A stretch of 64,000 nucleotides of DNA, taken from an uncultured Coriobacteriaceae bacterium (GTDB taxonomy: Bacteria > Actinomycetota > Coriobacteriia > Coriobacteriales > Eggerthellaceae). Positions 1-64,000 of this stretch are shown here, in pieces. The stretch spans positions 124,001 through 188,000 of the forward strand of contig CACXMZ010000002.1 of NCBI GenBank assembly GCA_902768975.1, read 5' to 3'. How positions within the stretch are numbered: the stretch's first letter is position 1; the number at the start of each line of letters is the position of its first letter. The position numbers and the translations under genes were made by a program. The notes beneath the pieces were generated by a model. The model was given only the letters and a program-made list of their open reading frames with translations, was not told where the DNA came from and did not search any database.

Positions 1-65
1 CCGTCTTTTGCGGCAATTAAATACAGCGCATCGAACACCGTCATCTGAGATGGTTTTCCAGCCAT
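1..65 (-). CDS. Partial gene at left edge, N-terminus only
   Basis: A minus-strand frame opens with ATG at 65 and runs off the left edge without a stop. The 21 visible codons read MAGKPSQMTVFDALYLIAAK and then D, which looks like a natural N-terminus with an amphipathic helix. A weak AAGG lies about 13 bases upstream of the start. Too little is visible for a function. The reading frame is seen; that it is a gene is inferred. Confidence 0.4.
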   Translation of the reverse strand, partial: MAGKPSQMTVFDALYLIAAKD

Positions 66-190
66 GTTTATAGGATAGCACCTTGCTTTTTCACGCACGC
101 CACGGGTTTGCCAACAACGTAGGAGACAGTTCTATGTATTCCCCCCTGTGTTGCAGCGGGCACGCCAGGACATTCCTCGATAATTGCGCG

Positions 191-220
191 TATAAGATGT
201 ATAAGCAACAATGAGGAGGA
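191..220 (+). promoter_or_regulatory. Promoter -10 and RBS of the first Nif11-like peptide
   Basis: GCGCGTATAAGAT at 186-198 gives a -10 box (TATAAGAT). A strong AGGAGGA at 214-220 lies 3 bases before the ATG. The same CGTATAA core lies upstream of most other Nif11-like genes in the window, which suggests a shared promoter class. Confidence 0.55.
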
Positions 221-223
221 ACC

Positions 224-442
224 ATGGCACACGATAACACCGACAACATGTCCAACGACGTGAAGGCGAAGCTGCGCGGCTGCGAGACTGCCGACGAGAT
301 CGCAGAACTCGCCCAAGAGGAGGGCTGCGAGCTCACCGACGAACAGCTCGAGAGCTTCTCCGGCGGCTGGGCGGGCAAATGCGACGACTATACCTGCACC
401 AGCGACACCTGCGATACGTATACAAAAAATATAGGCGAGTGA
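224..442 (+). CDS. Nif11-like RiPP precursor peptide
   Basis: This 72-residue peptide has a Nif11-type leader. Residues 8-45 form the acidic helical leader with the pattern ETADEIAELAQEEGCELTDE, ending in the double-glycine cleavage motif SGGW near residue 48. The short core after GG has four cysteines (CDDYTC, SDTCDTY), a composition expected of a ribosomally made, modified peptide. It lies 39 bp upstream of a QueC-like ATP pyrophosphatase on the same strand, so the two may be co-transcribed. No lanthionine synthetase, radical SAM enzyme or peptidase-exporter is encoded nearby. The leader family is clear; modification and export are inferred. Confidence 0.75.
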   Translation: MAHDNTDNMSNDVKAKLRGCETADEIAELAQEEGCELTDEQLESFSGGWAGKCDDYTCTSDTCDTYTKNIGE

Positions 443-481
443 CGATTGCCCATGCCTAGCTAGCTTCTCGCACCAGGCAGC

Positions 482-1228
482 ATGAGTACAGAGATACGGC
501 TCTTGTGGACTGGGGGCTGGGACTCGACGTTCCGGCTCTTGCAGCTTTCGCAAATTGAAGGACTGACCATACGTCCCATCTACATCAGGGACCATGGGCG
601 GCCCAGCATGGCACACGAGCTTTCCGCCATGTGCGCCATCCTGCCGCAGGTTCGCGGCATCGCGCGCGCCCGCGTGATGGACGTGGACCTGTACGACCGG
701 GGCACGATAGCACACAACTACCCGAACGATGCCATTTCAGAGGCCTACGGCAGGCTCGCGGATGAGTTCGGCCTGGGCTACCAGTACGAGATGTTCGCAC
801 TCCTGTGCGAAGGCCTGGGCATACGGGCCGAATGTGCGGTGGAGAACTCGCCGAGGAGCAAGGCGAAGCGGGCGATCGAAGCCCAGTGCCAGCTTGTGCC
901 ATGCGACACGGACCCCTGTGGGAACGGGCGCTTCCGCGTCATCCCCAAAGGCGAAAGCAGCGATGCGGCAACGGTGTTCGGGCGGCTCGACTTCGGGATG
1001 CTTGATGTGAGCAAGGTCGAGACGAAGCGCGTGGCGCAGAAGATGGGCTGGATGCCAATCATGCGGAAGACCTGGTTTTGCCATGAGCCAGTGAATGGCA
1101 AACCGTGCGGAGTCTGCAACCCTTGCAAGGACGCAATGAACGAAGGGATGCGGTGGCGCATGCCACTTTCGGCGCGACTGCGCTATCGGATGTGGCTCGC
1201 CCGGCAAGACTCCGAGCTGGCACAGTAA
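482..1228 (+). CDS. QueC-like PP-loop ATP pyrophosphatase
   Basis: This 248-residue protein begins with a PP-loop, LLWTGGWDSTFRLLQL, in which TGGWDS replaces the usual SGGxDS. It ends with a four-cysteine cluster, CHEPVNGKPCGVCNPC (residues 199-214), laid out like the zinc site of QueC. QueC makes 7-cyano-7-deazaguanine from a carboxylic acid by adenylation and amide formation. No queC-linked genes (queD, queE) are adjacent; the neighbour is a Nif11-like peptide. Known QueC relatives act in defence (QatC; Cap9 of type IV CBASS, which joins a deazaguanine to a protein). A role in amidating or tagging the peptide is inference. ATG 482 follows the peptide gene with only a weak AGG. Confidence 0.7.
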   Translation: MSTEIRLLWTGGWDSTFRLLQLSQIEGLTIRPIYIRDHGRPSMAHELSAMCAILPQVRGIARARVMDVDLYDRGTIAHNYPNDAISEAYGRLADEFGLGYQYEMFALLCEGLGIRAECAVENSPRSKAKRAIEAQCQLVPCDTDPCGNGRFRVIPKGESSDAATVFGRLDFGMLDVSKVETKRVAQKMGWMPIMRKTWFCHEPVNGKPCGVCNPCKDAMNEGMRWRMPLSARLRYRMWLARQDSELAQ

Positions 1229-1236
1229 CACAGGGG

Positions 1237-1323
1237 AACACAGGGGACAGTTCCCTGTGTTCGGCACGCAGCCAACGCAGCCTGCCGAACGGGATAGTAA
1301 CACAGGGAACTGTCCCCTGTGTT
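1237..1323. repeat. Inverted pair of a 25-bp palindromic repeat
   Basis: AACACAGGGGACAGTTCCCT begins a 25-mer at 1237-1261, and its exact reverse complement lies at 1299-1323. Inside the pair, TTCGGCA and TGCCGAA form an inner stem, so the whole 87 bp can fold into one long hairpin. The same 25-mer recurs at 25430-25454 and, with one change, at 25893-25917. It follows the QueC-like gene and could act as its terminator. It is a dispersed REP or MITE-like element. Confidence 0.75.
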
Positions 1324-1459
1324 CCGCGGGCTTCCCCATTGTTGCCCCTACATGAATCAGAGAGACGAAGTGATTGCCATTTCCACGAAAGCCGGATCGA
1401 ATTCCTTTTCCATGCCTTCCAACATTACGATACAATGCAACAAAAACAAAGGTTGAGAC

Positions 1460-1963
1460 ATGAAACTGAGTTCATTCGAGAAGTTCGTGATATACCAAAC
1501 GTTTGTCTTGCGCAACATGGGCGCCGTGAGTGAATTTGCTCGCAGGCGAGGGGCAAACCTCAATGAGCTTTGCGTTTTAATCGCTGTTCGATATTACGAC
1601 TCGGCGGAAGAAACTATCCACGAGGGGTGCACGCAGCAAGAAATCTGCAAGCGTATGCCCACCATGCCCAAACAAACGGTAAGCACCACGGTGAAACGCC
1701 TCGAAAAAAACGAGTATGTGAAATGCGAGCCATTCGAAGATGATGCGCGCGTCAAGATCATTCGCCTCACTCCGCAAGGCGAGCAGTATGCTGACTACCT
1801 TTTGGGTGACTACGTGTCTTTTGGACTGCAAACGGTAGAGCAGTTTTCTGACGAAGAGTTTTTGCAGCTTCTCAACCTGACTCGCAAGTTCGATACCATG
1901 CTTGAAGCTGCATTTGGCCTAGGGCATATAGGTTCAAACATAGATATTCCCCAACAAGCGTAA
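1460..1963 (+). CDS. MarR-family transcriptional regulator
   Basis: This 167-residue protein has the MarR winged-helix layout: a dimerisation helix at the N-terminus, a helix-turn-helix around residues 60-85 (TQQEICKRMPTMPKQTVSTT) and a wing with the typical EDDARVKIIRLTPQG. ATG 1460 has AAAGGTTGAG upstream. The gene lies just upstream of a multiheme cytochrome gene, and two near-identical palindromes in the gap are probable operators. It is therefore likely to control the cytochrome, possibly in response to its substrate. The ligand cannot be told from sequence. Confidence 0.85.
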   Translation: MKLSSFEKFVIYQTFVLRNMGAVSEFARRRGANLNELCVLIAVRYYDSAEETIHEGCTQQEICKRMPTMPKQTVSTTVKRLEKNEYVKCEPFEDDARVKIIRLTPQGEQYADYLLGDYVSFGLQTVEQFSDEEFLQLLNLTRKFDTMLEAAFGLGHIGSNIDIPQQA

Positions 1964-2013
1964 CCTCCTCTGCACGGCTCCTGCCAGGAGTTCTTTTACT
2001 GCTTCAGATTTAT

Positions 2014-2063
2014 AGTCCAAGATTGGACAATCTATAGTATACTAATAGTCCAATCTTGGACTA
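2014..2063 (+). promoter_or_regulatory. Paired palindromic operators upstream of the cytochrome gene
   Basis: AGTCCAAGATTGGAC (2014-2028) and TAGTCCAATCTTGGACTA (2046-2063) are near-identical palindromes. The second is perfect, with 7-bp arms. Their centres lie about 34 bp apart, roughly three helical turns. TATACT-like -10 sequence falls between them at 2038-2043. This is the layout of a MarR dimer blocking a core promoter; assignment to the adjacent MarR protein is inferred from position. Confidence 0.7.
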
Positions 2064-2110
2064 ATTATCAGACAAATCCAAGGTGATGCTCGACTAGTTA
2101 GGAGAAGACG

Positions 2111-3433
2111 ATGAATACCATACATAAAAGGTTCGCGGTGTTGGGCGTGCTTGCCTTTTGCGCCGCTTTCACTGCTGCGTTTCTCGCGGTTGGTTGTACT
2201 CCAGCAGTTCAAGAATCACAGCCAGACACAAGCGCTGTTGAGGCTTCAACCGAAACGGGTGAAAGCATCACATCTACAAACGATATGACAGAAATGACTG
2301 GTGCACCTGCCGCAGCCGCCTCAAAGAAGGCCCTTTTGAGCCTGGACGAATATGCACAGCTCTATCCGCTGCAAACGGCAGGGTGGACTAAGGTGCGTGA
2401 AGACGACCGATCAATGGGCGGGATGTCGCAGCGTTGGCATGCGTTCTGCGCCGAAATGGGCTCGGACGGCATTCCTGTGGCATGCGGATCGTGCCACATG
2501 GCAAACTACGATGAATTCGTCGCGGAGCATGGGGAGCAAGTAATCATGGAAACCGATGCGACGTACGATGTTGAATGGATGGGTTGCGGCACATGCCACA
2601 ATGAGGATTTAGAGTCTGGAGTACACGCCAATACCGTCTACAAAGACTATTTCATCAGCGATTTTGGAGGAAACATTCCCGAGGAAGATGCCGTGTGCGG
2701 CCAGTGCCATATGATCTTCCCTGGCACGTATGTCGCGATGCCGGAATACCAAGGAACTATGGACTTGTACAAGTATGGAACAGACGCAGATGGCGTGCTG
2801 AAAGCCTACAAAGAAGCGTTTACGGAAAACCCCGCGGTGCCGACTGAAGAGATGCAGGCCTTGTTCTTCCATGTAGGTATGACCTATTTTGACGAAGCGA
2901 TTGGCGCTTATATATACGGGTGGGACAACGAAAGCGCCTTGGAGATGTACCAGGGAAGCAATCACCAAGCGCTGGGTCTCACGTGCACCGATTGCCATAT
3001 GCCAACGGTAACCGCTGATGACGGAACCACCTACACCGAGCACTATGCATGCGAGCCGCTTGAGAGCAAGGAATCCATGGAGGTCTGCCTCACTTGCCAT
3101 ACCAATTCAGGGGTTTCTGATCTCGATGGTATGAAAACGTTCCTGGCTGGTAAGCAGGCCGAACTTGCAGACATGCAGAAGAAGACCCATGATGACCTGG
3201 ACGCACTGTATGCTTTGCTCGAAGATGCCACAGCCAATGGCGGCTACGATGAAGATGTTCTTGCAGCCGCACGGGACGCCTATACCGATGCGTATTTCTA
3301 CTACGTGTTCGAACGCGCAGATGATCATGGCGCAGATGATGGAGCGAAGGCGGCCCATAACTTCACGGGCTCAATGGAGCTGCTCGAAAAAGCAGATGCG
3401 CTCGTCGTGCAGGCACTTGAAAGCATGCAATAA
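2111..3433 (+). CDS. NrfA-like pentaheme cytochrome c lipoprotein
   Basis: This 440-residue exported protein has a lipobox (AVGC, cysteine 29) after a hydrophobic signal, so it is probably lipid-anchored outside the cell. Five CxxCH heme motifs occur: CGSCH, CGTCH, CGQCH, CTDCH and CLTCH. Spacing and sequence around the fourth (SNHQALGLTCTDCHMP) match the cytochrome c552/NrfA family. The first motif is CxxCH where the classical NrfA active site has CxxCK, so nitrite reduction cannot be assumed. No NrfH partner is adjacent. Related solitary cytochromes are common in Eggerthellaceae, where they serve respiratory reduction of diverse organic acceptors. Regulation by the upstream MarR is likely. 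Confidence 0.8.
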   Translation: MNTIHKRFAVLGVLAFCAAFTAAFLAVGCTPAVQESQPDTSAVEASTETGESITSTNDMTEMTGAPAAAASKKALLSLDEYAQLYPLQTAGWTKVREDDRSMGGMSQRWHAFCAEMGSDGIPVACGSCHMANYDEFVAEHGEQVIMETDATYDVEWMGCGTCHNEDLESGVHANTVYKDYFISDFGGNIPEEDAVCGQCHMIFPGTYVAMPEYQGTMDLYKYGTDADGVLKAYKEAFTENPAVPTEEMQALFFHVGMTYFDEAIGAYIYGWDNESALEMYQGSNHQALGLTCTDCHMPTVTADDGTTYTEHYACEPLESKESMEVCLTCHTNSGVSDLDGMKTFLAGKQAELADMQKKTHDDLDALYALLEDATANGGYDEDVLAAARDAYTDAYFYYVFERADDHGADDGAKAAHNFTGSMELLEKADALVVQALESMQ

Positions 3434-3441
3434 CGAGGACG

Positions 3442-3486
3442 GCCAACAGCGACACGGTCGGTACACGCGACGGTGTCGCTGTTGGC
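3442..3486 (+). terminator. Hairpin after the cytochrome gene
   Basis: GCCAACAGCGACAC (3442-3455) pairs perfectly with GTGTCGCTGTTGGC (3473-3486), a 14-bp stem 8 bases after the stop codon. There is no T-run, so it may be a terminator that needs other factors, or an RNA-stabilising 3' end. Confidence 0.6.
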
Positions 3487-3623
3487 TAGTAGCGTCTGGC
3501 AGGAGGCATAGGTGCACGCTGCGCTTTTATTTCATCGAGGGGCTTTCCGTCCATGAAAGCTTTGATTTCGCGGTACGTCTGCACATCGTATTTTTTCTTG
3601 TACCGTGAATTCGACTCTACCAA
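3486..3623 (-). pseudogene. C-terminal gene stub, 45 codons
   Basis: A minus-strand frame reads RYKKKYDVQTYREIKAFMDG followed by KPLDEIKAQRAPMPPARRY and a stop at 3486-3488. Composition and codon use look like real protein, but the frame is closed upstream after position 3626 and there is only a TTG to start from with no ribosome binding site. I read it as the remaining tail of a lost gene next to the tRNA integration site. Family not recognised. Confidence 0.35.
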
Positions 3624-3788
3624 ATTGGCTTACTATTGTCTGTCAAATGGACTTGCAGATACGCAAGAAGCTTGTCAAAACCCTTTTACATGGACGGTTA
3701 TTAGGATTGTGTCTAAGCCGTGATTGCAATTAGGCGCTTAAAGGGTGCGTATGCGCATGTGCAGAGATTGTTGGGGAAATGGATTTTC

Positions 3789-3817
3789 TTGAAACCGCGT
3801 GCGCGCGATGCTAAAAT
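3789..3817 (+). promoter_or_regulatory. Promoter of the initiator tRNA locus
   Basis: TTGAAA (3789-3794) and TAAAAT (3812-3817) are separated by exactly 17 bp, a good housekeeping promoter. Transcription would start near 3824, upstream of both the 5'-half tRNA copy at 3847 and the full tRNA at 3929. Confidence 0.65.
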
Positions 3818-3846
3818 GTCATTTCGCCTTATGGGCGCACACATAG

Positions 3847-3888
<42 letters not shown>

Positions 3889-3928
3889 ACGTCGCAGCAT
3901 TGAAAACCGAATACGGAATTCCACACAT

Positions 3929-4013
<85 letters not shown>

Positions 4014-4020
4014 CCTGATC

Positions 4021-4052
4021 AGGGGTTTTGCAGTTTGCAAAACCCCTTTATA
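4021..4052 (+). terminator. Terminator of the tRNA-fMet locus
   Basis: AGGGGTTTTGCA and TGCAAAACCCCT form a 12-bp perfect stem with a 4-base loop, followed by TTATAATT. It lies 8 bases after the tRNA 3' end and is a standard intrinsic terminator. Confidence 0.8.
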
Positions 4053-4116
4053 ATTCCAAAACAGGCAAAATATGGCAGCTCTTCTGAAAGACAAACTACG
4101 CACACTAGACTGATTA

Positions 4117-4146
4117 TTGCCAAAACTATAATGTTTTCGTTATACT
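4117..4146 (+). promoter_or_regulatory. Promoter of abiEi, apparently leaderless
   Basis: TTGCCA (4117-4122), an 18-bp spacer and TATACT (4141-4146). The ATG of the next gene starts 6 bases after the -10 box, so the transcript would begin at or next to the A of the start codon. There is no room for a ribosome binding site. Confidence 0.6.
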
Positions 4147-4152
4147 TCTGCC

Positions 4153-4680
4153 ATGACAAAATTTGACGACATATATGAATTGGCTGCAGATAACTACGGC
4201 CTTATAACCTCCGCGCAAGCGCGCGCAATCGGCGTAACCAACAACGAGCTAGTGCAGTACGCTCAGCGGGGCAAAGTGGAGCGCGTCGGTCAAGGGCTCT
4301 ACAGGATCACACATTATATTCCGACACCCTACGATTCCTACGCAGAAGCAGTAGCCCTCGTCGGTCCAGGTGCGTATCTTTACGGCGAGTCGGTCATAGC
4401 CATGCATGAGTTGGCGCCCACGAATCCAAGTTGTATGCACGTAGCAACGCCAAACAGGGTTCGCAGGAAGCTGCCGTCCTACATGAAAGTTTTTCATATT
4501 CCAGAGGGCGGAAAGATAACCCTCTACGAAGGCATCCCGTCGCAGACTGTCGCAGATGCCATTTATTCGTGTCGCGGCAGGATTATGGACGAGCGTCTTC
4601 GCGACGCGACGCTTAAGGCGCGGGCAAAGGGATATCTGACGCGTGCAGAGGAGCAAGAGCTTTTAGAGGAGCTTTCATGA
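4153..4680 (+). CDS. AbiEi-type antitoxin/repressor
   Basis: This 175-residue protein has the AbiEi N-terminal winged helix (DNYGLITSAQARAIGVTNNE) followed by the basic RVGQGLYRI element typical of the family, then the C-terminal part that lines up with AbiEi family antitoxins. It is the antitoxin of a type IV abortive-infection pair: it represses its own operon and opposes the AbiEii nucleotidyltransferase. The stop overlaps the start of abiEii by 4 bp. The pair fills the cassette between the tRNA and the first tRNA 3'-end repeat, which implies arrival by site-specific integration. Confidence 0.85.
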   Translation: MTKFDDIYELAADNYGLITSAQARAIGVTNNELVQYAQRGKVERVGQGLYRITHYIPTPYDSYAEAVALVGPGAYLYGESVIAMHELAPTNPSCMHVATPNRVRRKLPSYMKVFHIPEGGKITLYEGIPSQTVADAIYSCRGRIMDERLRDATLKARAKGYLTRAEEQELLEELS

Positions 4681-5501
4681 CAGACACAAGACCGAACAGT
4701 ATGCACAAGCTTGACAACGCCATCAGGAGGATGGCTGCTGGAGAAAAAGCTTATGTCAACGTCCGCTCTCTTATAGCCAACGCCATCGTCGGTCATATGC
4801 TTCCCGATGGCGTAGTGAAGGGAGGCACGTCGCTTAAAATGCGCTTCGGTGATGCCGCGACGCGCTACACAACAGACCTCGACGCTGCAAGGAACAAAGA
4901 CCTCGAGGAGTTCACCGACCAACTCGACAAGGTCCTTGCCGAAGGCTGGCAGGGATTTACAGGACGCGTGGTTCCGCGAGAGCCAGCACATCCCGAAGGA
5001 GTGCCAGAGCCATATGTCATGCAACCACTTGACGTGAAGCTTAGCTATCTGAACAAGGCGTGGTGCACGGTTGCGCTTGAGGTTGGGCACAATGAAATCG
5101 GAGACGCAGACGAGCCAGAATACGTCGTACCTACAGAGGCGAACTCATACCTTGAGAGGCTTGGATTCCCGACAGTTGGCCCAATCGCATGCATGCCCCT
5201 TCACTACCAGATAGCGCAAAAGCTGCATGGAGCAAGCGAGCCTAGCAGCAAACGCGTGCACGACTTAATCGACTTGCAGCTCATCGACAAGACCGGGAAC
5301 GTTGATTGGGTCAAGACCCGCCAGGCCTGCGAGCGGCTTTTCGCATACCGCAAAAAGCAGGCGTGGCCGCCGACAATTGTTATCGGTACCAACTGGGAAG
5401 CACTCTATGTAGCGCAGCGTGGGAGCCTAGATGTTGTCGAAAGCGCTGCTGATGCAGTCAAGTGGGCGAACGCACTAATAGCAAGAGTTGCAAAGATTTA
5501 G
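4677..5501 (+). CDS. AbiEii-type nucleotidyltransferase toxin
   Basis: This 274-residue protein belongs to the AbiEii/AbiGii toxin family. The nucleotidyltransferase signature GGTSLKMRFG is followed by RYTTDLD, which supplies the catalytic aspartates, and near residue 180 lies HYQIAQKLHG with RVHDLIDLQLI, the other conserved family block. Members transfer nucleotides, in studied cases to tRNA acceptor ends, and stall growth on phage infection. The gene overlaps abiEi by ATGA. Its stop is 28 bp before the next tRNA 3'-end repeat, so the cassette carries nothing else. Confidence 0.85.
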   Translation: MTDTRPNSMHKLDNAIRRMAAGEKAYVNVRSLIANAIVGHMLPDGVVKGGTSLKMRFGDAATRYTTDLDAARNKDLEEFTDQLDKVLAEGWQGFTGRVVPREPAHPEGVPEPYVMQPLDVKLSYLNKAWCTVALEVGHNEIGDADEPEYVVPTEANSYLERLGFPTVGPIACMPLHYQIAQKLHGASEPSSKRVHDLIDLQLIDKTGNVDWVKTRQACERLFAYRKKQAWPPTIVIGTNWEALYVAQRGSLDVVESAADAVKWANALIARVAKI

Positions 5502-5528
5502 AACTGAATTAGGTATAACCCAAAGCCC

Positions 5529-5573
<45 letters not shown>

Positions 5574-5581
5574 AACACCAG

Positions 5582-5617
5582 GTCAGAGGCTTATAAGCCT
5601 CTGACTTTTTGTTTTTG
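5582..5617 (+). terminator. Intrinsic terminator after tRNA fragment
   Basis: GTCAGAGGCT and AGCCTCTGAC make a 10-bp perfect stem with a 4-base loop, followed by TTTTTGTTTTT. Its place after the tRNA 3' end mirrors the terminator at 4021. Confidence 0.85.
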
Positions 5618-5636
5618 GTGCTTGCCAGGTGTATAA

Positions 5637-5837
5637 AAAGGTGTAGGAAACGTCGTCGAATCAGTCTCCAAACTGCCAGTCGTTCGTGCGCGAAGGCTTG
5701 CCGCTCAGGTTGCGAAGCTCGCAGACCAGGAGCTCAGGAACGCCATCTATGCCAGACCTTGGGTGAGCGACGACGATGACGACGAGGGGCCGAGCTGGCC
5801 TCCGATGCAGCTCATCCTAGGCGGCAAGGACGAGTAA
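5637..5837 (+). pseudogene. C-terminal stub of a lost gene
   Basis: An open frame without any usable start codon reads VVESVSKLPVVRARRLAAQV, continues through an alanine-rich helix and ELRNAIYARPWVSDDDDDEG, and ends GGKDE with a stop at 5835. A stop at 5634 closes it upstream. It looks like the tail of a real protein cut off by insertion of the cassette to its left. Family not recognised. Confidence 0.45.
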
Positions 5838-5979
5838 AAAGAACCCCTGCCTGGACACAATATCATTAAGTAAGTGGCCTTGGGGAAACCCATCCAGATT
5901 ACTTGAAAAAATGTGAGACGCCCCCGGCGTTGCGCGCGTATAACATAACGAGCATCGGCGCCGGTGAGAGGAGTTTGAA

Positions 5980-6309
5980 ATGAGCGGCAAAAAACTGACC
6001 CTCGATTTCGCGGAGGCGGCAAAGGGCATGGCGCCCGAGGGGGGCGCCCCGGACGAACAGGGCATTCAGGAGCTGAGCGACGAGGAGCTGGATAAGGTCA
6101 GCGGCGGTGGGCATTATGCCGATATGAGCGGAGGAGCCTTGGATCTAGGAAAAGGTCCGACGTGCGAGGTTTGCGGTCGTGCGAATTCCGGTCCTATTGG
6201 ATATAACGTTCTTGGATTGAAGAGAACTGAGCTCGTTTTTAAATGCGCGTGTAATTCGTTAATTGATGGGAGCGGTAAGAGATGCGGTCCTCCTGCTATT
6301 TATTTCTGA
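5980..6309 (+). CDS. Double-glycine leader peptide with cysteine-rich core
   Basis: This 109-residue product has a leader ending ELSDEELDKVSGGG (residues 31-44), the motif used by Nif11-type and bacteriocin precursors. The roughly 65-residue core is long, glycine-rich and carries CEVC, CAC and a final CGPP, which resembles a small metal-binding or disulfide-bonded domain. A good GAGAGGAG lies before the ATG, and GCGCGTATAACAT at 5937-5949 matches the promoter class of the other peptides. Base composition shifts to A+T in the core. It is the only gene between tRNA fragments 5529 and 6312. Confidence 0.65.
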   Translation: MSGKKLTLDFAEAAKGMAPEGGAPDEQGIQELSDEELDKVSGGGHYADMSGGALDLGKGPTCEVCGRANSGPIGYNVLGLKRTELVFKCACNSLIDGSGKRCGPPAIYF

Positions 6310-6311
6310 TG

Positions 6312-6329
6312 ATCCTGCCCCCGCGACCA
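6312..6329 (+). repeat. tRNA-fMet 3' end, short attachment copy
   Basis: ATCCTGCCCCCGCGACCA, the last 18 bases of tRNA-fMet including CCA, lies immediately after the peptide gene stop. It is the shortest of the copies and marks the next cassette boundary. Confidence 0.75.
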
Positions 6330-6336
6330 AATGACC

Positions 6337-6371
6337 AGCGGCTTTGTAATTGCAAGGCCGCTTTTCCTTTT
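6337..6371 (+). terminator. Intrinsic terminator after tRNA fragment
   Basis: AGCGGCTTTG pairs with CAAGGCCGCT (10 bp, one G-T pair) and is followed by TTTCCTTTTCC. As at 4021 and 5582, a tRNA 3' end is followed directly by a terminator. Confidence 0.75.
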
Positions 6372-6384
6372 CCTGGAAATGTAT

Positions 6385-6425
6385 TATAATTCCGAAAAGT
6401 CAAATAGTATTAATTTTTTCGGAAT
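6385..6425 (+). promoter_or_regulatory. -10 box and inverted repeat upstream of the DUF4143-type ATPase
   Basis: TATAAT at 6385-6390 overlaps the left arm of an inverted repeat, ATTCCGAAAA (6389-6398) and TTTTCGGAAT (6416-6425). The right arm ends 9 bases before the GTG start and runs into the RBS GGAGAG. The layout suggests self-regulation of the ATPase gene. Confidence 0.5.
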
Positions 6426-6434
6426 GGAGAGTCT

Positions 6435-7694
6435 GTGGCGAAAAAGTTAATCCAGCGTCCTATGTACCTGGAACGCGCACTTATGTTTCGTGATACTGAC
6501 CTTGTCAAGGTCGTCACGGGCGTGCGTCGCTGTGGCAAGTCGTCGCTACTCCAGCTCGTGCGTGAGCGCCTCGAGGACGAGGGTATGCCCGATCGGAACT
6601 TCGCTTCGCTTAACCTCGAGGACCGTGAGAGCGGAGTGCATAACGACGACGAGCTGTATGAGTGGTGCAAATCCCACATGGGCAAGGGCAAGACCTATCT
6701 GTTTCTCGATGAAATCCAGCGAATCGAGGGATGGCACGATGTTGTGAACTCCTTGCGTGTGGGTTTCGACTGCGATATCTATCTCACGGGTTCGAACGCC
6801 TTCCTGCTGTCCGGCGAGCTCGCGACCTACCTGTCCGGCCGCTACGTGGAGGTGAAGATGCTCCCGCTGACCTTCAGGGAGTACGCGGACTTCTGCAGCC
6901 TGCGCCCCGCCGAGGGCAACTCCATCATGCTACGCGATGGGGATGACCCTATTCTGACCGATGACCTCGTTATGCGTTACCTACACTTCGGCGGGATGCC
7001 CGCCATTGCTTCGCTTGACACCACGCAGACACAGCACGAAGCTTACCTCTCGTCGCTCTACGAGACTGTCATCGTGCGTGACATCCTCGATCGGGAGAGG
7101 AATGCCACCGAGCGTGCTATACGTAACCCCGACATGCTGCAGCTCGTATGCGAGTTCCTTGCCGACAACGTCGGCAACACCATGTCCGCTAACGGCATGG
7201 CAGGCGCACTCTCCCAGACCATGAAAGTTTCCGACAAGACTGTTGCGGCCTATGTGAAAGCGCTTAACGATGCCTACGCGTTTTATTCCGTGAAGCGTTA
7301 CGACCTGCATGGCAAGGAGCTTCTCCACACGTTGCCCAAGCAGTACATCGTCGACACAGGTTTACGCTCGTACCTGATGGGCTATCGTGCTTCCGACACT
7401 GGCCGAGTTTTCGAGAACGCCGTGTATCTTCAGCTGTTACACAACGGGTGGTCTGTGCACGTGGGCAAGCTCTACCAGAAGGAAGTTGACTTCGTCTGCC
7501 TTCGCGAGGGAGAGGTGCTCTATGTCCAGGTGGCGGACTCTATGGCGGACGAGGCGACGCAGAAGCGGGAGTTGGCGCCTCTGCGCTCCATTACCGACAA
7601 CCACCCGAAGTGGATTGTCGTGCGCCAAGGGAGCTATCCGCCTGATGTCGACGGGATTCAGATAGTGCGTGCAGCGGACTTCTTCTTAAGCTAA
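6435..7694 (+). CDS. AAA ATPase with DUF4143 C-terminal domain
   Basis: This 419-residue protein has a Walker A TGVRRCGKSSLL (residues 28-39), a Walker B YLFLDEIQRI near residue 94 and a sensor TGSNAFLL, the AAA_14 set. The C-terminal half (EVDFVCLREGEVLYVQV) has a PD-(D/E)XK-like nuclease fold pattern and is classed as DUF4143. Such ATPases are frequent single-gene cargo in anaerobe genomes; the role is unknown, with links to defence or stress suggested. GTG 6435 is chosen because GGAGAG precedes it. A stub of another gene follows directly. Confidence 0.8.
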   Translation: MAKKLIQRPMYLERALMFRDTDLVKVVTGVRRCGKSSLLQLVRERLEDEGMPDRNFASLNLEDRESGVHNDDELYEWCKSHMGKGKTYLFLDEIQRIEGWHDVVNSLRVGFDCDIYLTGSNAFLLSGELATYLSGRYVEVKMLPLTFREYADFCSLRPAEGNSIMLRDGDDPILTDDLVMRYLHFGGMPAIASLDTTQTQHEAYLSSLYETVIVRDILDRERNATERAIRNPDMLQLVCEFLADNVGNTMSANGMAGALSQTMKVSDKTVAAYVKALNDAYAFYSVKRYDLHGKELLHTLPKQYIVDTGLRSYLMGYRASDTGRVFENAVYLQLLHNGWSVHVGKLYQKEVDFVCLREGEVLYVQVADSMADEATQKRELAPLRSITDNHPKWIVVRQGSYPPDVDGIQIVRAADFFLS

Positions 7695-7696
7695 CC

Positions 7697-7852
7697 GACA
7701 GCTCGCTTTCCTACCACATACAGAACGCCAAGGCCAACGGCGTCACGCAGAAGGAGATGGCAGCGGTCGTCACACACGCGGCGTTCTACGCGGGCTGGCC
7801 TAAGGCGTGGGCTGTGTTCAACCTGGCGAAGGAAGTCTACGCGCAAGACTAG
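7697..7852 (+). pseudogene. Carboxymuconolactone decarboxylase family stub
   Basis: The frame reads LSYHIQNAKANGVTQKEMAA and then VVTHAAFYAGWPKAWAVFNL before a stop at 7850. This is the conserved C-terminal part of the carboxymuconolactone decarboxylase/AhpD-like family, including HAAFYAGWP. The N-terminal half, which would hold the rest of the active site, is missing; upstream sequence is the end of the ATPase gene. The ATPase cassette evidently replaced the front of this gene. Confidence 0.7.
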
Positions 7853-7868
7853 AGCATGGCTGCACTAA

Positions 7869-9527
7869 TTATTGCTCATTGCTTTTACTTCCGAAGGTTT
7901 TCGGAATGTGACACAGAATGACGGACTGACGGTTCTTCATGTCCTTCGGTTGGTTTTTAACGGAATAGAGCGCGACGTCCGCCTCCGTCATATAATCCCA
8001 GAGTTTACTCTTGGTGAGGGGAACGGAATTGCACAGTCCCTGTGAGACAGTCACAACCGACGCGATGCGGGAGGCGCTGAAATGGATATCCAGGGATCGG
8101 ATTTTCCGGTCGAGAGCATTCGCATATTTCAGGATTTCATCATCTGCCATATTTTCATAGATCATCACAAACTCATCGCCGCCGTAACGCGCACATTGTA
8201 TTGACGGATGATTGGACATCGCCTGCAGTTCATGAGCGACTCTCTTCAGACAAAAATCTCCCTCCACGTGACCGTAAGTGTCGTTGTAATCCTTGAAGGA
8301 GTCGATGTCGATTATGGCAACACAAAAGGATGTCTTTTCCTCGTAGGCACGCTCATAGGCGGCCTCGAGCATCATGTTCATCGCAAGACGGTTCGGAATG
8401 CCAGTCAAGGGGTCCATCTGTGCTTGAAGCTGCAATAATTTGTTTTCCTGACGCATCTGCGCACGTTCGCTTCGCAGGTTGTCAATCAGGTTGATCATGC
8501 CGATAGAGCTAAGATAGATTCGATTCCGTTCCGTCTGCTGAGTTTGCGCCAGATGAAAATGCTCGTGCAGACTCTGTGACAGCTTCTTTTGCTCGCCGGT
8601 TTTTTCGTAATAAGCAATCTCGATTTCTTTATAAGCTTTTTTGATTTGTACAACGTCGCTGCGTTCCACTTTGTCGCGAATCAGATCCAGAATGCGAAGA
8701 ACCTGCACGGTCTTGTTATAGTCGAGCAAAAACTTACAGAAATTCAAGATATCGTCCATGATATCGAACTCCAGATACTTCTCTCCCATATATCTGATCA
8801 GATCGTTCATCAATGTCTGGAAAGAAGCATCCTCTCCGGTAGTAAGAGCCAGTTCCACACGCAAAAAATGAATCAGCATTTCCATGCCATACATGCGGGT
8901 TTCGCCGGCTTCCTTTTCCAGTTTCCGAATGCGTTTTTCAGCGCGCTGTGCACTTTTGACATCTCCGAGTCTCAGGGAGATAAAGCCAATCGCGTACTCC
9001 GAATTAATAAGGTTGTGATAATAGTAGATATTCTCGGAATGACCGCGAGCTAGGCGATTGGATTTTAGGTAGAGCTGTCGGGCATGGCGGAGATTCCCAA
9101 GACATTCGTGAAGGTGGGCGAGATTGGCGCTGATGACGCCGCGCATATTGTCGTCTTCATTTTCCTCTGCGACCCGCATCGCCATCGCGTAGTAATGATA
9201 AGCAACATCGTAGCTGCCGTTGTTGGCGGCATCGATACCGAAAAAGTTACACGCAGAGGGAATCATTGTGTCATCCCCGGCTTTTATCATGTAATTTAGA
9301 GACTTGCTAAGATAATTGAGGAAGCTGTTATAACTCAGCTCCATGGAATAACAGGCGTCCGCCAAATGATAGTAGGCAAAGCCGAGCAGAGCCGGATCAT
9401 TCTTGTCTCTGCCGATTTTGCACAGCCGTTTCAGCGAACTGATGATACGACGGTCGTAATTTTTTCTGCGCTCCATGCACAGATCTATGAGTTCAATGGT
9501 CTTGCTGTCATAAACCGACGGATCCAT
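7869..9527 (-). CDS. TPR-like repeat protein with GGDEF domain
   Basis: This 552-residue soluble protein has about 340 residues of helical, TPR-like repeats, a short coiled linker (LRSERAQMRQENKLLQLQ) and a C-terminal GGDEF domain with DPLTGIPNR, DIDSFKDYND and an intact YGGDEF loop. It should make cyclic di-GMP from two GTP. No RxxD inhibitory site is seen at the usual place. No EAL domain and no transmembrane segment are present, so the repeats are the likely input. The gene is more A+T-rich than its surroundings and reads against them, in line with transfer. Start at ATG 9527 follows GAGAGGGAAACG. Confidence 0.85.
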   Translation of the reverse strand: MDPSVYDSKTIELIDLCMERRKNYDRRIISSLKRLCKIGRDKNDPALLGFAYYHLADACYSMELSYNSFLNYLSKSLNYMIKAGDDTMIPSACNFFGIDAANNGSYDVAYHYYAMAMRVAEENEDDNMRGVISANLAHLHECLGNLRHARQLYLKSNRLARGHSENIYYYHNLINSEYAIGFISLRLGDVKSAQRAEKRIRKLEKEAGETRMYGMEMLIHFLRVELALTTGEDASFQTLMNDLIRYMGEKYLEFDIMDDILNFCKFLLDYNKTVQVLRILDLIRDKVERSDVVQIKKAYKEIEIAYYEKTGEQKKLSQSLHEHFHLAQTQQTERNRIYLSSIGMINLIDNLRSERAQMRQENKLLQLQAQMDPLTGIPNRLAMNMMLEAAYERAYEEKTSFCVAIIDIDSFKDYNDTYGHVEGDFCLKRVAHELQAMSNHPSIQCARYGGDEFVMIYENMADDEILKYANALDRKIRSLDIHFSASRIASVVTVSQGLCNSVPLTKSKLWDYMTEADVALYSVKNQPKDMKNRQSVILCHIPKTFGSKSNEQ

Positions 9528-9704
9528 AGACGTTTCCCTCTCTTGGCGTCTTTTGGTCGATCAGAGAAGCTCCCTCGCTCACGGTACTCCCCAATAGGTT
9601 CCCCCGATTTCAGTTTAATTAACAGTCCGAATATAACTGCTAGTCAAAACATGAAGCTCGTATATCTTCTTGTTCATTATTAATTCTTTCATTATAGACG
9701 ATGA

Positions 9705-9845
9705 ATAGGGGTAGCCACAGCTGTGACGATAGGACTTGCGGAAACAACCAGCTTCTCGAAGGCGTTCACTATCATGCTTGGCGTGGCAGACGGTACGGTG
9801 TCTTTCGAGCAGATTGCCGAATGGGTTGAGAGCCAGATTGGCTAA
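9705..9845 (+). pseudogene. C-terminal stub of a lost gene
   Basis: The frame reads ATAVTIGLAETTSFSKAFTI, then MLGVADGTVSFEQIAEWVES and ends QIG with a stop at 9843. There is no start codon with a binding site, and a stop at 9702 closes it upstream. Protein-like composition suggests the tail of a real gene, cut at its left by the cassette holding the GGDEF gene. Family not recognised. Confidence 0.4.
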
Positions 9846-9901
9846 CGCTCTTTCTGCATGAACCTAAACACGCAGAACTGAATTAGAACCAACCTGGACC
9901 C

Positions 9902-10057
9902 TTCATAACCCGGAGGTCGTCGGTTCGACTACGGCGGTACGCTGAAAGCGAACCGCCAGTTGCGGCGAGGGTCAAGGTTGCCCGCAGGGCCGAGCGGATT
10001 GTTGCGCAGCAAGAATCCGCGTAGCCTTGACGCGAGCGAATCCGGCCCCCGCGACCA
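9902..10057 (+). repeat. tRNA-fMet 3' half split by an insertion
   Basis: TTCATAACCCGGAGGTCGTC plus GGTTCGA (9902-9928) and ATCCGGCCCCCGCGACCA (10040-10057) together make a tRNA-fMet 3' half. About 110 bp are inserted in the T loop. The sequence differs slightly from the other copies (CGG for CGA, ATCCGG for ATCCTG), so it may derive from a different initiator tRNA. AGAACTGAATTAG precedes it at 9874-9886, as at 5500. Confidence 0.7.
9929..10038 (+). mobile_element. 110-bp hairpin element inside the tRNA fragment
   Basis: The insertion contains GCGGATT-GTTGC-GCA-GCAAG-AATCCGC, a near-perfect stem, itself enclosed by GTCAAGG and CCTTGAC. CGA occurs at both junctions, compatible with a 3-bp target duplication. 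A second small hairpin (GGCGGT / ACCGCC) lies at its left end. It encodes nothing and looks like a REP- or MITE-type element moved in trans. Confidence 0.5.
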
Positions 10058-10072
10058 AACTTTCAAAGCCCT

Positions 10073-10112
10073 GACCTGCGGACTGGGCATCCATGGTTCC
10101 AGCCCGCAGGTC
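10073..10112 (+). terminator. Terminator-like hairpin after the split tRNA fragment
   Basis: ACCTGCGG and CTGG pair with CCAG and CCGCAGGT, a broken 12-bp stem, followed by CCTCTT. It keeps the pattern tRNA 3' end then terminator seen at three other places. Confidence 0.55.
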
Positions 10113-10121
10113 CTCTTGCTG

Positions 10122-10295
10122 CTAGGGCGTCGGGCGGCTATCATAACGCCAGCCGTCGCGCTCATGTACCCCGACGTCGACGTTGTACTCTTCGCAACTT
10201 CGGTCACATCCAACGGGTCCGCATTCCCGATACTCTTTGGCATTCCCCTCATAATACTTATGCAAGAAGAGCTCGGCTTCAAGCCATATGAATAG
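10122..10295 (+). pseudogene. C-terminal stub of a membrane transporter
   Basis: The frame reads RRAAIITPAVALMYPDVDVV, LFATSVTSNGSAFPILFGIP and LIILMQEELGFKPYE before a stop at 10293. The hydrophobic stretch ending in a short charged tail is typical of the last helices of a secondary transporter. No start codon with a binding site exists and the upstream sequence is a tRNA fragment and hairpin. The front of the gene is gone. Confidence 0.45.
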
Positions 10296-10359
10296 GGAAC
10301 GCACACGAGCAGGGGGGCGCAGTACTGTTCTTTTTGCTACGGCCGCTGTTCATTAAAAA

Positions 10360-10432
10360 GGATGCTCCCCTTTAGTCTCGAACTGAACCAAAGAGGAGCA
10401 TCCCGTTAGGTACTATCCCGCACTCATGCGGG
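10360..10432 (-). terminator. Terminator region of the giant surface protein gene
   Basis: On the minus strand, CCCGCA-TGAG-TGCGGG (10417-10432) lies a few bases after the stop codon. A second stem, GGATGCTCC (10360-10368) with GGAGCATCC (10395-10403), follows it. Either could end the 11-kb transcript. Confidence 0.55.
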
Positions 10433-10437
10433 CAGTC

Positions 10438-13400
10438 TTACTTTTTGCTTTCCGGCTTGTTCCTTCTACGCAGCTTAGTGGCACTTACCAGCGTCACAAG
10501 CGCCGTGCACGCGATAGCGGTCCACAGCAGAGGCAGGTTAGCACTGTCACCAGTTTTTGCTGTGCCCTTACCAGCGTTTGCAGTAGCCGCCTTCTTTGTT
10601 GAATTGTCCGCCTGGCCTTCGCCGCCTCCATTCGAACTTGCCACATCTTTGTAGGCAAGTGCGAAGGTAGAGAACTTGCTGCAACCAAACGACATGGTCG
10701 TGTCCTGCGTTTCAGCCAGCAGTGTGCCTGCGCCATCATGTGCAGTTGCAAGATACAAGGTCCTGGTTTGTCCAGAAGGAGCGCTCTTGTAATCGTCCGG
10801 TACTTCAGTGCTAAGTTCCAGTTCACGATTAAGCTCGTGTACCTGCTTGGCAGGCTCTGTTCCTATTTGCTTCCACACCGTAATGTCCATCCAGACTATG
10901 TCCGTGGCACCCTTGTCTGCAAAGATCGCTTCAATCGCATCCCTGTCAGCTGTATCCACAAGCTCTTTGGCAAGCTCTTCAACTTCAACATAGACCAAAA
11001 TGTCTTCGCCTTCTTCATAGCGCGAAAGCTCTTCGTCAGTAAGTACCGACTTCGCAAGATTCATCGAGAAGTTCTTAACGGCTACAGAGATGTTTTCTCC
11101 CTTGGCATCTACAAATGCTTCCAAGGAACCTGCGCCGCCTGTGCCCTCTTCATAATACGCGCCAGCTTTTTCGTTAAAGAGCTTCCAGCTGGTATCAAGC
11201 GTGCCGGTGTAGTTGCCCTTGCCAGCAACCGTTACGAAGTGTGTGCCATTTTCTGACGATGTAGTTTCACCAGAAAGCGTGTAGTCTGTACCTTCTGTCA
11301 TGGCGGGCTCTGCAAGGCCTGCATCTGCCATGCTAAACGTCGGTCCCTGTTCACTACCATTTGCCTTCATGGCGGCCGGGTCCACGGTAAGCATGTCGCG
11401 CGTAATGGGCTTGGGCTCGATGGTAAGCGCGCCACTTTCAACCTTGACTGCGAACTGAGTCGTCATGTCGTTTCCTTCGCTGTCAACAATGAGCGGTGTA
11501 CCCACCACATTTGCAGTGTAGCTGCCAGCATCGGTACCCTTCGCTTCAGCGCTCATGCCGCTAATGGTGTATTCCGCACCGCTTTCTACCGTGAAGGTGC
11601 AGGTTCCATCATCAGCACTTGTTGCATCACCAATGGTGTAGCCACTAACGGTCTGTTCTGCGCCGTTGTAGACTTCTGTCTTACTGTTAGCAACAAGCGT
11701 TATGTCGAAGGGAGCATTCCTGTTGGTAACGGTCAAGGTACCGAAGGATGTTGTCACATCGTAGTTTTCAGCTTTCGTATTGCTGTTAAGCGTGTAGGTG
11801 AAGCTGTTTTCTGCCGTGCCCACAAAGGTTCGTGTGCCCGTAACGTTGTAGGCAGCACCTTCACCTTCGGCCCAGCCGTCTTCGCCAACGGTAATCTGGT
11901 CGTTGGTAAGCGGACTGCCGTCGTATTCTTTGCTGTCCGTGGCAGACGTCAGGCTTACCGTGCGCTTTTCGATTGTGAGCGTTCCTGCACGTGGCACAAC
12001 ATTAAATTCAGAACTTACGTCGTTGCCGTTTTCATCCTTAACCACGGCGGTGCCGGTAACATTCACGGGGTACTCGCCCACGTCCGTGCCAGCGCCCTGT
12101 ACCTTCAATTCAGACACCGTGTAGGTGTGCCCATAGGCTTCGAAAGTGTCTGTTACTAGATCACCAATCTTTTGTTCCTTACCGTTGTAGGTAAACGTGT
12201 CGCTTTGGGCTTCGGGTTCAATCTTGATTTTCTCGTCCGCGCCACGGCTGGTAACAGTAAGTGTTCCTTCAGTCTTCGTAATGTTGTAGTTGTCGGCCTT
12301 GGTACCGGCATTGAGCTTATAGGTGAATGTGTTAGCGCTGCTTCCCACAATAGTCTGGCTGCCGGTTACCGTATAGGTAGCGCCTTCGCCCGCTACAAAG
12401 CCAGCCCCACTAACCGCAATCTCGTCATTGGTCAGCGGACTGCCGTCGTATTCTTTGCTCTCTGTTGCAGACGTCAGCGTAACATTGCGCTTACCAATTA
12501 CCAAGTTGGCATCGTCCATGTTGATCTTAAATTCCTTGGTCAAGTCGTTGCCCGCAGGGTCGGTAACCTTCGGCTCGCCGCTGACCTCTACTGGGTAGGT
12601 GCCAGCGTCCGTTCCCTTGGCAGATGCCGTAACACCAGAGACTGTGTACTTCACACCGTCGAAGGTAAACTCGGTAGTCTCGAAGCCAGATGCTTCGTGC
12701 TCAGTTCCGTCGTAGGTAGCCTGGCCGCTGTTGAGCTTTAAGCTAATCTCGTACTTCTCGACTCTGTCGGCCACCGTTAAGGTTCCTTCGGTCTTGGCAA
12801 TGTTGTAGTTTGCAGCCTTCGTGCCTTCGTTAAGATCGTAGGTAAAACTATTGGCAGAGGTTCCTGGAAGGGTCTGCGTGCCGGTAACGTTGTAGTGCGC
12901 ACCTTCGCCTTCTGCCCATCCGTCGCCTGTAACCGTCACATCATGATTGGTAAGAGCAGAGCCGTTGTAGGCTTTGCTGTCTGTTGCGGACGTAAGGGTA
13001 ACGTCACGCTTCTCGATCTTCAGCGAACCGCTCTCTACCTTAACGGCGAATTCTTCAGTAACAGCATTGTCGCTAGCGTCTTTAACCACAGGAGTTCCTA
13101 TGACATTGACCGTATATTCGCCAGCATCTGTAGCGGTAAGCTTCACATTCATGCCGCTCATGGTATAGGTGTGGCCGTCTTGCTCGAAGGTGCACGTCTG
13201 CTCGCCTTCGACCGTGCTTACAGCGTCACCAATCTTGTATCCAGCTACGGTCTTTTCTGTTCCGTCATACTTTTCGGTGCCACTGTTGGCTGTAAGCGTA
13301 ACTTCGAACTTCGTATTCTTATGATTAACCGTAAGCGTGCCATAGGCCTTCGAAATATCGTAGTTGTTGGCCTTGGTACCGTTGTTAAGCGTGTAGTCGA

Positions 13401-16400
13401 AGGTGTTTTCCGCAGTACCTGGGATGGTCCTTGTTCCCGTTACCTTATAGGTAGCGCCTTCGCCTTCCACGAAGCCGTCGCTGCTAACGGTAACTTCACT
13501 ATTAGTAAGCGGCTCATCGTCGAACTCTTTGCTGTCGCTTGCAGACGTCAAAGTTACGGAGCGCTTTTCAATGCTCAGCGTTCCGCTCTTTGGCTGTACG
13601 CTGAACTCTTCCGTGACGTCGTTGCCGTTGGCGTCCTTCACAACAGGCGTACCACTAACCTTCACCGTGTAGTCCCCAACATCTATGCTGGAAGCTTCTG
13701 CGGTCAAGCCAGATACCGTGTAGGTGTGCTCGTCAATGGTGAACTCGAGCGTTTCGAACCCGCTTACCTCATGCGTTTGCCCGTCGTACTTGAAGGTGCC
13801 GCTCTTGGCCTGCGGGGCAACTTCATACTTCGCATTCTTATGTGTTACGGTTAAGGTTCCCTCTACAGGTGTGATGTTGTAGTTAGCTGCCTTCGTGCCG
13901 TCCTTGAGCGTGTACGTGAAGTAGTTCGGGCTACTGCCTGCAACCAGCTGGCTGCCGGTAACGTTGTAGCTCGCGCCTTCGCCGTTTGCAAAGCCGTCGC
14001 CGCTCACTGTAACGGTGTTATTGGTAAGCGGCTCATCGTTGAACTCTTTACTGTCCGTTGCCGAAGTCAAAGTAACATTGCGCTTGTTAATAACAAGGTT
14101 AGCGCTGTCATAATTAACGATGAACTCCTTCGTCAGGTCGTTGTCGTCCGCATCCAGCACCTTCAAGCTGGTCATATTGGAGACCTCAACCGGATAGGTG
14201 CCTGCATCCTGACCGGACACGGTAGCCTTCGGCCCTGTCACCCTGTACGTCTTGCCGTCGAAGGCGAACTCCGTTTGCTCGAAGCCAGAGACCATGTGCG
14301 ATGCGCCGTCGTAGGTGAACGTGGCGCTCTTCGGCTTCAAGGTAATCTCGTACTTCTCGCTTTCAGAGCGATCCGTTACGGTCAGCTTGCCAAAGCTCTG
14401 GGTGATGCTGTAGTTGTTGGCAAGCGTTCCCGCGTTAAGGTCGTAGCTAAAGGTGTTATCTGAAGAACCTGGCAGCGTTTGCGTGCCAGTGAAGGTGTAG
14501 TGTGCACCTTCGCCTTCAGCCCATCCGTCGCCGCCAACGCTTACCTCGTCGTTGGTGAGTGCTGCGCCATCGTAGGGCTTGGTGTCTGTTGCAGAAGTCA
14601 GCGTGACATTTCTCTTCTCAATTACCAGCTTGCCGCTTTCTGTGGTGATGGCAAACTCTTCCGTGACGTTGTTACCGCCCGCATCCTTAATGACAGGAGT
14701 TCCTATGACATTAGCCGTATATTCACCAGCGTCTGTAGCGGTAAGCTTCACGCTCATGCCGTTGATTGTGTACTCTTCGCCATTGCTGGCCGTAAAGGTG
14801 CAACTTGGGTTGTCCCCGTCGGTGCTTTCAGCTTCGCCAATGGTGTAGCCGCTCACGGTCTTGGCGGATCCATCGTATTTTTGAGTGTCGCTGTTAGCTT
14901 TGAGCGTAACTTCGTACTTGGTGTCCGTATGATTGACCGTCAGCGTGCCGAAGGACGTAGTTACGTTGTAGTTATCCGCCTTGGTTCCGTTCTTCAGCGT
15001 GTAGGTAAAGGTATTGTCGCTTGTACCAACGGTTGTCCTGGTACCCGTCACGTTGTACGTAGCGCCTTCGCCGTCCACGAAGCCGTCGCCGCCAACGGTA
15101 ATCTCATCGTTCGTGAGCGGATGGCCGTCGTATTTCTTGCTGTCGGTGGCGGACGTCAGCGTAACGTCGCGCTTGGTTATGGTCAGCGTGCCGTTCTTCG
15201 GCAAAACATCGAATTCTTTGGTCACGTCGTTGCCATCCGCGTCTTTAACAACCGCTGTGCCGCTTACGCGAACGGCATAGGTGCCGGCATCCGTGCCGCT
15301 ACCCATTGCGCTAAGACCAGAAACCGTGTAGGTGTGGCCTTCTACCGTAAATGTGTCGGTTACCAGACCAGATACGCTGTGGCTCGTGCCGTCATATTTA
15401 ACGGTATCGCTCTTGGCCTGCGGCGCAATTTCGTATTTCGATTCCTCGTCTCTATCTAAAACAGTCAGCTTGCCTTCGACCTTAGTAATTACGTAGTTGT
15501 CGGCCTTGGTGCCGCTGTTGAGCGTATAGGTGAAGTGGTTATCGCTGCTGCCAGGGATTGTTTGCTTTCCTGTTACGGTATAGGTTGCGCCTTCACCGCT
15601 AGCGAAACCGTCGCCCGTTACGGCAACCGAGTCTTTGGCAAGGGCATTGCCGTCGTATTCCTTGCTTGCGGTCGCAGAAGTCAGCGTTACATTTCTCTTA
15701 TTAATAGCGAGCGTTCCGTCTTCCGTGTTGACGATGAACTCGCTGGTAAGGTCAACGCCGTCCGGGTTCTTTACCACCGGCGTGCCGCTCACAGCAGAGG
15801 TATAGGTGCCAGCGTCGGTGCCCTTGGCAGATGCGCTCAGCCCTTCTACCGTGTACTTCACGCCGTCGATGGTGAACTCGAGTGTCTCGAATCCAGAAAC
15901 TCTCTTTTCCTGCCCGTCGTAGGTAGCGGTCTTGCTGGCCGCCTTGACGGTAATCTCGTACTTCTTGTCGTCGCCGCGATGGGTTACCGACAGCTTGCCG
16001 AAGGACGTGGTGATCGCGTAGTTGTCCGCGCTGGTGTCTGCGTCAAGGTCGTAGGTAAAGGTGTTGTCCGACTCACCCGGCAACGTCTGCGTTCCCGTGA
16101 AGTTGTAGTGCGCGCCTTCGCCTTCAACGAACCCGTCGCCACCAACAGTTACTTCCTCTTTGACGAGGGCGCTGCCGTCGTAGACCTTGCTATCCGATGC
16201 AGAGGTAAGCGTTACGTTGCGCTTTGCAATAGCGAGCGTACCCGATTGCGTAGCCACTTCGAACTCGGCCGTCTCGTCGGTGCCTTCGCTGTCTACAATA
16301 ACGGGCGTACCAATAATGTTTACGGTGTAGGTGCCAGCGTTTGTCGCTTTCAACTCTGCCTTCACACCGCTGATCGTATAAGTCTTACCATTGTCTGGGT

Positions 16401-19400
16401 TCACGAAAGTGCAGGTCTGGTCGGCTGCGCTTACGGCCCCCCTGATGGTGTAGCCGCTCACGGTCTTCTCTGTGCCGTCATACTTGGCATCCATCAGACT
16501 GTTTGCCGTAAGGGTGACGTTGTACTTCGCATCTCTATGGTTAACCGTCAGGGTTCCGTAGTGCTTAGTGATGGTGTAGTTGTCTGCCTTCGTGTTGGCG
16601 TTAAGCGCGTAGTTGAAGGTGTTCTCCGACGTACCAGGGGCGGTTCTGCTGCCGGTTACCGTATACGTGGCGCCTTCGCCCTCGACGAAGCCGTCGCTGC
16701 CGACCGTGACGTTCGCGTTCGTAAGCGGGCCGCCGTCATACTCCTTGCTATCGCTTTCAGAAGTAAGCGATACCTCGCGCTTAGAAATCGTAAGCGTGCC
16801 CGCCTTTGGAAGCACGCTGAACTCAGCGGTAACATCCTGTCCCGCCGCATCCTTAACCACAGCGGTGCCAGAAACGGCTACGGTGTAGGTGCCTGCATCC
16901 GTTCCGCTGGCCGTTGCCGTAAGGCCAGAAACGGTATAGGTATGACCGTCAACCGTAAAGGTATCTGTTACAAACCCGCTTACCTCATGCGACTGCCCAT
17001 CATATTTAGCAGAGTCGCTCTTGGCCTGGGGCGCAATCTCGTACTTCGTGTCGCGGTCGGTTACCGTGAGGGTACCCTCCACCTTGGTGATGTTGTAGTT
17101 TTCCGCCTTCGTGCCGCTGCTCAGCGTGTAGGTGAAGCTGTTCTTACTGCTGCCAACATACTTCTGCTTGCCAGTGACGTCGCCAACCACACCTTCGCCT
17201 GAAGCGAAGTCATCGCCGGAGATGATTATGGTGCTATCGGTTAGGTCCTCATCGTCGAACTGCTTGCTCGCAGAGCCTGAAGTTATAGTGACGTTTCTCT
17301 TATTGATGGTCAGCGTTCCGGGCTCCGTGTTGACAATGAACTGATCCGTTAGGTCCACGCCGTCCGGGTTCTTCACCACGGGTGTTCCCACAATGGCTAC
17401 CGAATACGTGCCTGCATTCGTCTGAATAAGTGAAGCGCTGATGCCGGTCACGGTATAGGTGACGTTATTAAAGGTGAACTCCAGCGTCTCGAATCCGCTT
17501 ACCTCGTGGTCCTCACCGTCGTACTTGAAGGTGCCACTGTTCCCCTTTATGTCAATCTCGTATTTCCTGTCTGCGCCGCCGCTTGTTCGATCCGTAACCG
17601 TCAACACGCCTTCCACCTTCGTGATGGCGTAGTTGGCAGCCTTGGTTCCGTCGTTGAGCGTGTAGGTGAAGGCATTCGCCGAAGAACCGGGGAGCGTCTG
17701 CGTGCCAATGACGTTGTACGTGGCGCCCTCGCCCGCAATGAAGCCGTCGCCGGTAACCGCGACGTTCAGGTTTGTAAGTGCTGTGCCGTCGTAGGCCTTG
17801 CTATCCGTTGCCGACGTAAGCGTGACGCTTCTGGGGTTGACCTTCAGCTCGCCGTTTGCCAGGGTGATGTTGTAGTTGCCCGTCTTGTCCGTCTCGCCGT
17901 TCTTAATCACCACGCCGCTGGGAACATTGGCGCTGGTTCCCGCATCCGTCTGCGTGCCAGTTACGGTGATCTCGGCCACGGTGTCCCCGTTGGCAAGGGC
18001 CGCAGACAGCGTGTAGGTGTCCTTTGTAAGCGGCGTGCCATCGTAGGTCTTGTTTGCGCTATCAGCCGTAATGGTCAGCGGCTTCTTGGTAATGGTGAAG
18101 ATGCCGCCCTCCGTGGTTACGTTGTAGTTCGGGTTGCTGCCTGCGGTAACGCTGACAGCGTAGTCGCCTGCGTCCTGCCCCTCGTTGCGCGATAACGTGT
18201 AGTTGATCGTCTCGCCGTTTACAGCGCCAGTAACCGTTGCCGTAAGCTCTGGGTCCGTCGTCGGATTGTTGTCGTAGACCTTGGTCTTGTCATCTGCGGT
18301 GACCGTTACCGGTGCCTTCGCAATGGTCACGGTTAGGGTTTGGCCACCTACGTCTCCGCCAGTCCAGTCTTCGTAGTTGGTGTCTCCCTTAACCATGTAA
18401 TGGACGGTGTAGGTACCGGCGTCCAGGCCCGTTGGCAAATCCTCGCTCCAAGTCTCGCCGTCCAGGCGGTACATCGGCGTGCCATGGAGCCCCGTACCCG
18501 CGGTGATAAGCTCCTGCTCCCCACCGTTGTAGACCAGGTTCGATTTGGCGGTCGGCACCCTGTCAATGGAAGATTGGCCAGGAACAATGGTGAACGTAGC
18601 CGTAGCCTTGTCTGCTGGATCGAAGACAAGGATGTAGTTCCCGCCGGACTTGTCTGCAACCGTGGCCGACGGCGCGTTCGGGTCGTCCTTGTCGCCAGGT
18701 GCAGTATTGTTAGCATACGTAACTTCGTACTCTTTGGCAGGAATGATGTCGGTGCCGTCTTTAACGGTTACCAGCGGTTCTGCAGCCTGTCCTTCGTCAT
18801 AGGGGAATACATCGTTGGAAAGGGTGATAGCGGGATTAGTGACGGTCTTCGGGCTGACGGTCAGCTTTCCGTCTGCGTAGGTGATGTTGTAGTTGCTGCT
18901 CGTTAGTCCCTCGGGCGTAATCTTATAGGTTCCCACATCGCCGTACTGCTCGTACGTGTAGGTGTACGCAAGGGTGCCCGACAGGTCCGACTTGTCTTCC
19001 CCGTCGATGAAGCCGTCATAGGTAACACCATTTGCGGCAGGCTCTTCACTATAGGTAATCTGGTTGTCGTTTGCAGTAACGGTGAGCGCCTTCTTCACAA
19101 TGGTGAAGCTCTTCGTGGCGCTGCCCTCCGCGTAGTTGGCCGTACCTGGAACCGTTGCCTTCACGTACCAGGTGCCGGCGGTGGTAGGAACGGTACTTGT
19201 AAATGTTCCGTCTGCGGCATCGCTGTATGTATACACTACAGTGTCCGCACCAAAGGTAGCCGTTGAGGTCGGGGCGTTCGGCGTATCGCCGTAGGTCCAA
19301 CCATCGATATCAACAGTAACCTCGTTTGTTGCCTGGGTGACCGTCAGGGTGCCGTTAGTGTAGGTGATGTTGTAGTTGGCCGTAACGTCCGTGGTCCCCT

Positions 19401-21537
19401 TCTTGATGACGGCATCCGTAGGCACGTTGTTGGTGCTGCCGACATCGGTCTGGGTGCCAGCAACCGTAACGCTTGTGATGCTGTCGCCGGTCGCAAGGCC
19501 AGCGCTTGAGTAGCTGTTCTTCGTGAGCGCCGTGCCGTCATAGGGCTTGCTGCCGCTGTCGGCCGTGATGGTAACGGGGCGCTTGGCAATGGTGAAGTCC
19601 TTGGTCGCCGTAGCGGCACTGTAGTTCGTGGTTGCCGCTACCGATGCGCGGACCGTGTAGTCACCGGCATTCGATGGCCTGGTGCTTGAATAGGTTGAGT
19701 CGTCCGCGTCCTTGGTCTTGTACTCGTAGGTCACGGCGCCGTTGCCCGTGTTCCCACTAATGGTGGGGTTTTGCGCGCTATCGCCATAGGTCCAACCGTT
19801 CATGGCGACAGTAGGCGAAATATTATTCTTACTTACATTTAATGTATAGCTTGCTGTCTTGGTGGCATAAGTGTAATTATCAGAATCCGCTACAGTTGCT
19901 GTGATGTTAGCACTTCCAGCTCCAACGACAGTAACTTGACCCGTTGCAGAATTTACAGTTGCTACAGACGTATTATCGGAACTATATGTTACGACTCCAT
20001 CGCCTGTATGAGTAAGTGGGTTAGTAAAGGAAGGATCCCCAAACGTCTTACCTACTGTTGTGTTTTCATAACTAATACTTCCAGGCTCTGAGGTTTTAGT
20101 CTCTATATACAATTTGTAGTACGTATATACTTGGGTAACCACATATGTTTTTCCATCAAATATTGCTTCACCGGTGTAATCAGTAGAGTAGAAATAAGGC
20201 CTACTAAGCTCATAAACATAGTTACCATCTTTTATAATCCACATATAATTATATGCGCCATAATTCCATGCAACACCGGCCACATCATAGTCATCTTTTA
20301 ATTGCGAAAAATTAATTACTTGACCGGCTGTTAACTTGCTGGCCACAATATAATTCTTTCCATTCCAGTTATTAATATATGAGGGCATCACGTCGTCCGT
20401 AACCACAATCTCGTATTCAACGCCATCGATTACGACCTTCATCCATTCGGTACTGCTGAAGGCTTGGTGCGCAGTAACCACCCATTCTCCGCTTTCATTG
20501 GAGGCAGAGAAAAGCTCCGGTGCACTTACGCTTACAGCGCTCACTGTTCCGGAAAGACCTACGCAGTCCAGGATCTCAGAAAGGGCGATGGCGGTGTCAC
20601 CATTCATGACGTATTGCTTTTCTGCATAGGTGAATTCAACGGTGTAGAAGGAGAAGCCGTCGGTCTTTGCGGTAACCGTGCTGCCTGCCTCGGAGGTGGC
20701 AAGAGCTTCAGCATTTAGGGCTCCACCTTCATCAGATACGTGGTAAACACCCGTATCCAAATTCTGGTTCGCAACTTCGGCAAGGGCAAAACTAACGTTT
20801 ATCTTTTTGCCATCGGCGGGCTGAATCTCTTTCCCGTCCTTGTCGACCACTTTGATGTCGAAGGTATAGGAAGCTGCAACGTTGGTATGTGCGTCGCGCA
20901 CCGCTTCAACTGCGCCATCCACTGCGTTTTGGTCAGAGGCACTAACCTTGGTCGCTTCTAGCTTGGCGCCTTCTGGGAAGGTTCCCTTTGGAGCACTTAC
21001 CGAAATCTTTACGCCATCAACTGTTGCCGTAGCAGCAAAGGCGGGCATGGCCACTTCTTTATCTTCCGCTTTGTCTGCATCTTCATCTTCAGCTTTGGCT
21101 GCGTCTTCGCCATCTTCAAGTTCGGTTGCGTCTTCGCCATTTTCTGCCTGGGAAGCATCACTTGCATTTTCGGGTTCAACAGTTTCTTCCGCTGGCGCCG
21201 CAGTTTCTATTGCCGCAGAAGAATCTGCTTCTTCAGCCGCAGGCTCTTGGGCAGCATCTGTGCCGTCAAGCAACGCAGCTTCTTCTTGCTCTAATGAGCC
21301 CTCTTCAGCTTCTGTCACAGGCTGTTGCTCAAAAGCATTGCTTTCAGGCAAGGCCTGCTGAACACCTGCGGAATCTTCCACATCCGTTGCTTGCTGGCTC
21401 ACGGCAGTTTCTTGTGTTTCTGCCGTTGTTCCTTCGTCGGCAAATGCGCCACGAGGCACCTGCACTTGCAGGGTAACCACCATAACAATTGACATGAAAA
21501 CAGAAAGGATCTTACGGGAAATAGACTTCGCGGCCAT
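10438..21537 (-). CDS. Giant MBG-repeat cell-surface protein
   Basis: This 3699-residue protein has a signal peptide (MAAKSISRKILSVFMSIVMV), a glutamate/alanine-rich stretch to about residue 165, a tyrosine-rich unique domain near 380-500 and one Ig-like block. There follow roughly 3000 residues of MBG-type (YDG) beta repeats built on VTLTSATDSKxYDG and YTVSGLxAxxxGTDAGTYxV. At least a dozen alternating double units of about 160-180 residues can be counted. The C-terminus has AKTGD, a hydrophobic span and RRRNKPESKK, a sorting-signal layout, although the motif lacks the LP of LPXTG. The protein should be covalently held on the cell wall as a long adhesin or stalk. The start follows GAGAAGGGG. 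Confidence 0.85.
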   Translation of the reverse strand: MAAKSISRKILSVFMSIVMVVTLQVQVPRGAFADEGTTAETQETAVSQQATDVEDSAGVQQALPESNAFEQQPVTEAEEGSLEQEEAALLDGTDAAQEPAAEEADSSAAIETAAPAEETVEPENASDASQAENGEDATELEDGEDAAKAEDEDADKAEDKEVAMPAFAATATVDGVKISVSAPKGTFPEGAKLEATKVSASDQNAVDGAVEAVRDAHTNVAASYTFDIKVVDKDGKEIQPADGKKINVSFALAEVANQNLDTGVYHVSDEGGALNAEALATSEAGSTVTAKTDGFSFYTVEFTYAEKQYVMNGDTAIALSEILDCVGLSGTVSAVSVSAPELFSASNESGEWVVTAHQAFSSTEWMKVVIDGVEYEIVVTDDVMPSYINNWNGKNYIVASKLTAGQVINFSQLKDDYDVAGVAWNYGAYNYMWIIKDGNYVYELSRPYFYSTDYTGEAIFDGKTYVVTQVYTYYKLYIETKTSEPGSISYENTTVGKTFGDPSFTNPLTHTGDGVVTYSSDNTSVATVNSATGQVTVVGAGSANITATVADSDNYTYATKTASYTLNVSKNNISPTVAMNGWTYGDSAQNPTISGNTGNGAVTYEYKTKDADDSTYSSTRPSNAGDYTVRASVAATTNYSAATATKDFTIAKRPVTITADSGSKPYDGTALTKNSYSSAGLATGDSITSVTVAGTQTDVGSTNNVPTDAVIKKGTTDVTANYNITYTNGTLTVTQATNEVTVDIDGWTYGDTPNAPTSTATFGADTVVYTYSDAADGTFTSTVPTTAGTWYVKATVPGTANYAEGSATKSFTIVKKALTVTANDNQITYSEEPAANGVTYDGFIDGEDKSDLSGTLAYTYTYEQYGDVGTYKITPEGLTSSNYNITYADGKLTVSPKTVTNPAITLSNDVFPYDEGQAAEPLVTVKDGTDIIPAKEYEVTYANNTAPGDKDDPNAPSATVADKSGGNYILVFDPADKATATFTIVPGQSSIDRVPTAKSNLVYNGGEQELITAGTGLHGTPMYRLDGETWSEDLPTGLDAGTYTVHYMVKGDTNYEDWTGGDVGGQTLTVTIAKAPVTVTADDKTKVYDNNPTTDPELTATVTGAVNGETINYTLSRNEGQDAGDYAVSVTAGSNPNYNVTTEGGIFTITKKPLTITADSANKTYDGTPLTKDTYTLSAALANGDTVAEITVTGTQTDAGTSANVPSGVVIKNGETDKTGNYNITLANGELKVNPRSVTLTSATDSKAYDGTALTNLNVAVTGDGFIAGEGATYNVIGTQTLPGSSANAFTYTLNDGTKAANYAITKVEGVLTVTDRTSGGADRKYEIDIKGNSGTFKYDGEDHEVSGFETLEFTFNNVTYTVTGISASLIQTNAGTYSVAIVGTPVVKNPDGVDLTDQFIVNTEPGTLTINKRNVTITSGSASKQFDDEDLTDSTIIISGDDFASGEGVVGDVTGKQKYVGSSKNSFTYTLSSGTKAENYNITKVEGTLTVTDRDTKYEIAPQAKSDSAKYDGQSHEVSGFVTDTFTVDGHTYTVSGLTATASGTDAGTYTVAVSGTAVVKDAAGQDVTAEFSVLPKAGTLTISKREVSLTSESDSKEYDGGPLTNANVTVGSDGFVEGEGATYTVTGSRTAPGTSENTFNYALNANTKADNYTITKHYGTLTVNHRDAKYNVTLTANSLMDAKYDGTEKTVSGYTIRGAVSAADQTCTFVNPDNGKTYTISGVKAELKATNAGTYTVNIIGTPVIVDSEGTDETAEFEVATQSGTLAIAKRNVTLTSASDSKVYDGSALVKEEVTVGGDGFVEGEGAHYNFTGTQTLPGESDNTFTYDLDADTSADNYAITTSFGKLSVTHRGDDKKYEITVKAASKTATYDGQEKRVSGFETLEFTIDGVKYTVEGLSASAKGTDAGTYTSAVSGTPVVKNPDGVDLTSEFIVNTEDGTLAINKRNVTLTSATASKEYDGNALAKDSVAVTGDGFASGEGATYTVTGKQTIPGSSDNHFTYTLNSGTKADNYVITKVEGKLTVLDRDEESKYEIAPQAKSDTVKYDGTSHSVSGLVTDTFTVEGHTYTVSGLSAMGSGTDAGTYAVRVSGTAVVKDADGNDVTKEFDVLPKNGTLTITKRDVTLTSATDSKKYDGHPLTNDEITVGGDGFVDGEGATYNVTGTRTTVGTSDNTFTYTLKNGTKADNYNVTTSFGTLTVNHTDTKYEVTLKANSDTQKYDGSAKTVSGYTIGEAESTDGDNPSCTFTASNGEEYTINGMSVKLTATDAGEYTANVIGTPVIKDAGGNNVTEEFAITTESGKLVIEKRNVTLTSATDTKPYDGAALTNDEVSVGGDGWAEGEGAHYTFTGTQTLPGSSDNTFSYDLNAGTLANNYSITQSFGKLTVTDRSESEKYEITLKPKSATFTYDGASHMVSGFEQTEFAFDGKTYRVTGPKATVSGQDAGTYPVEVSNMTSLKVLDADDNDLTKEFIVNYDSANLVINKRNVTLTSATDSKEFNDEPLTNNTVTVSGDGFANGEGASYNVTGSQLVAGSSPNYFTYTLKDGTKAANYNITPVEGTLTVTHKNAKYEVAPQAKSGTFKYDGQTHEVSGFETLEFTIDEHTYTVSGLTAEASSIDVGDYTVKVSGTPVVKDANGNDVTEEFSVQPKSGTLSIEKRSVTLTSASDSKEFDDEPLTNSEVTVSSDGFVEGEGATYKVTGTRTIPGTAENTFDYTLNNGTKANNYDISKAYGTLTVNHKNTKFEVTLTANSGTEKYDGTEKTVAGYKIGDAVSTVEGEQTCTFEQDGHTYTMSGMNVKLTATDAGEYTVNVIGTPVVKDASDNAVTEEFAVKVESGSLKIEKRDVTLTSATDSKAYNGSALTNHDVTVTGDGWAEGEGAHYNVTGTQTLPGTSANSFTYDLNEGTKAANYNIAKTEGTLTVADRVEKYEISLKLNSGQATYDGTEHEASGFETTEFTFDGVKYTVSGVTASAKGTDAGTYPVEVSGEPKVTDPAGNDLTKEFKINMDDANLVIGKRNVTLTSATESKEYDGSPLTNDEIAVSGAGFVAGEGATYTVTGSQTIVGSSANTFTYKLNAGTKADNYNITKTEGTLTVTSRGADEKIKIEPEAQSDTFTYNGKEQKIGDLVTDTFEAYGHTYTVSELKVQGAGTDVGEYPVNVTGTAVVKDENGNDVSSEFNVVPRAGTLTIEKRTVSLTSATDSKEYDGSPLTNDQITVGEDGWAEGEGAAYNVTGTRTFVGTAENSFTYTLNSNTKAENYDVTTSFGTLTVTNRNAPFDITLVANSKTEVYNGAEQTVSGYTIGDATSADDGTCTFTVESGAEYTISGMSAEAKGTDAGSYTANVVGTPLIVDSEGNDMTTQFAVKVESGALTIEPKPITRDMLTVDPAAMKANGSEQGPTFSMADAGLAEPAMTEGTDYTLSGETTSSENGTHFVTVAGKGNYTGTLDTSWKLFNEKAGAYYEEGTGGAGSLEAFVDAKGENISVAVKNFSMNLAKSVLTDEELSRYEEGEDILVYVEVEELAKELVDTADRDAIEAIFADKGATDIVWMDITVWKQIGTEPAKQVHELNRELELSTEVPDDYKSAPSGQTRTLYLATAHDGAGTLLAETQDTTMSFGCSKFSTFALAYKDVASSNGGGEGQADNSTKKAATANAGKGTAKTGDSANLPLLWTAIACTALVTLVSATKLRRRNKPESKK

Positions 21538-21770
21538 AGCGAACCCCTTCTCAATCTTATACGTTAACTCACATGCCTTTACGTTATATTTTTAGTGCTT
21601 TTACACTACTTTCTATTGTACTACTTTAGTCACAGTTTTATCTCAAAAAATTACATTTAGCTTGTGTTTTAAGTTACACAGAAGCGTAAATAAAACTTCG
21701 CGGGCTGCGCAACGCAGGCCTTAAATTTCACCTTCTACGCCAAGTCACCCCAATGGGATACTCGCGCGTA

Positions 21771-22679
21771 CTACGCGGCAGCGGCAAGCGATTCGCTATT
21801 AACCGGGAAGGTGAAGTAGGTTTCGGGGTATGGTTCGTCTTCCAGCGTGAAGTGCCACCACTCTTCGTCCAGCGGCTTAAACCCATGCGCCAACATTGCT
21901 TCACGCAAAATCATGCGATTGTTATATTGCTCTTCGGTAATGTCGGCATAGTCCGGATGACTTAGTTCGCCAAAATAGTCGAAGGTGCCGCCCATGTCCA
22001 CTTCTTTTTCAGTGGTCATGTCGAACAGCGTAAGATCCACCGTGCTACCACGGCTATGGCCAGAATGTTCGTTGATGTAACCCTGCGGGAACAGCACGTC
22101 TTTTTCCAGTTCAGGATAGAAGTACTGCTTCATGCGCGTGTCGTTTTCGTCCTGAGCCCATTCCACAAAATGGCTTACCGCTTCTTGCGGCCTGTACGCG
22201 TCGTAAATCTTTAGACGATAACCCTTCGCCATAACGTCGTCGCTTACTTCCTTAAGCGCCGCAGCTGCTTCCTTGGTAAGGAAGGCCAAGGGTTCTTCGT
22301 AGCCGTTAATGCGTTCGCCCACAAAGTTGTAGGTCGAGTAGTAGCGGATTTCCAAAATGGCGTCGGGCACCGCTTCGCTAAGCAGCACGAAGCCAGACGA
22401 GTCGTCTGAAAGCTCTACCCCGTCTTCGCTGGTAACAGTGGCCGAACTTGTGGCGCTGGCGTCTTGGGAAGTGGACGCGGAAGCTTCGGCGCTGGCAGAA
22501 GCAGAAGCTTCGACACTCGCGGAAGCCTCGGCGCTGGCAGAAGCAGAAGCTTCGCTGCCCGCTGGAGCCGAACTTGTAGCAGCTTCTTGCGCCGGCGCGC
22601 ACGCTATAAGCGAAAACACCAGCAGACACAGCGCGCTACACAGCACAACAAAGCGACCGAAGCTTATGCCATTATCCAT
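21771..22679 (-). CDS. VanX-family D-Ala-D-Ala dipeptidase lipoprotein
   Basis: This 302-residue lipoprotein (lipobox LIAC) has an Ala/Ser/Glu low-complexity linker of about 60 residues, then a VanX-type zinc peptidase domain. The zinc ligands SGHSRGSTVDLTL (His and Asp) and EWWHF (Glu, His) are intact, as is the YDAYRPQEAV loop. It should cut D-alanyl-D-alanine outside the membrane, in wall turnover or nutrient use. No vanH or vanA is present, so vancomycin resistance is not implied. ATG 22679 is preferred over TTG 22694. The linker resembles that of the HAD lipoprotein at 24081. Confidence 0.85.
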   Translation of the reverse strand: MDNGISFGRFVVLCSALCLLVFSLIACAPAQEAATSSAPAGSEASASASAEASASVEASASASAEASASTSQDASATSSATVTSEDGVELSDDSSGFVLLSEAVPDAILEIRYYSTYNFVGERINGYEEPLAFLTKEAAAALKEVSDDVMAKGYRLKIYDAYRPQEAVSHFVEWAQDENDTRMKQYFYPELEKDVLFPQGYINEHSGHSRGSTVDLTLFDMTTEKEVDMGGTFDYFGELSHPDYADITEEQYNNRMILREAMLAHGFKPLDEEWWHFTLEDEPYPETYFTFPVNSESLAAAA

Positions 22680-22696
22680 GTTTACACCAATCAACT

Positions 22697-22773
22697 TTCA
22701 GCGGGGCGCCAACAAAGCAGCCCCGCAACCTTCACATTCAGCAGGGCGCCCACAAAGCAGCCCCGCAACCTTC
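22697..22773. repeat. Two tandem copies of a 37-bp repeat
   Basis: A 37-bp unit with AAAGCAGCCCCGCAACCTTC at its end occurs at 22697-22733 and 22737-22773 with two mismatches. It lies directly upstream of the VanX-like gene, so it is in its leader or promoter region. Confidence 0.7.
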
Positions 22774-22831
22774 TTGGTATTGCTATACGGCAATCCTCAA
22801 TCGCCAGCGGGACGATTCATTTGATATGCCA

Positions 22832-23017
22832 TCAAAATTTATAATCGACATCCCAGCAGTTGTCGCCGCAGCTCCAGCCACCGCTCACGGCCTCCATCTC
22901 TTCGTCGGAGAGCTTGTAGCCCTCCTTCTTGGCGAGCGCCAGCATCTCGTCGGGAGTCTTGCACGCCCTCGCCTTCTCCTTCAGCTCGGGGCTGATGTCA
23001 AGGTCATCGATGTTCAT
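22832..23017 (-). CDS. Nif11-like RiPP precursor peptide
   Basis: This 61-residue peptide has the standard leader DISPELKEKARACKTPDEML, then LALAKKEGYKLSDEEMEAVS, cleaved after GG. The 14-residue core is WSCGDNCWDVDYKF with two cysteines and two tryptophans. GAGGAGGGACC precedes the ATG. It is a close paralogue of the genes at 25606 and 34956; leaders agree, cores do not. No modifying enzyme adjoins it. Confidence 0.8.
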   Translation of the reverse strand: MNIDDLDISPELKEKARACKTPDEMLALAKKEGYKLSDEEMEAVSGGWSCGDNCWDVDYKF

Positions 23018-23101
23018 GGTCCCTCCTCTCGGTTGTCTGAAGCATTCCAGTTGTGCCGGCTATCCGCCGACAGCGTTGCCGCCCGACTCCGCAACCGAGC
23101 C

Positions 23102-23160
23102 GAACCAACTAGTATCTTATACGCAATGAATGGCATTCCGTCTCGCAATTTAGACGATTT
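23102..23160 (-). promoter_or_regulatory. Conserved promoter of the Nif11-like gene 22832
   Basis: Read on the minus strand, GCGAGAC, GAATG and TTGCGTATAAGATACTAGTT match the region at 25506-25560 upstream of the peptide gene 25606 at nearly every base over about 58 bp. TATAAGAT with the preceding TTGCG is the probable extended -10. Confidence 0.65.
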
Positions 23161-23326
23161 CTGCAGCATCACAACGTGTTTTACGGTTTACCACAAGGTG
23201 TCAGGGGTGTCAGGGGTCGGACCAGGGGTGTCATGCTTCCCATTCTTCGCGCGTAGCTTTTAATCGCAAAATATACGTTAAACTAGTCGAATCGCAATAA
23301 TTTAGGTTATGGGAGGCGAAGAGAAT

Positions 23327-23554
23327 ATGGCACAGAATACAGAAGTGACTGCGTCTTACAACCCCTTATATGAAACTCTAAAGAAACGCAACCTTACCAT
23401 GTCCGATTTGGTTCAAAGAGGCATATTGTCCCCTACGCAGGTTCTTAGAATGTCTAGTGGTTTTGCTATGTCTCAAGTAATTGCTGGCTTATGTGATTAT
23501 TTGGAGTGCTCAGAGGAAGATATTGTTGAATATATTCCAATTCCAAAAGAGTAA
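23327..23554 (+). CDS. Small Cro/C1-type helix-turn-helix protein
   Basis: This 75-residue protein has an XRE-like helix-turn-helix: LYETLKKRNLTMSDLVQRGI, then SPTQVLRMSSGFAMSQVIAG and a final helix. It matches small single-domain HTH regulators that often sit in mobile islands. ATG 23327 is preferred to ATG 23309 because GGGAGG lies 10 bases upstream. No obvious partner gene; a toxin of the HipA or RelE type is not adjacent. Confidence 0.75.
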   Translation: MAQNTEVTASYNPLYETLKKRNLTMSDLVQRGILSPTQVLRMSSGFAMSQVIAGLCDYLECSEEDIVEYIPIPKE

Positions 23555-23598
23555 ATAATAGGCTTGTAGCCTGACGAGCCACCAGACTGCCCCACCTT

Positions 23599-23772
23599 TT
23601 ATTCACGAACCCTTTCAAATCCTTCGAACAAGCAGCAGTCGATAATGTCTTTGCCGCGTAGTGTTTCTTTCCGTTCAGCAGGGATAGCGTTATAGCCGTA
23701 GTAGGCGCCTGCCAGTGCACCAGCCACACAAGCCGTGGTGTCAGTGTCGCCACACATGAAGGCATTGGGTTT
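23599..23772 (-). pseudogene. ADP-ribosylglycohydrolase stub
   Basis: The minus-strand frame contains MCGDTDTTACVAGALAGAYY and ends at 23599. GDTDTTA plus AGALAGAYYG is the C-terminal metal-site block of the ADP-ribosylglycohydrolase family. Everything before it is missing. An intact family member lies at 27858, but the stub is not a close copy of it. Confidence 0.65.
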
Positions 23773-23872
23773 ATCGAATGATTAATTACCTCGCAGAGTG
23801 TAAAATTTGGGATAAACAAGGCGTTTGAAGCGTATAAATAGCAAACGGGATAACCCATGGAAAGGATATGGC

Positions 23873-24052
23873 ATGACTGACAACGTAAAAGATATTGAAG
23901 AAATGGAAAAATCTGAAGTCGAGGAAATCTCCGACGAAGAGCTCGACGGCATCGCGGGTGGCCAAGTGCAGATTCCCGGAACAGTGTGCGGAGGCCACAG
24001 GATCATCGACGCGCACAAGGAAAACGCCCGTTTGATTGATGCCGAATTCTAA
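23873..24052 (+). CDS. Double-glycine leader peptide
   Basis: This 59-residue peptide has an acidic leader ending EISDEELDGIAGG (around residues 19-31) and a core of QVQIPGTVCGGHRIIDAHKE and nine more residues, with one cysteine. GAAAGGATATGG precedes ATG 23873; an upstream in-frame ATG at 23825 has no binding site. GCGTATAAATAG at 23831-23842 matches the promoter class of the other peptides. It is of the bacteriocin-leader type rather than a full Nif11 domain. Confidence 0.6.
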   Translation: MTDNVKDIEEMEKSEVEEISDEELDGIAGGQVQIPGTVCGGHRIIDAHKENARLIDAEF

Positions 24053-24080
24053 TTCTACCGCCATACCGATAAGGATAACC

Positions 24081-25424
24081 ATGAAGCAAATAAAGCGATT
24101 CGCGTGTGCAGCACTTCTTGCTGCTTTATTACTGATGGCTAGCTGTGCCATACCGCAGCAAGCGTCGAGTTCGGGGGAAGCCGCCAGCTCGACCAGTTCG
24201 GCAAGCGCGGAAGAGGCCGCCAACCCAGCAAGTTCAGCAGAGGTCACAGGCTCGGGTGACGATTCTAGCTCGGCAAGTACGTCGGAAGTTGCGGGCTCGG
24301 CAAGTGCTTCAGCAACTTCTGCAAGTGCTGCTGCTGAAAACGCCCTGTCGCTTTGGACGGACGACTCGCCGACGGCCGCCCTCGTGAAGGATTATGTGGC
24401 AGACGTCACTAATGAAGCCAGCCCGAACTACATCCCGCCCGAGGATCGCATTGTTACCATCGACTGGGACGGCACGCTGTATGGCGAACTCGACCCCATC
24501 TACCTGGACTGGGCGATGTACATCCACCGCACGCTGTGGGATTCCACCTACACCCCGACCGACGAACAGGTCGAGGTTGCCCACGCCATCGAAACGGTTG
24601 AGCAAACGCGTGAATTCCCCGAAGACCTGGAAGCCAGGCACGCTAAGGCTTTAGCCGAAGTGTTTGCCGGCATGAGTGAAGACGACTTTTACGCTTACGT
24701 CGCCGAATTTGCTGAAACCGATGCACCTAAGTTCACGGGCATGAAGCGCAAGGACGCCTATTTCCTACCCATGGTGGAGCTTGTAAATTACCTGCACGAC
24801 AACGGGTTCGAATGCTTTGTGGTGTCGGGCACCAACCGCAACGTGCTGCGCGTGCTCCTGCCTGCCTACTTCCCCTGGCTAGACAACGCTCACATTAAAG
24901 GTACCGTAAGTACCGTTGTAGCTTCCGGCCAGGGCGATACGGACGGCCTGGAATACGTGTGGACTTCGGACGACCAGCTGACGCTCGGTGACGAACTTGT
25001 TATCAAGAACGTGAAGGCAAACAAGCCTACGATAATTGCCACAGAAATTGGCAAACAGCCGGTGATTTCGCTGGGCAATTCGTCGGGCGATTCGTCGATG
25101 GCCAACTACACGGTGAACAACAACAAGTACCGCTCGATTGCGCTCATGCTGTGTTGCGACGACACCGAACGCGACTGGGGCGAAGTTGAAAAGGCCGAAA
25201 AGATGCGTAAGTCGTGCGAAGAAAACGGCTGGCATGCCGTGTCGCAGCGCGATGAATGGAAAACCATCTATGGCGAAGGCGTTGAACGCGATCTGAATTG
25301 GACTTGGGCTTCCGAAATAGCTGGCCCCAACCAAAAGAGCGCTCAGGATGCGGTAGAAAGCAGCCAAGAGGACGCCGAAAGCGCACCTGAGGAAGGCGAA
25401 GAAGAGCTGCCCATGGCGGCATAA
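24081..25424 (+). CDS. HAD-superfamily phosphatase lipoprotein
   Basis: This 447-residue lipoprotein (lipobox MASC) has a Ser/Ala/Glu linker of about 70 residues and a HAD phosphatase domain. Motif I is TIDWDGTL, motif II is VVSGTNRN, and motif IV is SLGNSSGDSSM. The family fold suggests an extracytoplasmic phosphohydrolase related to phosphoserine phosphatases; the substrate is unknown. ATG 24081 is chosen because AAGGATAACC precedes it. It overlaps nothing but starts 28 bp after the peptide gene. Confidence 0.75.
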   Translation: MKQIKRFACAALLAALLLMASCAIPQQASSSGEAASSTSSASAEEAANPASSAEVTGSGDDSSSASTSEVAGSASASATSASAAAENALSLWTDDSPTAALVKDYVADVTNEASPNYIPPEDRIVTIDWDGTLYGELDPIYLDWAMYIHRTLWDSTYTPTDEQVEVAHAIETVEQTREFPEDLEARHAKALAEVFAGMSEDDFYAYVAEFAETDAPKFTGMKRKDAYFLPMVELVNYLHDNGFECFVVSGTNRNVLRVLLPAYFPWLDNAHIKGTVSTVVASGQGDTDGLEYVWTSDDQLTLGDELVIKNVKANKPTIIATEIGKQPVISLGNSSGDSSMANYTVNNNKYRSIALMLCCDDTERDWGEVEKAEKMRKSCEENGWHAVSQRDEWKTIYGEGVERDLNWTWASEIAGPNQKSAQDAVESSQEDAESAPEEGEEELPMAA

Positions 25425-25429
25425 ACAAG

Positions 25430-25454
25430 AACACAGGGGACAGTTCCCTGTGTT
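25430..25454. repeat. 25-bp palindromic repeat, third copy
   Basis: Identical to the 25-mer at 1237-1261 and located just after the HAD lipoprotein stop, where it could serve as a terminator. A degenerate half copy (GTTGTCCCCCTGT) follows at 25462. Confidence 0.75.
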
Positions 25455-25500
25455 CGAAGGAGTTGTCCCCCTGTACTACAGTTCCCCCGTATTCTGGAAA

Positions 25501-25560
25501 TCGTTAAAATAGCGAGACTGAATGGCGTTTGTTGCGTATAAGATACTAGTTGGTTCGTTT
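25501..25560 (+). promoter_or_regulatory. Conserved promoter of the Nif11-like gene 25606
   Basis: GCGAGACTGAATGGCG followed by TTGCGTATAAGATACTAGTT and GGTTCG matches the minus-strand region 23102-23160 almost base for base. TATAAGAT is the probable -10 box. Confidence 0.65.
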
Positions 25561-25605
25561 CGGCTGTAGAGTCAGACGGCGATGCATCGAACGGAAGGAC
25601 ACGTT

Positions 25606-25824
25606 ATGAACACCGACAACCTGGACATCAGCCCCGAGCTGCGCGAGAAAGCCAAGGCGTGCAAGACCCCCGAGGACCTGCTAGCGCTCGCCAAGGCGGA
25701 GGGCTACAAGCTCTCCGAGGAAGAACTTGCGGCCGTTTCGGGGGGTGGGACGTGGTCGTGCTCCGACCTCGACGATTCGGCGTATAAGCCCTGGAAAGAC
25801 TGTGATCTATGTTCAGTACATTAG
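25606..25824 (+). CDS. Nif11-like RiPP precursor peptide
   Basis: This 72-residue peptide has a leader (DISPELREKAKACKTPEDLL, then LALAKAEGYKLSEEELAAVS) and a double-glycine site at GGG. The core, TWSCSDLDDSAYKPWKDCDL then CSVH, has three cysteines. GGAAGGAC lies 6 bases before ATG 25606. The leader is nearly that of 34956, while the core shares little, the usual pattern of a RiPP leader with a variable product. Confidence 0.8.
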   Translation: MNTDNLDISPELREKAKACKTPEDLLALAKAEGYKLSEEELAAVSGGGTWSCSDLDDSAYKPWKDCDLCSVH

Positions 25825-25892
25825 GGCGCTGTCCCAATTGAAGTGTATCATTATGCCCTTGCTAGCTCGCAAATTTTAGGAGATAAGTCCCG

Positions 25893-25917
25893 AACACAGG
25901 GGACAGTTCCCCGTGTT
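25893..25917. repeat. 25-bp palindromic repeat, fourth copy
   Basis: Matches the 25-mer at 1237 with one base change (TTCCCCGTGTT). Like the copy at 25430 it is followed by CGAAGGAG, so the repeat unit extends beyond the palindrome here. Confidence 0.7.
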
Positions 25918-25933
25918 CGAAGGAGCGCCCTTT

Positions 25934-25953
25934 AGCCCTGGGGTTCCAGGGCT
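25934..25953. terminator. Hairpin at the end of the TfoX stub
   Basis: AGCCCTGG and CCAGGGCT form an 8-bp stem. The same element, longer, ends the intact TfoX-like gene at 28877-28908, so the hairpin was copied together with the gene end. Confidence 0.6.
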
Positions 25954-25971
25954 TCCTGCTGCTCGAGGAAC

Positions 25972-26110
25972 TTAGCGCTTCTTTGGTGCAGGAAGCTCGA
26001 TTGCCATGGAAATGACCATGTCCGCTATCGTGTCGGGGTCCTCTATGTCCACGAGTAGCATCATCGAGCCACCTTCGTAAGGCAAAGCATCGGTTGCCCT
26101 GCACGACTCC
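25972..26110 (-). pseudogene. Duplicated C-terminal stub of a TfoX-like gene
   Basis: The minus-strand frame reads LPYEGGSMMLLVDIEDPDTI, then ADMVISMAIELPAPKKR and a stop at 25972. It is nearly identical to the last 40 residues of the intact gene at 28921-29223, and the downstream hairpin is shared. The front of the gene is missing. This is a partial duplication within the same 3-kb neighbourhood. Confidence 0.75.
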
Positions 26111-26169
26111 TGGAACATACTCGATCCATTGCGAGAATTATCTTCGTACTGTAAGGGTCACACTCCCCG

Positions 26170-26517
26170 TCATCCCGAATGTTCCGGTCCATGCTCCCTG
26201 GGTAATGTACCGCGTCCACCGGCTTGCAGATGGTGCTTCAAGCCGATAGCTTTAATCGAGTCACCTTCGATTACGTAGTAAACGTCCCAGTTCTTGTAGG
26301 TCACTATGTAGCGCATTGTTCCGTCTTTGCCAGTCTTCGTGGCAGCAGAAGTGGGCATGGCACGCCGAGAGTCTAGCTGGTCACACACACCGTCGAAGAG
26401 AGCCTGCGCCGCCATGGGACTGCCAAGCTCCTCGGTGATGTAGGTGACAGCCTCAAACAAGTCCTCAGTAAAATCTGGGGTCCACAGGATGTCGTAGAGC
26501 TTACCGTTCTCTACCAT
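26170..26517 (-). CDS. RelE/ParE-like toxin
   Basis: This 115-residue protein has the compact RelE/ParE layout: WTPDFTEDLFEAVTYITEEL as first helix pair, and a beta sheet with MRYIVTYKNWDVYYVIEGDS and IKAIGLKHH. The C-terminal 17 residues (GGRGTLPREHGPEHSG) are longer than usual and may be extra. It overlaps the antitoxin gene by 7 bp. Members either cut ribosome-bound mRNA or poison gyrase; which applies here is not evident. Confidence 0.75.
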   Translation of the reverse strand: MVENGKLYDILWTPDFTEDLFEAVTYITEELGSPMAAQALFDGVCDQLDSRRAMPTSAATKTGKDGTMRYIVTYKNWDVYYVIEGDSIKAIGLKHHLQAGGRGTLPREHGPEHSG

Positions 26518-26828
26518 CCCATGCGCTCCTTGATGTTATTCATGCCTTCGTCCATGGTCACACATTCCGAAAGCGGAGTCGATGCAGATAGTGTCAACAT
26601 CTCTTCGAGCTCGTCCTCGCCCTGAGGGAAAATACGCGCATAGCCTGCGGTCGCTGGCACAGCTGCCCGCGTAGTTACTGGGAAGGGGACCGCCTGGTTG
26701 CGCACCACTGTCTTGGCAAACACGTTCATCAGGGAAGATGCCGACATACCAATCTCGTCACAAAAAGACGTAAATGCGTCCTTTGTCTCGCTATCCATGC
26801 GCACGTTCAAAGTTGCCGATTCTGCCAT
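26511..26828 (-). CDS. RelB/DinJ-family antitoxin
   Basis: This 105-residue protein begins ATLNVRMDSETKDAFTSFCD, the ribbon-helix-helix strand and helix of RelB/DinJ antitoxins, followed by EIGMSASSLMNVFAKTVVRN. The C-terminal part would wrap and neutralise the toxin encoded next to it. Start at ATG 26828 follows AAAAGGAGTG; longer in-frame starts lack a binding site. The family usually represses its own operon. Confidence 0.8.
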   Translation of the reverse strand: MAESATLNVRMDSETKDAFTSFCDEIGMSASSLMNVFAKTVVRNQAVPFPVTTRAAVPATAGYARIFPQGEDELEEMLTLSASTPLSECVTMDEGMNNIKERMGW

Positions 26829-26908
26829 ATTACACTCCTTTTGTGACCGTTTCAATATCAATACGGCAACATTTTAACATTTTGATGCATGACTTGTCAT
26901 GCTGTCCT

Positions 26909-27200
26909 TTAGCCTGCATTTCTTGCAAGCCTTTCCTGCCCCAACGCAAGGGACTCGGGGCTTATAACGCAAAACGTGATTATAAGAGGATAGTCACGGT
27001 GCGCGTCCTGCCATTCAGCACACGTCCTTAGTGCGATACCCCAAGCTTCTTCCTTGGGGTAACCAAAAATGCCCGAAGAAATAAGCGGAAAAGCGATACT
27101 GTGGAAGCCTAGTTCGTGGGCACACTCAAGCGAGCGCGTGTAGCAACTTGCGAGCTTTTCTGCTTCGCCCTGTGCGCCACCACGTCGGTAAGACCGTGGA
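26909..27200 (-). pseudogene. Macro-domain protein, N-terminus lost
   Basis: The minus-strand frame reads RGGAQGEAEKLASCYTRSLE, CAHELGFHSIAFPLISSGIF and GYPKEEAWGIALRTCAEW, the C-terminal half of a macro domain with the ligand-binding SSGIFGYP loop. It ends at 26909. Upstream the frame is closed by a stop near 27230 and the first half, with the conserved NAAN region, is absent. Macro domains bind or remove ADP-ribose; an intact ADP-ribosylglycohydrolase lies 0.7 kb away. Confidence 0.75.
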
Positions 27201-27369
27201 TATAGAATGGGCTGTGCATCATCTGAACAAATCTATTTGTCCTGAAAGGAAATCCTCCATGGGGCATTCCCGCGAGCCTATGACGATTTGAATGAATCTA
27301 CTCTGCTCGTTAATTCTTTCCTTTATGACACTTACATTATGCCTTTTATAAGCCATTATGGTTTTCCTA

Positions 27370-27413
27370 TCTCGCAAATTTTGTTCGTTATCTCCCAAAT
27401 TTTACGAGATAAC
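27370..27413. promoter_or_regulatory. AT-rich palindrome with TCTCG ends
   Basis: TCTCGCAAATTTTG (27370-27383) and CCAAATTTTACGAGA (27394-27408) form an inverted repeat around TTCGTTATCT. A related single motif, CTCGCAAATTTTAGGAGATAA, lies at 25866-25886, and a degenerate form at 23789-23816. The motif probably marks promoters of lost genes. Confidence 0.4.
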
Positions 27414-27416
27414 AAG

Positions 27417-27624
27417 ACCAAAGCAATTGCGAAAAGCTATCAAACATGGGTATCGTCATGCAGCTCGGCATGGTCGATTTATTCGCTGTGCTAGCAACGT
27501 TCAGTACATAGATATGGATGAGGAAATAAGAAACCTAGGTGAAGATACGCCAGATTTCGACCCTGAATACATTTGGGTTTCATGCAATGTAACCATACGC
27601 TGGAAGGTGGAAAATGAGTATTGA
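27417..27624 (+). pseudogene. Possible gene remnant upstream of a small gene
   Basis: The frame reads RKAIKHGYRHAARHGRFIRC, then VQYIDMDEEIRNLGEDTPDF and DPEYIWVSCNVTIRWKVENE before its stop at 27622. The second half looks like real protein, but the only ATG with any context is internal and the front runs into the palindrome at 27370. It overlaps the next small gene by 11 bp. Family not recognised. Confidence 0.3.
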
Positions 27625-27766
27625 TACACGTGGTGAATTCGGAGAAGAAATCGATAGGCTGACCGAAGCATTCTTCAGGGATAACGAAGGCCTTTCTGTT
27701 GACGAATACTACGAGAAGTACGCTAATAACTCGTTCACGCCCTTAGACCAACAAAGCCTATTTTAA
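27614..27766 (+). CDS. Small acidic protein, 50 residues
   Basis: MSIDTRGEFGEEIDRLTEAF, FRDNEGLSVDEYYEKYANNS and FTPLDQQSLF. GGAAGGTGG lies 3 bases before ATG 27614, and the start overlaps the end of the preceding frame, as in translationally coupled pairs such as antitoxin-toxin genes. No family recognised. Confidence 0.45.
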   Translation: MSIDTRGEFGEEIDRLTEAFFRDNEGLSVDEYYEKYANNSFTPLDQQSLF

Positions 27767-27857
27767 TGCCACTTTAAGTCGATAAAAAGTTATTAGAAAC
27801 CAGGACATTCCTCTATGAAGATTATCTGGCCATCCTACGGCAAGGAAGCGACCCGCT

Positions 27858-28676
27858 TTAAAGAACATACTTGTCGCGAAATTGGTTGTTGATCTCGAGC
27901 AAATCGAGTGTTAGGCGACTACGCACCTCTAGCGCAATTGCGTCCGGTACCCCATAACGAGCCTGTGCTATAGATGCGGCGATTGCTGCGATGGTATCAC
28001 TGTCACCACCGATGGACACGGCTTTGCGAATAGCATCTTCGAAACTGTTGCTTTCCAGAAAAGCCTGTATGGCCTGCGGAACACTTCCCTGGCAACTTTC
28101 GGTGAAGGAGTAAGTGGGACGAATTTGCTCGATGGTAAAGTCGAGCACATAACCGCACTTTTCAGCATAGGTGCGAACCTCGTCGTTTGACGCCCCTTTC
28201 CTGGCAAGCAGAATGCATCCTGCCGTCGCCACCGCACCGCGAATCCCCTCTTCATGGTTATGGGTAACCTTGGCGGTCTCTGCTGCTAAAAGCTCAACTG
28301 CATCGAGCGAGTCTGACACCCAGCCCGCTGGCGAGACGCGCATGGCGCTGCCGTTGCCCCAGCTGTTGTACGGCGTGGGATCTGCGCTACCGAGCCATTT
28401 GCGGAACCTGCCGCCATAGCCTGCTCCGGGGTAGCGGTTTCCCAACTCTTGCATCCGGTCAACCAAAGCGAAACTGATGGGCTGCCCAGCTGCGGCATCC
28501 ATGATTGCCTGCGCCACGGCCAAGGTCATGACCGAATCGTCGGTGAAGAAGGAGTTTTCCGAAAACAGCGGGAAGTCCTCGCTCTTGATGTTGTTGAACT
28601 CGTATACGCTCCCAACGACGTCGCCTACAATAGCGCCGAGGATAAAGGAGCCTTTAACTATCTTGATTTCGCTCAT
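27858..28676 (-). CDS. ADP-ribosylglycohydrolase family protein
   Basis: This 272-residue protein carries the family's metal-binding motifs: FTDDSVMTLAVA near residue 44 and SIGGDSDTIAAIAASI near residue 220. It should remove ADP-ribose from a protein, nucleic acid or small molecule using two magnesium ions. It lies among ADP-ribose-related remnants (a macro domain stub at 26909 and a hydrolase stub at 23599), so it may be the survivor of a larger ADP-ribosylation locus. No ADP-ribosyltransferase is seen. Start ATG 28676 has GAGGTGTAATC upstream. Confidence 0.85.
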   Translation of the reverse strand: MSEIKIVKGSFILGAIVGDVVGSVYEFNNIKSEDFPLFSENSFFTDDSVMTLAVAQAIMDAAAGQPISFALVDRMQELGNRYPGAGYGGRFRKWLGSADPTPYNSWGNGSAMRVSPAGWVSDSLDAVELLAAETAKVTHNHEEGIRGAVATAGCILLARKGASNDEVRTYAEKCGYVLDFTIEQIRPTYSFTESCQGSVPQAIQAFLESNSFEDAIRKAVSIGGDSDTIAAIAASIAQARYGVPDAIALEVRSRLTLDLLEINNQFRDKYVL

Positions 28677-28746
28677 GATTACACCTCGTCAGGTTAGCTG
28701 TTTCATCTCTAAAGAATGACACTAACATTATAGTTTCAGAAAGGGA

Positions 28747-28776
28747 TCCCTGTGTCCCATAGCGTGGACACAGGGA
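28747..28776. repeat. Hairpin related to the palindromic repeat family
   Basis: TCCCTGTGTCC and GGACACAGGGA form an 11-bp perfect stem with an 8-base loop. The arms contain the ACACAGGG core of the 25-mer at 1237, so this is probably a relative. It lies upstream of the ADP-ribosylglycohydrolase gene. Confidence 0.5.
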
Positions 28777-28876
28777 AGGACCACAACGCGTATTATGAAC
28801 ATGCAAGTTGGTTGTTGCGCCGCATTGCAGGTTTTTGGTTGTGTGACTTGTAGTGCAATTTTTTACTCCTTTCTAG

Positions 28877-28908
28877 GCAGAAAGCCCTGGGGTCCCAGGG
28901 CTTTCTGC
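28877..28908 (-). terminator. Strong hairpin after the TfoX-like gene
   Basis: GCAGAAAGCCCTGGG and CCCAGGGCTTTCTGC form a 15-bp perfect stem with a 2-base loop, 12 bases after the stop of the minus-strand TfoX-like gene. The core recurs at 25934. Confidence 0.7.
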
Positions 28909-28920
28909 TACACAAGGAGC

Positions 28921-29223
28921 TTAGTTCTTCTTTGGAGCAGGAAGTTCGCTTGCCATGGACACGACCATGTCCGCTATCGTGTCAGGATCTTCTATATCCA
29001 CGAGCAGCATCATCGAACCGCCCTCGTAGGGAAGCTCTTCTGTCCGCAGCACGGCGTCGCTGGCTTTCGCGTGCTTGACCAGGAACCTGTCGTCGTAGAT
29101 ACCGCCGAACACCTTGCCAAACACGTAGAGCACGTACTCACCCATCATCTTGCGGTGCGTCACCTCGGGAACGTCGCGCAGCAGGTCCAGCACGTATTCC
29201 AGGTATTCAGGTGTCGAGGCCAT
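28921..29223 (-). CDS. TfoX N-terminal domain protein
   Basis: This 100-residue protein matches the single-domain TfoX/Sxy N-terminal family: EYLEYVLDLLRDVPEVTHRK, MMGEYVLYVFGKVFGGIYDD, then RFLVKHAKASDAV. Proteobacterial TfoX controls competence; stand-alone domains in Gram-positive anaerobes have no proven role. ATG 29223 is preceded by GAGGAGCG. A broken copy of its 3' end lies at 25972. A Nif11-like gene starts 24 bp upstream on the same strand and could be co-transcribed. Confidence 0.75.
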   Translation of the reverse strand: MASTPEYLEYVLDLLRDVPEVTHRKMMGEYVLYVFGKVFGGIYDDRFLVKHAKASDAVLRTEELPYEGGSMMLLVDIEDPDTIADMVVSMASELPAPKKN

Positions 29224-29246
29224 GGTGCGCTCCTCGTTAAAGCCGG

Positions 29247-29441
29247 CTACGCATGGTCCCAACACAGCTGTCGTTCTTTGTCGCAGTCAGCGCCAGACCA
29301 AGCCTTACCACCCGAAACGGCACTGAGTTCGTCTTCGGAAAGTTTATAGCCCTCTTGCTTGGCCAGCGCCAGCAACTCTTCGGGGCTTGTGCACGCCTGT
29401 GCCTTCTCGAGCAATTCGGGGCTGAGATCTTTGAAATCCAT
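29247..29441 (-). CDS. Nif11-like RiPP precursor peptide
   Basis: This 64-residue peptide has a leader (DLSPELLEKAQACTSPEELL, then LALAKQEGYKLSEDELSAVS) with a GG site. The core, KAWSGADCDKERQLCWDHA, has two cysteines and two tryptophans. AAAGGAAGAACC precedes the ATG. It lies between the TfoX-like gene and a U32-like protein gene on the same strand. Confidence 0.8.
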   Translation of the reverse strand: MDFKDLSPELLEKAQACTSPEELLALAKQEGYKLSEDELSAVSGGKAWSGADCDKERQLCWDHA

Positions 29442-29493
29442 GGTTCTTCCTTTCTTTCAAAAAGACTAGTGCGCAAAGGCACTATAGTACTTA

Positions 29494-30354
29494 TCAGAGC
29501 GTTATATCATGGCGAATTTCAGCATGGTATTCGGGCTTTACAAGGTAGTACAAAAGGGAATCGATATGCTTTTCGTGCTTCTTGTTACGGCCAACAATCT
29601 TGAAATGGCGGATGTCGAAATCAGCGCGCAGTCGGGCAAGCTCATCATTCGAGTACACGATAGGCCCGTCGAAAAGTTCGGTGAAGTCAACCTTCGGGCG
29701 GCCACACTCTTCAGGGAACATGGTGCTTTCGCCGCTTAGCTGATCGCGGCTTTCCATTTCGTAATGCTTCTGACGCACAGGACAGTTCGGCGCACAGACT
29801 TCGTTGACCATCACTTCGAGGCGCTCCGGATGGGCGACCTGGGAAAGGAAGTCGTAATTTTTGTTCAAGTTGTAATTGAGAACCACCTGGTCAAAACGTT
29901 CCAGTGCGGCGTTGAGCGTTTCTATGTCGGTGATTTCCCGGCTTGTCGAAAGCACGAGCTTGAACGGATAGTTTTCACGCAAATAGTCCGCCACTTCATC
30001 CGAATACACGATTACATCCACGTCGTAGCGGCTTGCGATGTCCAAAATCTTTTGAATGTAGTCGTCGCTTTTCAGCATGTTGCTGTCGGCAAACATGTTG
30101 GTGAAAGTGAGGCGCGCTTTCACGCCTGCGTTGTTGAGCGCTGCAAACGTTGCATGCATGTGGAAGCGCGAATACGGCTGCCCAAGTATGTGCCGTCCGC
30201 CATTCGCCTTACACCCAGGAAAGCAGTCATACACGTTGTCGATGCGCACCCCGTCCCGAAACATGGCGGGCTTATTACGCCAACATTCAATCAGGGCCAG
30301 GTTCGTTTTCAAACCGGCCGTGAAATCGGGTAAGGCGAAATTAAAATCTAGCAT
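29494..30354 (-). CDS. TIM-barrel-like protein with paired cysteine motifs
   Basis: This 286-residue protein has no signal peptide. Two cysteine motifs stand out: NVYDCFPGCKANGGR near residue 43 and VNEVCAPNCPVRQKHYE near residue 187. The second resembles the iron-sulfur-binding cysteine block of peptidase U32/UbiU-like proteins. Secondary structure alternates strands and helices (VDVIVYSDEVADYLRENYPF, KLVLSTSREITDIETLNAAL), consistent with a TIM barrel. No radical SAM CxxxCxxC is present. It is flanked on the same strand by Nif11-like genes (30417 upstream, 29247 downstream), so a role in handling those peptides is possible but unproven. It could equally be a metabolic enzyme. Confidence 0.5.
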   Translation of the reverse strand: MLDFNFALPDFTAGLKTNLALIECWRNKPAMFRDGVRIDNVYDCFPGCKANGGRHILGQPYSRFHMHATFAALNNAGVKARLTFTNMFADSNMLKSDDYIQKILDIASRYDVDVIVYSDEVADYLRENYPFKLVLSTSREITDIETLNAALERFDQVVLNYNLNKNYDFLSQVAHPERLEVMVNEVCAPNCPVRQKHYEMESRDQLSGESTMFPEECGRPKVDFTELFDGPIVYSNDELARLRADFDIRHFKIVGRNKKHEKHIDSLLYYLVKPEYHAEIRHDITL

Positions 30355-30416
30355 GGCTTCTCTTTTAGACGGACTGCTGCAACAATGCTATCAAACATTG
30401 CGATATGCCGAAACGT

Positions 30417-30719
30417 CTACGACCATTCCCATACGGTCCTGCCACACCACTTGCAGCGATATTGGACGTCGGGCCACGTATCCCCGAAGACGCTTCCTGG
30501 GCGCGTTGCCCCTGTCGGAAAGTCTTCGTGTTTACCTTTCGGCGCATTTGGACACTCTGGAGCTGTTGGGGGCGGAATTAAAATGCCACCCGATACAAGC
30601 TCTAGCTGCTCGTCGGAAAGCTCGATGCCGTTTTCTTTTATAAATGCCAAGCGCTCCTCTGGCGTCGTGCACGTTTTAGCCTGTTCAACCTGTTCAGGAG
30701 TTAATTCGTCGAACTTCAT
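30417..30719 (-). CDS. Nif11-like precursor with long CxxC core
   Basis: This 100-residue product has a leader (DELTPEQVEQAKTCTTPEER, then LAFIKENGIELSDEQLELVS) with GG at about residue 45. The 54-residue core is proline-rich at first (ILIPPPTAPECPNAPKGK) and ends YRCKWCGRTVWEWS. With CEC-like and CKWC pairs, the core may bind metal, as in the peptide at 5980. GAAAGGGC precedes the ATG; ACGTATAAGG at 30759-30768 (minus strand) is a promoter of the shared class. Confidence 0.7.
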   Translation of the reverse strand: MKFDELTPEQVEQAKTCTTPEERLAFIKENGIELSDEQLELVSGGILIPPPTAPECPNAPKGKHEDFPTGATRPGSVFGDTWPDVQYRCKWCGRTVWEWS

Positions 30720-30821
30720 GCATAGCCCTTTCTCTTCGGCCTTGTTGCTTATTCATAACCTTATACGTGCATCAGACGAAAAATGTCCTAAGGGGTTCAT
30801 AATTGCCAAAAGGCTTACAAA

Positions 30822-30926
30822 GCGAGGCCTAACGGTGCATTACCTTGCGTGCAACGGCGAGGCCTAACGGTGCACGACTTTGTAGACGACGGCCATACCT
30901 AGCGATGCATGACCTTGCGGGCAACG
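30822..30926. repeat. Three tandem 35-bp copies of a gene end
   Basis: Units start at 30822, 30857 and 30892 with period exactly 35. The third unit contains the last codons and stop of the aldo/keto reductase gene. Read on the minus strand, the first and third units spell VARKVMHR and stop; the middle one has diverged. The end of the gene was thus copied twice downstream of itself. Confidence 0.8.
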
Positions 30927-32074
30927 GCGAGGCCCGCGCGATATGGAAGTGGGCGCAGTTCGCGGTCGGCTTGCTTCAAAAGCTTGCGAATTGAAAGGTG
31001 CTGCGGGCAGTGCGCTTCGCAGGCGCCGCATTCGGTACACAGGCTCGCAAAGCCAGGCTTTTCTTGCAGGCCCATGTTGCGCGCGAATTCAATGCGCGCC
31101 GACATCTTCGAATACATGCCCATAAGATTGTAGTAGTGGAAATTGCCAGGGATATCCACACCCGCGGGGCATGGCATGCAATAACGGCAGCCCGTGCAAC
31201 CCACCTTTTCGCGCTCGCGGATAATCTGCTTTACGCGCTCTACCAGGGCAAAGTCCGCTTCCGTGAAATGCCCCACCGTGGCGCTAGCGGCAATGCGCGC
31301 GTTTTCTTCCACCATGTCAAGCGAATTCATGCCCGAAAGCACGCAGCTTACTTCGGGCTGGTCCCACAGCCAGCGCAAGCCTAGTTCGGCAGGCGTCCAG
31401 CCGGTGCCGCTGGCGTCTAGGGCAGCCATAGCTTCGGCGGGCAGTTCCACCAACTTGCCGCCGCGCAGGGGCTCCATCACCACCACAGGTATGCCACGCG
31501 CCGCCGCAGCCTCCAAACCCGCGCGCCCCGCCTGGCTGTGTTCGTCCAGGTAGTTGTACTGAATCTGGCAGAAGTCCCAGTCGTAAGCTTCCAAAATGGG
31601 CAGGAAGGCGTCCGTGTTGCCATGGTAGGAAAAGCCGATGCTGCGAATGCTGCCGTCCGCCTTGCGTGCCGCGATCCAGTCTTCGATACCTAGGCTTTGC
31701 AGGCGCCGCCATTCCAGCATGTCGGTAAACATGTGCATAAGGTAGTAGTCCACGTAGTCGGTGCGCAGGCGCTTGAGCTGTTCGCGGAAGGTTTTGTCGA
31801 TGGCCGTCGCCGAGCGCACGGTATATTGCGGCAGCTTGGTGGCCACGAGCACCTGGTTGCGGCAGCCGTTTTGGTCGAGCACGCGGCCCAAGGTTTCTTC
31901 GCTTCCGGGGTAAATGTAGGCGGTGTCGAAGTAGTTCACGCCCAGTTCAATGGCGCGCAGGATTTCGCGTTCGGCCTTTTCGTAGTCGATGCCGCCACCC
32001 TTGCGTGAAAAGCGCATGCAGCCGTAGCCCAGCTGGGAAATGTCCTGTCCGTTTTTGTCCTTGCGATATTGCAT
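30899..32074 (-). CDS. Aldo/keto reductase with C-terminal [4Fe-4S] domain
   Basis: This 391-residue protein has an aldo/keto reductase barrel in residues 1-275 with the catalytic set FDTAYIYPGSEETLG (Asp, Tyr), VATKLP (Lys) and YYLMHMF (His). A ferredoxin-like tail follows with CTGCRYCMPCPAGVDIP and CTECGACEAHCP, enough for two iron-sulfur clusters. Such fusions are common in anaerobes and probably pass electrons between NAD(P)H and ferredoxin or an unknown substrate. ATG 32074 is chosen over TTG 32080. The 3' end is tandemly repeated (see 30822). Confidence 0.85.
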   Translation of the reverse strand: MQYRKDKNGQDISQLGYGCMRFSRKGGGIDYEKAEREILRAIELGVNYFDTAYIYPGSEETLGRVLDQNGCRNQVLVATKLPQYTVRSATAIDKTFREQLKRLRTDYVDYYLMHMFTDMLEWRRLQSLGIEDWIAARKADGSIRSIGFSYHGNTDAFLPILEAYDWDFCQIQYNYLDEHSQAGRAGLEAAAARGIPVVVMEPLRGGKLVELPAEAMAALDASGTGWTPAELGLRWLWDQPEVSCVLSGMNSLDMVEENARIAASATVGHFTEADFALVERVKQIIREREKVGCTGCRYCMPCPAGVDIPGNFHYYNLMGMYSKMSARIEFARNMGLQEKPGFASLCTECGACEAHCPQHLSIRKLLKQADRELRPLPYRAGLAVARKVMHR

Positions 32075-32166
32075 GCACAAAGCGTACTACTTTTAATCCC
32101 TTTTCCCGCACCTCAGAGGTCTACCATTGATAAAACACAGCTTTTTTGCTTCAAATCGATTTTGAG

Positions 32167-32697
32167 CTAGTTAGCAGGCAGCTCCGTGCGATGAAGGGGT
32201 TCGTACACAGGGAACGGACCCGAAAGGTCGGACTTGAATAAGGTCACCGTGCTTATGGTGCCGCTCGCAATAGACGGCATGGGCAGCACGCCACTGCGAA
32301 TGTCGGCCTTGCGCATAAGCGTTACGTGCGGCAAAAAGGTCTTGCTGTCGAAGGAAAATCCCCTATCCGCAAGCTCCCTTCGTACACATTTAGCAAGGTG
32401 GACAAACTCGTCGCTCGCGGTAAAACCCTGCCACAGCGTTGTCTGTGCGCGTCGCCCAAAACTACCCAGACCAGCCGTGGTCACGTCAAAAGGAGTTAAC
32501 CCTGCGCATGCTTCTTCGAGAGCATCCGCCAGTACGGGGATGCGCGACGCTTCAACGCTGCCCAAAAAAGCGAGCGTCACATGTAAGGAATCGGGCGCAA
32601 CGTAACGGCCCGCAACGCATTCCCGCAGCGCAGCCTGCGTTTCCACCAGGGCGTCCAGCACGCTGTCGGGCAAGTCTGCAGCAACAAATAGCCTCAT
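32167..32697 (-). CDS. thpR: 2'-5' RNA ligase / RNA 2',3'-cyclic phosphodiesterase
   Basis: This 176-residue protein has the two HxTx motifs of the 2H phosphoesterases, LHVTLAF (about residue 41) and LPHVTLMRK (about residue 128), at the expected distance. It opens RNA 2',3'-cyclic phosphates to 2'-phosphates and can join tRNA halves in reverse. ATG 32697 gives the family's usual MRLFVA start. TATAAT ends 6 bases before this ATG, so the transcript is probably leaderless. Role is housekeeping; link with the RtcB at 41498 is not implied. Confidence 0.85.
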   Translation of the reverse strand: MRLFVAADLPDSVLDALVETQAALRECVAGRYVAPDSLHVTLAFLGSVEASRIPVLADALEEACAGLTPFDVTTAGLGSFGRRAQTTLWQGFTASDEFVHLAKCVRRELADRGFSFDSKTFLPHVTLMRKADIRSGVLPMPSIASGTISTVTLFKSDLSGPFPVYEPLHRTELPAN

Positions 32698-32709
32698 GCT
32701 TTCATTATA
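32695..32709 (-). promoter_or_regulatory. -10 box abutting the thpR start codon
   Basis: On the minus strand TTTATAATGAAAGCATG places TATAAT 6 bases before the ATG, so transcription would begin at or beside the start codon. No Shine-Dalgarno sequence is present. Confidence 0.45.
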
Positions 32710-32827
32710 AACCGCAGTCTTGCCCAAAACGGCGTGAAGCGCTGCAGGCAAGAACTACAGGGCTAGACAGCTAGATAGCTAGATAGCTGCAATGGCTCCA
32801 GATTTTGCCTAAATTCACGCAGGAACT

Positions 32828-33610
32828 TTAGCTTAGTTCGATGCGGTTGAATATATCGCGGCCCTTGCCACAGATGGGGCATTTGTAGCCTTCGGGCAGT
32901 TCGTCGTAACCTTCTTCCACGTAGCCGCAGAAGGTGCACCTCCAACCATAGCGAACGTCTGAAGGGGCTGCTTCGGCGTCGGCGGGAGCAGCTTCGGTAG
33001 TTTCTGCTGTAGCGGTGCTGGCGGCTTCGGCGGGAGCGGAATCGGTGGCGGTGTCGGCGGCGGGCGCGGCAGCGGCCCCGGCAGCAGCCTCTTCGGGTTC
33101 GTAGCTCGAAGCCTTCGGTGGCGTTTTGCCACCCTTCACCTGATGATAGTAAGCGTAGGTCATGGGCGCTTCGCTGCTCAGCACTTCGGCTTCTTCCACT
33201 TCGCCCACCACAAGGTAGTGCGATCCCACATCAACTGTTTCAATAACGCGTGCGCCAAAATGGGCAACAACGTGTTCGTTCAAGTATGGCACGCCAGCGT
33301 CATCGATCGCATGGGTGGTTTCCGCAAACTTGTCCACGTCGTTGCTGCTTTGGAAACCAAAAAGACCAATGAGCTCCATGGGCGCGCTTTCCGCAAGCAC
33401 GTTCGCTTCGAAGCGGCCAGACTCAAGCACTACGCTCGTCGTGGCGTTTTCTTTATTGATGGTTACGCTTACGCGCGCGGGCGCCGAGGTCAGCTGCTGG
33501 AACGTGTTAACCACGCAGCCTGCCTTCTTGCTGCCGTTCGACGCGCTAATGATGTAGACGCCGTAGCTCAAAGAACGAAATGCCTTGGTGTTGATTGCGG
33601 ATTCTGCCAT
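32828..33610 (-). CDS. Flavin reductase fused to rubredoxin
   Basis: This 260-residue protein has a flavin reductase-like FMN-binding domain (residues 1-155, starting KAFRSLSYGVYIISASNGSK), an alanine-rich linker of about 55 residues and a rubredoxin domain with CTFCGYVEEGYDELPEGYKC and PICGKG. The fusion should move electrons through one iron atom to FMN and on to oxygen, peroxide or another acceptor, as in oxidative stress proteins of anaerobes. ATG 33610 has GGAAGGAAACCC upstream; the longer open frame to 33739 has no binding site and is ignored. Confidence 0.85.
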   Translation of the reverse strand: MAESAINTKAFRSLSYGVYIISASNGSKKAGCVVNTFQQLTSAPARVSVTINKENATTSVVLESGRFEANVLAESAPMELIGLFGFQSSNDVDKFAETTHAIDDAGVPYLNEHVVAHFGARVIETVDVGSHYLVVGEVEEAEVLSSEAPMTYAYYHQVKGGKTPPKASSYEPEEAAAGAAAAPAADTATDSAPAEAASTATAETTEAAPADAEAAPSDVRYGWRCTFCGYVEEGYDELPEGYKCPICGKGRDIFNRIELS

Positions 33611-33810
33611 GGGTTTCCTTCCGTCGCGGGTGCTTTTACGCATGGCATTATTGTACATGCGAAACTCGCCACGTGCTAAAGGAGCGCATGTATAATCCAG
33701 GATAAAGTTTTGCTCATTGAAGTTTTCTCTATTGGCCATCGAAGTGATGTCTATAAGTGAGATGCTTTTAAACTTACTGGTGCACTACATTGTATAAGCA
33801 GTTCTCTTAT

Positions 33811-33839
33811 TGTAATATTATGTATTACGATATATTACA
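33811..33839 (+). promoter_or_regulatory. Inverted repeat upstream of the MNT antitoxin
   Basis: TGTAATAT (33811-33818) and ATATTACA (33832-33839) flank TATGTATTAC, which holds a third half site. The right arm touches the RBS AGGAGGA. A ribbon-helix-helix protein is encoded next, so self-repression is likely. Confidence 0.6.
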
Positions 33840-33848
33840 GGAGGAATA

Positions 33849-34304
33849 ATGGACACCACCGTAAGCGCACGCATGGATATCAAGCTAAAAAAGGAAGCTG
33901 AAAATGTGCTTAATCAGCTCGGAATAAGCCACTCGGCAGCTATTAATGCGCTGTATTCACAAATCGTGCTTCAGCGAGGCCTGCCTTTTAACCTGCAGCT
34001 TCCGGGAGGAAAAGCCAAACACAGCATTCCAGAAATCAAGAAAATAGTTCAGCCGCTTGCTAAACAGTACGGTCTGAAGCGCGTTTACTTATTTGGGTCG
34101 TATGCGCGTGGTGCGGCAACAGAAAAAAGTGATGTAGACTTGCATGTTGACACAGGGAAGGCAAAGGGTTTTGCGCTGGGTGGCTTCCAACAGGAAGTGC
34201 AGGCGGCCCTTGGCACGAGTGTTGATATAGCCACAACAAAGGGTCTGTCCAACGAGTTCAGAAGTGAAATAGCTAAAGAGGAGATTTTGCTTTATGAAGG
34301 ATAA
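33849..34304 (+). CDS. RelB/DinJ-type domain fused to MNT nucleotidyltransferase
   Basis: This 151-residue protein joins two domains. Residues 1-55 (DTTVSARMDIKLKKEAENVL, NQLGISHSAAINALYSQIVL) are a RelB/DinJ ribbon-helix-helix. Residues 65-151 are a minimal nucleotidyltransferase with YLFGSYARGAATEKSDVDLH, which contains GSYARG and the DVD catalytic pair. It pairs with the HEPN protein overlapping by 11 bp. MNT antitoxins silence HEPN toxins by AMP transfer to a tyrosine. The added DNA-binding domain would let one protein be enzyme and repressor; I do not recall it as usual. Confidence 0.8.
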   Translation: MDTTVSARMDIKLKKEAENVLNQLGISHSAAINALYSQIVLQRGLPFNLQLPGGKAKHSIPEIKKIVQPLAKQYGLKRVYLFGSYARGAATEKSDVDLHVDTGKAKGFALGGFQQEVQAALGTSVDIATTKGLSNEFRSEIAKEEILLYEG

Positions 34305-34638
34305 AGAATACAAAGCTCTTGAACGCATTGTTAGTTTTTGCAATCACGCAGGGGAAGCAAAGAAACGGCATTTTCCAACTCGAAAAGAGTTTGATGAAGA
34401 TAGGTTCTATGGCGATGGCGTAGCGTTATATATTCAGCAGATTGGTGAGTGCGTGAACGATCTATCGGATGAGTTCATAGAGGCTCATCCGCAGGTAAAG
34501 TGGCATGAAATACGTGGCATGCGCAATATTATTGCCCACGCATATGACGGTGTTGACCCTGACATTATTTGGGAAGTTTTAGCGACAGATTTGCCGAAAC
34601 TAAAGACGGATTGCGAAAAAATCTTAGCTGAATCGTAA
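34294..34638 (+). CDS. HEPN-domain ribonuclease toxin (DUF86)
   Basis: This 114-residue protein is a HEPN/HepT-like toxin: DRFYGDGVALYIQQIGECVN for the first helices and MRNIIAHAYDGVD with the RX4-6H active motif (R-N-I-I-A-H). The conserved tyrosine after the His, the AMP-transfer target in known pairs, is present. It acts as an RNase held in check by the MNT protein upstream. The two genes overlap by 11 bp. Confidence 0.85.
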   Translation: MKDKEYKALERIVSFCNHAGEAKKRHFPTRKEFDEDRFYGDGVALYIQQIGECVNDLSDEFIEAHPQVKWHEIRGMRNIIAHAYDGVDPDIIWEVLATDLPKLKTDCEKILAES

Positions 34639-34700
34639 ACCGTGTGCCTACCCCTGGTTCTAGTGCAACCGAACAATCGTAATCGCAGGGTCTGCAATTC

Positions 34701-34741
34701 ATCACCGCCTCAGTATGGCAATGAGGGGGTGATTGCTTTTT
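34701..34741 (+). terminator. Terminator region after the MNT-HEPN pair
   Basis: ATCACCGCCTCA pairs with TGAGGGGGTGAT (one or two mismatches) and TGCTTTTTGC follows. Between the HEPN stop and the Nif11-like gene (317 bp) this, the palindrome at 34800 and the peptide promoter are all I can see. Confidence 0.65.
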
Positions 34742-34799
34742 GCACTCAGCCGTTATCGTGCTTAATCGAAGCTTGATTGCAAGTTTTGCTGCCAAATTG

Positions 34800-34838
34800 T
34801 TTTATACCGCCATTGGCGGTATAAAAGTGGCGGTAAAA
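34800..34838. promoter_or_regulatory. Orphan operator-like palindrome
   Basis: TTTTATACCGCCA and TGGCGGTATAAAA are 13-bp arms around a single base, followed at 34828 by a third half site, TGGCGGTAAAA. It looks like an operator over a -10 region, but no regulator or toxin gene follows, only the Nif11-like peptide 120 bp on. Confidence 0.45.
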
Positions 34839-34955
34839 CAGCACGACCTGCACCAGTGCACGAGATAGAAACTGTCCTATAGGTGTATATTATTGTGGTC
34901 AGATACATAGCGCTAGGATTGGTGCACTTCGGCTCATCGAAAGGAAGGAAGCGTC

Positions 34956-35150
34956 ATGGATTTCAAGGACCTAAGCCCCGAGCTTCGCGAGAAGGCAAAG
35001 GCATGCAAAACCCCCGAAGAACTGCTGGCGCTTGCCAAAGCAGAGGGCTACAAGCTTTCCGAAGAAGAGCTTGGAGCCATCGCCGGGGGTGGCGGATGGT
35101 CGAACGACAACAATTGCATAGGAGTGCAGTGTCCTACCTATGAGCCCTAA
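34956..35150 (+). CDS. Nif11-like RiPP precursor peptide
   Basis: This 64-residue peptide has a leader (DLSPELREKAKACKTPEELL, then LALAKAEGYKLSEEELGAIA) with a GGGG site. The core, WSNDNNCIGVQCPTYEP, has two cysteines. GAAAGGAAGGA precedes the ATG. Leader identity with 25606 and 29247 is very high, core identity is low. Confidence 0.8.
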   Translation: MDFKDLSPELREKAKACKTPEELLALAKAEGYKLSEEELGAIAGGGGWSNDNNCIGVQCPTYEP

Positions 35151-35204
35151 GTAGCGAATGCGGCACAATCTACTCAGCGGCTGCCTATGCAAGGGATATT
35201 GGGA

Positions 35205-35780
35205 ATGACTCGCCAAGACAGCTTAGACAACATCATCGCCGCTAAAGGCAACTTGCAGGTGCGCTTGCTGCATGAAGACGACCTGCCGCACTTGCTGCAA
35301 TGGCTAGCCGACCCGCGTGTACTGGAATTCTACGAAGGGCGCGACACTACCTGGCCAGCGGACCGCATACGCGAACACTTCTTTGGTCCACCCGACCACA
35401 ACGCGGAATTCATTCGCGTGGCTATCTGCCTGGACGGCACGCCGGTGGGCTATGGGCAGCTCTACCAGCTCTACGGGCCGCTGTTTGAAGAATACGCTTA
35501 CCCCGACCCTGGGCAGCCTGTGTATGCCATGGACCAGTTTCTGGGCGTTCCCGAACTATGGGGGCAGGGCGTGGGCACGCGCTACGTGCGCCTGGTAACG
35601 GACTTTTTGGTGAGCCTGCGTGGTGCGGTGGCGGCGCTGCTGGACCCTCGCAAGGCGAACACGCGCGCCGTGCGTTGCTACGAAAAGGCGGGGTATCGCA
35701 TAGTCGGCGAACTGCCTGCTCACGAACTGCACGAAGGCACCTGGCAAGACTGCTGGCTGATGGAATATGCGCCGCAATAG
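35205..35780 (+). CDS. GNAT acetyltransferase, AAC(6')-like
   Basis: This 191-residue protein is a GNAT of the Acetyltransf_8/AAC(6') type: VRLLHEDDLPHLLQWLADPR at the start, MDQFLGVPELWGQGVGTRYV as the acetyl-CoA loop (Q-G-V-G-T), and TRAVRCYEKAGYRIVGELPA near the end. Family members acetylate aminoglycosides, siderophore lysines or other amines. Sequence alone does not show resistance activity. ATG 35205 is preferred to 35187 because AAGGGATATTGGGA lies just upstream. Confidence 0.8.
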   Translation: MTRQDSLDNIIAAKGNLQVRLLHEDDLPHLLQWLADPRVLEFYEGRDTTWPADRIREHFFGPPDHNAEFIRVAICLDGTPVGYGQLYQLYGPLFEEYAYPDPGQPVYAMDQFLGVPELWGQGVGTRYVRLVTDFLVSLRGAVAALLDPRKANTRAVRCYEKAGYRIVGELPAHELHEGTWQDCWLMEYAPQ

Positions 35781-35847
35781 ACTCGGTTCGCAGAGAGGGC
35801 AACAAGGCGCAGGTCCAGTAGGCGTTCCGAGAAGGGCAGAAAAAGCT

Positions 35848-35889
35848 GCCTGGGCTGGTTGTTTTTTTGGCTAGGAGTCCAGCCCAGGC
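35848..35889 (+). terminator. Long hairpin after the acetyltransferase gene
   Basis: GCCTGGGCTGG and CCAGCCCAGGC form an 11-bp perfect stem around a 20-base loop that includes TTTTTTT. It separates the accessory genes to the left from the WYL locus. Confidence 0.55.
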
Positions 35890-35974
35890 GTAGAAAGGAG
35901 TGTCAGGCTCCAACAAAAGTAGCTAGGAAGTTTTGGCAATCCTGACAATGGTTATTATCTTCAATCTTTATTGC

Positions 35975-36002
35975 CTACGAGTCCCATAAAACGGACTCGT
36001 AG
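35975..36002 (+). promoter_or_regulatory. Operator O1 of the WYL locus
   Basis: CTACGAGTCC-CATAAAAC-GGACTCGTAG is a perfect palindrome with 10-bp arms and an 8-base spacer, 36 bp upstream of the WYL gene start. Its core AGTCC-N8-GGACT, with spacer GTTTTATG on the other strand, recurs at 38787, 39969 and 46872. It is the longest of the four and the natural autoregulatory site. Confidence 0.75.
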
Positions 36003-36037
36003 TAAAATTTTTTCATCTACCATACGAGGTGATGAAA

Positions 36038-37201
36038 ATGGCAAACCAAAAAGATCAGAAGCGTAAGCTGCTCGCAATCCAAAAAATCCTTTTGGAGAAA
36101 TCAGACGCCGCGCACCCCATTACGCTGGCGCAAATCACTGAAGAACTAGCTGCTCAAAATATCGATGCCGAACGCAAGTCTATCTACGCTTGCATTGAAG
36201 CCCTGCGCAACTCTGGCATGGATATAGAAATGAAACGCAGTCCGTATCCCGCCTATTACCTAGCCAGCCGCGCCTTCAACTACGAAGAAGCCGTTCTGCT
36301 ACTCAACGTTATTCAAACAAGTCCCACCATCAACATCGCCATGCGCAGGCGTCTGGCCCAGCGCGTAGAAAGTCTGCTCAGCGAAGGTCTCCGAGCCCAA
36401 GCTCGGGTTCGCGTAGATGCCCCTGTGCACGCCGGTCGCCGCAGTAGCAAACTCTACCCAAACCTTACCAAGCTCCAGTACGCCATCGGTCACAAGAGTT
36501 ACGTGTTCTTTTTCTACTACTCCGTGGGGATCGACGGGAAGCTGGCTGTCCACAAAATGTCGCGCCAAACCATCACCTATAAGTCCCGCGAGGACGAAGG
36601 TAAGCGCCACCGCGGTAAGCATTACACATTTTGCATACCCGTGCGGCTGGTGTACATGTCGGGTTACTACTATGCGGTGTGCTGGCACGCGCCCAGCAAT
36701 GTTAATCAGGAGACTGGTGAAGAAAACTGTGTGCCCAGCAAAAGGAACAACGGCAAGGCAGATACGCAAGCTGAAGGCTACTACAGAACCTACCGCGTGG
36801 ACCGTATGGTGGAAGTACATGTCGCTGCCGAAAACGAATTCGTCCCGCAAAGATCACGCCGTGCGGAATATCGCCCAGAAGAAATGGAGGACCCCGCCTT
36901 TGGGATGTTTATCGACGGCAAAGGCAAGCAGTCCATAACCATGCTTATCGAAGATGCATCGGCTGAAGAGCGCGGCTACAGCTGGATCGTGGGTGCGTTC
37001 TACGACAAGTTCGGCGACAGCATGGACGTGCATAAGCTTAGCGACACCAGCGCACGCGTCTTCTTTAAAACGGTGGCTAGCCCGCAGTTCTTTAGCTGGC
37101 TGTTGCAGTTTGGGGGCGCAGTGAAAATCGAAAAGCCATCCAAAGTGGCAAAGGAATACGTCGAAGGCTACCTGCAGCCCGCGTTGGCGCGGTATGAGTA
37201 G
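36038..37201 (+). CDS. WYL-domain transcriptional regulator
   Basis: This 387-residue protein has an N-terminal winged helix (QKRKLLAIQKILLEKSDAAH, then ITEELAAQNIDAERKSIYAC), a WYL domain (residues about 145-215, with VRLVYMSGYYYAVCWH) and a WCX C-terminal domain. WYL proteins such as BrxR and CapW repress defence genes through palindromes and sense a nucleic-acid or nucleotide signal of infection. ATG 36038 is preferred because GAGGTG precedes it; GTG 36029 is possible. It heads a 15-kb set of genes whose upstream regions share its operator, so it is the likely master regulator. Confidence 0.85.
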   Translation: MANQKDQKRKLLAIQKILLEKSDAAHPITLAQITEELAAQNIDAERKSIYACIEALRNSGMDIEMKRSPYPAYYLASRAFNYEEAVLLLNVIQTSPTINIAMRRRLAQRVESLLSEGLRAQARVRVDAPVHAGRRSSKLYPNLTKLQYAIGHKSYVFFFYYSVGIDGKLAVHKMSRQTITYKSREDEGKRHRGKHYTFCIPVRLVYMSGYYYAVCWHAPSNVNQETGEENCVPSKRNNGKADTQAEGYYRTYRVDRMVEVHVAAENEFVPQRSRRAEYRPEEMEDPAFGMFIDGKGKQSITMLIEDASAEERGYSWIVGAFYDKFGDSMDVHKLSDTSARVFFKTVASPQFFSWLLQFGGAVKIEKPSKVAKEYVEGYLQPALARYE

Positions 37202-37264
37202 GTTGCACATACAAGCGGCATGATGCACCCCAGCAAGGCGCAGTTCCTGCAGAAAGGAAACACC

Positions 37265-38761
37265 ATGGGTCTGTCGAAGTCGAAATATGTTAAAGGGTTG
37301 CAGTGCGCCAAAATGCTCTGGATGGACAAAAACATGCCCGAGCAGTTCGACGAATCGGTGCAAAACGAAGCCATCCTACAAACTGGCAACGAAGTGGGCG
37401 ACCTTGCCATGGGCTACTACGGCGACTACGTGGAAATCCCCTTCGACCACGACAACTTCGAAGGCATGGCAAGCCAAACTCAGGAACACTTGGCGGCCGC
37501 TACCGCAGGCACCGGCGCGCCCAACATCTGCGAAGCCACCTTCATCTATGAAGGCAACCTGTGTATGGTAGATATCCTGCGCGTAGAACCAGACGGCGTG
37601 CACATCGTGGAAGTAAAAGCCACCAACAGCCTAAAGGACTACCATGTCGACGACGCGTCCTACCAGTGCTGGCTGCTGCAACAGTGCGGCCTGAACGTGA
37701 AAAGCGTGGGGCTTATGCACCTAAACCGCGACTACGTCCGCCAGGGCGAATTGGACATCCAGCAGCTGTTCGTGGTGGAAGACATCACCGAAGAAGTGGA
37801 CCGCCTGTTACCCCTGGTGGAAGCCCGAATTGCCCACATTTACGAAGTAATGAACGCCCCCGAAGAACCCGAACGCAGCATTGGATCCCAGTGTAAAAAC
37901 CCCCGCGAATGCGGGTACCGTGCCTGGTGCCAGCGCATCTACCCAAAGCCGAGCGTGTTGGACCTTTGTAGCATCCGCATGGACAAGGCACTTGACCTTA
38001 TAAGCATGGGCGTCGTCACGTTTGAAGACGTGCTAAACACCGGCGTTAACCTTAACGTCCGCCAAATGCAGCAGGTGCGCTGCGAGGTAAACAACATAAG
38101 CACTTACGTGGACAAAGAAGCCATCCAAGACTTCCTGGACGGGCTGCGCTTCCCGCTGTACTTCCTGGACTTCGAAACCATGCAGGCGGCCATTCCTCCC
38201 TTCGACGGACTGCACCCCTGGCAGCAAGTTCCCACGCAGTACTCGCTGCACATCCTGCAAGAAGACGGCACGCTGGAACACCGGGAGTTCCTGGCGCCCG
38301 AAGGCGCAGACCCGCGCCGTGCAGTGGCCGAGCACCTTTGTGCAGACATTCCGCGGGGCGCATGCACGCTGGCATATTACATGAGCTTCGAACGCGGACG
38401 CATCGACGAACTAGCGCAGGCCTTCCCAGACCTAGCAGGGCATCTATACAGCATTTCAGATGGCATGGTGGACCTGTATGTGCCTTTTGCCCAGGGCGCG
38501 TACTACAATCGCGCGCAGGGCGGGTCGAATTCTATCAAGTATGTGCTGCCCGCACTGTTCCCAGACGATTCCAGCTTGGACTACGTTGCGCTGGAGGGCG
38601 TACACAATGGAACTGATGCTATGAACGCCTACGCGGACCTAGTGAACCACACGCCCGAAGAACGCGCGCAGATCCGCGAACAACTGCTGCGCTATTGCGA
38701 ACTAGACACCCTGGCCATGGTTAAGATATACGAAAAGCTCGTCGAAGCGATAAAAGAATAA
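37265..38761 (+). CDS. DUF2779 protein: Cas4-like nuclease plus RNase H-like domain
   Basis: This 498-residue protein starts MGLSKSKYVKGLQCAKMLWM, the DUF2779 family signature. A PD-(D/E)XK-type core reads VDILRVEPDGVHIVEVKATN (Asp, Glu-Val-Lys). A four-cysteine set (CKNPRECGYRAWC plus the early QCAK) could hold an iron-sulfur cluster as in Cas4. The C-terminal half (LYFLDFETMQAAIPPFDGLH, ending YCELDTLAMVKIYEKL) has the DEDD exonuclease pattern of DFE and ELDT. It probably degrades or trims DNA or RNA. ATG 37265 follows AGAAAGGAAACACC. It lies 63 bp after the WYL gene, probably in the same transcript. Confidence 0.8.
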   Translation: MGLSKSKYVKGLQCAKMLWMDKNMPEQFDESVQNEAILQTGNEVGDLAMGYYGDYVEIPFDHDNFEGMASQTQEHLAAATAGTGAPNICEATFIYEGNLCMVDILRVEPDGVHIVEVKATNSLKDYHVDDASYQCWLLQQCGLNVKSVGLMHLNRDYVRQGELDIQQLFVVEDITEEVDRLLPLVEARIAHIYEVMNAPEEPERSIGSQCKNPRECGYRAWCQRIYPKPSVLDLCSIRMDKALDLISMGVVTFEDVLNTGVNLNVRQMQQVRCEVNNISTYVDKEAIQDFLDGLRFPLYFLDFETMQAAIPPFDGLHPWQQVPTQYSLHILQEDGTLEHREFLAPEGADPRRAVAEHLCADIPRGACTLAYYMSFERGRIDELAQAFPDLAGHLYSISDGMVDLYVPFAQGAYYNRAQGGSNSIKYVLPALFPDDSSLDYVALEGVHNGTDAMNAYADLVNHTPEERAQIREQLLRYCELDTLAMVKIYEKLVEAIKE

Positions 38762-38786
38762 TAACGCCAGGGGCACGCTGCTCTAC

Positions 38787-38860
38787 TATCCGTTTATTGG
38801 GACTATCGGTTAAAGCGGAATCGGTACCATTCTTTTTGTATCCAACAGGAAGGATGTACC
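38787..38860 (+). promoter_or_regulatory. Operator O2 and RBS-hiding leader hairpin
   Basis: TATCC-GTTTATTG-GGACT (38787-38804) is the WYL operator with one half-site change. After it, GGTACCATTCTT (38823-38834) pairs with AAGGATGTACC (38850-38860), an 11-bp stem with one bulge that covers the Shine-Dalgarno AGGAAGGA and ends at the ATG. The same arrangement recurs at 39969 and 46872. Confidence 0.7.
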
Positions 38861-39460
38861 ATGGAAAGGAAGCAGACCTACCGCATCGAAGCAGTTTTAG
38901 AGTTCGATGTTGTCGACGGCGAAAAGCCTGGCGGGCAAACCGCTGAAGCAGAGGCCGGCGCCGAAACCGACGGCCACAACGAGCTTGCCATCGGGACTGT
39001 TATCGACGCAGTGGCGCACAAGTTCGATGTGCCCGCCAAAGAAATCACGGACGAAAACCGGCTAAAGGCTGCTGAAGAAGCGTGCTATGCGGCTGTGTAC
39101 TTGGCCAAGCGCCTCGTTCATGCCGACCGCATGAACAAGACGAAGGCAAAAGACCCCGAAGGCTTCCTAAGCTATGGGTGGTTGGCCATGCGCGCAATTA
39201 CCCGAGACATCGACAAAGAGCTAAGCGCGGTATTCGGTGAAGACTACGGTGCGCTCTACCATTACGAAAAGCAAGCTATTCGCCTTCGCAAGGAAAACGA
39301 AGAGTTCCGCAAGAAGACGAACGACATCTGGTCAGAAATTGACGACGCCTACGAGTTGGGCACGGATTGCTCTCACGTTATCTGGCGCGACCAAATGGAA
39401 GAAGAACTTGCGCAGGAAGCAGCTCAAGCAGAAGACCTACGGAAGATGTGCCCGCAATAG
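38861..39460 (+). CDS. Stand-alone DnaA domain IV-like protein
   Basis: This 199-residue protein lines up with DnaA domain IV: IGTVIDAVAHKFDVPAKEIT, AAEEACYAAVYLAKRLV, then LSAVFGEDYGALYHYEKQAI and RLRKENEEFRKK. An insert of about 25 residues (DRMNKTKAKDPEGFLSYGWL) separates the two halves. The DnaA-box reading motif GGRDHTTV is replaced by GEDYGALY, so it should not read a normal DnaA box. The N-terminal 45 residues are acidic and of unknown fold. It heads an operator-led operon with the DnaA-like AAA+ fragment. Domain similarity is my alignment by eye. Confidence 0.6.
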   Translation: MERKQTYRIEAVLEFDVVDGEKPGGQTAEAEAGAETDGHNELAIGTVIDAVAHKFDVPAKEITDENRLKAAEEACYAAVYLAKRLVHADRMNKTKAKDPEGFLSYGWLAMRAITRDIDKELSAVFGEDYGALYHYEKQAIRLRKENEEFRKKTNDIWSEIDDAYELGTDCSHVIWRDQMEEELAQEAAQAEDLRKMCPQ

Positions 39461-39478
39461 GAAGTGGAAAGATCTACC

Positions 39479-39943
39479 ATGCCTAAAAACGAAGAAACCA
39501 GTGAAGCGGTTCTGGCCGCTGCTGAAACACCACTCCAAGGACCAAACCCGCTAGTCATCTATGGGCGTAACGAAAAGGAAAGGGCCGAGCTGCTAAGCCT
39601 CGCGGCAAAAGTGGCTACGGAGGCCTACTCTCCCGAAGTGGTTGAATACGCCGATATTGACGAACTCAAAGATGATTACACAATGGCATTGCTTAAAGGC
39701 AGCGGAGAGCATGTCGAAAGAATAGAAAAACGTTTTGAAGCAACCCTTGTTGCCATTTTTGACAATGTTCAGCTGCTCCAGCCAAGCAATGATGTTGCAA
39801 AGCTCGTTTTTCAACTGTTTTGGGAGCTTTCTGAAAACGATTGCCAGATCATTTTAGGTCTGGACACAGCACCCGAATTCACGTATTTTCCCCGGGCACA
39901 TAAGTTCTTTTTAATGCAAGGCGCAGTCTTTAAAACAGATTAG
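39479..39943 (+). CDS. Degenerate DnaA/Hda-like AAA+ fragment
   Basis: This 154-residue protein follows DnaA domain III from the Walker A strand to sensor I: GPNPLVIYGRNEKERAELLS, VAIFDNVQLLQPSNDVAKLV, then FQLFWELSENDCQIILGLDT. DnaA has NPLFLYGGTGLGKTHLL and LLIDDIQ at these places. Here the P-loop is GRNEKERA and cannot bind nucleotide in the usual way; Walker B is IFDN. The arginine finger and lid are absent. It is probably a binding partner or decoy rather than an ATPase. ATG 39479 follows GGAAAG; it is 18 bp after the domain IV gene. Confidence 0.6.
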   Translation: MPKNEETSEAVLAAAETPLQGPNPLVIYGRNEKERAELLSLAAKVATEAYSPEVVEYADIDELKDDYTMALLKGSGEHVERIEKRFEATLVAIFDNVQLLQPSNDVAKLVFQLFWELSENDCQIILGLDTAPEFTYFPRAHKFFLMQGAVFKTD

Positions 39944-39968
39944 TAACGCCAAGGGTGTACTGCTCTAC

Positions 39969-40042
39969 TGTCCGTTTATTGGGACTTGGAATAGCGGCGG
40001 AATCGGTACCATTCTTTTTGTACCCAACAGAAAGGATGTGCC
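39969..40042 (+). promoter_or_regulatory. Operator O3 and RBS-hiding leader hairpin
   Basis: GTCC-GTTTATTG-GGAC (39970-39985) is the WYL operator. GGTACCATTCTTT (40005-40017) pairs with AAAGGATGTGCC (40031-40042), which contains the ribosome binding site and ends at the ATG. The A-T pair of O2 is a G-T pair here, so the stem is kept. Confidence 0.7.
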
Positions 40043-41464
40043 ATGAAAAGTAAACAAGCGACCGCTAACCAGGCCAGCAACCCCAGCAACCCCAGCAACC
40101 ACCGCACCCCCACCAACCAAGCATTTGACAAAATCATCGGCTACGAATGGGTGAAGGACGAACTCCGCATCCTGGCCAGCATCTTGCGCAACGCAAAAGA
40201 CTACACTGCCCGCGGTTGCGAACTCCCGCACGGCATCATGTTCGAAGGCGAGCCTGGCCTTGGCAAAACACTCATGGCTGAATGTTTCATCGAAGCAAGC
40301 GGATGCAAAAGCTTTACCGTGCGCAAGACCAACATGGGCAACAACTTTTTGGAAGATCTGCAGTCTGCCTTTGACCAAGCAATTGCCTACTCCGAAAAAA
40401 CTGGCAACGTGTCTATTGTGCTCTTAGACGACTTGGATAAGTATTCTTCACTCGATGGCCCCAGGAGCACCACCGAAGAGTTTTCCGCTGTCCAAAGTTC
40501 CATGGAGCGTTGTAAAAATCTGCCTGTATTTGTAATCGCTACAGTAAATGCACCCCACCTGTTGCCGGAATCACTCCGCAGGGCAGGCCGCTTTGGCAAG
40601 AAGTTCAAAATAAGCGCTCCCAGCATGGAAGAGCAGGAAATAATCGTTGCCAAGTACGTCCATGGGTTGCAGGAAACATTCAAAGACATCAGCATAGACT
40701 CCAACATCGAATTCTTAGCAAGGCTGTTTAACGTTGAACCATTCTCTGCCATGGAAACCGCGCTCAACTACGCTGTTGCTCGCGCAATCTACCGCAAGCG
40801 CAAAAAAGTAAGCCAGAAAGACATTATCGAAGCACTCATTGGCTATTCAATTGAAGGCACAGATCGCCCCTTTGCACCCTTCTTCGAAAAACGTACTGAA
40901 CAGCGGATGCGTATTGCCATTCACGAAGCTGGACACGTGGTGGTTGCGGAGGCACTTGCACCTAAGTCGGTAGCGTATGCAGCAATCGTGCACCACGACA
41001 CTGGCCTGGGCGGTAGCACAAGTCATGGCCTCGCGCGCGGAGGCATGAACCCTATAGACGCTGAACGTATGCGCATCATGGTTGGTCTTGGCGGTGCTGT
41101 TGCGACAGAGCGCGAGTTGGGCATAACAGACGGTGGTTTCGCTAACGATTTAATGAAGGTGGTGGGCATTGCCGAATCCCTGGTAACCCGTTTGGGCGCA
41201 TATGGCGTGCGCAACGCTGCTGAATATATGAGCCGCAATCAGGAAGACAATGCCGTAGCGCATTACCAGGATGCAGAAATTGCGATGTGTCGTGAAAAGA
41301 CCATGGCCATCCTGGCAGAAAATCGCGAATTCTTGCTGGAAGTGGCAAGCATTATTTACGAAAAGGGCCTGGCTACCTACAGCGACATCCAGAAGGCCAA
41401 GATGTGCCTGTACCGCAATGCCAACCCCAACGCAGACGCTTTTACCACCTACGACGTGGCTTAA
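40043..41464 (+). CDS. Soluble FtsH-like AAA+ metalloprotease
   Basis: This 473-residue protein has an FtsH-type AAA module with intact Walker A (GEPGLGKT, about residue 68) and Walker B (IVLLDDLDK), then an M41 peptidase domain with HEAGH (about residue 294) and the third zinc ligand Asp in GGFANDLMK. The N-terminal 30 residues are rich in Asn, Ser, Pro and Thr and there is no transmembrane segment, unlike FtsH (about 600-650 residues). It should be a cytosolic ATP-driven protease, the one fully active ATPase in this locus by motif. A built-in proteolytic effector or regulator of the neighbouring DnaA-like proteins is an inference. Confidence 0.8.
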   Translation: MKSKQATANQASNPSNPSNHRTPTNQAFDKIIGYEWVKDELRILASILRNAKDYTARGCELPHGIMFEGEPGLGKTLMAECFIEASGCKSFTVRKTNMGNNFLEDLQSAFDQAIAYSEKTGNVSIVLLDDLDKYSSLDGPRSTTEEFSAVQSSMERCKNLPVFVIATVNAPHLLPESLRRAGRFGKKFKISAPSMEEQEIIVAKYVHGLQETFKDISIDSNIEFLARLFNVEPFSAMETALNYAVARAIYRKRKKVSQKDIIEALIGYSIEGTDRPFAPFFEKRTEQRMRIAIHEAGHVVVAEALAPKSVAYAAIVHHDTGLGGSTSHGLARGGMNPIDAERMRIMVGLGGAVATERELGITDGGFANDLMKVVGIAESLVTRLGAYGVRNAAEYMSRNQEDNAVAHYQDAEIAMCREKTMAILAENREFLLEVASIIYEKGLATYSDIQKAKMCLYRNANPNADAFTTYDVA

Positions 41465-41497
41465 CGTGTGTATGCGTATATATTTGGAAGGAAAACA

Positions 41498-42706
41498 ATG
41501 TTTGAAATCAAAGGAATTTACGAAACAGCGAAGTGTTACGCCATCAACATCGAAGAGAACGCCATTGAACAAATTCGCGCGATGTGCGATCAGCCTTTCA
41601 CTAAGGATGCCAATGTGGTTATCATGCCCGACGCACATGCGGGAATCGGCTGCACCATCGGCACCACCATGAAGGTAGTCGATGCCGTCGTACCCAACAT
41701 TGTGGGCGTAGATATAGGTTGCGGTATGTATACGATTGACCTTGGGAAGGGCAACATTAGCCTACCCGCCTTGGATGACGCATGCCACACGGTACCTAGC
41801 GGCAAGCATGTATGGGAAGGGCGTCGCGAGCGCTTCGACTTGCAAGAGCTGCGTTGCTATCGACACCTACGTGACGCCAAGCGCATTGAGCGCAGTATTG
41901 GTACGCTGGGCGGCGGCAATCATTTCATCGAGATAGATGTTGCAGACGACGGGACGCAGTACCTGGTCATTCATAGTGGCAGCCGTAACCTGGGCAAGCA
42001 AGTGGCTGAGTACTACCAAGCATTGGCGGTAGACCTGCACAGTGGCAAGGAGGAGTACTTCGTTGCACGTGACGCGCTGATTGCAAAATATAAGGAAGCT
42101 GGGCGCCGCTCTGAAATCCAGACAGCGCTGAAGGATTTGGCTACACGCTTTGAAGCGAAGGAACCCGACGCACCGGCAGAACTATGCTGGCTGTATGGTA
42201 GCTACCTGGATGACTATCTGCACGACATTGCCGTCTGCCAGCGCTTCGCAAAACAGAACCGCGAATCTATAGCACGCGAGGTCCTGCAGCTGACAGGCCT
42301 GGACGGCCATGACGCTTTTCATACGGTGCACAACTATATCGATACTAATGAAATGGTGTTGCGCAAGGGTGCCATCGCTGCACATGAAGACGAGATAGTG
42401 CTCATCCCGCTGAACATGCGCGACGGCAGCGTATTGGCACGCGGCAAGGGCAACGCCGAGTGGAACAACTCAGCACCCCACGGAGCAGGACGCTTAATGT
42501 CACGCCTTGTTGCAAAAGAAACGTTGTCAATGGATGACTATCGCGCGCAGATGGAGGGTATCTATACCACCAGCGTGTCTGAGCGCACCCTCGACGAGGC
42601 TCCTGATGCATATAAGGCGGCGGACGACATCATGGGCGTTATTTCGGATGCCGTGGACGTACAAGACGTTTTGCGCCCTATCTACAACTTCAAAGCGCAG
42701 AACTAA
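41498..42706 (+). CDS. rtcB: RtcB-family RNA ligase
   Basis: This 402-residue protein has the RtcB motifs: MPDAHAGIGCTIGTT, VGVDIGCGMYT, GGGNHFIE, HSGSRNLGK and the guanylated histidine region NNSAPHGAGRLMSR (His about 328). RtcB joins RNA ends with 2',3'-cyclic phosphate or 3'-phosphate to 5'-OH ends, using GTP and manganese. No archease (its usual activator) is adjacent. In this locus it could repair RNA, for instance tRNA cut by toxins. ATG 41498 follows GGAAGG; upstream starts lack a site. Confidence 0.85.
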   Translation: MFEIKGIYETAKCYAINIEENAIEQIRAMCDQPFTKDANVVIMPDAHAGIGCTIGTTMKVVDAVVPNIVGVDIGCGMYTIDLGKGNISLPALDDACHTVPSGKHVWEGRRERFDLQELRCYRHLRDAKRIERSIGTLGGGNHFIEIDVADDGTQYLVIHSGSRNLGKQVAEYYQALAVDLHSGKEEYFVARDALIAKYKEAGRRSEIQTALKDLATRFEAKEPDAPAELCWLYGSYLDDYLHDIAVCQRFAKQNRESIAREVLQLTGLDGHDAFHTVHNYIDTNEMVLRKGAIAAHEDEIVLIPLNMRDGSVLARGKGNAEWNNSAPHGAGRLMSRLVAKETLSMDDYRAQMEGIYTTSVSERTLDEAPDAYKAADDIMGVISDAVDVQDVLRPIYNFKAQN

Positions 42707-42727
42707 ACAGCGTGAGAAAAGGTAACC

Positions 42728-43693
42728 ATGAACACACAGCGCACACCTACACTCTTTTCCACGTCTAAAAACAGGACGCGCAAAATGCAGTCCATTGATA
42801 CCGCACTCGAAATGGCGTTTGCAGAAATTACGAGCGTGTGTGAGCAGGGACCCACTATTCTGGGCGCACCAACTGGTTATAAGGCCCTCGACCGCATACT
42901 GTGCGGCATCCGCCCAGGCGAAATAACCCACGCTGCTGCCACAACCCTAGAAATCGGCACAGCATTCCTCTACAACGTGGCGCTCAACGCTGCAAAAGCC
43001 GGGGAACAAGTGCTGTTCCTTACGCTTAACGCCAGCACGCAGCTTGCGGCGGAATACCTCCTGAGCGTTGAAAGCAGTATTAGTCTTGAACGCCTGCACC
43101 TGGGCAAACTCACGGAAGACGACTGGGACGCACTTTCGCAGGCTACTAATTGGCTCAACCAGCTGGACATCCAGTTTTTTGACTACCCCATGCTAACCAC
43201 AACAGAACTCATGGAGCTTCTGCGGGAAGCAATCAACGAAGGGCCACGCCGCCCGCTCATTGTTGTTGAAAGCGACGACTTTGCTATGCCTTACCTTTCG
43301 GGCGAGCACGCTTACAGAACACGCGAGCCCCTCTACGGCTTTTTGGCATTTGCGCGCGCTAAAGGAGTTTCGGTTTTGTTGGGCGACTTATTGCCAGACA
43401 GGGAAGGCTACTCGTACACCAACTATTACTTCGACAAGATGTGTTGCGCTGGTTCAATACTAAAGATTGACGAAGGTGTTCCTACTGCAGAAGGCGCGCA
43501 TGAAACTATTACGGTTGATGTTATTAAGAACAGCCATGGGCCTAAAGGGAGTGTTGTTCTGCTTTATAACCCTGCTACGCACGCCATAAAAAGCCGCTAC
43601 AACGTGGCGGAAGACGGCGACTATGAGGACATTAGCTATGAAGAGCTCAAAAAGATGTTTGAGGAAGAAAATAGCACGAGCAAGAAACAATAG
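42728..43693 (+). CDS. DnaB-like RecA-fold protein lacking a P-loop
   Basis: This 321-residue protein follows the DnaB helicase C-terminal domain: GAPTGYKALDRILCGIRPGE, AAKAGEQVLFLTLNASTQLA, then KLTEDDWDALSQATNWLNQL. DnaB has AARPSMGKT after the first block; here it is AAATTLEIGTA, without the P-loop lysine. Walker B is VVESDD rather than MIDY. The N-terminal helicase domain is absent. The last 22 residues (EDISYEELKKMFEEENSTSK) are almost those of the protein at 49824, also at DNA level. GTGAGAAAAGGTAACC precedes the ATG. Likely a non-hydrolysing DnaB mimic. Confidence 0.7.
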   Translation: MNTQRTPTLFSTSKNRTRKMQSIDTALEMAFAEITSVCEQGPTILGAPTGYKALDRILCGIRPGEITHAAATTLEIGTAFLYNVALNAAKAGEQVLFLTLNASTQLAAEYLLSVESSISLERLHLGKLTEDDWDALSQATNWLNQLDIQFFDYPMLTTTELMELLREAINEGPRRPLIVVESDDFAMPYLSGEHAYRTREPLYGFLAFARAKGVSVLLGDLLPDREGYSYTNYYFDKMCCAGSILKIDEGVPTAEGAHETITVDVIKNSHGPKGSVVLLYNPATHAIKSRYNVAEDGDYEDISYEELKKMFEEENSTSKKQ

Positions 43694-43813
43694 GGGCAAG
43701 CTGCTGCCAAATAATATCGTTCTAAAAGCATTACAATTATGAACAAAACCGCTTGTTACTTGGATAATGGTACCTATGAAAGAAAAGCTCGTCGAAGCGT
43801 GAAAGGAGTAACA

Positions 43814-44563
43814 ATGGAACTAGTAACTTCAGAACAATTCACTAAGCTTGAACAAGAAATTCGCGACCATCTTGATGAAGCACGAGAAGACAGAGAAGAG
43901 CTAAAAGACGGCTGGCCTTCGGAGCTGCTTTTCCTTTGCGACGTCTGGGCAGAAATGCAGGAGCTTTTTTTCGAAAACGGCATCACGGATGACTTCGTTT
44001 TCAAAAAAGTACCGGGCAAATCCGGCAGCACACCCCCAACAATTGAAGATTACAACGAAGAAAAAGTTACGGCATTTGGGCAGCTCATTGGCGATTTGAT
44101 TATTGCAATTAATCCCGCAATGTATGCAAGCCCAAATCCAGAACAGCCATTTTCTGATGTTCTTAAGTTCAAGAACAGAGAACAATTCATATTTCAGACA
44201 TTGCCACCGCTAGACCAATGGAAACAGGGGTGGAAAGTTAACGCTCGGGGCGAATGGAAAATGTGGACCTATCGCTTTAACGATGACGTATGGTTTGAGC
44301 TGTACGAGGAAGATCCCGAGGACGATGGCAATATGCGCTATTTTGCACAGCTTTGCGTTCCTAAGGAGCCCATAACAATGAAAGGCACAACGGCAAGGAA
44401 CTGGTTCCTGCTGGGATATGCCGACACGGAAACAGAGCGCTTTATTAACAAAGAATCGGAAAAGTACTATCACACTTATCCGTTAATGCCGTGCACAACT
44501 GCATACGATGCCTGGCTCATGGCCTTGGACTACTGGCAGGGCATTGCATATAGGTATTTGTAA
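43814..44563 (+). CDS. Protein of unknown family in the WYL locus
   Basis: This 249-residue soluble acidic protein reads MELVTSEQFTKLEQEIRDHL at its helical N-terminus. The second half is rich in aromatic residues (WKVNARGEWKMWTYRFNDDV, RNWFLLGYADTETERF). I recognise no domain. AAAGGAGTAACA precedes ATG 43814. The leader contains AAAAGCTCGTCGAAGCG (43782-43798), the same 17 bases found at the end of the DUF2779 gene at 38733-38749, so part of that region was copied here. It lies between two genes of the WYL locus on the same strand. Confidence 0.6.
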   Translation: MELVTSEQFTKLEQEIRDHLDEAREDREELKDGWPSELLFLCDVWAEMQELFFENGITDDFVFKKVPGKSGSTPPTIEDYNEEKVTAFGQLIGDLIIAINPAMYASPNPEQPFSDVLKFKNREQFIFQTLPPLDQWKQGWKVNARGEWKMWTYRFNDDVWFELYEEDPEDDGNMRYFAQLCVPKEPITMKGTTARNWFLLGYADTETERFINKESEKYYHTYPLMPCTTAYDAWLMALDYWQGIAYRYL

Positions 44564-44606
44564 TAGACAAGACTTTTTGAGAAGCGCAGCCATATAAAGG
44601 AGCGTA

Positions 44607-45773
44607 ATGGACATAGCCACTAGTGACAATACCCTGACGCGCATTGAACAATTGCTTGAAGCTTTTGCTCAAGCAGAGTTTTCTACAAGCTCTCATGAAA
44701 CAACCTTCATGGAGGCCTTGGGCGTTAGTAGTAAAGAGGTGCCTGTTTCATCGCTGCTTGCCTTCTTATTGGATCCAAATGAAAGCCATGGGTTGGGAAC
44801 CCTCTGGATAGATGCCCTTGTTGCCGCATACGCATCCCGTTTGGATAGAGAAGTTATAGTCGACGCAGTAGAAAATGTTGAGACAGAAGAATCAACAGGA
44901 AACAGAAAGCGCATTGATATTGTTATCGAAACTGGTAACCGAATTATTGCAATAGAGAACAAAATATATGCTGGACTTAACAATCCACTCGGAGACTATA
45001 AAAAATATATTGAGAAGGAAACGACCGAGCGAGGGAAAGAAGAAAGCCCAATTCTTATCGTTCTCTCATTGTTTCCGCTAACGCCAGATGATAAGGACTT
45101 TGCAAATATTACCTATGAGCAACTCTTTGCAGAAGTCCGCAAACGCCTTGGTGACCACTTCTCTGCAGATAAGGCGCATTGGACAATTTATATAGATGGA
45201 TTCATGAAATCGATAAGTAATTTGGAGAACACCATGGCTTTTAATCCCGAATATGACGAATTGTTATCGAAGCACTATGAAGCTGCTTTCGATTTCATTT
45301 TGTGGCGCAAAACCTATATTAAAGAAACGAAGGCAGAATTGTGCCGAATAATAGATGCGATTGATTTTGTTGACGAAGGGCTTTTGGCCGAAGGTGATTA
45401 TAAAGTTTTTGCTTGGAACAGCAGTTATTATTACTGCTGTTATTGCATAGACATCAATCTACCGCTAGACCATATTATTGCGATTGAGAACAATAAGAGC
45501 GTGCTGACGGTAGAAACCTGGCGTACGAAAAGGGATGGCTGGGTTATTACTCTGTTTGTCCGAAGCGGTGGCGACAGTGCAGCAAGTTTGATTGGTAAAT
45601 TGCTCGATAAAGCGGGCATCAAGTGGCAAATCGCGAAGTACTACGGTAAAGAAGAAAGACGTTATCTAGAAGTTGAGCACCTTGATTACGAAGCTGATGA
45701 CAGCGCTGTTCGTGATGCTATTCGTCGAGCAGTTTCTTATGCAAAGAAGGTCATAACGGTCGGTTGTGAATAG
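44607..45773 (+). CDS. PD-(D/E)XK nuclease family protein
   Basis: This 388-residue protein has a PD-(D/E)XK core, RIDIVIETGNRIIAIENKIY (Asp, then Glu-Asn-Lys; residues about 99-118), preceded by LLAFLLDPNESHGLGTLWID, the usual start of the PDDEXK_4 family. The C-terminal 180 residues contain aromatic and charged blocks of unknown fold. The family is common in defence islands, where members cut DNA or are its targeting parts. AAAGGAGCG precedes ATG 44607. It ends 82 bp before a lipoprotein gene. Confidence 0.75.
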   Translation: MDIATSDNTLTRIEQLLEAFAQAEFSTSSHETTFMEALGVSSKEVPVSSLLAFLLDPNESHGLGTLWIDALVAAYASRLDREVIVDAVENVETEESTGNRKRIDIVIETGNRIIAIENKIYAGLNNPLGDYKKYIEKETTERGKEESPILIVLSLFPLTPDDKDFANITYEQLFAEVRKRLGDHFSADKAHWTIYIDGFMKSISNLENTMAFNPEYDELLSKHYEAAFDFILWRKTYIKETKAELCRIIDAIDFVDEGLLAEGDYKVFAWNSSYYYCCYCIDINLPLDHIIAIENNKSVLTVETWRTKRDGWVITLFVRSGGDSAASLIGKLLDKAGIKWQIAKYYGKEERRYLEVEHLDYEADDSAVRDAIRRAVSYAKKVITVGCE

Positions 45774-45855
45774 TCCATTAATTCGTATAAGCTATTAGGA
45801 CGGAAGTCAACTAATAAAATGCACTACGTACAAGCACGCGAACGAGGGGTATAAA

Positions 45856-46533
45856 ATGCGCAATTCGAATTCTGTTCTCTTGAAAACCTGGATACCATTA
45901 GTCCTTGTTGTAGCTACATTGGTGGCTTCTTGTCTTCTTGTCTCTTGCGGTTCGGGCTCCGAAGAATCTGGTGATGTGCCTACTCAAACTCGAGCAGCAA
46001 TCAATCGCGAAGAAGCAGAAGAAGAGGCAGCTGCCAAGAAGGCTGAGGAAGAGGCTCGGAAGGAAGCTGAAGAAAAGGCTGCTACCGAAGCAAAGAAAGC
46101 CGAAGAAGAACGCATCGCACGCGAAAAGCAAGAAGAGGAAGCCCGAAAGAAAGCCGAACAAGAAGCGGCTGAAAAGGCCGAAGCAGAAAAACGAGCTAAG
46201 GAAGAGGAAGAAGCGCGAATTCGCGAAGAACAGGAACGACTTGAAGCCGAAGAACAGGAGCGTCTAGCAGCGGAAGCAGCTGCTGCCGAAGAGCAAGCGC
46301 GCATAGAAGCAGAAGAACAAGCACGGCTCGAAGCGGAAGCCGCTGCGGCGGCAGCGGCCGCACAAGAAGCACCCGTCCGCGACTACGTTCTTAACACCAA
46401 CACTCATAAGTTCCACTACCCAGACTGCGGCTCCGTAAACAAGATGAAGGAAAAGAACAAGCAGTTCTTCACTGGCACGCGCGATGATGCAATAGCTCAG
46501 GGATACGATCCTTGCGGAAATTGTAAGCCTTAA
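45856..46533 (+). CDS. Lipoprotein with long charged helix and Ada-like metal site
   Basis: This 225-residue protein has a lipobox (LVSC, cysteine about 31), some 110 residues of Glu/Lys/Ala repeat (AEEEARKEAEEKAATEAKKA and the like) that should form one long exposed helix, and a C-terminal domain YVLNTNTHKFHYPDCGSVNK through GYDPCGNCKP. The last part matches small Ada-type zinc-binding domains found at the end of nucleases and ComEC-like proteins. It would sit outside the membrane, unlike its neighbours. GAGGGG precedes the ATG. Confidence 0.7.
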   Translation: MRNSNSVLLKTWIPLVLVVATLVASCLLVSCGSGSEESGDVPTQTRAAINREEAEEEAAAKKAEEEARKEAEEKAATEAKKAEEERIAREKQEEEARKKAEQEAAEKAEAEKRAKEEEEARIREEQERLEAEEQERLAAEAAAAEEQARIEAEEQARLEAEAAAAAAAAQEAPVRDYVLNTNTHKFHYPDCGSVNKMKEKNKQFFTGTRDDAIAQGYDPCGNCKP

Positions 46534-46642
46534 TGCCGCATGCGCTTGCAGTACTCATTGGATCCCGTGTGAACCCACGCTAATGGTTGATTGTCGGACG
46601 AATCGCAACGCTGCCAATCACATCGCAACGCGGCAGGTCTAG

Positions 46643-46873
46643 AGCAAGGACTTCTCTCTGCTTACACTTGCAGCTGCCACGCCAACTTCCACGATAGACC
46701 TTGTCGGAGTGGTCTTGAAGCGCGCTTATCCAAGGCCCTGCTCCTCTTGTGCCAAGGCAATTACTGCTACTGCCAAGTTATTGCAAGAGCGTTGGAGTTA
46801 TGCCAGCTCTACTGCTACTTACGTTGCATTAGGAATGGCGTTCAACCCCGTAGATGCAAGTGCTCTTTTTTAG
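46643..46873 (+). other. Gene-poor stretch with a possible gene stub
   Basis: Between 46534 and 46948 no convincing gene is present. One frame without a start codon reads SKDFSLLTLAAATPTSTIDL, VGVVLKRAYPRPCSSCAKAI and TATAKLLQERWSYASSTATY before ending at the WYL operator. It could be a decayed gene tail. I give it little weight. Confidence 0.25.
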
Positions 46874-46948
46874 TCCGTTTATTAGGACTCTGAACAAAAT
46901 CAAAATCGGTAACATCCTTCTTGTGCCTGACGGGAAGGATGTTGACCT
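46872..46948 (+). promoter_or_regulatory. Operator O4 and RBS-hiding leader hairpin
   Basis: AGTCC-GTTTATTA-GGACT (46872-46889) is a perfect WYL operator. GGTAACATCCTTC (46908-46920) pairs with GAAGGATGTTGACC (46934-46947), 13 pairs with one bulge, covering the RBS and ending next to the ATG. Compared with O2 and O3, both arms changed together (ACATCC with GGATGT), which supports a real RNA stem. Confidence 0.75.
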
Positions 46949-47494
46949 ATGGGAAAGTCTTGGCGAAGCGAAGCAAACCTAGAATGCGACCTTGTAGAGG
47001 ATCCGCATGCAGACGAAAGCCAGCCGCGATGGGAAGCACACGACAGATTCCTTAAAGTTGCTCAAGCTTATTTCTGGGACTGGATCGTAAATTTCTATAA
47101 CGCTGCCCTCACGGGTGGGTTTGAAGTTAAAAGCGAACGAGACACGCTTGTAAACCCATTCGAACACTACGCTTCTTTCAAGCTAAAGGACGGCAGCGAA
47201 TACTACGCTACTCGCCCCTTCCATGTGCATTTCAAATTAGTTGTCCATCCAAGCAGTGTGGACAAAGAAGATCTAAAGAACTTAAAGCTTTGCTTCAAGA
47301 CAATACGATTTGAAGGCATGGAGTTCAGCGGCGAAGGCGACCTTATTGGCTATATCAAGCAGCTCCTTGGGGTGGCAGCATGGTGCAAATCCATCCAACG
47401 TCACAAAATTACTGGCCGGCGTGCATCTAGCCCTTGGGAGCCCAAACCCAACTGGCACAAACATCTACAGGCAAGCTCTAACAAAAACAAGTAA
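46949..47494 (+). CDS. Protein of unknown family, first gene after O4
   Basis: This 181-residue basic protein includes FLKVAQAYFWDWIVNFYNAA, HYASFKLKDGSEYYATRPFH and VHFKLVVHPSSVDKEDLKNL. The C-terminus is rich in Trp, Lys and His (ASSPWEPKPNWHKHLQASSN). No domain recognised. It is translated from the hairpin leader O4 and lies 11 bp upstream of the FtsK-DnaA fusion gene, so the two and the following gene form one operon. Confidence 0.6.
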   Translation: MGKSWRSEANLECDLVEDPHADESQPRWEAHDRFLKVAQAYFWDWIVNFYNAALTGGFEVKSERDTLVNPFEHYASFKLKDGSEYYATRPFHVHFKLVVHPSSVDKEDLKNLKLCFKTIRFEGMEFSGEGDLIGYIKQLLGVAAWCKSIQRHKITGRRASSPWEPKPNWHKHLQASSNKNK

Positions 47495-47505
47495 TAGGAG
47501 GAGCC

Positions 47506-49833
47506 ATGACCATTTTGAAATCATTTAGCGACCATCAAAACAATGAAGTGCAAAGTGATGTCGCGAAGCTCCAGGACGCGCTACAGGAAATGGATGCCCA
47601 CACCGCAGACCTAATTAATGAAGCCCTGAGGGACTTCAATATTGACGCTTCGGTGGTCGACTGGATTCATGGTCCTACGGTTACGCTTTTCAAGCTAGAC
47701 ATAGCACCGGGCGTACGCGTAAGCAAAATCGAAAACTTTACAGACGATCTTGCACGCACCCTTACAGCACCAAGCATCCGCATGCTGTGCCCTGTTCCTG
47801 GCACCAAATACGTTGGGCTTGAGGTTCCACATATCAAGGAATACAACCAGATACCGCTACTGCAAAATACGCTCGCTAACCGACCAGAGGGGCTCATGCA
47901 GATTCCTATCGGTATAGATGTGAATGGCGACACCGTATTCGACGACCTTACAGAAATGCCCCACCTTATTATTGGTGGCGGTCCTGGGTCTGGTACAGGC
48001 GTGTTCATTGAAGGTATGCTCTATGCGCTTCTCAGCCATAAAGAATCTGCAAATATCGAACTCATCCTCATCGACCCACTGCGTGTGAACTTTACTGTTT
48101 ACAAAGACATCCCGCATTTAATCGCTCCTGTTATTGTAAACCCAGAAGATGCAGCACGGGCACTATCGTGGGCAGCAAATGAAATGGAACGCCGCCTCAA
48201 GGCGCTTGCGTCAGCCGGCGTGCGCACTATAGAGCAATACAACAACTATGTTGTTGACGAGATGGTGGCAAAGGAAAACTCTGGTGAAGAAACAGATGCA
48301 GGCATTGACCGGCTAACCCATATAGTTATTGCTATCAATGATTTAGCCAATCTTATGTTGTCGCAGGGCCCAGCGAGTCTTATAGAGCAGTCAATCGCAC
48401 GCATTGCCCTACTGGGGAAGGCAGCAGGCATTCATCTGATACTGTCAACAGCAAAACTGGGGACAAGCGTGCTCACGGGGCCTATGAAGGCAAACATCCC
48501 ACATCGAATTGCATTTGGAACAACGGGCAGTCTCGAAAGCCGTGTCATCCTTGACACCGCGGGCGCAGAAAAACTAGTTGGTAACGGAGACTTGCTTTAT
48601 AGCAAACCTGATTATCCCAAGCCTGTCCGCTTGCAAGGCTTCTTTATATCTCGCAATGAAACAAAACAGCTAACGGGCGCCCTGCGGGAAGAACATGGAC
48701 CGCGCTATAGGGACGAAATACTGCAAACTGAAATCCCTGAAATAAAACCCTTAAAAAATTTTGAGAAAGAACCTGAACCAGAAGAAGACCCTCTTCTTTG
48801 GCATGCTGCAAAGCTGGTTGTAGATACTGGATTAGGATCTTACGCTAATATCCAACGACATTTGCAGGTGGGCTACTCACGTGCCAATCGCATAATAGAT
48901 TCATTGGAAAAACTAGGTGTAGTAGGCCCTCCTAATGAATCCCGACCGCGTGATGTGCTTATAGATGCAACTGAACTTGATGAGCTCCGCACGAAAATGC
49001 TATTTGAGCAAGTAAGTCCAAAAGCCTCCGCCACAGAAAAGCAGACGTTTAAAAATTTCATTGTGGGTCCATCAAATTATATGGCTTATGCTATGGCGCG
49101 CTGTGTTGCAGAAAACCCTGGCGAACCATTTTTAAATCCTGTGTTTATCTACGGTCCTCCGTCGTGCGGCAAAACACATCTTTTGTGCGCAATCAAAAAC
49201 TACGTGGCTACACATAAGCCCGACCAAAAGGTTATCTCCTTAGATGCAAATGACTTCGTAGCAGACTATTGCAACGCAGCTTTGAGGGGCGGAGACAATA
49301 AAAAGGAATTTAAAGAAAAGTATTTGCAAGCTAGCATCCTTATGATTAGCAATGTTCAGATGCTCCAAGGAATGAATGAGACCCTTTCGATACTCTTTCA
49401 AATATTGCGTATCCTGGTTGACCAAGGATGCCAGGTGGTATTTACGGCAGATAGGCGGCCATGGCATATAGATATCGATAAACGCTACACGGCGCGATTC
49501 GTCTCGGGCATTATTTGCCCAATTCAACCACCAGAGTATGAGGTACGTCTTAGTTTTGCTAACCAGTACATAAAAGTTCTTAGGCATAAGCTAGCCGAAG
49601 TTTCTAAGCATGACTGGCATATTCAGCCAGAAGTTTGCCACGCTATAGCGGGTCGTCTAACAAATATGGCGTACATAAAAGGGGCGCTCGGTATGTTTGC
49701 CTTCCAAGCAGCAAAAAGGGGAGATAGCTACCTTACGATGCCCTACGTTAATAAGGTGCTTAGCGAATTCCCTCAAGCTCATGCCACTTCTGAACCATCC
49801 AACAATACTGCTAGAGGTACGTCATGGACATAA
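47506..49833 (+). CDS. FtsK motor-gamma region fused to DnaA AAA+ domain
   Basis: This 775-residue protein joins two families. Residues 40-400 follow the FtsK/SpoIIIE core: VVDWIHGPTVTLFKLDIAPG, MPHLIIGGGPGSGTGVFIEG, ANIPHRIAFGTTGSLESRVI, GNGDLLYSKPDYPKPVRLQG. The P-loop lysine is a threonine (GPGSGTG), and Walker B is AINDLAN instead of VIDELAD. Residues 428-495 match FtsK gamma (GSYANIQRHLQVGYSRANRI). Residues 510-765 match DnaA domain III: FKNFIVGPSNYMAYAMARCV, FIYGPPSCGKTHLL with an intact P-loop, but Walker B LMISNVQ instead of LLIDDIQ and no sensor 2 arginine. AGGAGGAG precedes the ATG. By motif it may bind but not turn over ATP. Confidence 0.75.
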   Translation: MTILKSFSDHQNNEVQSDVAKLQDALQEMDAHTADLINEALRDFNIDASVVDWIHGPTVTLFKLDIAPGVRVSKIENFTDDLARTLTAPSIRMLCPVPGTKYVGLEVPHIKEYNQIPLLQNTLANRPEGLMQIPIGIDVNGDTVFDDLTEMPHLIIGGGPGSGTGVFIEGMLYALLSHKESANIELILIDPLRVNFTVYKDIPHLIAPVIVNPEDAARALSWAANEMERRLKALASAGVRTIEQYNNYVVDEMVAKENSGEETDAGIDRLTHIVIAINDLANLMLSQGPASLIEQSIARIALLGKAAGIHLILSTAKLGTSVLTGPMKANIPHRIAFGTTGSLESRVILDTAGAEKLVGNGDLLYSKPDYPKPVRLQGFFISRNETKQLTGALREEHGPRYRDEILQTEIPEIKPLKNFEKEPEPEEDPLLWHAAKLVVDTGLGSYANIQRHLQVGYSRANRIIDSLEKLGVVGPPNESRPRDVLIDATELDELRTKMLFEQVSPKASATEKQTFKNFIVGPSNYMAYAMARCVAENPGEPFLNPVFIYGPPSCGKTHLLCAIKNYVATHKPDQKVISLDANDFVADYCNAALRGGDNKKEFKEKYLQASILMISNVQMLQGMNETLSILFQILRILVDQGCQVVFTADRRPWHIDIDKRYTARFVSGIICPIQPPEYEVRLSFANQYIKVLRHKLAEVSKHDWHIQPEVCHAIAGRLTNMAYIKGALGMFAFQAAKRGDSYLTMPYVNKVLSEFPQAHATSEPSNNTARGTSWT

Positions 49834-51077
49834 GCAAAGACAACATTGACCAAGTCTGGGAGCAAGTAGCTACGCGGCTAAAAAGCGAGTATCCCAAAGA
49901 TGCCTTGTCTTTTGATTCAATCTTTGCCCATGTCAGTCCTGTTTACAACAACGACGGTGCTGTCACTCTAGTCGCTGACACACTATCGTTCAAAAAATGG
50001 ATCGAACTGAACTATCTTGCTTCTATTAGCGACGTCTTCTGCAGCGTATGCAACGATTACGTAAAGGTTAGGGTGTCTAGCATTCCAAGCTGCGAAACCA
50101 TTCCTATAGACCGAGGCCTTGAATTTGCCTTTAGTGAAATCGTAGTAAGGACGCAGCCAAGCCCGAAGACCCAGACAGTCGGCATTTCCACCAGTCTTAA
50201 AGACCTTGACGAATCAACAGGGGGCCTGCGGAACGGACAGCTGGCTGTTCTTTCTGGCAGGGCATACACACAAGAGTTCGCCATTAACCTTGCCATTACC
50301 GCAGCAAAAAATGGAGTACGCGTTTACTACTTCAGTATGAGCCGCAGCCTCCCAATAATTGCGCAGTCCTTTTTATACCTAGAAGCAGGCATTGCGAGTT
50401 ACAGAATGGCGTCTGGCCATTTGCGCGAAGTCGACTGGCAATATCTTGCCGACACAACAGGCTATCTTTCCAAGCTCGATATCAACTTCATTGATTCCCC
50501 TTGTGTTACCTGCGAAGAAATCGAAAACACAGTAGCGCTTGCACGCAAAGGGAAAAAGGACGTTCTTGTTGTAGTTGACCAGATTGACCAAATGGACGCC
50601 CCAGACGAGCTGCGCCAAAAAGACCGCAAACAACAAATTGCGGGAATCGTGCAGGGGCTTCAAAAGGCCGCTGTGTCGATGGACGTTCCCGTACTTGCAT
50701 TGTCCAGCATTGCGCGCGCCCATCAATATGAAAGCCAGCGCCCCAGGATTGAAGACATGGAATATGCAGACCCTATTCGCTTATATGCCGACGTAGTTAT
50801 GCTTCTTGATATGTGCCTGGGTTCTATTGAAGAAGAAATGGATAGCAGACCCGCCATAGACGAAGCTTGGGTCTACCTTGACAAAAACAGGAACCAAGCC
50901 CATGGGTGGATTGGGCACAGATTAGGCTTCGATAGAGCTATCGGAACCTTCTATGACTACGTCTCTAGAGACAAATCGGCGAACCCACGGGAAGAAGAGC
51001 AATGGGAAGACATCTCCTACGAAGAGCTCAAAAAGATGTTTAAGGAAGAAAATAGCACGAGCAAGAAAAACAAATAG
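49824..51077 (+). CDS. DnaA domain I fused to DnaB-like RecA-fold domain
   Basis: This 417-residue protein starts with a DnaA domain I: IDQVWEQVATRLKSEYPKDA, TLVADTLSFKKWIELNYLAS, ISDVFCSVCNDYVKV. Residues 115-395 follow the DnaB C-terminal domain: VGISTSLKDLDESTGGLRNG, GVRVYYFSMSRSLPIIAQSF, VLVVVDQIDQMDAPDELRQK. The P-loop is SGRAYTQEF in place of ARPSMGKT. In bacteria, DnaA domain I binds DnaB, DiaA and other partners; here the two are one chain. The tail EDISYEELKKMFKEENSTSK nearly repeats that of 42728. It overlaps the FtsK-DnaA gene by 10 bp. Confidence 0.7.
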   Translation: MDISKDNIDQVWEQVATRLKSEYPKDALSFDSIFAHVSPVYNNDGAVTLVADTLSFKKWIELNYLASISDVFCSVCNDYVKVRVSSIPSCETIPIDRGLEFAFSEIVVRTQPSPKTQTVGISTSLKDLDESTGGLRNGQLAVLSGRAYTQEFAINLAITAAKNGVRVYYFSMSRSLPIIAQSFLYLEAGIASYRMASGHLREVDWQYLADTTGYLSKLDINFIDSPCVTCEEIENTVALARKGKKDVLVVVDQIDQMDAPDELRQKDRKQQIAGIVQGLQKAAVSMDVPVLALSSIARAHQYESQRPRIEDMEYADPIRLYADVVMLLDMCLGSIEEEMDSRPAIDEAWVYLDKNRNQAHGWIGHRLGFDRAIGTFYDYVSRDKSANPREEEQWEDISYEELKKMFKEENSTSKKNK

Positions 51078-51088
51078 GCAGCTGTACG

Positions 51089-51736
51089 CTAGATCATAAA
51101 ACGGTATAGAGGCAGCGTCAGGAATGTTGCTACAACCAGTATGACTACCGTGACAAGCATTGCAGTATTGATACGCTTGTTCATGCGAACCTTGCCAAGC
51201 GATTCTTCGACACTGTACCCAAGGGCAAAGCCGGTAAGCTTGCTCTTTTCTTCACAATCCCTATTGAGCAATCCATCCCGGCCATCTACCACTATTACTT
51301 CTGGTTGATCGACCTGCATTGCTTTTCCTTCTGTGGCAGAAATCTTAGAGAGCAAAATATCGGGTATGCAGTCCTCGGGGTCGCCTGCTGAAACAAAAGC
51401 GATAATGCGTGCCGATTCGTGCAAGTCAATATACGTTTCAATCTCGCGTAGGATCCGAGCGTCTTCTTTTGCATCGGGCGAGCAAATTACGACAAGAGTG
51501 CTTGCCTGTGCAAGTGCTTCGACAATGTTTTCAGACAGAGGGTCCGAACCTGAATACTCATATTCGCTCGGGAAGCATGGGTTCTTTGGAACGCCAGTAA
51601 AAAGACTTTTCCTGTCTGCCAACAAAGACGGGCGGGAGCAGTTTTCAATAAGAAACTGAACGCGGCGAGCAGCACTCGCGTCTTGCGGCAAGTGTTTGTA
51701 GCTAATAAATGCTGCGTATTTGTAGTCTGTTGTCAT
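51089..51736 (-). CDS. TIR-domain protein with C-terminal membrane anchor
   Basis: This 215-residue protein has a TIR domain (residues 1-170): YKYAAFISYKHLPQDASAAR, SDPLSENIVEALAQASTLVV, then ICSPDAKEDARILREIETYI with the glutamate at the catalytic place of NAD-cleaving TIRs. Residues 190-212 form one transmembrane helix (TAMLVTVVILVVATFLTLPL). A membrane-held TIR is typical of an effector or sensor that depletes NAD on infection. It is the last gene of a minus-strand group with the CoiA-like gene, and converges on the WYL locus with 11 bp between stops. Confidence 0.75.
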   Translation of the reverse strand: MTTDYKYAAFISYKHLPQDASAARRVQFLIENCSRPSLLADRKSLFTGVPKNPCFPSEYEYSGSDPLSENIVEALAQASTLVVICSPDAKEDARILREIETYIDLHESARIIAFVSAGDPEDCIPDILLSKISATEGKAMQVDQPEVIVVDGRDGLLNRDCEEKSKLTGFALGYSVEESLGKVRMNKRINTAMLVTVVILVVATFLTLPLYRFMI

Positions 51737-51767
51737 GATAATCCTCCGTGTCTCTATCTGCTTTTAT

Positions 51768-52829
51768 CTATTCGTCTTCTAGTCCAACGCCGTTTTGGTG
51801 GGCGGTACAGCCAATGAGGAAATAGCCCTTGCCTTCAAAGAAGATGCACTTATTCTCATTGCGTACGAAGTCGCCGCAATCGGTGGTTATATTGGCTTGC
51901 CCGTACAGAGGGCAACCGTCCGCAAAGAAGTGCACACCTTTGCGAACAATGGGAAGCGTTTCTACACCTTGGCTTTCGAAGTGCTGCCTTTCCCGTTCAA
52001 TTTCGTCGGCAATTGCTTGCTGGCGCTGGCGCTCTTCCTCTTGTCGCCTTGCTTCTCGTTCGGCCTCGCGCTGGCGTTCCTCTTCTTCGAGTTTGCGCCT
52101 TTCAGCTTCACGTTCTTCGTGCCACTTCTTCCAATATTGTTCACTCGATTCCTTTTCAGCCTGTTCAGCGGCAGGGTGGTGAATCCACTCAAGTGCAAGG
52201 GTTCTTTCTTTGCCCGTTAGGATAGGCTCCAGGAATGCAGGATCTTGAATTTGATAGAAGAATTCACCGCGGCTAAAGTGTCGGCCATATTCGTCACGCA
52301 GACCCGCATACATTTCCTTGAAATTCAGAGCAAGCAAGGGCGTCTCTACGTCCTCGAGCGCCTCCAGATGTTTGTGGGTGAAGGGATGATTAACAACTAC
52401 TACGAAATAATAGGATCCCTTAGTCCCTTCGCTATCTTGGTATTCAATGGCAATGAGCGGTGCCTGTCTGCCTTGCAGTATGACCTGAGAAACTTTTGTT
52501 AGCGTTATTTCGCCGTCGGGTGGCATGGTATGGCATTCTTCGTCGTTGTAGTCGTACCAGATGGCACCCATGATGGACAGCGTATCTTGTTCACGCAGAA
52601 TATCTAGGACAGTAAGCGTGATACTTGTTTCGACCGCCCATGCGCACGCGCCCTTCTTGTGGGCAAAGTGGTGGACAAGTACGCTTCCGGCGTTTTTGGC
52701 AATAAGGGGCTGCTTGCATGAAGGGCACACGCAGCCGCACGCCGACCCGTTTGGCACGGTGTCGACGTGTACCAACGCACCCTGCTCATCGAGCGCACGC
52801 AATAACGGATCTGATTCCCAATAAGCCAT
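51768..52829 (-). CDS. CoiA-like protein with coiled-coil
   Basis: This 353-residue protein has a CoiA-type N-terminal zinc motif, CGCVCPSCKQPLIAKNAGSV, followed by LVHHFAHKKGACAW, the typical H-x-A-H block. A nuclease-like middle (EITLTKVSQVILQGRQAPLI, AIEYQDSEG) follows. Residues 235-300 are a Glu/Arg-rich coiled coil (EEREAERRKLEEEERQREAE). The C-terminus has CPLYG and CGDF with two more cysteines. CoiA acts in competence in streptococci, but CoiA-like proteins also sit in defence loci. ATG 52829 follows AGGGAA. Confidence 0.65.
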   Translation of the reverse strand: MAYWESDPLLRALDEQGALVHVDTVPNGSACGCVCPSCKQPLIAKNAGSVLVHHFAHKKGACAWAVETSITLTVLDILREQDTLSIMGAIWYDYNDEECHTMPPDGEITLTKVSQVILQGRQAPLIAIEYQDSEGTKGSYYFVVVVNHPFTHKHLEALEDVETPLLALNFKEMYAGLRDEYGRHFSRGEFFYQIQDPAFLEPILTGKERTLALEWIHHPAAEQAEKESSEQYWKKWHEEREAERRKLEEEERQREAEREARRQEEERQRQQAIADEIERERQHFESQGVETLPIVRKGVHFFADGCPLYGQANITTDCGDFVRNENKCIFFEGKGYFLIGCTAHQNGVGLEDE

Positions 52830-52847
52830 AACGTTCAATTCCCTGCG

Positions 52848-53039
52848 CTAAACAATAAGTTGAAGCAGTTCAAGAATCCTTGCGTAGCAATACTGCGCAA
52901 AAGACGTCTCATGAGGGGTAGTCAGGTAGTACTTCAGCATTGCCGAAAGATACGCACCTTCCAAGGCGAATATAACCCTCATGCTTAAGGAGCTCTTCCT
53001 GAACCCAACGCGAGTTCCGCTGCCAGATAAAAAGGTCAC
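52848..53039 (-). CDS. Small protein, 63 residues
   Basis: The product reads TFLSGSGTRVGFRKSSLSMR, VIFALEGAYLSAMLKYYLTT, PHETSFAQYCYARILELLQL after a GTG start at 53039. GGAGG lies 10 bases upstream, inside the end of the previous gene, and the gap is 2 bp, so the genes are coupled. No family recognised; it ends 10 bases before the CoiA-like gene's leader. Confidence 0.5.
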   Translation of the reverse strand: MTFLSGSGTRVGFRKSSLSMRVIFALEGAYLSAMLKYYLTTPHETSFAQYCYARILELLQLIV

Positions 53040-53041
53040 TT

Positions 53042-53218
53042 TTACTGCACCTCCCCACTGCGAATCTTTTCAATCAGCGCTTTAACCCTCGGGTGGTCCT
53101 CGGGGCACTGACGATAGTCAACGTCGACAACTTCGGGGGGCGGAATAAGAATGCAGTCATATTCAATCCCTCCGATAATCACCTTCAGTTCCTTTGTGGC
53201 CAGAATCGTCTTTACCAT
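53042..53218 (-). CDS. Small protein, 58 residues
   Basis: MVKTILATKELKVIIGGIEY, DCILIPPPEVVDVDYRQCPE and DHPRVKALIEKIRSGEVQ. AAGGAGGAAGCAGGAA before the ATG is a very strong binding site, which is the main support for the gene. It is coupled with the gene at 52848. No family recognised. A large hairpin lies just upstream (53247). Confidence 0.6.
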   Translation of the reverse strand: MVKTILATKELKVIIGGIEYDCILIPPPEVVDVDYRQCPEDHPRVKALIEKIRSGEVQ

Positions 53219-53246
53219 TTCCTGCTTCCTCCTTGTCTCAAAATTT

Positions 53247-53278
53247 GGCAGCAGGTGCGAAAGGTAACACCTGCTGCC
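53247..53278 (-). terminator. Strong hairpin between two small genes
   Basis: GGCAGCAGGTG and CACCTGCTGCC make an 11-bp perfect stem with a 10-base loop, followed on the minus strand by AAATTTTGAG. It lies between gene 53406 and gene 53042 and may end the first transcript or attenuate the second. The 187-bp gap holds no other clear feature. Confidence 0.55.
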
Positions 53279-53405
53279 CGGATGGGTAAAACAATCGTCG
53301 CTGCTTACAGATACAAAACCCCTGGGGGGTGGCGGGGAACAGGCATTGTGGGATACCGAATTACCCCCGCCGGCTTATTTGCCGCCCATTGGACGGCGTT
53401 GGCGC

Positions 53406-53603
53406 CTAGCGCTTGCCAGACGGGCGCATGGAGTAGTGCCCGGTGCTGGCGTTGTAGGACTTGGTGTAGCCCCCAAGGCTGGTGCCAGTGTGCTGGTGAG
53501 CACGTGCGGCCGACACGTAGGTGCCAGTGCGGTGGTTGGTGAAACCGCCGCCACGGTAGGAACCAGAACGAGACGAGCCGAAAGAACGAGAGTAGCGAGC
53601 CAT
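53406..53603 (-). CDS. Small basic Gly/Ser/Arg-rich protein
   Basis: This 65-residue protein (MARYSRSFGSSRSGSYRGGG, FTNHRTGTYVSAARAHQHTG, TSLGGYTKSYNASTGHYSMR) is almost wholly Gly, Ser, Arg, Tyr and His, a low-complexity composition seen in nucleic-acid-binding or phase-separating tails. AAAGGAGG lies 5 bases before the ATG, so it is very likely translated. Its minus-strand promoter would share the 214-bp gap with the CARF gene at 53818. Confidence 0.6.
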   Translation of the reverse strand: MARYSRSFGSSRSGSYRGGGFTNHRTGTYVSAARAHQHTGTSLGGYTKSYNASTGHYSMRPSGKR

Positions 53604-53817
53604 GACAACCTCCTTTGACGATTCGACGAGATCACTTATCTCCTTCTGGTTATATAACTGGACAAAAAGGACGTTTTTAAGCGATAGGTAATAAAAAATT
53701 TTGATTTTTTTATTCTTGAAACGATAAGATATGATTCTGTAGCACTAAAGAGCCCGTCAGGGCGCTTGTAACAACAGTACGAAGCAATAGAACAGCTTTA
53801 GAATAAGGTCGTTGCTC

Positions 53818-54429
53818 ATGAAAAAGTTTTTTCTGGTTACATCGCATCTTCCTGAAGATAAGCTTGTCGAGCATTCTTATGAACCTGTCGACAATGCAAA
53901 TCTTGTTTATGGAAATGTACACTTTCCTATAGTACCCCTCATTAATGCTCATGTTAAAAATGGTGATGCTATTAAAGTGGTGACGGTTACCTACGACACT
54001 CCTAATTGCCATAGGAATCTAAAATTGCTAGAAAGCGAAATCAGTCAGGTTTGCGCAGAAAACAATGCGACATATGAGCTCGAATCAATCGAAGTACCCT
54101 TCGATGACAGCATTAAAGCTATCCTCAATGTTTATCAGCAACTCATTACTCGCGTTGAAGACGGCGATGATCTTTACGCTGACATTACATATGGTTCTAA
54201 GCCCATGCCAATTGTGCTTACCATGGCACTCCAATACGCATATCGTATAAAAGAAAACGTGTCTATTGAGTGCGTAATCTATGGGCAAATTAGCCATCAT
54301 AAGGAAACCCAAGATGCGAAAATCTATGATGTCACGGCGCTTGTACAACTCGACGAGATAGTAAACCTCATGGCTGAAGGGCGTGTTGCTGACCCAGCGA
54401 CTGTTATAAATCTATTGCTTGGTGATTAG
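53818..54429 (+). CDS. CARF-like sensor domain protein (TM1812/Csx2-like)
   Basis: This 203-residue protein resembles the CARF domains of the TM1812/Csx2 group: an N-terminal MKKFFLVTSHLPEDKLVEHS strand and loop, and the key block DLYADITYGSKPMPIVLTMA then LQYAYRIKENVSIECVIYGQ. In TM1812-like proteins the corresponding block is DITHGFRSLP. CARF domains bind cyclic oligoadenylates; some also cut them. No effector domain is attached and no CRISPR array or type III genes are in the window. It is followed 8 bp on by a sigma-like gene. ATG 53818 follows AAGG. Confidence 0.6.
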   Translation: MKKFFLVTSHLPEDKLVEHSYEPVDNANLVYGNVHFPIVPLINAHVKNGDAIKVVTVTYDTPNCHRNLKLLESEISQVCAENNATYELESIEVPFDDSIKAILNVYQQLITRVEDGDDLYADITYGSKPMPIVLTMALQYAYRIKENVSIECVIYGQISHHKETQDAKIYDVTALVQLDEIVNLMAEGRVADPATVINLLLGD

Positions 54430-54437
54430 GGTTGGGT

Positions 54438-55598
54438 ATGGAGGCATTTCAACCTTCAAATAAAGACTCAAGAGGCAGGAGAAAGACCTCGCCTCACGCA
54501 GACGAGTTCTACTCGCGACATATTCACTCTTTGAAAGACCCTGCCTTAGAAGCTGAAATAAACAGAATTGCTGAACGATTAAGCGGCGCCCGATCCTCTC
54601 AATCTACCGCAAATGAGCTTGCCTTAAAGGAGAAGCTTTATGCTAAGTGTATGAAGTTCTTTTTCATTACGGGTCAAAATGTGAGCATCGATTTCGAAGA
54701 CGCATCGCATTATGGTAGTTACACCAAGATTGATGATATTTTTATTGAAGCTTTAAAAGAGACTATAGACCACTACGATGCCTCTGAGGGTAATGAGAGG
54801 TCATTCACGCACATGGTCCGTTTCTACTACGACAAAAGAAAAATCGACGCAGCATATTTGGCCGCTGAGGAAGACTCGGCATTTGGAGGAAGCGATACAG
54901 GTGCATTAATTAGTCTAAATGACCAAGTTAGAAGGAATGATGACGGCTCTACAACACTGGAAGACCTCGTACCATCCCCAGATAATGATGGAGACTATGG
55001 TGCTCCGCTTGATCAAACGTGGGTAGAAATAGATGAGCGGGAGATAGTAGGCGTAGCTGATGCGTTAGAAGAAACTGCTTTGATAGAAGATTTCTCTACC
55101 GATGACGCATCTGGGTACGCTGCAGATAGAGTCGATGAAAGAATACTTCTGCGATTGCTTACTATTATTACTGGCTTTCTCGGGAAATCTGGGCGAGAAG
55201 CAAATGAGACGAGAAAACTGTATACAAAAATGTTTTTCTCCGAGACAGTAACACGAACGACAAAGGTTAGGGTCGAGGGCGAACTTGCACCACTGCAGAA
55301 ACTTGAAAAGGCGCTATTTGCTTCGATTGAACTGCCTTTTCAGGACTCTTATACGGTACTGAGATGCAGGACTATTAAGCAGCTGTGGAAAACCGAATTC
55401 ATTGATGGGATAAGCGAAGTGGGTCGGCCGTTCAACGATATTGCGTCAAAAAGTGATTTGGCGCCGGGCTATAGCTGGACGTTGCCAGGGAAAGCGTATA
55501 TTTCATACCTCAATTCGATCGGACGCGCTGCTTCAGACGCACTGGTTTCTCAACAACGTGCTAGATATGATGAGTTGCTACGGGCTCTTAGGTCCTAA
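54438..55598 (+). CDS. Divergent sigma-factor-like protein
   Basis: This 386-residue protein has a region reminiscent of sigma-70 region 2 and linker: IDDIFIEALKETIDHYDASE, GNERSFTHMVRFYYDKRKID, then LISLNDQVRRNDDGSTTLED, like the SLD...GxxxLED element of sigma factors. The C-terminal 100 residues (FNDIASKSDLAPGYSWTLPG, KAYISYLNSIGRAASDALVS) may be a degenerate DNA-binding region. It may redirect RNA polymerase or mimic a sigma factor. The assignment rests on pattern only. It is the second gene of a three-gene group with the CARF-like gene. Confidence 0.45.
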   Translation: MEAFQPSNKDSRGRRKTSPHADEFYSRHIHSLKDPALEAEINRIAERLSGARSSQSTANELALKEKLYAKCMKFFFITGQNVSIDFEDASHYGSYTKIDDIFIEALKETIDHYDASEGNERSFTHMVRFYYDKRKIDAAYLAAEEDSAFGGSDTGALISLNDQVRRNDDGSTTLEDLVPSPDNDGDYGAPLDQTWVEIDEREIVGVADALEETALIEDFSTDDASGYAADRVDERILLRLLTIITGFLGKSGREANETRKLYTKMFFSETVTRTTKVRVEGELAPLQKLEKALFASIELPFQDSYTVLRCRTIKQLWKTEFIDGISEVGRPFNDIASKSDLAPGYSWTLPGKAYISYLNSIGRAASDALVSQQRARYDELLRALRS

Positions 55599-55727
55599 TT
55601 ACATGGCAAACAATCTTTCGTTCCCACAGAAAGACGTTAAAATACTATTGGTTCGTATAATATAGGTCTGCAATACGCCTTGTGTTAAAAAGCTCCTACG
55701 TGTAATTATCATGCAGAAGAGGTTTAT

Positions 55728-56213
55728 ATGAATAAAGAAGAACTTATCAGCGTTGCGTCAGATGTTGTTTGTGATCTCGAGAGTGCGGCTTCAGGAATTC
55801 AAGATGCAATCTGGGATCTAGAATCAATCGAATACGAAATAGACACAGTTGAAGAAGATGACGACGATTTCTCCGAAGAGATAGCAGATTCGCAAAGGGC
55901 TGCCAATACCCTTGATAGCGTAGCATCTGGACTCGGAAATGTGGTGTCATCAGTTGAAAATGCAATAACTGCGCTATGCACAGCCGAGCAATCGTTCCTG
56001 CCGCTCGACTCAGCCAACATTGGCATTTTCCATGGACGATTGATTAACCCTGCAGCACGTCATGCACTTAACGCTTCGCTAAGAATATGTGAGATGGAAA
56101 TCAGATTAGGCGAATACGAATCCGCATTAAAGACGTTAGAACGTGCAGAGATTAGCTTCAAACATGTAGTTGAAGAAATGCGGAGTGTGGTGTCTTCGGG
56201 CATGGCGGAGTAG
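55728..56213 (+). CDS. Acidic helical protein of unknown family
   Basis: This 161-residue, strongly acidic, all-helical protein (ESAASGIQDAIWDLESIEYE, IDTVEEDDDDFSEEIADSQR, then ALNASLRICEMEIRLGEYES) has a C-terminal half like one TPR-type helix pair. No catalytic motif. GAAGAGG lies before the ATG, and GTATAAT at 55655-55661 is a possible -10 box, so it may have its own promoter. Its place between the CARF/sigma pair and ssp genes suggests an accessory role. Confidence 0.5.
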   Translation: MNKEELISVASDVVCDLESAASGIQDAIWDLESIEYEIDTVEEDDDDFSEEIADSQRAANTLDSVASGLGNVVSSVENAITALCTAEQSFLPLDSANIGIFHGRLINPAARHALNASLRICEMEIRLGEYESALKTLERAEISFKHVVEEMRSVVSSGMAE

Positions 56214-56471
56214 GGCAATTATAGGTGTGGCTATCGTCTATTTTTCTAGGCTCTCAATTGGTTTGCCAACGGAATAATTGACAAGGCCTTAAGGCGAAAG
56301 CACTAATCTCAACTTTTAACAAAGCAGCCTAAGTGTTGACGCAATGTGGTAAATACTCGCCATAAAATAGTTTTAATAGAGTACATGAAGCATTTGCATA
56401 GTTGTTTTGAGAAGCGAAAAAAATATAGCCGATATATTCCGTTTATGCGCTACATACATAAGCTGGGTAGC

Positions 56472-56499
56472 TTGATATGACTGAAATAATTGCTATACT
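56472..56499 (+). promoter_or_regulatory. Promoter of the ssp operon
   Basis: TTGATA (56472-56477) and TATACT (56494-56499) are 16 bp apart, and TGC before the -10 makes it extended. Transcription would begin near 56506 and leave a leader of about 110 bases before sspD. The rest of the 404-bp gap (56214-56617) is A+T-rich and holds no gene I can see. Confidence 0.6.
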
Positions 56500-56561
56500 T
56501 GGGATTCTGGTTAACCACATCCAATGTCTCTAAAGCTTCTATTCAATCTATTTGATACAAT

Positions 56562-56624
56562 AATACAAAGTTCTGGAAGTCAACATCCAATGTTTCAAGG
56601 AAGCGAATTATTGAACTTTGTATT
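56562..56624 (+). promoter_or_regulatory. Inverted repeat enclosing the sspD start
   Basis: AATACAAAGTTC (56562-56573) and GAACTTTGTATT (56613-56624) are 12-bp perfect arms. The TTG start codon of sspD (56618) lies in the right arm and the RBS AAGGAAG in the loop. ACATCCAATGT also occurs twice nearby (56517, 56584). If the RNA folds so, the start codon is closed. Confidence 0.55.
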
Positions 56625-58336
56625 GCACGAAATGTAATCGAGAAACGGACAGTACGATATGTCCCGAATGCGGCGGGGAAACAACAGACGCTGCCCCTCA
56701 CGCTGTATATTGGTGTGACACTTGCAATATTCCGCTCATTAGCACTCCTGGAAAAACAAAGATAACATGCCCTGCTTGCGGTGAAGAGGCACGCTACCTT
56801 TGCGCAGATCTGCGCCCGGTCTTTCCCGAAGAACGCCTCTTGTTTGAAATAATGACGGATAGGCCTCTTTGCTACTTACATGATTCCGTGTGGGCGGTAA
56901 GCAGTAGATATTATGTTAACGGTAAACCGCACAATGTCTCCGTTGCTGAAATAACTGCTTTGAATCCGCAGGACGTAAGGAGCAAGCTTAAAGCTTACTC
57001 CTCGCAAAACAGCGACACCGACTTTCTCTGCTATATCAATGCGTTTGTTAAGGCAAATACTCCTCATTTAAACGGTCTAATAAGTGAGGCTTGTAGCTTC
57101 ATAATCGAAGCGTCTAGAGGGTATTCGGAAGAGAATATTGTTGTTTCTTTTTCAGGCGGTAAAGACTCGACCGTTACTGCAGACTTAGCTGTCCGAGCGT
57201 TGAGCAACCCTTACCTCGTACACATATTTGGAGATACAACGCTTGAATTTCCAAGCACTACCCAATATGCAAAACGATTTAGGGAAAGTCATCCACTTGC
57301 AATTTTTAAAACAGCGCGTAACAACGAACAGTCTTTTTACGATATGGCAGATGAAATTGGTCCTCCGTCAAGGGTAATGAGATGGTGCTGCTCCATGTTT
57401 AAAACAGGGCCTATTTCAAGAGCATTTAAAAGTCTGTACGGCGATCAACCCATCCTGACCTTCTACGGTATTAGGAGGGGCGAATCTATTTCGCGCAGTA
57501 AGTACAATCGGATTGAAGACAATGCAGAGGCGGTAAAAATACAGCGACAAAGAGTTGCTTCACCTATTTTCAACTGGGGTGATATTGATGTATGGCTCTA
57601 TATCCTGGCGGAAGGCATAGACTTCAATGATGCCTATAGGCTTGGCTACGAGCGCGTGGGCTGCTGGTGTTGCCCAAATAACAATCCCCGTGCCCAATTT
57701 CTTTCGCAGATATATATGCCAGAAGAGTCAGAGAAGTGGCACAACTTTCTTCTTGAGTTTGCAAAACGGATAGGCAAACCTGATCCCGAAGTATACGTTG
57801 ATACAGGAAAGTGGAAAGCACGTCAGGGCGGCAATGGCGTAGCAGCCGCTCGCAGCGTACAAATAGAAGCGAGCCACTGTGCAACCGAAGATAACGCAAT
57901 GATCTTTTCTCTCGAACGACCTTTCTCGGACGAGCTTGTTGGCCTATTTACGCCCATTGGAGACCATGCTCCTGGCCTGGGACGCACACTTCTTGAAGAA
58001 AGCGTCTTTATCGATAGAAAAACTAACGAGCCTCTACTGGCCATTATGCCTTTTACCCAGCCAGGCTATGAATATGCTGCAAAAGTGCGAATACTCAAAG
58101 AAGGCGACTCGGAGACCCTTCTGCGACAGGCGAGATACCAGGTGTTGAAATATAACGCCTGTCGCCAATGCTTGAAGTGTGAGTCCCTCTGTCGCTTTGG
58201 AGCGATTTCGATTTCGCCCGACGGATATCGCATAGACCCGTTGAAGTGTACCAAGTGCAAACAGTGCGTCACGGACAAGTACCTAGAAGGTGGCTGTTTG
58301 ATGAGAAAGTATTTGAAGACGAAGGACGAGCAGTAA
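56618..58336 (+). CDS. sspD: SspD-like PAPS-reductase-family ATP pyrophosphatase
   Basis: This 572-residue protein has N-terminal zinc ribbons (YCTKCNRETDSTICPECGGE, then WCDTCN and CPACGEE), a PAPS-reductase-type PP-loop domain with SFSGGKDSTVTADLAVRAL (about residue 178), RWCCSMFKTGPI and GCWCCPNNN. The C-terminal ferredoxin domain has CRQCLKCESLCRFG and CTKCKQC. SspD activates the DNA phosphate path for sulfur insertion with SspA in single-strand phosphorothioation. The extra ribbon and ferredoxin ends add metal sites beyond the core. TTG 56618 is the only in-frame start. sspB follows without a gap. Confidence 0.8.
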   Translation: MYCTKCNRETDSTICPECGGETTDAAPHAVYWCDTCNIPLISTPGKTKITCPACGEEARYLCADLRPVFPEERLLFEIMTDRPLCYLHDSVWAVSSRYYVNGKPHNVSVAEITALNPQDVRSKLKAYSSQNSDTDFLCYINAFVKANTPHLNGLISEACSFIIEASRGYSEENIVVSFSGGKDSTVTADLAVRALSNPYLVHIFGDTTLEFPSTTQYAKRFRESHPLAIFKTARNNEQSFYDMADEIGPPSRVMRWCCSMFKTGPISRAFKSLYGDQPILTFYGIRRGESISRSKYNRIEDNAEAVKIQRQRVASPIFNWGDIDVWLYILAEGIDFNDAYRLGYERVGCWCCPNNNPRAQFLSQIYMPEESEKWHNFLLEFAKRIGKPDPEVYVDTGKWKARQGGNGVAAARSVQIEASHCATEDNAMIFSLERPFSDELVGLFTPIGDHAPGLGRTLLEESVFIDRKTNEPLLAIMPFTQPGYEYAAKVRILKEGDSETLLRQARYQVLKYNACRQCLKCESLCRFGAISISPDGYRIDPLKCTKCKQCVTDKYLEGGCLMRKYLKTKDEQ

Positions 58337-59239
58337 ATGAAGATGAAATTCAAAGCACACCAGTCTTTCTTCATTAGAAAGGGCTGGTTAAGCAAGGGGC
58401 TCAAGGGAGTTCGAAGCAACAGCGCACTTCTGATGCCAAGCAACAACAAGGAAGCAATGGATGAGCTGGGTCTAGGCGCCAACCAGGTTGTAGCGCTGCG
58501 GTACTGGCTTCAGGCAACTGGCCTTATTGAATTAGGATACAGAAACCACGAGCACAGCATTACAGAGCTCGGTCATCTGATTCTTGATAACGATCCATTT
58601 ATTGAAGAGCTAGGCACGTTATGGGCTCTGCACTGCAACCTTGTTTCGGCACAAGAAGAGGCGGCTTCCTGGTATTTCCTTTTCAATGAATTTGGAATGA
58701 ATGTCTTTGGCAAGGACGACTTCACGCGCGCGATTTCGAAATACATACTCATCAATAACGACAAGGAGGATATAGCCCTTGCATCCCTCGACTCAGACTT
58801 TAGCTGCATTCTGAATACCTATATTCCACATAGCAAACTCGGGAGTAGTTCAATCTCGCCCGAAAACGTCATCGACTGCCCGCTTGGAGAACTAGGACTC
58901 ATCACTGTGGAAAGCAAGTCTGCAAAGACATACCGGAAGAAGACAGCTAATCCCAGCATGCTTCCCGGTCTGCTAGTTCTGTACTCGATAGCTTCAACCT
59001 TTGACGCAGCATCTCGGGAAACACCAGAAATACGATTCGAGATTCTCTTAGATGGGGCTGGGATGCCTGGACGCGTGTTCAACCTTGACTCTGTTGCGCT
59101 TTTATCAAAGCTGTATGAACTCGAAAACGAAGGCAGGCTTCGTGTAAGCAGGACAGCGGGAATTGACGTAGTGCGTCTTACGAACTCCTCCCTCTGCAAA
59201 GAAGACTGCCTGAGCGACTATTACAAGATGATGGGTTAG
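58337..59239 (+). CDS. sspB: SspB-like DUF4007 protein
   Basis: This 300-residue protein matches DUF4007, the SspB family: HQSFFIRKGWLSKGLKGVRS, MDELGLGANQVVALRYWLQA, then ITELGHLILDNDPFIEELGT and LWALHCNLV. SspB is described as the DNA-nicking member that opens one strand at the modification site. ATG 58337 directly follows the sspD stop. The gene ends 8 bp before sspC. Confidence 0.85.
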   Translation: MKMKFKAHQSFFIRKGWLSKGLKGVRSNSALLMPSNNKEAMDELGLGANQVVALRYWLQATGLIELGYRNHEHSITELGHLILDNDPFIEELGTLWALHCNLVSAQEEAASWYFLFNEFGMNVFGKDDFTRAISKYILINNDKEDIALASLDSDFSCILNTYIPHSKLGSSSISPENVIDCPLGELGLITVESKSAKTYRKKTANPSMLPGLLVLYSIASTFDAASRETPEIRFEILLDGAGMPGRVFNLDSVALLSKLYELENEGRLRVSRTAGIDVVRLTNSSLCKEDCLSDYYKMMG

Positions 59240-59247
59240 GAGGACGT

Positions 59248-62200
59248 ATGGATTTCAAGAAAATGATTCTTCCTAACAAGGATTTCCAAACATCAGTAAA
59301 CATTGAGTTTGATTTTGGCTCAAAAAACAAGGTTGAACAGCTTATCCCGACAGACTCTGTTTGCGTGTATCTCGAAGAGCTATTGCGCGACGTAATAACA
59401 TCCTCTAATCAGAGGGCAAAATTGCTTGTTGGACCATATGGAAAAGGAAAGTCGCATGTGGTCCTTGCTGCACTAACTGCAATGTGGGCAAAAGATCCAG
59501 CACCATTTAAAAAGATTATTAGTGCCTACAAACAACATGGTCTTGGATTCGGTGACACTTTAGAAAAGTTCGTTTCAGAAGGAAGCCGGCTACTTCCCGT
59601 AGTCATATCTGGAAGCACCGCTGATTTAAGGCATGCGCTTCTCTCTTCGCTGCGAAAATCATTGTCAAATACAGGGCTGATGGAATGTATGCCACAGACA
59701 AACTATGACGGCGCTCTTAACGTTCTAACTCGTTGGCAGTCCGATTATCCTGACACTATAAGGCGTTTTGAAACTCTTACTGGTCACAGCGTTTCTTCGA
59801 TCATCTCTCGCCTTAAAAACATGGATACCAACGCGTACGAGTTATTCGTAGAGTTTTATCCTGAGTTAACCTCTGGCAGCTCGTTCGACGTTGTTGATGG
59901 TGCCGAAGTACTGGATGTTTATGACACCGTACTAAACCGTCTTCGAGAAGCAGGCATCAGTGGCATCTACATCGTCTATGACGAGTTCAGTAAATACCTA
60001 GAGACTAGCATTGACCGTGCGACCGTTGAGGATACCAAACTGCTTCAGGATATTGCTGAGGCGTGCAATCGAAGCTCCGATAGTAAGCAGCTGCACCTAC
60101 TCCTCATCAGCCACAAAAGCATCTCCAACTACATCGACTCCAGTCTTCCCAAAGACAAAGTAGATGGATGGCGGGGCGTTTCTGGGCGCTTCCGCGAAAT
60201 CGAGATGCATGACGACGAGGGCCAGTATTTCGAGCTACTAAGTAACGCAATCATCAAGGACAAAAAACTATGGGGTTCTTGGCTTGATGCCAATGCGGGA
60301 GCCAATGCCGCTCTGCTTGAATTAATAGGAAAGCGATATGTGAAGCAGGGTCTTTTTAAGGAAGAGTACTACGAGATGGTGACCATGGGATGCTTCCCCC
60401 TTCATCCGCTCACGACATATATTCTTGCACGCATGTCAGAGAAAGTAGCCCAGAACGAACGCACCCTCTTTACCTTCATCTGCTCAAACGAAGAAAACTC
60501 TTTTATCAACGCTCTAGAGAGTGCCGGGAGATTCGTTTCGCCAGATTATGTATACAGTTATTTCGAGCCACTGTTGCGAAGAGAGTTCTATACCAGTCCC
60601 CTTCATCGCATCTATGAGCTTGCAAAAACGGCTATTCAAAAGGTCGAGGCTGGAAGCCTGGAAGAAAGAATGATCAAAACCATAGCGGCGATTGACGTTG
60701 TGGCACAATACGACAAGATTGCGCCCACGAAGGAAGTCATAACAGAACTGTATTCAGACTGCGGTTTTGATACGGACGGCATTAAAGCGGCACTAGACAA
60801 CCTTATTGCAAGCGACTCGATAGTTTACTTGCGACGGAGCAACGCATTCTTAAAACTAAAAGAAACATCTGGAGTGCATATAGATCGTGAGGTTTCGGAC
60901 AGGGCCGAGTCCTTGCGAAGCCAGTACGAATGCGTCGAACTGCTTAATACGATGATTGAAGGAAAGGCGCTTTACCCCTCTCGCTACAACGAAGAGAGGG
61001 GCATGGTCAGGTTCTTTAACTGTAAGTTTATCGGGTTAGACGAAATGCAAGATGGAGGAGTCCTGACCGAAAAGCACACACAAAACAGCGACGGCGCGGT
61101 TTTAGCGCTCCATCCAAACACGCCAAATGACCTGGAAGAATTGAAGCGATGCGCAAAGGGCGTACTTTCAGAATTACCAATGACTGTTGCCATTTGTCCC
61201 AAAAAGTACGTTGATGTCACGGCTGCAGTTTTTCTGCTCCAAGCCGCAAAGGAACTAAAGGCAGAAGCCGGCGAAGATGAAATCCTTGCCGAAGAATACG
61301 AAATTGTGGTCGATGACTACACAGAAATCGTCGAAGACTATATCGCAGGATTCTTTCAGCCAGAACTGGGACGTTCGTACTATTACATTGGGGGAACGAG
61401 GCGCAATTCGCTCACTAGAAAGAGGAAGCTAGCGGAAGAGCTTTCGGTTCTCTGCGAAGAAACCTATGGCAATACACCGCGAATCACCAATGAGGCTTTA
61501 AACAAGAATGAGCTAACAGGGACAGCCTTTAGCAGCAGAACCAAAATATTAAAATCTCTCTGCGGAAAGCATCTGGAACCAAATTTTGGTTTTATTGGCA
61601 ACGGCCAAGAAACATCAATGGCGCGAAGCGCGTTCGAAAAGACAGGAATTATTGCCAATTTTGAAAAACCAGAAGACTCTAGCAGAGCGGCATACACTGA
61701 GGGCATAGAAAAAATGCTTCAGGCCATCCGGGGCTTTATCGAGGGTGCTCAAGAAACGCCTTTCTCCGAAATATACAACTTGCTAACTGGTCCACAATTG
61801 AAACTTGGCTTACGACGGGGACCCATTCCCTTGTACCTTGCATATGTGATGCGTGACTACAGGGATGAAATCGTCATTACACATGATGGCGAGGAGCGTC
61901 CCTTGAGCGAGTCCTTGCTAGATGACATCGCGCGAAATCCTGCCGAGTATTACCTTACAAGGCTAAACTGGACTCCGCAGATGACGAACTACATACGCAA
62001 TCTGGCCTCGCTATTCAGTTGCGATCCAGATGCTGCAACTAGAAACGAGGTCGCAGACGCTATAAGGCTCTGGTATGTTGAGCTACCGCAGGTTACGCGC
62101 AACAGCAGAATCAACCATGCTAGCAGTAAAGGGAATGCAAACATCTCAAAGTCACGCACCGCTCTTTTCAACGCTGTGCGCTCCGTAGGGGACGATACGA

Positions 62201-62838
62201 GCGTTTTCCTATTTGAAAAGCTGCCGGCAGCATTTGGAGTGAAGGCTGATTCGCCGAAGCTTGTCGAGCTCATCAGGAAGGAAAAAAAGGAATGCGATGG
62301 TTTTCTGTCGCAAACCTTAGATAGGGTTGCTGAAGACCTTACAACTCTTTTCGATTGTGCGGCCCATTCAGATGCTTCCCTGGGTTCCACATTACGCGAC
62401 TGGGTAGACCGCAATCCAGCAACAACAACTCACGTGTTCTCTGGTGTTCGCAACCAGATACTAAATGCAATCAAAGATGCAAATGGTGATGACCGGACAA
62501 CCGTGAATAGAATAGCGAAGGCCGCAACCTCATTGCGTATCGATGATTGGAACGATGCTCGCTTCGATGACTTTTTTGACATCATGCGTGTAATGAAATC
62601 AGAAGTTGAAGGTGTAAACAGTCGCGAGGAGAATGAAACGGTCGAACAAACCGTAAGCCTTGTTTATGCTGTTGGCAATGGGACGATAAGGAAGAAAACA
62701 TTCGATGTTGTCGAGTGTAGCGAGCGATCACGTCTCTTGAAAAACAGCATCTTTGCTTGTTTAGACGAGATGGGGGGCGCATTGCAGCCTGATGAGAAAA
62801 GACAGATTGTCTTTGAGGTTCTTGAGGAGCTGTGCTGA
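59248..62838 (+). CDS. sspC: SspC-like ATPase
   Basis: This 1196-residue P-loop protein has Walker A LLVGPYGKGKSHVVLAAL (about residues 57-74) and a likely Walker B in GIYIVYDEFSKYLETSIDRA near residue 245. A sensor-like LLLISHKSISNYI follows. The long C-terminal part has no recognised domain. SspC is the ATPase of the SspABCD complex and is thought to move or load the modification proteins on DNA. AGGAGG precedes the ATG. Its stop overlaps the ATG of sspA (TGATG). Confidence 0.85.
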   Translation: MDFKKMILPNKDFQTSVNIEFDFGSKNKVEQLIPTDSVCVYLEELLRDVITSSNQRAKLLVGPYGKGKSHVVLAALTAMWAKDPAPFKKIISAYKQHGLGFGDTLEKFVSEGSRLLPVVISGSTADLRHALLSSLRKSLSNTGLMECMPQTNYDGALNVLTRWQSDYPDTIRRFETLTGHSVSSIISRLKNMDTNAYELFVEFYPELTSGSSFDVVDGAEVLDVYDTVLNRLREAGISGIYIVYDEFSKYLETSIDRATVEDTKLLQDIAEACNRSSDSKQLHLLLISHKSISNYIDSSLPKDKVDGWRGVSGRFREIEMHDDEGQYFELLSNAIIKDKKLWGSWLDANAGANAALLELIGKRYVKQGLFKEEYYEMVTMGCFPLHPLTTYILARMSEKVAQNERTLFTFICSNEENSFINALESAGRFVSPDYVYSYFEPLLRREFYTSPLHRIYELAKTAIQKVEAGSLEERMIKTIAAIDVVAQYDKIAPTKEVITELYSDCGFDTDGIKAALDNLIASDSIVYLRRSNAFLKLKETSGVHIDREVSDRAESLRSQYECVELLNTMIEGKALYPSRYNEERGMVRFFNCKFIGLDEMQDGGVLTEKHTQNSDGAVLALHPNTPNDLEELKRCAKGVLSELPMTVAICPKKYVDVTAAVFLLQAAKELKAEAGEDEILAEEYEIVVDDYTEIVEDYIAGFFQPELGRSYYYIGGTRRNSLTRKRKLAEELSVLCEETYGNTPRITNEALNKNELTGTAFSSRTKILKSLCGKHLEPNFGFIGNGQETSMARSAFEKTGIIANFEKPEDSSRAAYTEGIEKMLQAIRGFIEGAQETPFSEIYNLLTGPQLKLGLRRGPIPLYLAYVMRDYRDEIVITHDGEERPLSESLLDDIARNPAEYYLTRLNWTPQMTNYIRNLASLFSCDPDAATRNEVADAIRLWYVELPQVTRNSRINHASSKGNANISKSRTALFNAVRSVGDDTSVFLFEKLPAAFGVKADSPKLVELIRKEKKECDGFLSQTLDRVAEDLTTLFDCAAHSDASLGSTLRDWVDRNPATTTHVFSGVRNQILNAIKDANGDDRTTVNRIAKAATSLRIDDWNDARFDDFFDIMRVMKSEVEGVNSREENETVEQTVSLVYAVGNGTIRKKTFDVVECSERSRLLKNSIFACLDEMGGALQPDEKRQIVFEVLEELC

Positions 62839-63995
62839 TGAGTTCACATGTTGCATATTTCGACAACGCTGCTACAACATTCCCAAAACCCAATGCGGTA
62901 TATGATTTTGCAGACTCCTTCTACAGGAACAGTGGGGGAAACATCGGCAGAGGCGGCAATGCGCTTGCGGTAGCGGCTGGGGAGGTCGCAAGCCAGGCAA
63001 AAGATAACCTGCGCGTTCTTTACAATTGCCCGACACATGAGGTTGTTTTCACATCCTCGGCTACCGAAGCGCTAAACCGTATTCTCTTTGGTCTAGGACT
63101 CAAAGACGGTGATCATGTATTCCTTTCGCCTTTTGAGCACAATGCAGTAACAAGGCCGCTGAACCATCTGGCTAAAAACACGCGTGTTCAACTGCATGTT
63201 TTGCCTTTTGATAGGAATGTCTTGCTGCCAGATATGGATAACATCAAGACATATTTTGAAAAGAATCCACCAAAGCTTCTGGTACTTACGCATGCTAGCA
63301 ATGTGTGTGGCGCGATTCTGCCTGTGGACGACATATGTAAACTGGCAAAGCACTATGGCGCAAAAACAGTTGTCGACATGAGTCAGACCGCAGGCCTCCT
63401 TCATTTGGATCTGGTTTCGCCGACGATAGATTTTGCAGTATTTGCCGGGCACAAGACACTTTATAGTCCATTTGGCATAGGAGGATTCATTTGTCGAAAA
63501 GGTACGCGCTTGAAGCCTGTCTTCTTTGGTGGGAACGGGATTGATTCAATTAATCAAGACCTTCCCGACAATATCGTTCAAATGGAAGAAATTGGGAGCC
63601 AGAACACCTATGCCGTTGCTGGACTCAAGGCATCGACTGATTGGTTGCTTGCGCACGGCATGGACAAGATTCGCGAAGACGAAAAGGTGGCTTTTGCAAA
63701 GCTTCTCGACTTGCTGGAAGCCTATAGTGCGTTAATAGTAGGGAAAGGAATGGAATGCGAGAGAACAGGGGTTGTCTCTGCGCTCTTTGAAGGTTATACG
63801 CCAGACGAAATAGAAGTGATTCTAGGTCGGTTTGGTGTATCAGTTCGTTCTGGTCTGCATTGTGCGCCTTATGCCCATGACTTTCTCGGCACTTTGCCAG
63901 CAGGTACTGTGCGATTTAGTATTGGCGCCTTAACTAATGAAAATGATTTCACACAATTAGAAAAAGCGCTTACACTTATAAAAGACAGTTTATAG
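62838..63995 (+). CDS. sspA: SspA/DndA-like cysteine desulfurase
   Basis: This 385-residue class V aminotransferase has VAYFDNAATTFPKPNAVYDF at the start, the PLP lysine in FAGHKTLYSPFGIGGF, and the catalytic cysteine in SGLHCAPYAHDFLGTLPAG. It takes sulfur from cysteine and hands it to SspD for DNA phosphorothioation. ATG 62838 overlaps the sspC stop. It is the last gene in the window; only 5 bases follow. In most described operons sspA comes first; here the order is D-B-C-A. Confidence 0.85.
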   Translation: MSSHVAYFDNAATTFPKPNAVYDFADSFYRNSGGNIGRGGNALAVAAGEVASQAKDNLRVLYNCPTHEVVFTSSATEALNRILFGLGLKDGDHVFLSPFEHNAVTRPLNHLAKNTRVQLHVLPFDRNVLLPDMDNIKTYFEKNPPKLLVLTHASNVCGAILPVDDICKLAKHYGAKTVVDMSQTAGLLHLDLVSPTIDFAVFAGHKTLYSPFGIGGFICRKGTRLKPVFFGGNGIDSINQDLPDNIVQMEEIGSQNTYAVAGLKASTDWLLAHGMDKIREDEKVAFAKLLDLLEAYSALIVGKGMECERTGVVSALFEGYTPDEIEVILGRFGVSVRSGLHCAPYAHDFLGTLPAGTVRFSIGALTNENDFTQLEKALTLIKDSL

Positions 63996-64000
63996 CGTAA

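Follow-up and report, generated by a model that had tools for sequence, protein, structure and literature searches.

Pseudoenzyme paralogues in general are well known. The described proteins closest to those reported here are the FtsK/SpoIIIE translocases, where the γ domain of FtsK binds KOPS and activates XerD; the initiator DnaA; Hda, a paralogue of DnaA domain III that has no domain IV, which exerts its effect on DnaA by binding it and uses an N-terminal clamp motif to contact the sliding clamp; and the DnaB helicase. In the window, by which we mean the whole 64,000-nucleotide stretch analysed here, the open reading frame P0001 (47506–49833, plus strand) encodes a 775-aa protein that shares with FtsK of E. 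coli and P. aeruginosa (PDB 2IUS, 2IUU and 2VE8) the α–β–γ domain order and homology over 450 residues, and with DnaA (PDB 2Z4R and 8BTG) the AAA+ fold, the Walker A motif and the box VII arginine. Unlike FtsK, P0001 lacks a membrane segment, the P-loop lysine and the Walker B acids, and is fused to DnaA sequence. Unlike DnaA, its chain has no domains I, II or IV and has lost Walker B and sensor 2, domain I being found on the neighbouring DnaB-like protein P0002. The DnaA part, also without domain IV, has the layout of Hda but is joined to FtsK and resembles Hda weakly (TIGR03420, E = 4e-12). The RecA domain of DnaB is carried by P0002 and by a protein encoded at 42728–43693 (plus strand), both of which, in contrast to DnaB, lack the DnaB N-domain and the P-loop; P0002 has DnaA domain I instead.

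The genes around these proteins also have described counterparts. An FtsH-like AAA+ protein matches models of IetA from the anti-phage system IetAS (an AAA+ ATPase with a protease) at E = 5e-14 through the general AAA+ domain, but carries its metalloprotease in the same chain, and a scan of the neighbouring open reading frames gave no match to a subtilisin-like partner such as that of IetAS. As in WYL-regulated defence genes and RtcB RNA-repair operons, a WYL gene and an RtcB gene lie here beside nuclease-like genes.

P0001 is an uninterrupted fusion with altered catalytic motifs in both halves

A single uninterrupted frame in P0001 encodes the FtsK α, β and γ domains and, after them, DnaA domain III. 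Its four Pfam matches, to FtsK_alpha (residues 25–109, 2.1e-23), FtsK_SpoIIIE (125–318, 7.4e-36), FtsK_gamma (426–486, 1.3e-20) and Bac_DnaA (511–671, 5.7e-40), are all far above cut-off; residues 33–485 align with solved FtsK structures (phmmer, 8e-89) and residues 505–698 with solved DnaA. The protein starts just before the α domain, with no N-terminal membrane anchor, and DnaA domain IV is absent from the chain as judged by Pfam and by the TIGR00362 match, which ends at position 340 of 437. AlphaFold run without an alignment gave a pLDDT of 36 for P0001 and likewise 36 for the protein encoded immediately upstream, at 46949, values too low for either model to be interpreted.

Motif losses were judged by alignment with the FtsK and DnaA that the genome encodes elsewhere. 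In the FtsK half, Walker A changes from GGTTGSGKS to GGGPGSGTG, with loss of the P-loop Lys/Ser, and Walker B from IDELAD to INDLAN, with loss of the acidic pair. The initial annotation, made from the sequence without database searches, had singled out GPGSGTG in place of a GK(S/T) P-loop and NDLAN in place of the Walker B DE, and the comparison with the host FtsK bears out both; it had missed a further change in a downstream motif, from ATQRPS to STAKLG. The DnaA half keeps Walker A (GPPSCGKTH) and the box VII arginine (SRF/ARF), whereas the IDD of Walker B in the host DnaA is ISN in P0001 and the sensor 2 sequence NIREL is NMAYI, so that the arginine is lost, again as the initial annotation had read these motifs. 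The γ domain, whose winged helix it had described as kept, is the best-preserved part of the protein, retaining 33 of 40 family-invariant positions.

The Pfam matches and own-gene alignments thus agree with the description of P0001 as an FtsK–DnaA fusion, and the phrase 'altered catalytic residues' is correct for it. Selective inactivation, however, has no statistical backing. Within the FtsK β domain, ATP-motif positions are kept at 11 of 22 sites compared with 85 of 136 elsewhere, a difference that is not significant (Fisher p = 0.35), and we therefore rejected a loss specific to the ATP site. Because the losses in this domain spread beyond that site, the loss of function may have come about as constraint on the motor relaxed and other surfaces were retained. 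In the DnaA half, a retained Walker A with a lost Walker B fits an ATP-bound, non-hydrolysing state. The proposal of a protein that binds DNA, and perhaps also ATP, without pumping is consistent with the lost FtsK motifs, the retained γ domain and a DnaA Walker A that is kept although Walker B is gone. The initial annotation had also named two findings that would count against it, a frameshift joining two genes and homologues with intact motifs; P0001 is a single open frame that needs no frame change, and no such fusion, intact or otherwise, was found in the other family genomes (138 searched).

P0001 belongs to a set of dead replication-protein derivatives

P0002 (49824–51077, plus strand) shares its first 10 bp with the end of P0001 and joins DnaA domain I (Pfam DnaA_N, 7.9e-9) to a DnaB RecA domain (DnaB_C, 4.8e-33) that lacks the GKT P-loop. 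The protein encoded at 42728 is a second dead DnaB RecA-domain paralogue, with the same GKT lost. The two share a C-terminal tail, EDISYEELKKMFxEENSTSKK, which is absent from true DnaB, and the DNA encoding it is 84% identical over 79 nt (43609–43687 and 50990–51068); this acidic/lysine tail may be a degradation or docking tag. At 39464–39943 (plus strand; Bac_DnaA 5.1e-10, hhalign 1.2e-13) lies a paralogue of DnaA domain III in which both Walker motifs, A and B, are missing. It directly follows a gene at 38861–39460 (plus strand) whose product is similar to DnaA domain IV over the first half of that domain. The match of this last protein is weak (Pfam E = 0.0018 for the protein alone); a five-member profile compared with a DnaA profile gave E = 1.2e-4 at a probability of 55%, and it is likely to be a DnaA-IV-like protein. 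The cluster therefore holds five dead or degenerate derivatives of replication proteins, the weak DnaA-IV-like one included, which the initial annotation had missed as a set. Catalytic motifs are lost in four ATPase paralogues, namely P0001, P0002 and the 42728 and 39464 proteins.

Amid these dead paralogues, three companion proteins keep their catalytic residues: a soluble FtsH-like AAA+ M41 metalloprotease (40043–41464), whose catalytic motifs are kept in all five aligned relatives; an RtcB RNA ligase with intact motifs (41468–42706); and a PDDEXK_4 nuclease-like protein (44607–45773; PADLOC PDC-S26) in which the catalytic D..ExK is present. All cluster genes mentioned here lie on the plus strand. 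The first is a WYL/WCX-domain transcriptional regulator (36029–37201) with a weak Pfam match and with homologous WYL genes beside the FtsH-like gene in other genomes. It is followed by a DUF2779 protein with Cas4-like and RNase H-like exonuclease regions (37220–38761), apparently also an intact enzyme, which is 65% identical to the product of a gene adjoining a DnaA-IV-like gene in genome G081. A 274-aa protein of no assigned family (43739–44563) has a relative in G013 that forms a domain of a WYL fusion protein (L144:6977–8653, plus strand). The 181-aa protein at 46949–47494, which ends 11 bp upstream of P0001, has no Pfam match and a partial relative only in the genus-mate G002.

Several other features of the window were recorded. 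The convergent neighbour of P0002 (51089–51736, minus strand) is TIR/ThsB-like and has a membrane segment at its C terminus. The region 53812–63995 encodes a TM1812-like CRISPR-associated protein, a BrxP/DndC-like PAPS reductase and a cysteine desulfurase, together with proteins of 300 and 1196 aa that have no NCBIfam match; the region, which adjoins the cluster, has the appearance of a defence locus of the BREX or phosphorothioation type. Short open reading frames at 5980–6309, 23825–24052 and 25582–25824 carry leader-like ELSDEELDKVSGGG-type (double-glycine/Nif11-like) motifs and are possible precursors of peptide natural products. The gene at 10438–21537 (minus strand) encodes a secreted protein of 3699 aa that is built of MBG-like repeats and has a membrane segment at its C terminus.

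Three gene groups share a leader and a palindrome

A repeat search revealed an 84-nt leader, composed of a palindrome and a predicted hairpin over the Shine-Dalgarno sequence, in three copies on the plus strand. The first (38785–38868) precedes the DnaA-IV-like and DnaA-III-like genes (38861–39464), the second (39967–40050) precedes the genes from 40043 onward (FtsH-like, RtcB and dead DnaB), and the third (46870–46953) precedes the 46949–47506–49824 group. In each group the predicted hairpin covers the Shine-Dalgarno sequence of the first gene, with energies of −25.9, −23.7 and −30.2 and z-scores of −2.8, −1.8 and −4.6 for copies 1–3; covariation in the hairpin is uninformative with three sequences. 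The palindrome occurs at four sites in the window at ≤3 mismatches, compared with none in 100 shuffles, and the site outside the leaders (35980–35997, minus strand) is a candidate operator upstream of the WYL gene. A covariance model located the leader at exactly three places in this genome and at none in a further 137 genomes of the family. P0001 is thus a member of a cluster-specific leader group that also comprises the dead DnaA-III, DnaA-IV-like, FtsH-like and RtcB proteins and the DnaA-I–DnaB fusion. A hairpin at the ribosome-binding site, as predicted here, suits genes that are tightly repressed and potentially toxic. The regulator that binds the palindrome may be other than the WYL gene product. 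DnaA boxes and KOPS occur at chance level in the window, and an origin-like function of the locus was rejected on this ground.

The dead copies derive from the family's own genes and have been preserved

Intact ftsK (C5), dnaA (C2:232485) and dnaB (C9:37080) genes are present elsewhere in the same genome, whose gene content points to a coriobacterium. Identity at codon positions 1, 2 and 3 is 61/75/30% between P0001 and the host FtsK. Comparisons of the cluster's copies with the host DnaA and the host DnaB give 48/66/31% and 46/58/36%, respectively, and the third position is poorly conserved in the other dead copies too. Neutral drift to equal divergence gave on average ∼8 in-frame stops per segment. 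This expectation and the codon-position asymmetry indicate that the dead copies have most likely been kept by selection as proteins; past selection at the protein level is the most likely reading of these substitution patterns.

The FtsK part of P0001 is 50–52% identical to FtsK of its own genus, 48–50% to that of other family members and 43% to FtsK from outside the family. Its branch is 2.6 substitutions per site long, whereas FtsK orthologues of the family differ by tenths, and its exact attachment point in the tree has weak support. At the level of sequence, these comparisons identify P0001 as a fusion, still preserved, that was built from paralogues of the chromosomal ftsK and dnaA genes of the family and is missing the residues on which catalysis depends. 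No close homologues of P0001 or P0002 were found in the genome contigs, viral contigs and plasmids searched; phage matches listed for P0002 were rejected as relatives, being ordinary DnaB helicases. The fusion itself was seen in only one draft genome among the 138 family genomes searched, and was not found in the near-identical genus-mate G004 (81% complete).

Parts of the surrounding cluster are more widespread. Within the order, clear members of the soluble FtsH-like family occur in G031, G121, G066, G081, G324 and G433, with a fragment in G162. WYL genes lie beside the FtsH-like gene in G031, G066, G433 and G324 (a fragment in G081), and RtcB in G031, G121, G081 and G433, the RtcB proteins of G081 and G433 being 67% and 65% identical to that of the window. 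DnaA-IV-like proteins are encoded directly upstream of FtsH-like or DUF2779 genes in G081 and G162. The core that recurs in a few other genomes is therefore WYL, soluble FtsH, RtcB and DnaA-IV-like. Near the FtsH-like gene of G324, an open reading frame (L084:5903–7072, minus strand) has a Walker-less match to the FtsK motor that exceeds 400 shuffles (E = 7.7e-5) and also matches EccCb (E = 7e-4); the likeness of its neighbour (L084:7625–9127, minus strand) to FtsK/EccC motors is not significant. This G324 frame is an independent hint, and a lead, that dead motors may recur in such loci.

Discussion

The dead proteins are most likely non-catalytic mimics. Four ATPase-derived proteins without catalytic motifs, the retention of interaction parts (γ, DnaA domain I and Walker A) and an apparent double repression argue for binding over catalysis, and we infer that these proteins act by binding. 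We see about an even chance that the locus is a WYL-controlled defence or dormancy module in which shuffled dead host proteins (FtsK–DnaA, DnaA–DnaB, DnaA and DnaB) serve as poison subunits or phage baits, accompanied by dedicated FtsH-like and RtcB proteins. The leader and operator would be relieved when the WYL protein senses a ligand and the hairpin over the ribosome-binding site is opened, and the dead subunits would then enter or block host complexes. The FtsK-like part of P0001 might occupy KOPS or FtsK hexamers, its ATP-locked DnaA-III part would target DnaA assemblies, and the DnaA-I–DnaB part, P0002, would target helicase loading. Replication and segregation would stall in a reversible arrest, for example under phage attack, after which the co-expressed FtsH-like protease could clear the inhibitors and RtcB could mend cut RNA on recovery. 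Dominant-negative arrest of this kind is our favoured reading, at somewhat less than even probability, because poison subunits fit the tight control best.

Nothing decisive separates arrest from the reading in which the dead copies bait phage proteins that hijack or inhibit FtsK, DnaA or DnaB. On that reading, a bait that is engaged or cleaved would trigger the FtsH-like protease or the nucleases. The set mimics host replication machinery, derives from the lineage's own genes and evolves very fast, nuclease, TIR and BREX-like genes surround the cluster, and guarding and decoy strategies are an established part of bacterial defence generally (PMC12409349). However, a bait is needed before infection, whereas these genes seem to carry an operator, and a hairpin is predicted to cover their ribosome-binding sites; moreover, we found no replication-protein decoys or mimics of this kind, and no account of a system that contains dead replication proteins, in the open-access literature. 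We consider the bait reading somewhat less probable than arrest.

It is more doubtful still that P0001 and P0002 tune replication initiation, or couple it to segregation of the terminus, in the manner of Hda. The Hda layout of the DnaA part, with its weak TIGR03420 match, and the retention of ATP-binding residues and the γ domain would suit such a regulator, but the fusion was not found in the other family genomes, including the near-identical G004, and it lies among defence-type genes. Local duplication of the leaders and of the DnaB tail, and the lack of close relatives, could alternatively mark the remnant of a mobile element's replication or transfer module, or decaying duplicates heading for loss. 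This is improbable given frames that remain intact where drift would have left stops, the strong codon-position asymmetry, the closest match of P0001 being chromosomal ftsK from its own genus, and searches of viral contigs and plasmids that yielded no related phage or plasmid sequence. An assembly chimera or frameshift artefact, conceivable in a single draft genome of 10 contigs, is highly improbable in view of parts that diverge by 48–66% from the host genes at the protein level, overlapping genes, leaders common to three units and a frame that needs no change.

A co-regulated set of dead, re-spliced initiation, helicase and translocase proteins is of a kind that we did not find described in the open-access literature. 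The common leader offers a handle on the switching of WYL-linked modules, which may take place at the level of translation. Other genomes to examine are those in which the WYL, soluble FtsH, RtcB and DnaA-IV-like core recurs. If the dead proteins are baits, they would point to phage proteins that attack FtsK, DnaA and DnaB; as poison subunits, they would be natural dominant-negative inhibitors of these same three proteins.

Follow-up and report, generated by a model that had tools for sequence, protein, structure and literature searches.

A DnaA domain I-DnaB chimera lacking catalytic residues among disarmed DnaA-, DnaB- and FtsK-derived genes of an uncultured Coriobacteriaceae bacterium

Results

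Organization of the locus

Within a 64,000-nucleotide stretch of the genome of an uncultured Coriobacteriaceae bacterium (the window), domain I of the replication initiator DnaA is joined in one open reading frame to a DnaB helicase domain. This gene, referred to here as the chimera, is one of five disarmed genes derived from DnaA, DnaB or FtsK in a single locus, which is composed of the following genes.

36029..37201, + strand: WYL-type transcriptional regulator, heading the locus (Pfam, below cut-off)
37220..38761, + strand: DUF2779 protein, second in gene order, with matches of Cas4-like and RNase H-like type (Pfam)
38861..39460, + strand: 199-aa protein resembling DnaA domain IV (Pfam match short of the threshold, E 0.0018)
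39464..39943, + strand: DnaA AAA+-like protein without a P-loop, 159 aa (Pfam Bac_DnaA, 5.1e-10; alignments)
40043..41464, + strand: FtsH-like AAA+ / M41 protease (P-loop and HEAGH present)
41468..42706, + strand: RtcB RNA ligase (signature motifs present)
42728..43693, + strand: second DnaB-like protein (Pfam, alignments)
43739..44563, + strand: 274-aa protein; in genome G080 a relative forms a fusion with a WYL-type regulator
46949..47494, + strand: 181-aa uncharacterised protein, encoded at the start of the transcription unit that holds the chimera (ORF)
47506..49833, + strand: fusion of FtsK alpha, motor and gamma domains with DnaA AAA+ domain III, 775 aa (Pfam, alignments)
49824..51077, + strand: chimera of DnaA domain I and a catalytically dead DnaB RecA-like domain (Pfam, AlphaFold2, fold search, conservation counts)

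The regulator falls just below the Pfam cut-offs for both WYL (18.0 bits; cut-off 21.8) and WCX (18.1; 23.9), and shares 30% identity with the WYL half of the WYL-u274 fusion of G080. In another genus, two genomes encode a relative of the FtsH-like protein beside a WYL-type regulator. The DnaA domain IV-like protein, which has GEDYGA where the genome's own DnaA has GNRDHT, is encoded 7-11 kb upstream of the chimera, as are the P-loop-less DnaA AAA+-like and second DnaB-like proteins, the FtsH-like protease and RtcB. Within the chimera's unit, the FtsK-DnaA gene overlaps the chimera gene by 10 bases, and the 181-aa protein has no match in Pfam, NCBIfam or PHROGs.

Domains and predicted fold of the chimera

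In Pfam, DnaA_N (PF11638) covers residues 10-72 of the 417-aa chimera (E 7.9e-9; 35.6 bits against a cut-off of 24.6), and DnaB_C covers residues 120-373 (E 4.8e-33, 115 bits). With 34.2 bits for DnaA_N, the genome's own DnaA does no better, so the chimera's match is as good as that of a real DnaA; the genome's own DnaB scores 323 bits for DnaB_C. The DnaB N-terminal domain (PF00772), present in the own DnaB, is absent from the chimera, as are DnaA domains III and IV, pieces of which are found in neighbouring genes. The chimera ends in the tail DISYEELKKMFKEENSTSKK, which is common to it and the second DnaB-like protein; in a search of 137 family genomes, DISYEELKKMF at the C terminus occurred only in these two genes.

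The chimera was modelled with AlphaFold2 from a 48-row alignment that took in 25 of 33 family DnaBs, 19 of 20 family DnaA domain I pieces, the own DnaA and DnaB, and the second DnaB-like protein. Residues 1-80 were predicted with block pLDDT values of 81-95, and the order of elements was H8-22, H24-35, E37-41, E47-51, H54-63, H65-76 and E82-86. Residues 1-90 modelled alone with no alignment showed the same order (pLDDT 69, pTM 0.56), and the best three matches to this model among 350,542 PDB chains were all DnaA domain I (4tps_B, 4tps_D and 2e0g), with E values that are weak in absolute terms (0.087, 0.13 and 0.57). A plain sequence search of the PDB also placed a DnaA domain I chain on top, but with an E value of 0.53. 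The PDB fold matches listed for the DnaB part are DnaB-type, and the linker (residues 89-114), which contains DnaB linker-helix sequence, has pLDDT values below 50. A preliminary description had proposed that DnaA domain I is joined here to a DnaB domain without a P-loop, and would have withdrawn the proposal had the N-terminal 85 residues not folded like DnaA domain I; the Pfam matches, alignments, predicted topology and top three PDB matches confirm it.

The chimera has lost its ATPase and DNA-contact residues while retaining the fold

The alignment of the chimera with DnaB locates one further feature.

50253..50279, + strand: SGRAYTQEF, residues 144-152, where DnaB has its Walker A (alignment with the own DnaB and 33 family DnaBs)

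As had been described, this peptide stands in place of the P-loop. It aligns with the Walker A of the own DnaB and is missing the Lys and Thr; the chimera keeps one of the eight residues of GxxxxGKT at own DnaB positions 216-223. At the positions which, from the DnaB motifs, we take to be the catalytic Glu, the sensor Gln and the ssDNA loop, Glu246 and Gln368 are each replaced by Ser, and RESG by EYAD. Walker-B Asp325 is kept, as are Lys430 and Arg432 of the arginine-finger motif. The chimera retains 55 of the 144 columns that are invariant across 34 DnaBs, a comparison that leans towards the query in that the 33 family DnaBs are mostly top-scoring matches to it, with a few rows near-identical to one another. 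The losses are concentrated in the catalytic and ssDNA-binding set, where 2 of 20 columns are retained vs 53 of 124 elsewhere (one-sided Fisher 0.0034), the positions of this set being our own choice from DnaB motifs, which also leans towards the query. Thus, the chimera has lost ATPase and DNA-contact residues while its fold has been kept. The second DnaB-like protein, which is without Walker A and without the arginine-finger Arg, showed no significant excess of catalytic loss (4 of 20 columns kept vs 41 of 124, p 0.18).

According to PMC5448010, E. coli DnaA domain I binds DnaB via Glu21 and Phe46. The Phe46 position is occupied by Phe in 21 of 21 family DnaAs and by Ser in the chimera; the Glu21 position, variable in the family DnaAs (Ser in 12 and Glu in 2, n=21), is Leu in the chimera. 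The dimerisation Trp (Trp6 position), likewise found in 21/21 family DnaAs, is kept. These counts leave out loci L055-L058, three of which repeat genomes already in the set and one of which (G070) does not. With the dimerisation Trp kept and the Phe46 position lost, a contact to DnaA itself is better preserved than one to DnaB, and the earlier proposal of a built-in contact between loader and helicase finds no support. The chimera might block or capture the real DnaA or DnaB.

The kept Trp would also fit a regulator of the Hda or SirA kind, serving normal stress physiology rather than defence, whose DnaA-derived pieces (AAA+ and domain I) modulate DnaA at the origin. Hda, itself a DnaA-derived AAA+ protein, provides a precedent, and TIGR03420 (NCBIfam) matches the FtsK-DnaA protein at 4.3e-12. 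To our knowledge, none of Hda, SirA and YfdR is a dead helicase fusion or is accompanied by FtsK and DnaB mimics. A second precedent is SirA, which the title of PDB entry 4tps describes as binding DnaA domain I. We consider such a regulator distinctly unlikely, given that this locus does include FtsK and DnaB mimics, that it lies in defence-gene surroundings, and that searches revealed it neither in the other 137 family genomes nor, at the threshold applied, in the remainder of the 396 class genomes.

The FtsK-DnaA partner

In the FtsK-DnaA protein, the FtsK Walker A Lys is replaced by Thr and the Walker B Asp-Glu by Asn-Asp; the DnaA P-loop is kept, and the DnaA Walker B Asp-Asp has become Ser-Asn. 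In the gamma domain, 39 of 54 invariant columns are retained, among them most of GYSRAGRIMD, and the recognition helix is kept. Against PADLOC, the protein matches FtsK-domain and weak ATPase models only.

The retained DnaA P-loop and gamma domain could indicate that these proteins form a structural or DNA-handling complex of their own, for example a mobile-element replication or partition module built from host genes and using only the intact ATPase sites. The variability of the island and its repeated leaders and tails, which indicate duplication and rearrangement, are compatible with this idea. It is nevertheless improbable, as the DnaA-box signature and Walker B sites have been lost, a Pfam scan of the neighbours brought up no integrase, relaxase or capsid gene, and the phage and plasmid records listed show mostly ordinary DnaBs.

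Operator-like sites

Four sites with a common core lie in the locus.

35975..36002, + strand: perfect 10-bp inverted repeat with an 8-base gap, upstream of the WYL gene (core shared with the three sites further downstream)
38787..38803, + strand: operator-like site, leader of the DnaA domain IV-like gene
39969..39985, + strand: operator-like site, leader of the FtsH-like gene
46872..46888, + strand: operator-like site AGTCCGTTTATTAGGAC, some 60 bases upstream of the start codon of the chimera's unit

The first of these may double as a terminator. The window holds four such sites against a shuffle mean of 0.69 (0/100 shuffles reach four), and the locus holds four of the five whole-genome matches with no more than one mismatch; the pattern behind these counts was drawn up after the sites had been seen, two of the leaders are mutual duplicates, and the control, the same pattern reversed, gave eight genome matches vs five at the same stringency. 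The fifth genomic site lies beside a glycosyltransferase-like gene (label read from the sequence), and a wider regulon was rejected. An origin-like cluster of DnaA boxes was also rejected (four boxes in the window vs 4.4 expected). Rfam revealed no known RNA element in the leaders, and none of the inverted repeats close to WYL-type genes in G041, G042 and G080 matches the operator-like site. PMC9122601 describes WYL repressors, BrxR among them, that bind one inverted repeat upstream of the gene encoding them and another within the island.

Distribution and selection

The fusion locus was found in one genome only. Searches of 138 family genomes and of 396 class genomes (E up to 1e-38) returned only DnaB-type matches to the chimera elsewhere, and among the family matches listed outside the source genome none reaches below chimera residue 81. 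Similarly, among the matches listed for the FtsK-DnaA protein in 137 family genomes, none covers both halves. Peptide-pattern scans of genome and viral contigs detected no relative of the fusion, the 8-residue patterns used on the genome contigs being such that only close relatives would show. The annotated phage and plasmid records listed are mostly ordinary DnaB or primase/helicase; the sole phage match covering more than 80% of the chimera, from Marinitoga camini virus 1, has a normal DnaB N-terminal domain and was rejected as a relative.

The restriction to one genome, the strong divergence and the odd splitting of DnaA over several genes might suggest evolutionary debris, that is, functionless chance fusions of decaying gene copies. 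However, nonsynonymous change is far below synonymous change, which is near saturation, and a crude neutral count predicts 15-19 stops per large domain where none is present. With silent sites saturated and no stop in frames of 775 and 417 codons, these genes are not old pseudogenes, and the open frame in the locus is under selection. The confidently predicted fold of the chimera (AlphaFold2), the shared tail and the operator-like sites also argue against debris, which we regard as very improbable.

The FtsK part, 52% identical to the own FtsK, groups with its own genus and three neighbours (95/99) on a branch at the upper bound; the DnaB parts lie on saturated branches, and their placement was not possible. 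The genus letter is present at 3/13 FtsK columns and 3/14 DnaB columns, which does not decide the origin. It is mainly the identity that suggests FtsK was copied from this lineage. Repeated leaders and tails point to duplication and rearrangement. The locus sits in a defence island that varies between near relatives; defence genes neighbour it, and a PDC-S26-like nuclease lies within the same gene run. The chimera matched no PADLOC family at E 0.01.

Discussion

From its sequence, the chimera suggests a switchable interference with replication. Our leading explanation, which we hold tentatively, is that it is a dead mimic of the replication machinery, co-made with DnaA-, DnaB- and FtsK-derived dead proteins under the WYL-type regulator, and that it poisons replication. 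We infer that the regulator would bind the four sites and release them upon phage infection or DNA damage. The chimera would then act as a dominant-negative adaptor. Its domain I, with the Trp kept and the DnaB-contact Phe lost, would pair with domain I of DnaA, and its RecA-like domain, with the arginine finger kept and the residues for ATP use and ssDNA grip lost, would dock on host or phage DnaB, so that loading or unwinding stalls. The FtsK-DnaA partner, combining a dead motor with a DNA-reading gamma domain, may do likewise on the segregation side. Against this explanation stand the second DnaB-like protein, with its non-significant catalytic loss and missing arginine-finger Arg, the low confidence of the linker, the occurrence in one genome, the caveats on the operator-like pattern given above and the lack of a PADLOC match.

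A broader reading, somewhat unlikely, is that the locus is a new system of cellular arrest or defence. It would use a WYL switch to flood the cell with copies of DnaA, DnaB and FtsK that have been disarmed and shuffled, and the resulting mixed, dead assemblies would bring the replication of chromosome and phage to a halt. Alternatively, the dead copies could be decoys or baits that show DnaA, DnaB and FtsK surfaces and so titrate or sense phage proteins, with the PD-(D/E)XK protein, the FtsH-like protease or RtcB responding. Dead active sites on kept folds, the copying of several different replication proteins within one locus, the variability among near relatives, and the defence-island setting with its PDC-S26-like nuclease all speak for baits. 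A bait meant for proteins that bind domain I ought to retain the face to which they bind, yet the Phe46 position is lost; the DnaB DNA loop is lost too, and the analysis identified no phage protein directed at such surfaces. We judge baits unlikely.

Were the leading explanation correct, a bacterium would have made its chromosome-copying and chromosome-sorting proteins into switchable poison or bait subunits. We know of no described defence or dormancy system with such a strategy, and a search of open-licence papers found nothing comparable. The locus would also offer naturally occurring dominant-negative variants of DnaA, DnaB and FtsK, and with them a direct test of the surfaces that matter for helicase loading. 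It is the composition of the locus that is new; its action we infer.

The chimera shares with DnaB helicase the RecA-like fold, the Walker-B Asp and the arginine-finger residues, but is without Walker A, the catalytic Glu and the ssDNA loop, and has DnaA domain I in place of the N-terminal domain. With DnaA domain I it shares an equal score, topology and the dimerisation Trp, whereas it has Ser at the Phe46 position and no domains III-IV in the chain. Like Hda, SirA and YfdR, which restrain DnaA, the chimera would act by contacting DnaA; YfdR, encoded by a cryptic prophage, binds DnaA domain I according to PMC5448010 and PMC4776307. The chimera's lack of a PADLOC model sets it apart from the defence islands regulated by WYL/BrxR proteins (PMC9122601), with which the locus has in common a putative WYL-type regulator in first position and inverted repeats both before the regulator and within the locus.

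Domains and residues of the chimera

The product of the open reading frame at 49824-51077 was described preliminarily as DnaA domain I joined to a DnaB domain, and Pfam, AlphaFold2 and PDB fold matches bear this out. The features considered here are as follows.

Within 36029-44563, upstream of the chimera: WYL-type regulator
Within 36029-44563, upstream: DUF2779 protein
Within 36029-44563, upstream: DnaA-IV-like protein
Within 36029-44563, upstream: DnaA AAA+ without P-loop
Within 36029-44563, upstream: FtsH-like protease
Within 36029-44563, upstream: RtcB
42728-43693: second DnaB-like protein (alignment with 34 DnaBs)
43739-44563, upstream: 274-aa protein
End overlapping the chimera start: FtsK(alpha, motor, gamma)-DnaA(AAA+) fusion, 775 aa (Pfam)
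49824-51077 (+): chimera, 417 aa (ORF and Pfam)
51089-51736 (-), downstream: TIR-like protein, probable C-terminal membrane helix
Within 53812-55598, downstream: CARF-domain protein (best PADLOC model CARF2, E 9.6e-69)
56618-63995, downstream: four-gene Ssp-type DNA phosphorothioation system (models BrxP/SspD-like PAPS reductase, SspB, SspC, SspA/DndA)

Pfam assigns chimera residues 10-72 to DnaA_N (35.6 bits; own DnaA, 34.2) and residues 120-373 to DnaB_C (115 bits; own DnaB, 323). The AlphaFold2 model of the whole chain (mean pLDDT 83.8, pTM 0.66) shows the element order of DnaA domain I (helix-helix-strand-strand-helix-helix) plus a DnaB RecA-like domain, and the PDB fold matches shown for it are DnaB-type helicases. 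The proposed check of N-terminal folding was run, and residues 1-90, folded separately without an alignment, gave the same order (pLDDT 69), the top three PDB matches being DnaA domain I structures at weak E values (0.087 to 0.57). A model covering this combination is absent from four protein-family libraries (Pfam, PADLOC, NCBIfam and PHROGs), and literature searches of open-licence papers listed nothing resembling the fusion.

Invariant DnaB columns (n=144) were defined from the genome's own DnaB and 33 of the family, and the chimera keeps 55 of them. Only 2/20 are kept in the catalytic/ssDNA set (Walker A, catalytic Glu, Walker-B Asp, sensor Gln and ssDNA loop), versus 53/124 elsewhere (p 0.0034). 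Both the Lys and the Arg of the arginine finger are kept. In E. coli DnaA domain I, Trp6 is described as serving dimerization, and Glu21 and Phe46 DnaB binding (PMC5448010); we infer by analogy equal roles for these positions in the source organism. The Trp6 position is kept in the chimera, the Glu21 position is variable among family DnaAs, and the Phe46 position is Ser, versus Phe in 21/21 family DnaAs. Thus the canonical domain I-DnaB contact initially proposed looks lost, while the contact with DnaA looks kept. By these feature tests the fusion is neither DnaA nor DnaB in a working sense. An Hda- or SirA-like role in host regulation is unlikely for the set.

Disarmed copies and intact enzymes

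The second DnaB-like protein keeps 45/144 invariant columns (4/20 of the catalytic/ssDNA set versus 41/124 elsewhere, p 0.18) and has no arginine-finger Arg; its losses could equally reflect general decay. Both DnaB-like genes have a common tail, with 84% DNA identity across 79 bases. In the FtsK motor of the FtsK-DnaA fusion the Walker A Lys is Thr and the Walker B Asp-Glu is Asn-Asp; its gamma domain retains the GYSRAGRIMD helix for the most part, with 39/54 invariant columns kept. The DnaA part keeps 61/88 invariant columns and the P-loop Gly-Lys-Thr, and its Walker-B Asp-Asp reads Ser-Asn. The FtsH-like and RtcB proteins carry their signature motifs. Thus it is the DnaA, DnaB and FtsK copies that are disarmed, and not the processing enzymes.

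We tentatively favor a reading in which these dead mimics poison replication, and we infer the whole chain from sequence to arrest. The chimera's domain I would pair with DnaA, its dead RecA-like domain would engage DnaB, and the WYL-type regulator would hold the set off until needed. It is rather unlikely that the dead copies are instead baits for phage proteins.

Compared with the own genes, silent change is saturated or nearly so while pN is 0.33-0.51, and the large domains contain no stops, versus 15-19 expected per domain from the observed differences, a crude count because part of the change falls on the own gene's branch. Together these features argue strongly against long-standing pseudogenes, and debris is the least likely reading, a very improbable one.

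The dead mimics' gene run also encodes a PD-(D/E)XK nuclease-like protein (44607-45773) that matches the phage-defence candidate PDC-S26.

Repeated leaders and candidate operators

A 60-base leader is present three times, 5' of 38861, 40043 and 46949. AGTCCGTTTNNTNGGACT, the core of a site inside the longer repeated leader stretch, is also the center of a perfect 10-bp inverted repeat 5' of the WYL gene. Allowing <=2 mismatches, four operator-like sites occur in the window versus a shuffle mean of 0.69 (0/100 shuffles reach 4), for a pattern written post hoc and with two of the leaders evident duplicates of each other. At <=1 mismatch, 4/5 sites in the 1.89-Mb genome lie in this locus; since a reversed control pattern is commoner genome-wide (8 matches versus 5), the clustering is notable and the number is not. 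Fourteen other loci (214,879 bases) gave two weak matches. The WYL repressor BrxR, which acts on defence islands, is described as binding two inverted repeats, one 5' of its own gene and the other within the island (PMC9122601); the chimera locus has like-placed candidate sites. A T-run lies 3' of the WYL-proximal palindrome, which may double as a transcription terminator.

The DUF2779 gene end (38717-38764) is repeated in the start of the 274-aa gene (43767-43814; 75% over 48 bases), a trace of segmental duplication.

Distribution and genomic setting

Among 138 family genomes the fusion occurs in the source genome only. The same holds for 396 genomes of the class (E 1e-38), and pattern scans, sensitive to close relatives only, of 84,980 species' genomes and viral contigs found no other case. 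In the sister genome G034 (DnaB 97% identical; assembly 81% complete) the chimera's downstream flanking genes survive as fragments of 98% and 91% identity, with the TIR-like gene represented at 98% (locus L115). These fragments lie beside different genes and without chimeras, which marks the region as a variable island. That the locus is a mobile-element module is quite improbable.

Parts of the locus have relatives elsewhere. In two genomes of another genus an FtsH-like gene adjoins a WYL-type gene, with RtcB close by. In genus g14, loci L067 and L068 have in common a neighborhood of FtsH-like AAA/M41 protease, WYL-type regulator and RtcB, which may itself be a locus for defence or RNA repair; L067 also has a release-factor-like gene (read by eye). 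In genome G080 (L042:8477-10153) a WYL-type regulator is fused to a relative of the 274-aa protein. An RtcB relative in G032 is 81% identical.

Directly after the CARF protein, a 388-aa protein (within 53812-55598) is without a confident family match. The gene at 10438-21537 (-) encodes a repeat-rich protein of surface type, 3,699 aa long, whose C-terminal segment is anchor-like.

Follow-up and report, generated by a model that had tools for sequence, protein, structure and literature searches.

The leader of the ssp-type operon in the 64-kb stretch of DNA analysed here (the window) holds two copies of a short TGG-N10-CCA dyad, each lying behind a putative extended -10 promoter, and transcription of the operon is probably controlled from these sites by a dimeric repressor acting on two tandem promoter-operator modules. 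A dimeric DNA-binding protein would bind the dyad at the start point and block initiation; it would act at O2, whose distance from the gene is the one conserved in the relatives, and be reinforced at O1. As there are two such modules (P1-O1 and P2-O2) at a distance of 66 bp, repression could be the joint work of two bound dimers. Our data also suggest that the 12-bp inverted repeat over the start of sspD, the subject of an earlier note on this DNA, is a lineage-specific by-feature, in which the spacer from P2 to O2 serves as the left arm and the beginning of the gene as the right one. The elements of the leader are as follows.

56472..56499, plus strand: putative promoter P1, TTGATA, 16-nt spacer and TATACT preceded by TGC (extended -10); start expected near 56506
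56508..56526, plus strand: operator-like dyad O1, TGG-N10-CCA, TGGTTAACCACATCCAATG (direct repeat D1)
56553..56561, plus strand: putative promoter P2, extended -10 TGATACAAT; start expected near 56568
56562..56573, plus strand: left arm of the 12-bp inverted repeat, AATACAAAGTTC, which is the exact spacer between the -10 of P2 and O2
56574..56592, plus strand: operator-like dyad O2, TGG-N10-CCA, TGGAAGTCAACATCCAATG, 44 nt before the start codon
56597..56603, plus strand: weak Shine-Dalgarno-like AAGGAAG between the arms, about 15 nt before the TTG
56613..56624, plus strand: right arm of the 12-bp inverted repeat, GAACTTTGTATT, which holds the TTG start

Judged by homology, the genes that follow form an ssp-type phosphorothioation operon, in which SspA, SspB, SspC and SspD homologues stand together.

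56618..58336, plus strand: sspD-like gene (BrxP/SspD) of the PAPS-reductase family, with N-terminal Cys motifs and a C-terminal ferredoxin-like region (Pfam PAPS_reduct 1.3e-32, weak Fer4)
58337..59239, plus strand: sspB (DUF4007; PADLOC SspB 1.2e-58)
59248..62838, plus strand: sspC (PADLOC SspC 2.1e-112)
62832..63995, plus strand: sspA-like cysteine desulfurase (PADLOC SspA 1.6e-34)

In PADLOC the sspD product scores better as BrxP (1.3e-77) than as SspD (1.9e-11), and the six downstream genes scanned in the own genome gave no hit to PglZ or BrxL of type 4 BREX. The genes after sspA vary (L100:8019-12454 compared with L101 and L103): a helicase, a GHKL ATPase and a PLD protein are found in the own genome, PbeA- and PbeC-like proteins in genome G096, and a PLD-helicase with an AAA ATPase in G299. 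Upstream of the operon (53812-55598) lie a CARF-domain protein (PADLOC CARF2, 9.6e-69) and a 388-aa protein without Pfam or PADLOC match. A small protein encoded near the defence genes on the minus strand (51089-51736) shows weak similarity to a ThsB-like TIR domain (Pfam 2.3e-4, barely past the cut-off), and 49824-51077 encodes a DnaA N-terminal domain fused to a DnaB-type C-terminal domain.

The putative promoter P1 was found in a sigma-70 scan with 10 of 12 consensus matches plus the TG, a match that is weak alone, as two promoter-like sites were found in the region against a mean of 2.0 in shuffled sequences. Its extended -10 ends 8 nt before O1, as in the relatives. P2 was missed by the scan and shows no good -35 by eye; it consists of the motif TGnTAnnnT, 12 nt before O2, and its position relative to the gene resembles that of the relatives' promoters. 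The dyad pattern TGGNNNNNNACATCCAATG, which was written from the two window copies after the leader of L007 had been read and before that of L087 was read, matches exactly at two places in the 1.89-Mb own genome, both of them here (56508 and 56574). Both window dyads are imperfect. When up to two mismatches were allowed, 21 genome hits were obtained, while the reversed control gave 14; a looser form of the dyad was rarer than its reversed control in three of five genomes and slightly commoner in two, so that the strict form alone is informative. A wider regulon of the dyad was rejected on the same loose pattern, which stayed near the reversed-control level in the five genomes. Four stretches were chosen from the exact hits among the matches listed for G299 and G323. 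Three lie inside open frames, one of these near a 3' end with the next gene some 90 nt further on, and the fourth lies about 34 nt upstream of a gene identified by eye as tryptophanyl-tRNA-synthetase-like; no regulator was recognised by eye beside any of the four.

The comparison covers 85 sspD leaders. Besides the window's own there are 84, which come from the 80 best of 173 relatives and from L085, L086, L087 and L090, and so form a sample. L088, L089 and L091 are excluded, since they repeat L006 and L007 or are a C-terminal piece; L001-L004 and L092-L099 are own-genome hits. L109 is apparently the same contig as L005, and L110 (58%) came later and stands outside the counts. The five nearest relatives of sspD encode proteins with 74-77% identity; going by their titles, an uncultured Coriobacteriaceae bacterium, an uncultured Olsenella and an Atopobiaceae bacterium from sheep jejunum are among them, the others being of the same family or order. 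This points to the Coriobacteriia as the source of the window too. Relatives at E 1e-60 or better occur in 2 of 138 genomes of the own family and in 4 of 140 of the second family in the order. The viral contigs gave one relative, at 57%, and the plasmids none at 60% or above, and neither therefore offers a nearer leader to compare.

All six clade leaders, the window included, hold a TGG-N9/10-CCA dyad within -90 to 0, against 0.125 expected from mononucleotide shuffles, a figure that carries some freedom of search because the dyad was first noticed by eye. The match in L087 does not carry that freedom: TGGNNNNNNACATCCAATG is exact in both L007 and L087, and L087 was a fresh test that agreed letter for letter. 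The dyads start at -44 in the window (O2), -44 in L087, -47 in L007, -44 in L085, -42 in L005 and -41 in L006; the leaders of L005 and L006 are alike and come from one genus, so the six represent five lineages. A TGnTAnnnT extended -10 lies 6-12 nt upstream of the dyad in all seven cases, O1 included, while the background of the motif is 100 in 1800 positions. The spacer between P2 and O2 is 12 nt compared to 6-9 nt elsewhere, and the window further differs from its clade relatives in having a second, upstream dyad (O1) with an extended -10 of its own (P1). Among the 79 other leaders the TGG dyad occurs in five, against 0.8 expected. A 15-codon frame that starts at the ATG of O2 (56590-56637) and overlaps the start of sspD was spotted by eye, and a similar one occurs in L087.

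The dyad could also form an RNA hairpin at the 5' end of the mRNA and serve its stability or processing, instead of being a DNA operator, a reading that we regard as improbable. In the six-sequence alignment, two-sided changes that keep the pairing occur in 3 of 10 predicted dyad-stem pairs (4 of 16 overall), and the most palindromic form of the dyad, that of L085, has arms of 17 bp, both of which would suit an RNA stem. However, a palindrome bound by a dimer covaries likewise, the consensus has a covariation term that is, at +0.47, slightly unfavourable, and several of the outer pairs fail to form in two of the six sequences. The palindrome of L085 (L085:3231-3268, in G096) is perfect over 38 bp, with a self-complementary centre of 4 nt, and spans the operator together with the last part of the -10.

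The inverted repeat over the start of sspD is present as the earlier note had described it: its arms are complementary at 12 of 12 positions with 39 nt between them, the ribosome-binding site lies between the arms, and the right arm contains the TTG start (56618-56620). No start is possible between this TTG and an in-frame TGA at 56612-56614, and near homologues of SspD start at the same residue (M/V-Y-C). The TTG itself was taken in that note for a rare start, a description that does not fit this gene family, in which TTG opens 15 of the 85 genes and is common; ATG is used in 44, GTG in 23 and an unusual codon in three (ATT, AGT and CAT), and since these last are not usual starts, those three leaders may be misplaced. 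The note had named related operons lacking the repeat as a finding that would refute its reading, and here the comparison went against it: a perfect inverted repeat of at least 9 bp (loop up to 60, -120 to +20) touching the start codon was found in none of the 84 other leaders, the five nearest relatives included. The consensus fold of the six clade sequences is likewise without the 12-bp stem, and the repeat was rejected as a conserved leader structure.

By its place the repeat is unlikely, and yet it is one of several of its kind for a scan of 64 kb. When the 350-bp leader was shuffled 3000 times with its dinucleotides kept, any perfect inverted repeat of at least 12 bp with a loop of 3-60 arose in 9 of the 3000, and in none did such a repeat fall on the start codon. 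The window as a whole contains seven distinct repeats of the class of at least 12 bp (26 overlapping 12-mer hits), against 0 to 3 hits in each of 20 block shuffles (6 in total), and part of the surprise at this repeat is therefore due to where one looks. The same count gave, as a by-product, an inverted repeat at 1239-1321 that is perfect over at least 23 bp and has a loop of 37 nt. We give a little better than an even chance to the reading that the repeat is a product of chance in an AT-rich leader (GC 0.36 compared with 0.51 in the window) and has no function, a reading for which the other repeats in the window and its absence from the other leaders speak and against which the shuffles of the leader stand; it is compatible with operator control by the dyad, and the two estimates are not exclusive. 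That the 12-bp repeat is itself a DNA operator, with a protein on each arm and the arms joined across about 51 bp, is by our estimate very unlikely. The arms are perfectly identical over 12 bp, and their sequence has only one further copy in the own genome; on the other hand no such repeat occurs in the other leaders, the right arm overlaps the M-Y-C codons, and neither arm is a dyad by eye. The earlier note had allowed for a DNA operator at the repeat, and that thought survives in altered form: the best-supported element of the leader is indeed operator-like, but it is a different, smaller and conserved dyad which is present twice.

Hairpins that sequester the start codon of an mRNA are a general class of control, and the leader resembles them in that the start would be paired in the stem on the longer message, that from P1. 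On the predicted P1 transcript (from about 56506) the opening of the start codon costs 7.05-7.33 kcal/mol depending on the folded length, and none of the 84 other leaders is as high as 7.05 kcal/mol. The predicted P2 transcript (from about 56568) would lose half of the left arm, and its opening cost is 1.9-4.5 kcal/mol, again by folded length; as the left arm fills the spacer between the -10 of P2 and O2, the full stem is possible only on mRNA from P1. These values could be taken to indicate a promoter-selective gate on translation, in which the P1 mRNA folds the stem and locks the TTG, the P2 mRNA, starting in the left arm, is more translatable, and a switch of promoter is at the same time a switch of sspD translation. 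In line with such a gate, the window ranks first of the 85 for the lock on the start codon when a common 112-nt leader is used, and the shuffles mentioned above never placed such a repeat on the start. We nevertheless consider the gate rather doubtful. The cost of opening the whole initiation region with the 112-nt leader is equalled or exceeded by 10 of the 84 others, and with a 50-nt leader the start is still among the more tightly locked (3 of the 84 equal or exceed the window), so that the contrast between the two messages, whose start points are predicted, is modest. The fold of 56540-56660 is ordinary (z = -1.06, with 22 of 200 shuffles at least as stable), and the repeat is missing from the 84 other leaders. 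The leader also departs from known hairpins of this class in the want of conservation among its relatives, in the position of the Shine-Dalgarno sequence between the arms instead of inside the 12-bp stem, and in having no Rfam match in 56200-56750 at E 1, where a known riboswitch or thermometer was looked for.

The Shine-Dalgarno sequence of sspD (-5.2 kcal/mol) is weak and 15 nt from the start, with weaker ones in 5 of the 84 other leaders, and sspD is therefore probably poorly initiated irrespective of the stem. Of the proposal that the closed stem keeps sspD low, what holds is that the stem is predicted to be closed on the putative P1 transcript and that the Shine-Dalgarno sequence is weak; against it stands that the repeat was not found in the relatives. 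At most, the 12-bp repeat also damps translation of the longer P1 message.

Operator control by the dyads has its nearest tested parallel in the dnd system of Salmonella enterica Cerro 87, where DndB represses the dnd operon from two TACG-N10-CGTA boxes (PMC4507180). In both cases two short dyads, each spaced by 10 bp, lie in the promoter region of a phosphorothioation operon, here O1 and O2. In contrast, the half-site is TGG(A)/(T)CCA here and TACG/CGTA there, and the repressor in Salmonella is the operon's own DndB, while members of the DndB family (PF14072, E 0.01) were found in none of the five clade genomes, with two of 14 control genomes positive. The absence of DndB and the different half-site suggest that the present system may work like the dnd system without being a member of it, and DndB was rejected as the regulator. 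A second comparison is offered by sspD operons of Firmicutes (such as L011, L074 and L078), where the sspD is homologous and its leader likewise holds a short dyad; there the dyad is GTCC-N8-GGAC and a small XRE-like gene lies just upstream, neither of which is seen in the six clade leaders. In its general form, GTCC-N6-10-GGAC, this promoter dyad occurs in 8 of the 79 other sspD leaders against 0.1 expected, a count inflated by the near-identical leaders of L010, L016 and L032; all eight are Firmicutes by title, and none of the six clade leaders has it. A small XRE-like gene upstream of sspD is present at no fewer than 23 of the 85 loci (at least 23, as the regular expression used gives a lower bound). 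The XRE-like gene and the GTCC dyad in these other relatives are likely a cis-encoded regulator and its operator.

No member of an HTH family was found in the 10 window genes scanned, nor in 10 downstream genes of three clade loci. A DUF4007 protein has been likened to BrxA and has one HTH and two wHTH modules (PMC12839542), and a triple wHTH module is reported for SspB (PMC10853773); given these modules, self-control of the operon by SspB is conceivable. In genome G436, which is 89% complete, sspB is matched by no more than a 37-residue piece next to sspD, and the leader of L005, apparently on the same contig, keeps the dyad. A dyad kept where sspB is reduced is, at this completeness, weak evidence against SspB as the binder. 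In L005, after position 4195, sspD is followed by an unrelated-looking frame of 1042 aa, the picture of a decayed ssp operon.

It may also be asked whether the TGG/CCA core is the Ssp machinery's own target. The Ssp modification motif is C(PS)CA in Vibrio and in gut metagenome data (PMC8092258, PMC11931770), and it coincides with the invariant core of the dyad. The operator would then be a pair of sites for modification, one on each strand, through which the operon would sense whether it is itself modified: binding by an Ssp DNA-binding protein (SspB, perhaps) or by some other protein would differ between the unmodified and the modified dyad and so set the expression of sspD. As three bases are little, and as the GTCC dyads of the Firmicute relatives are without CCA in their arms, we assign this idea a very low probability.

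The control of the dnd modification operon has already been studied. Titles and abstract openings in the literature searched gave no description of an ssp operator. The conserved dyad before the ssp operon of this clade now offers a defined target for experiments, and suggests that mutagenesis should not begin with the striking 12-bp repeat. Repression of the operon by a dimeric protein at the TGG-N10-CCA dyads would represent a known type of control that is met here in a new setting.
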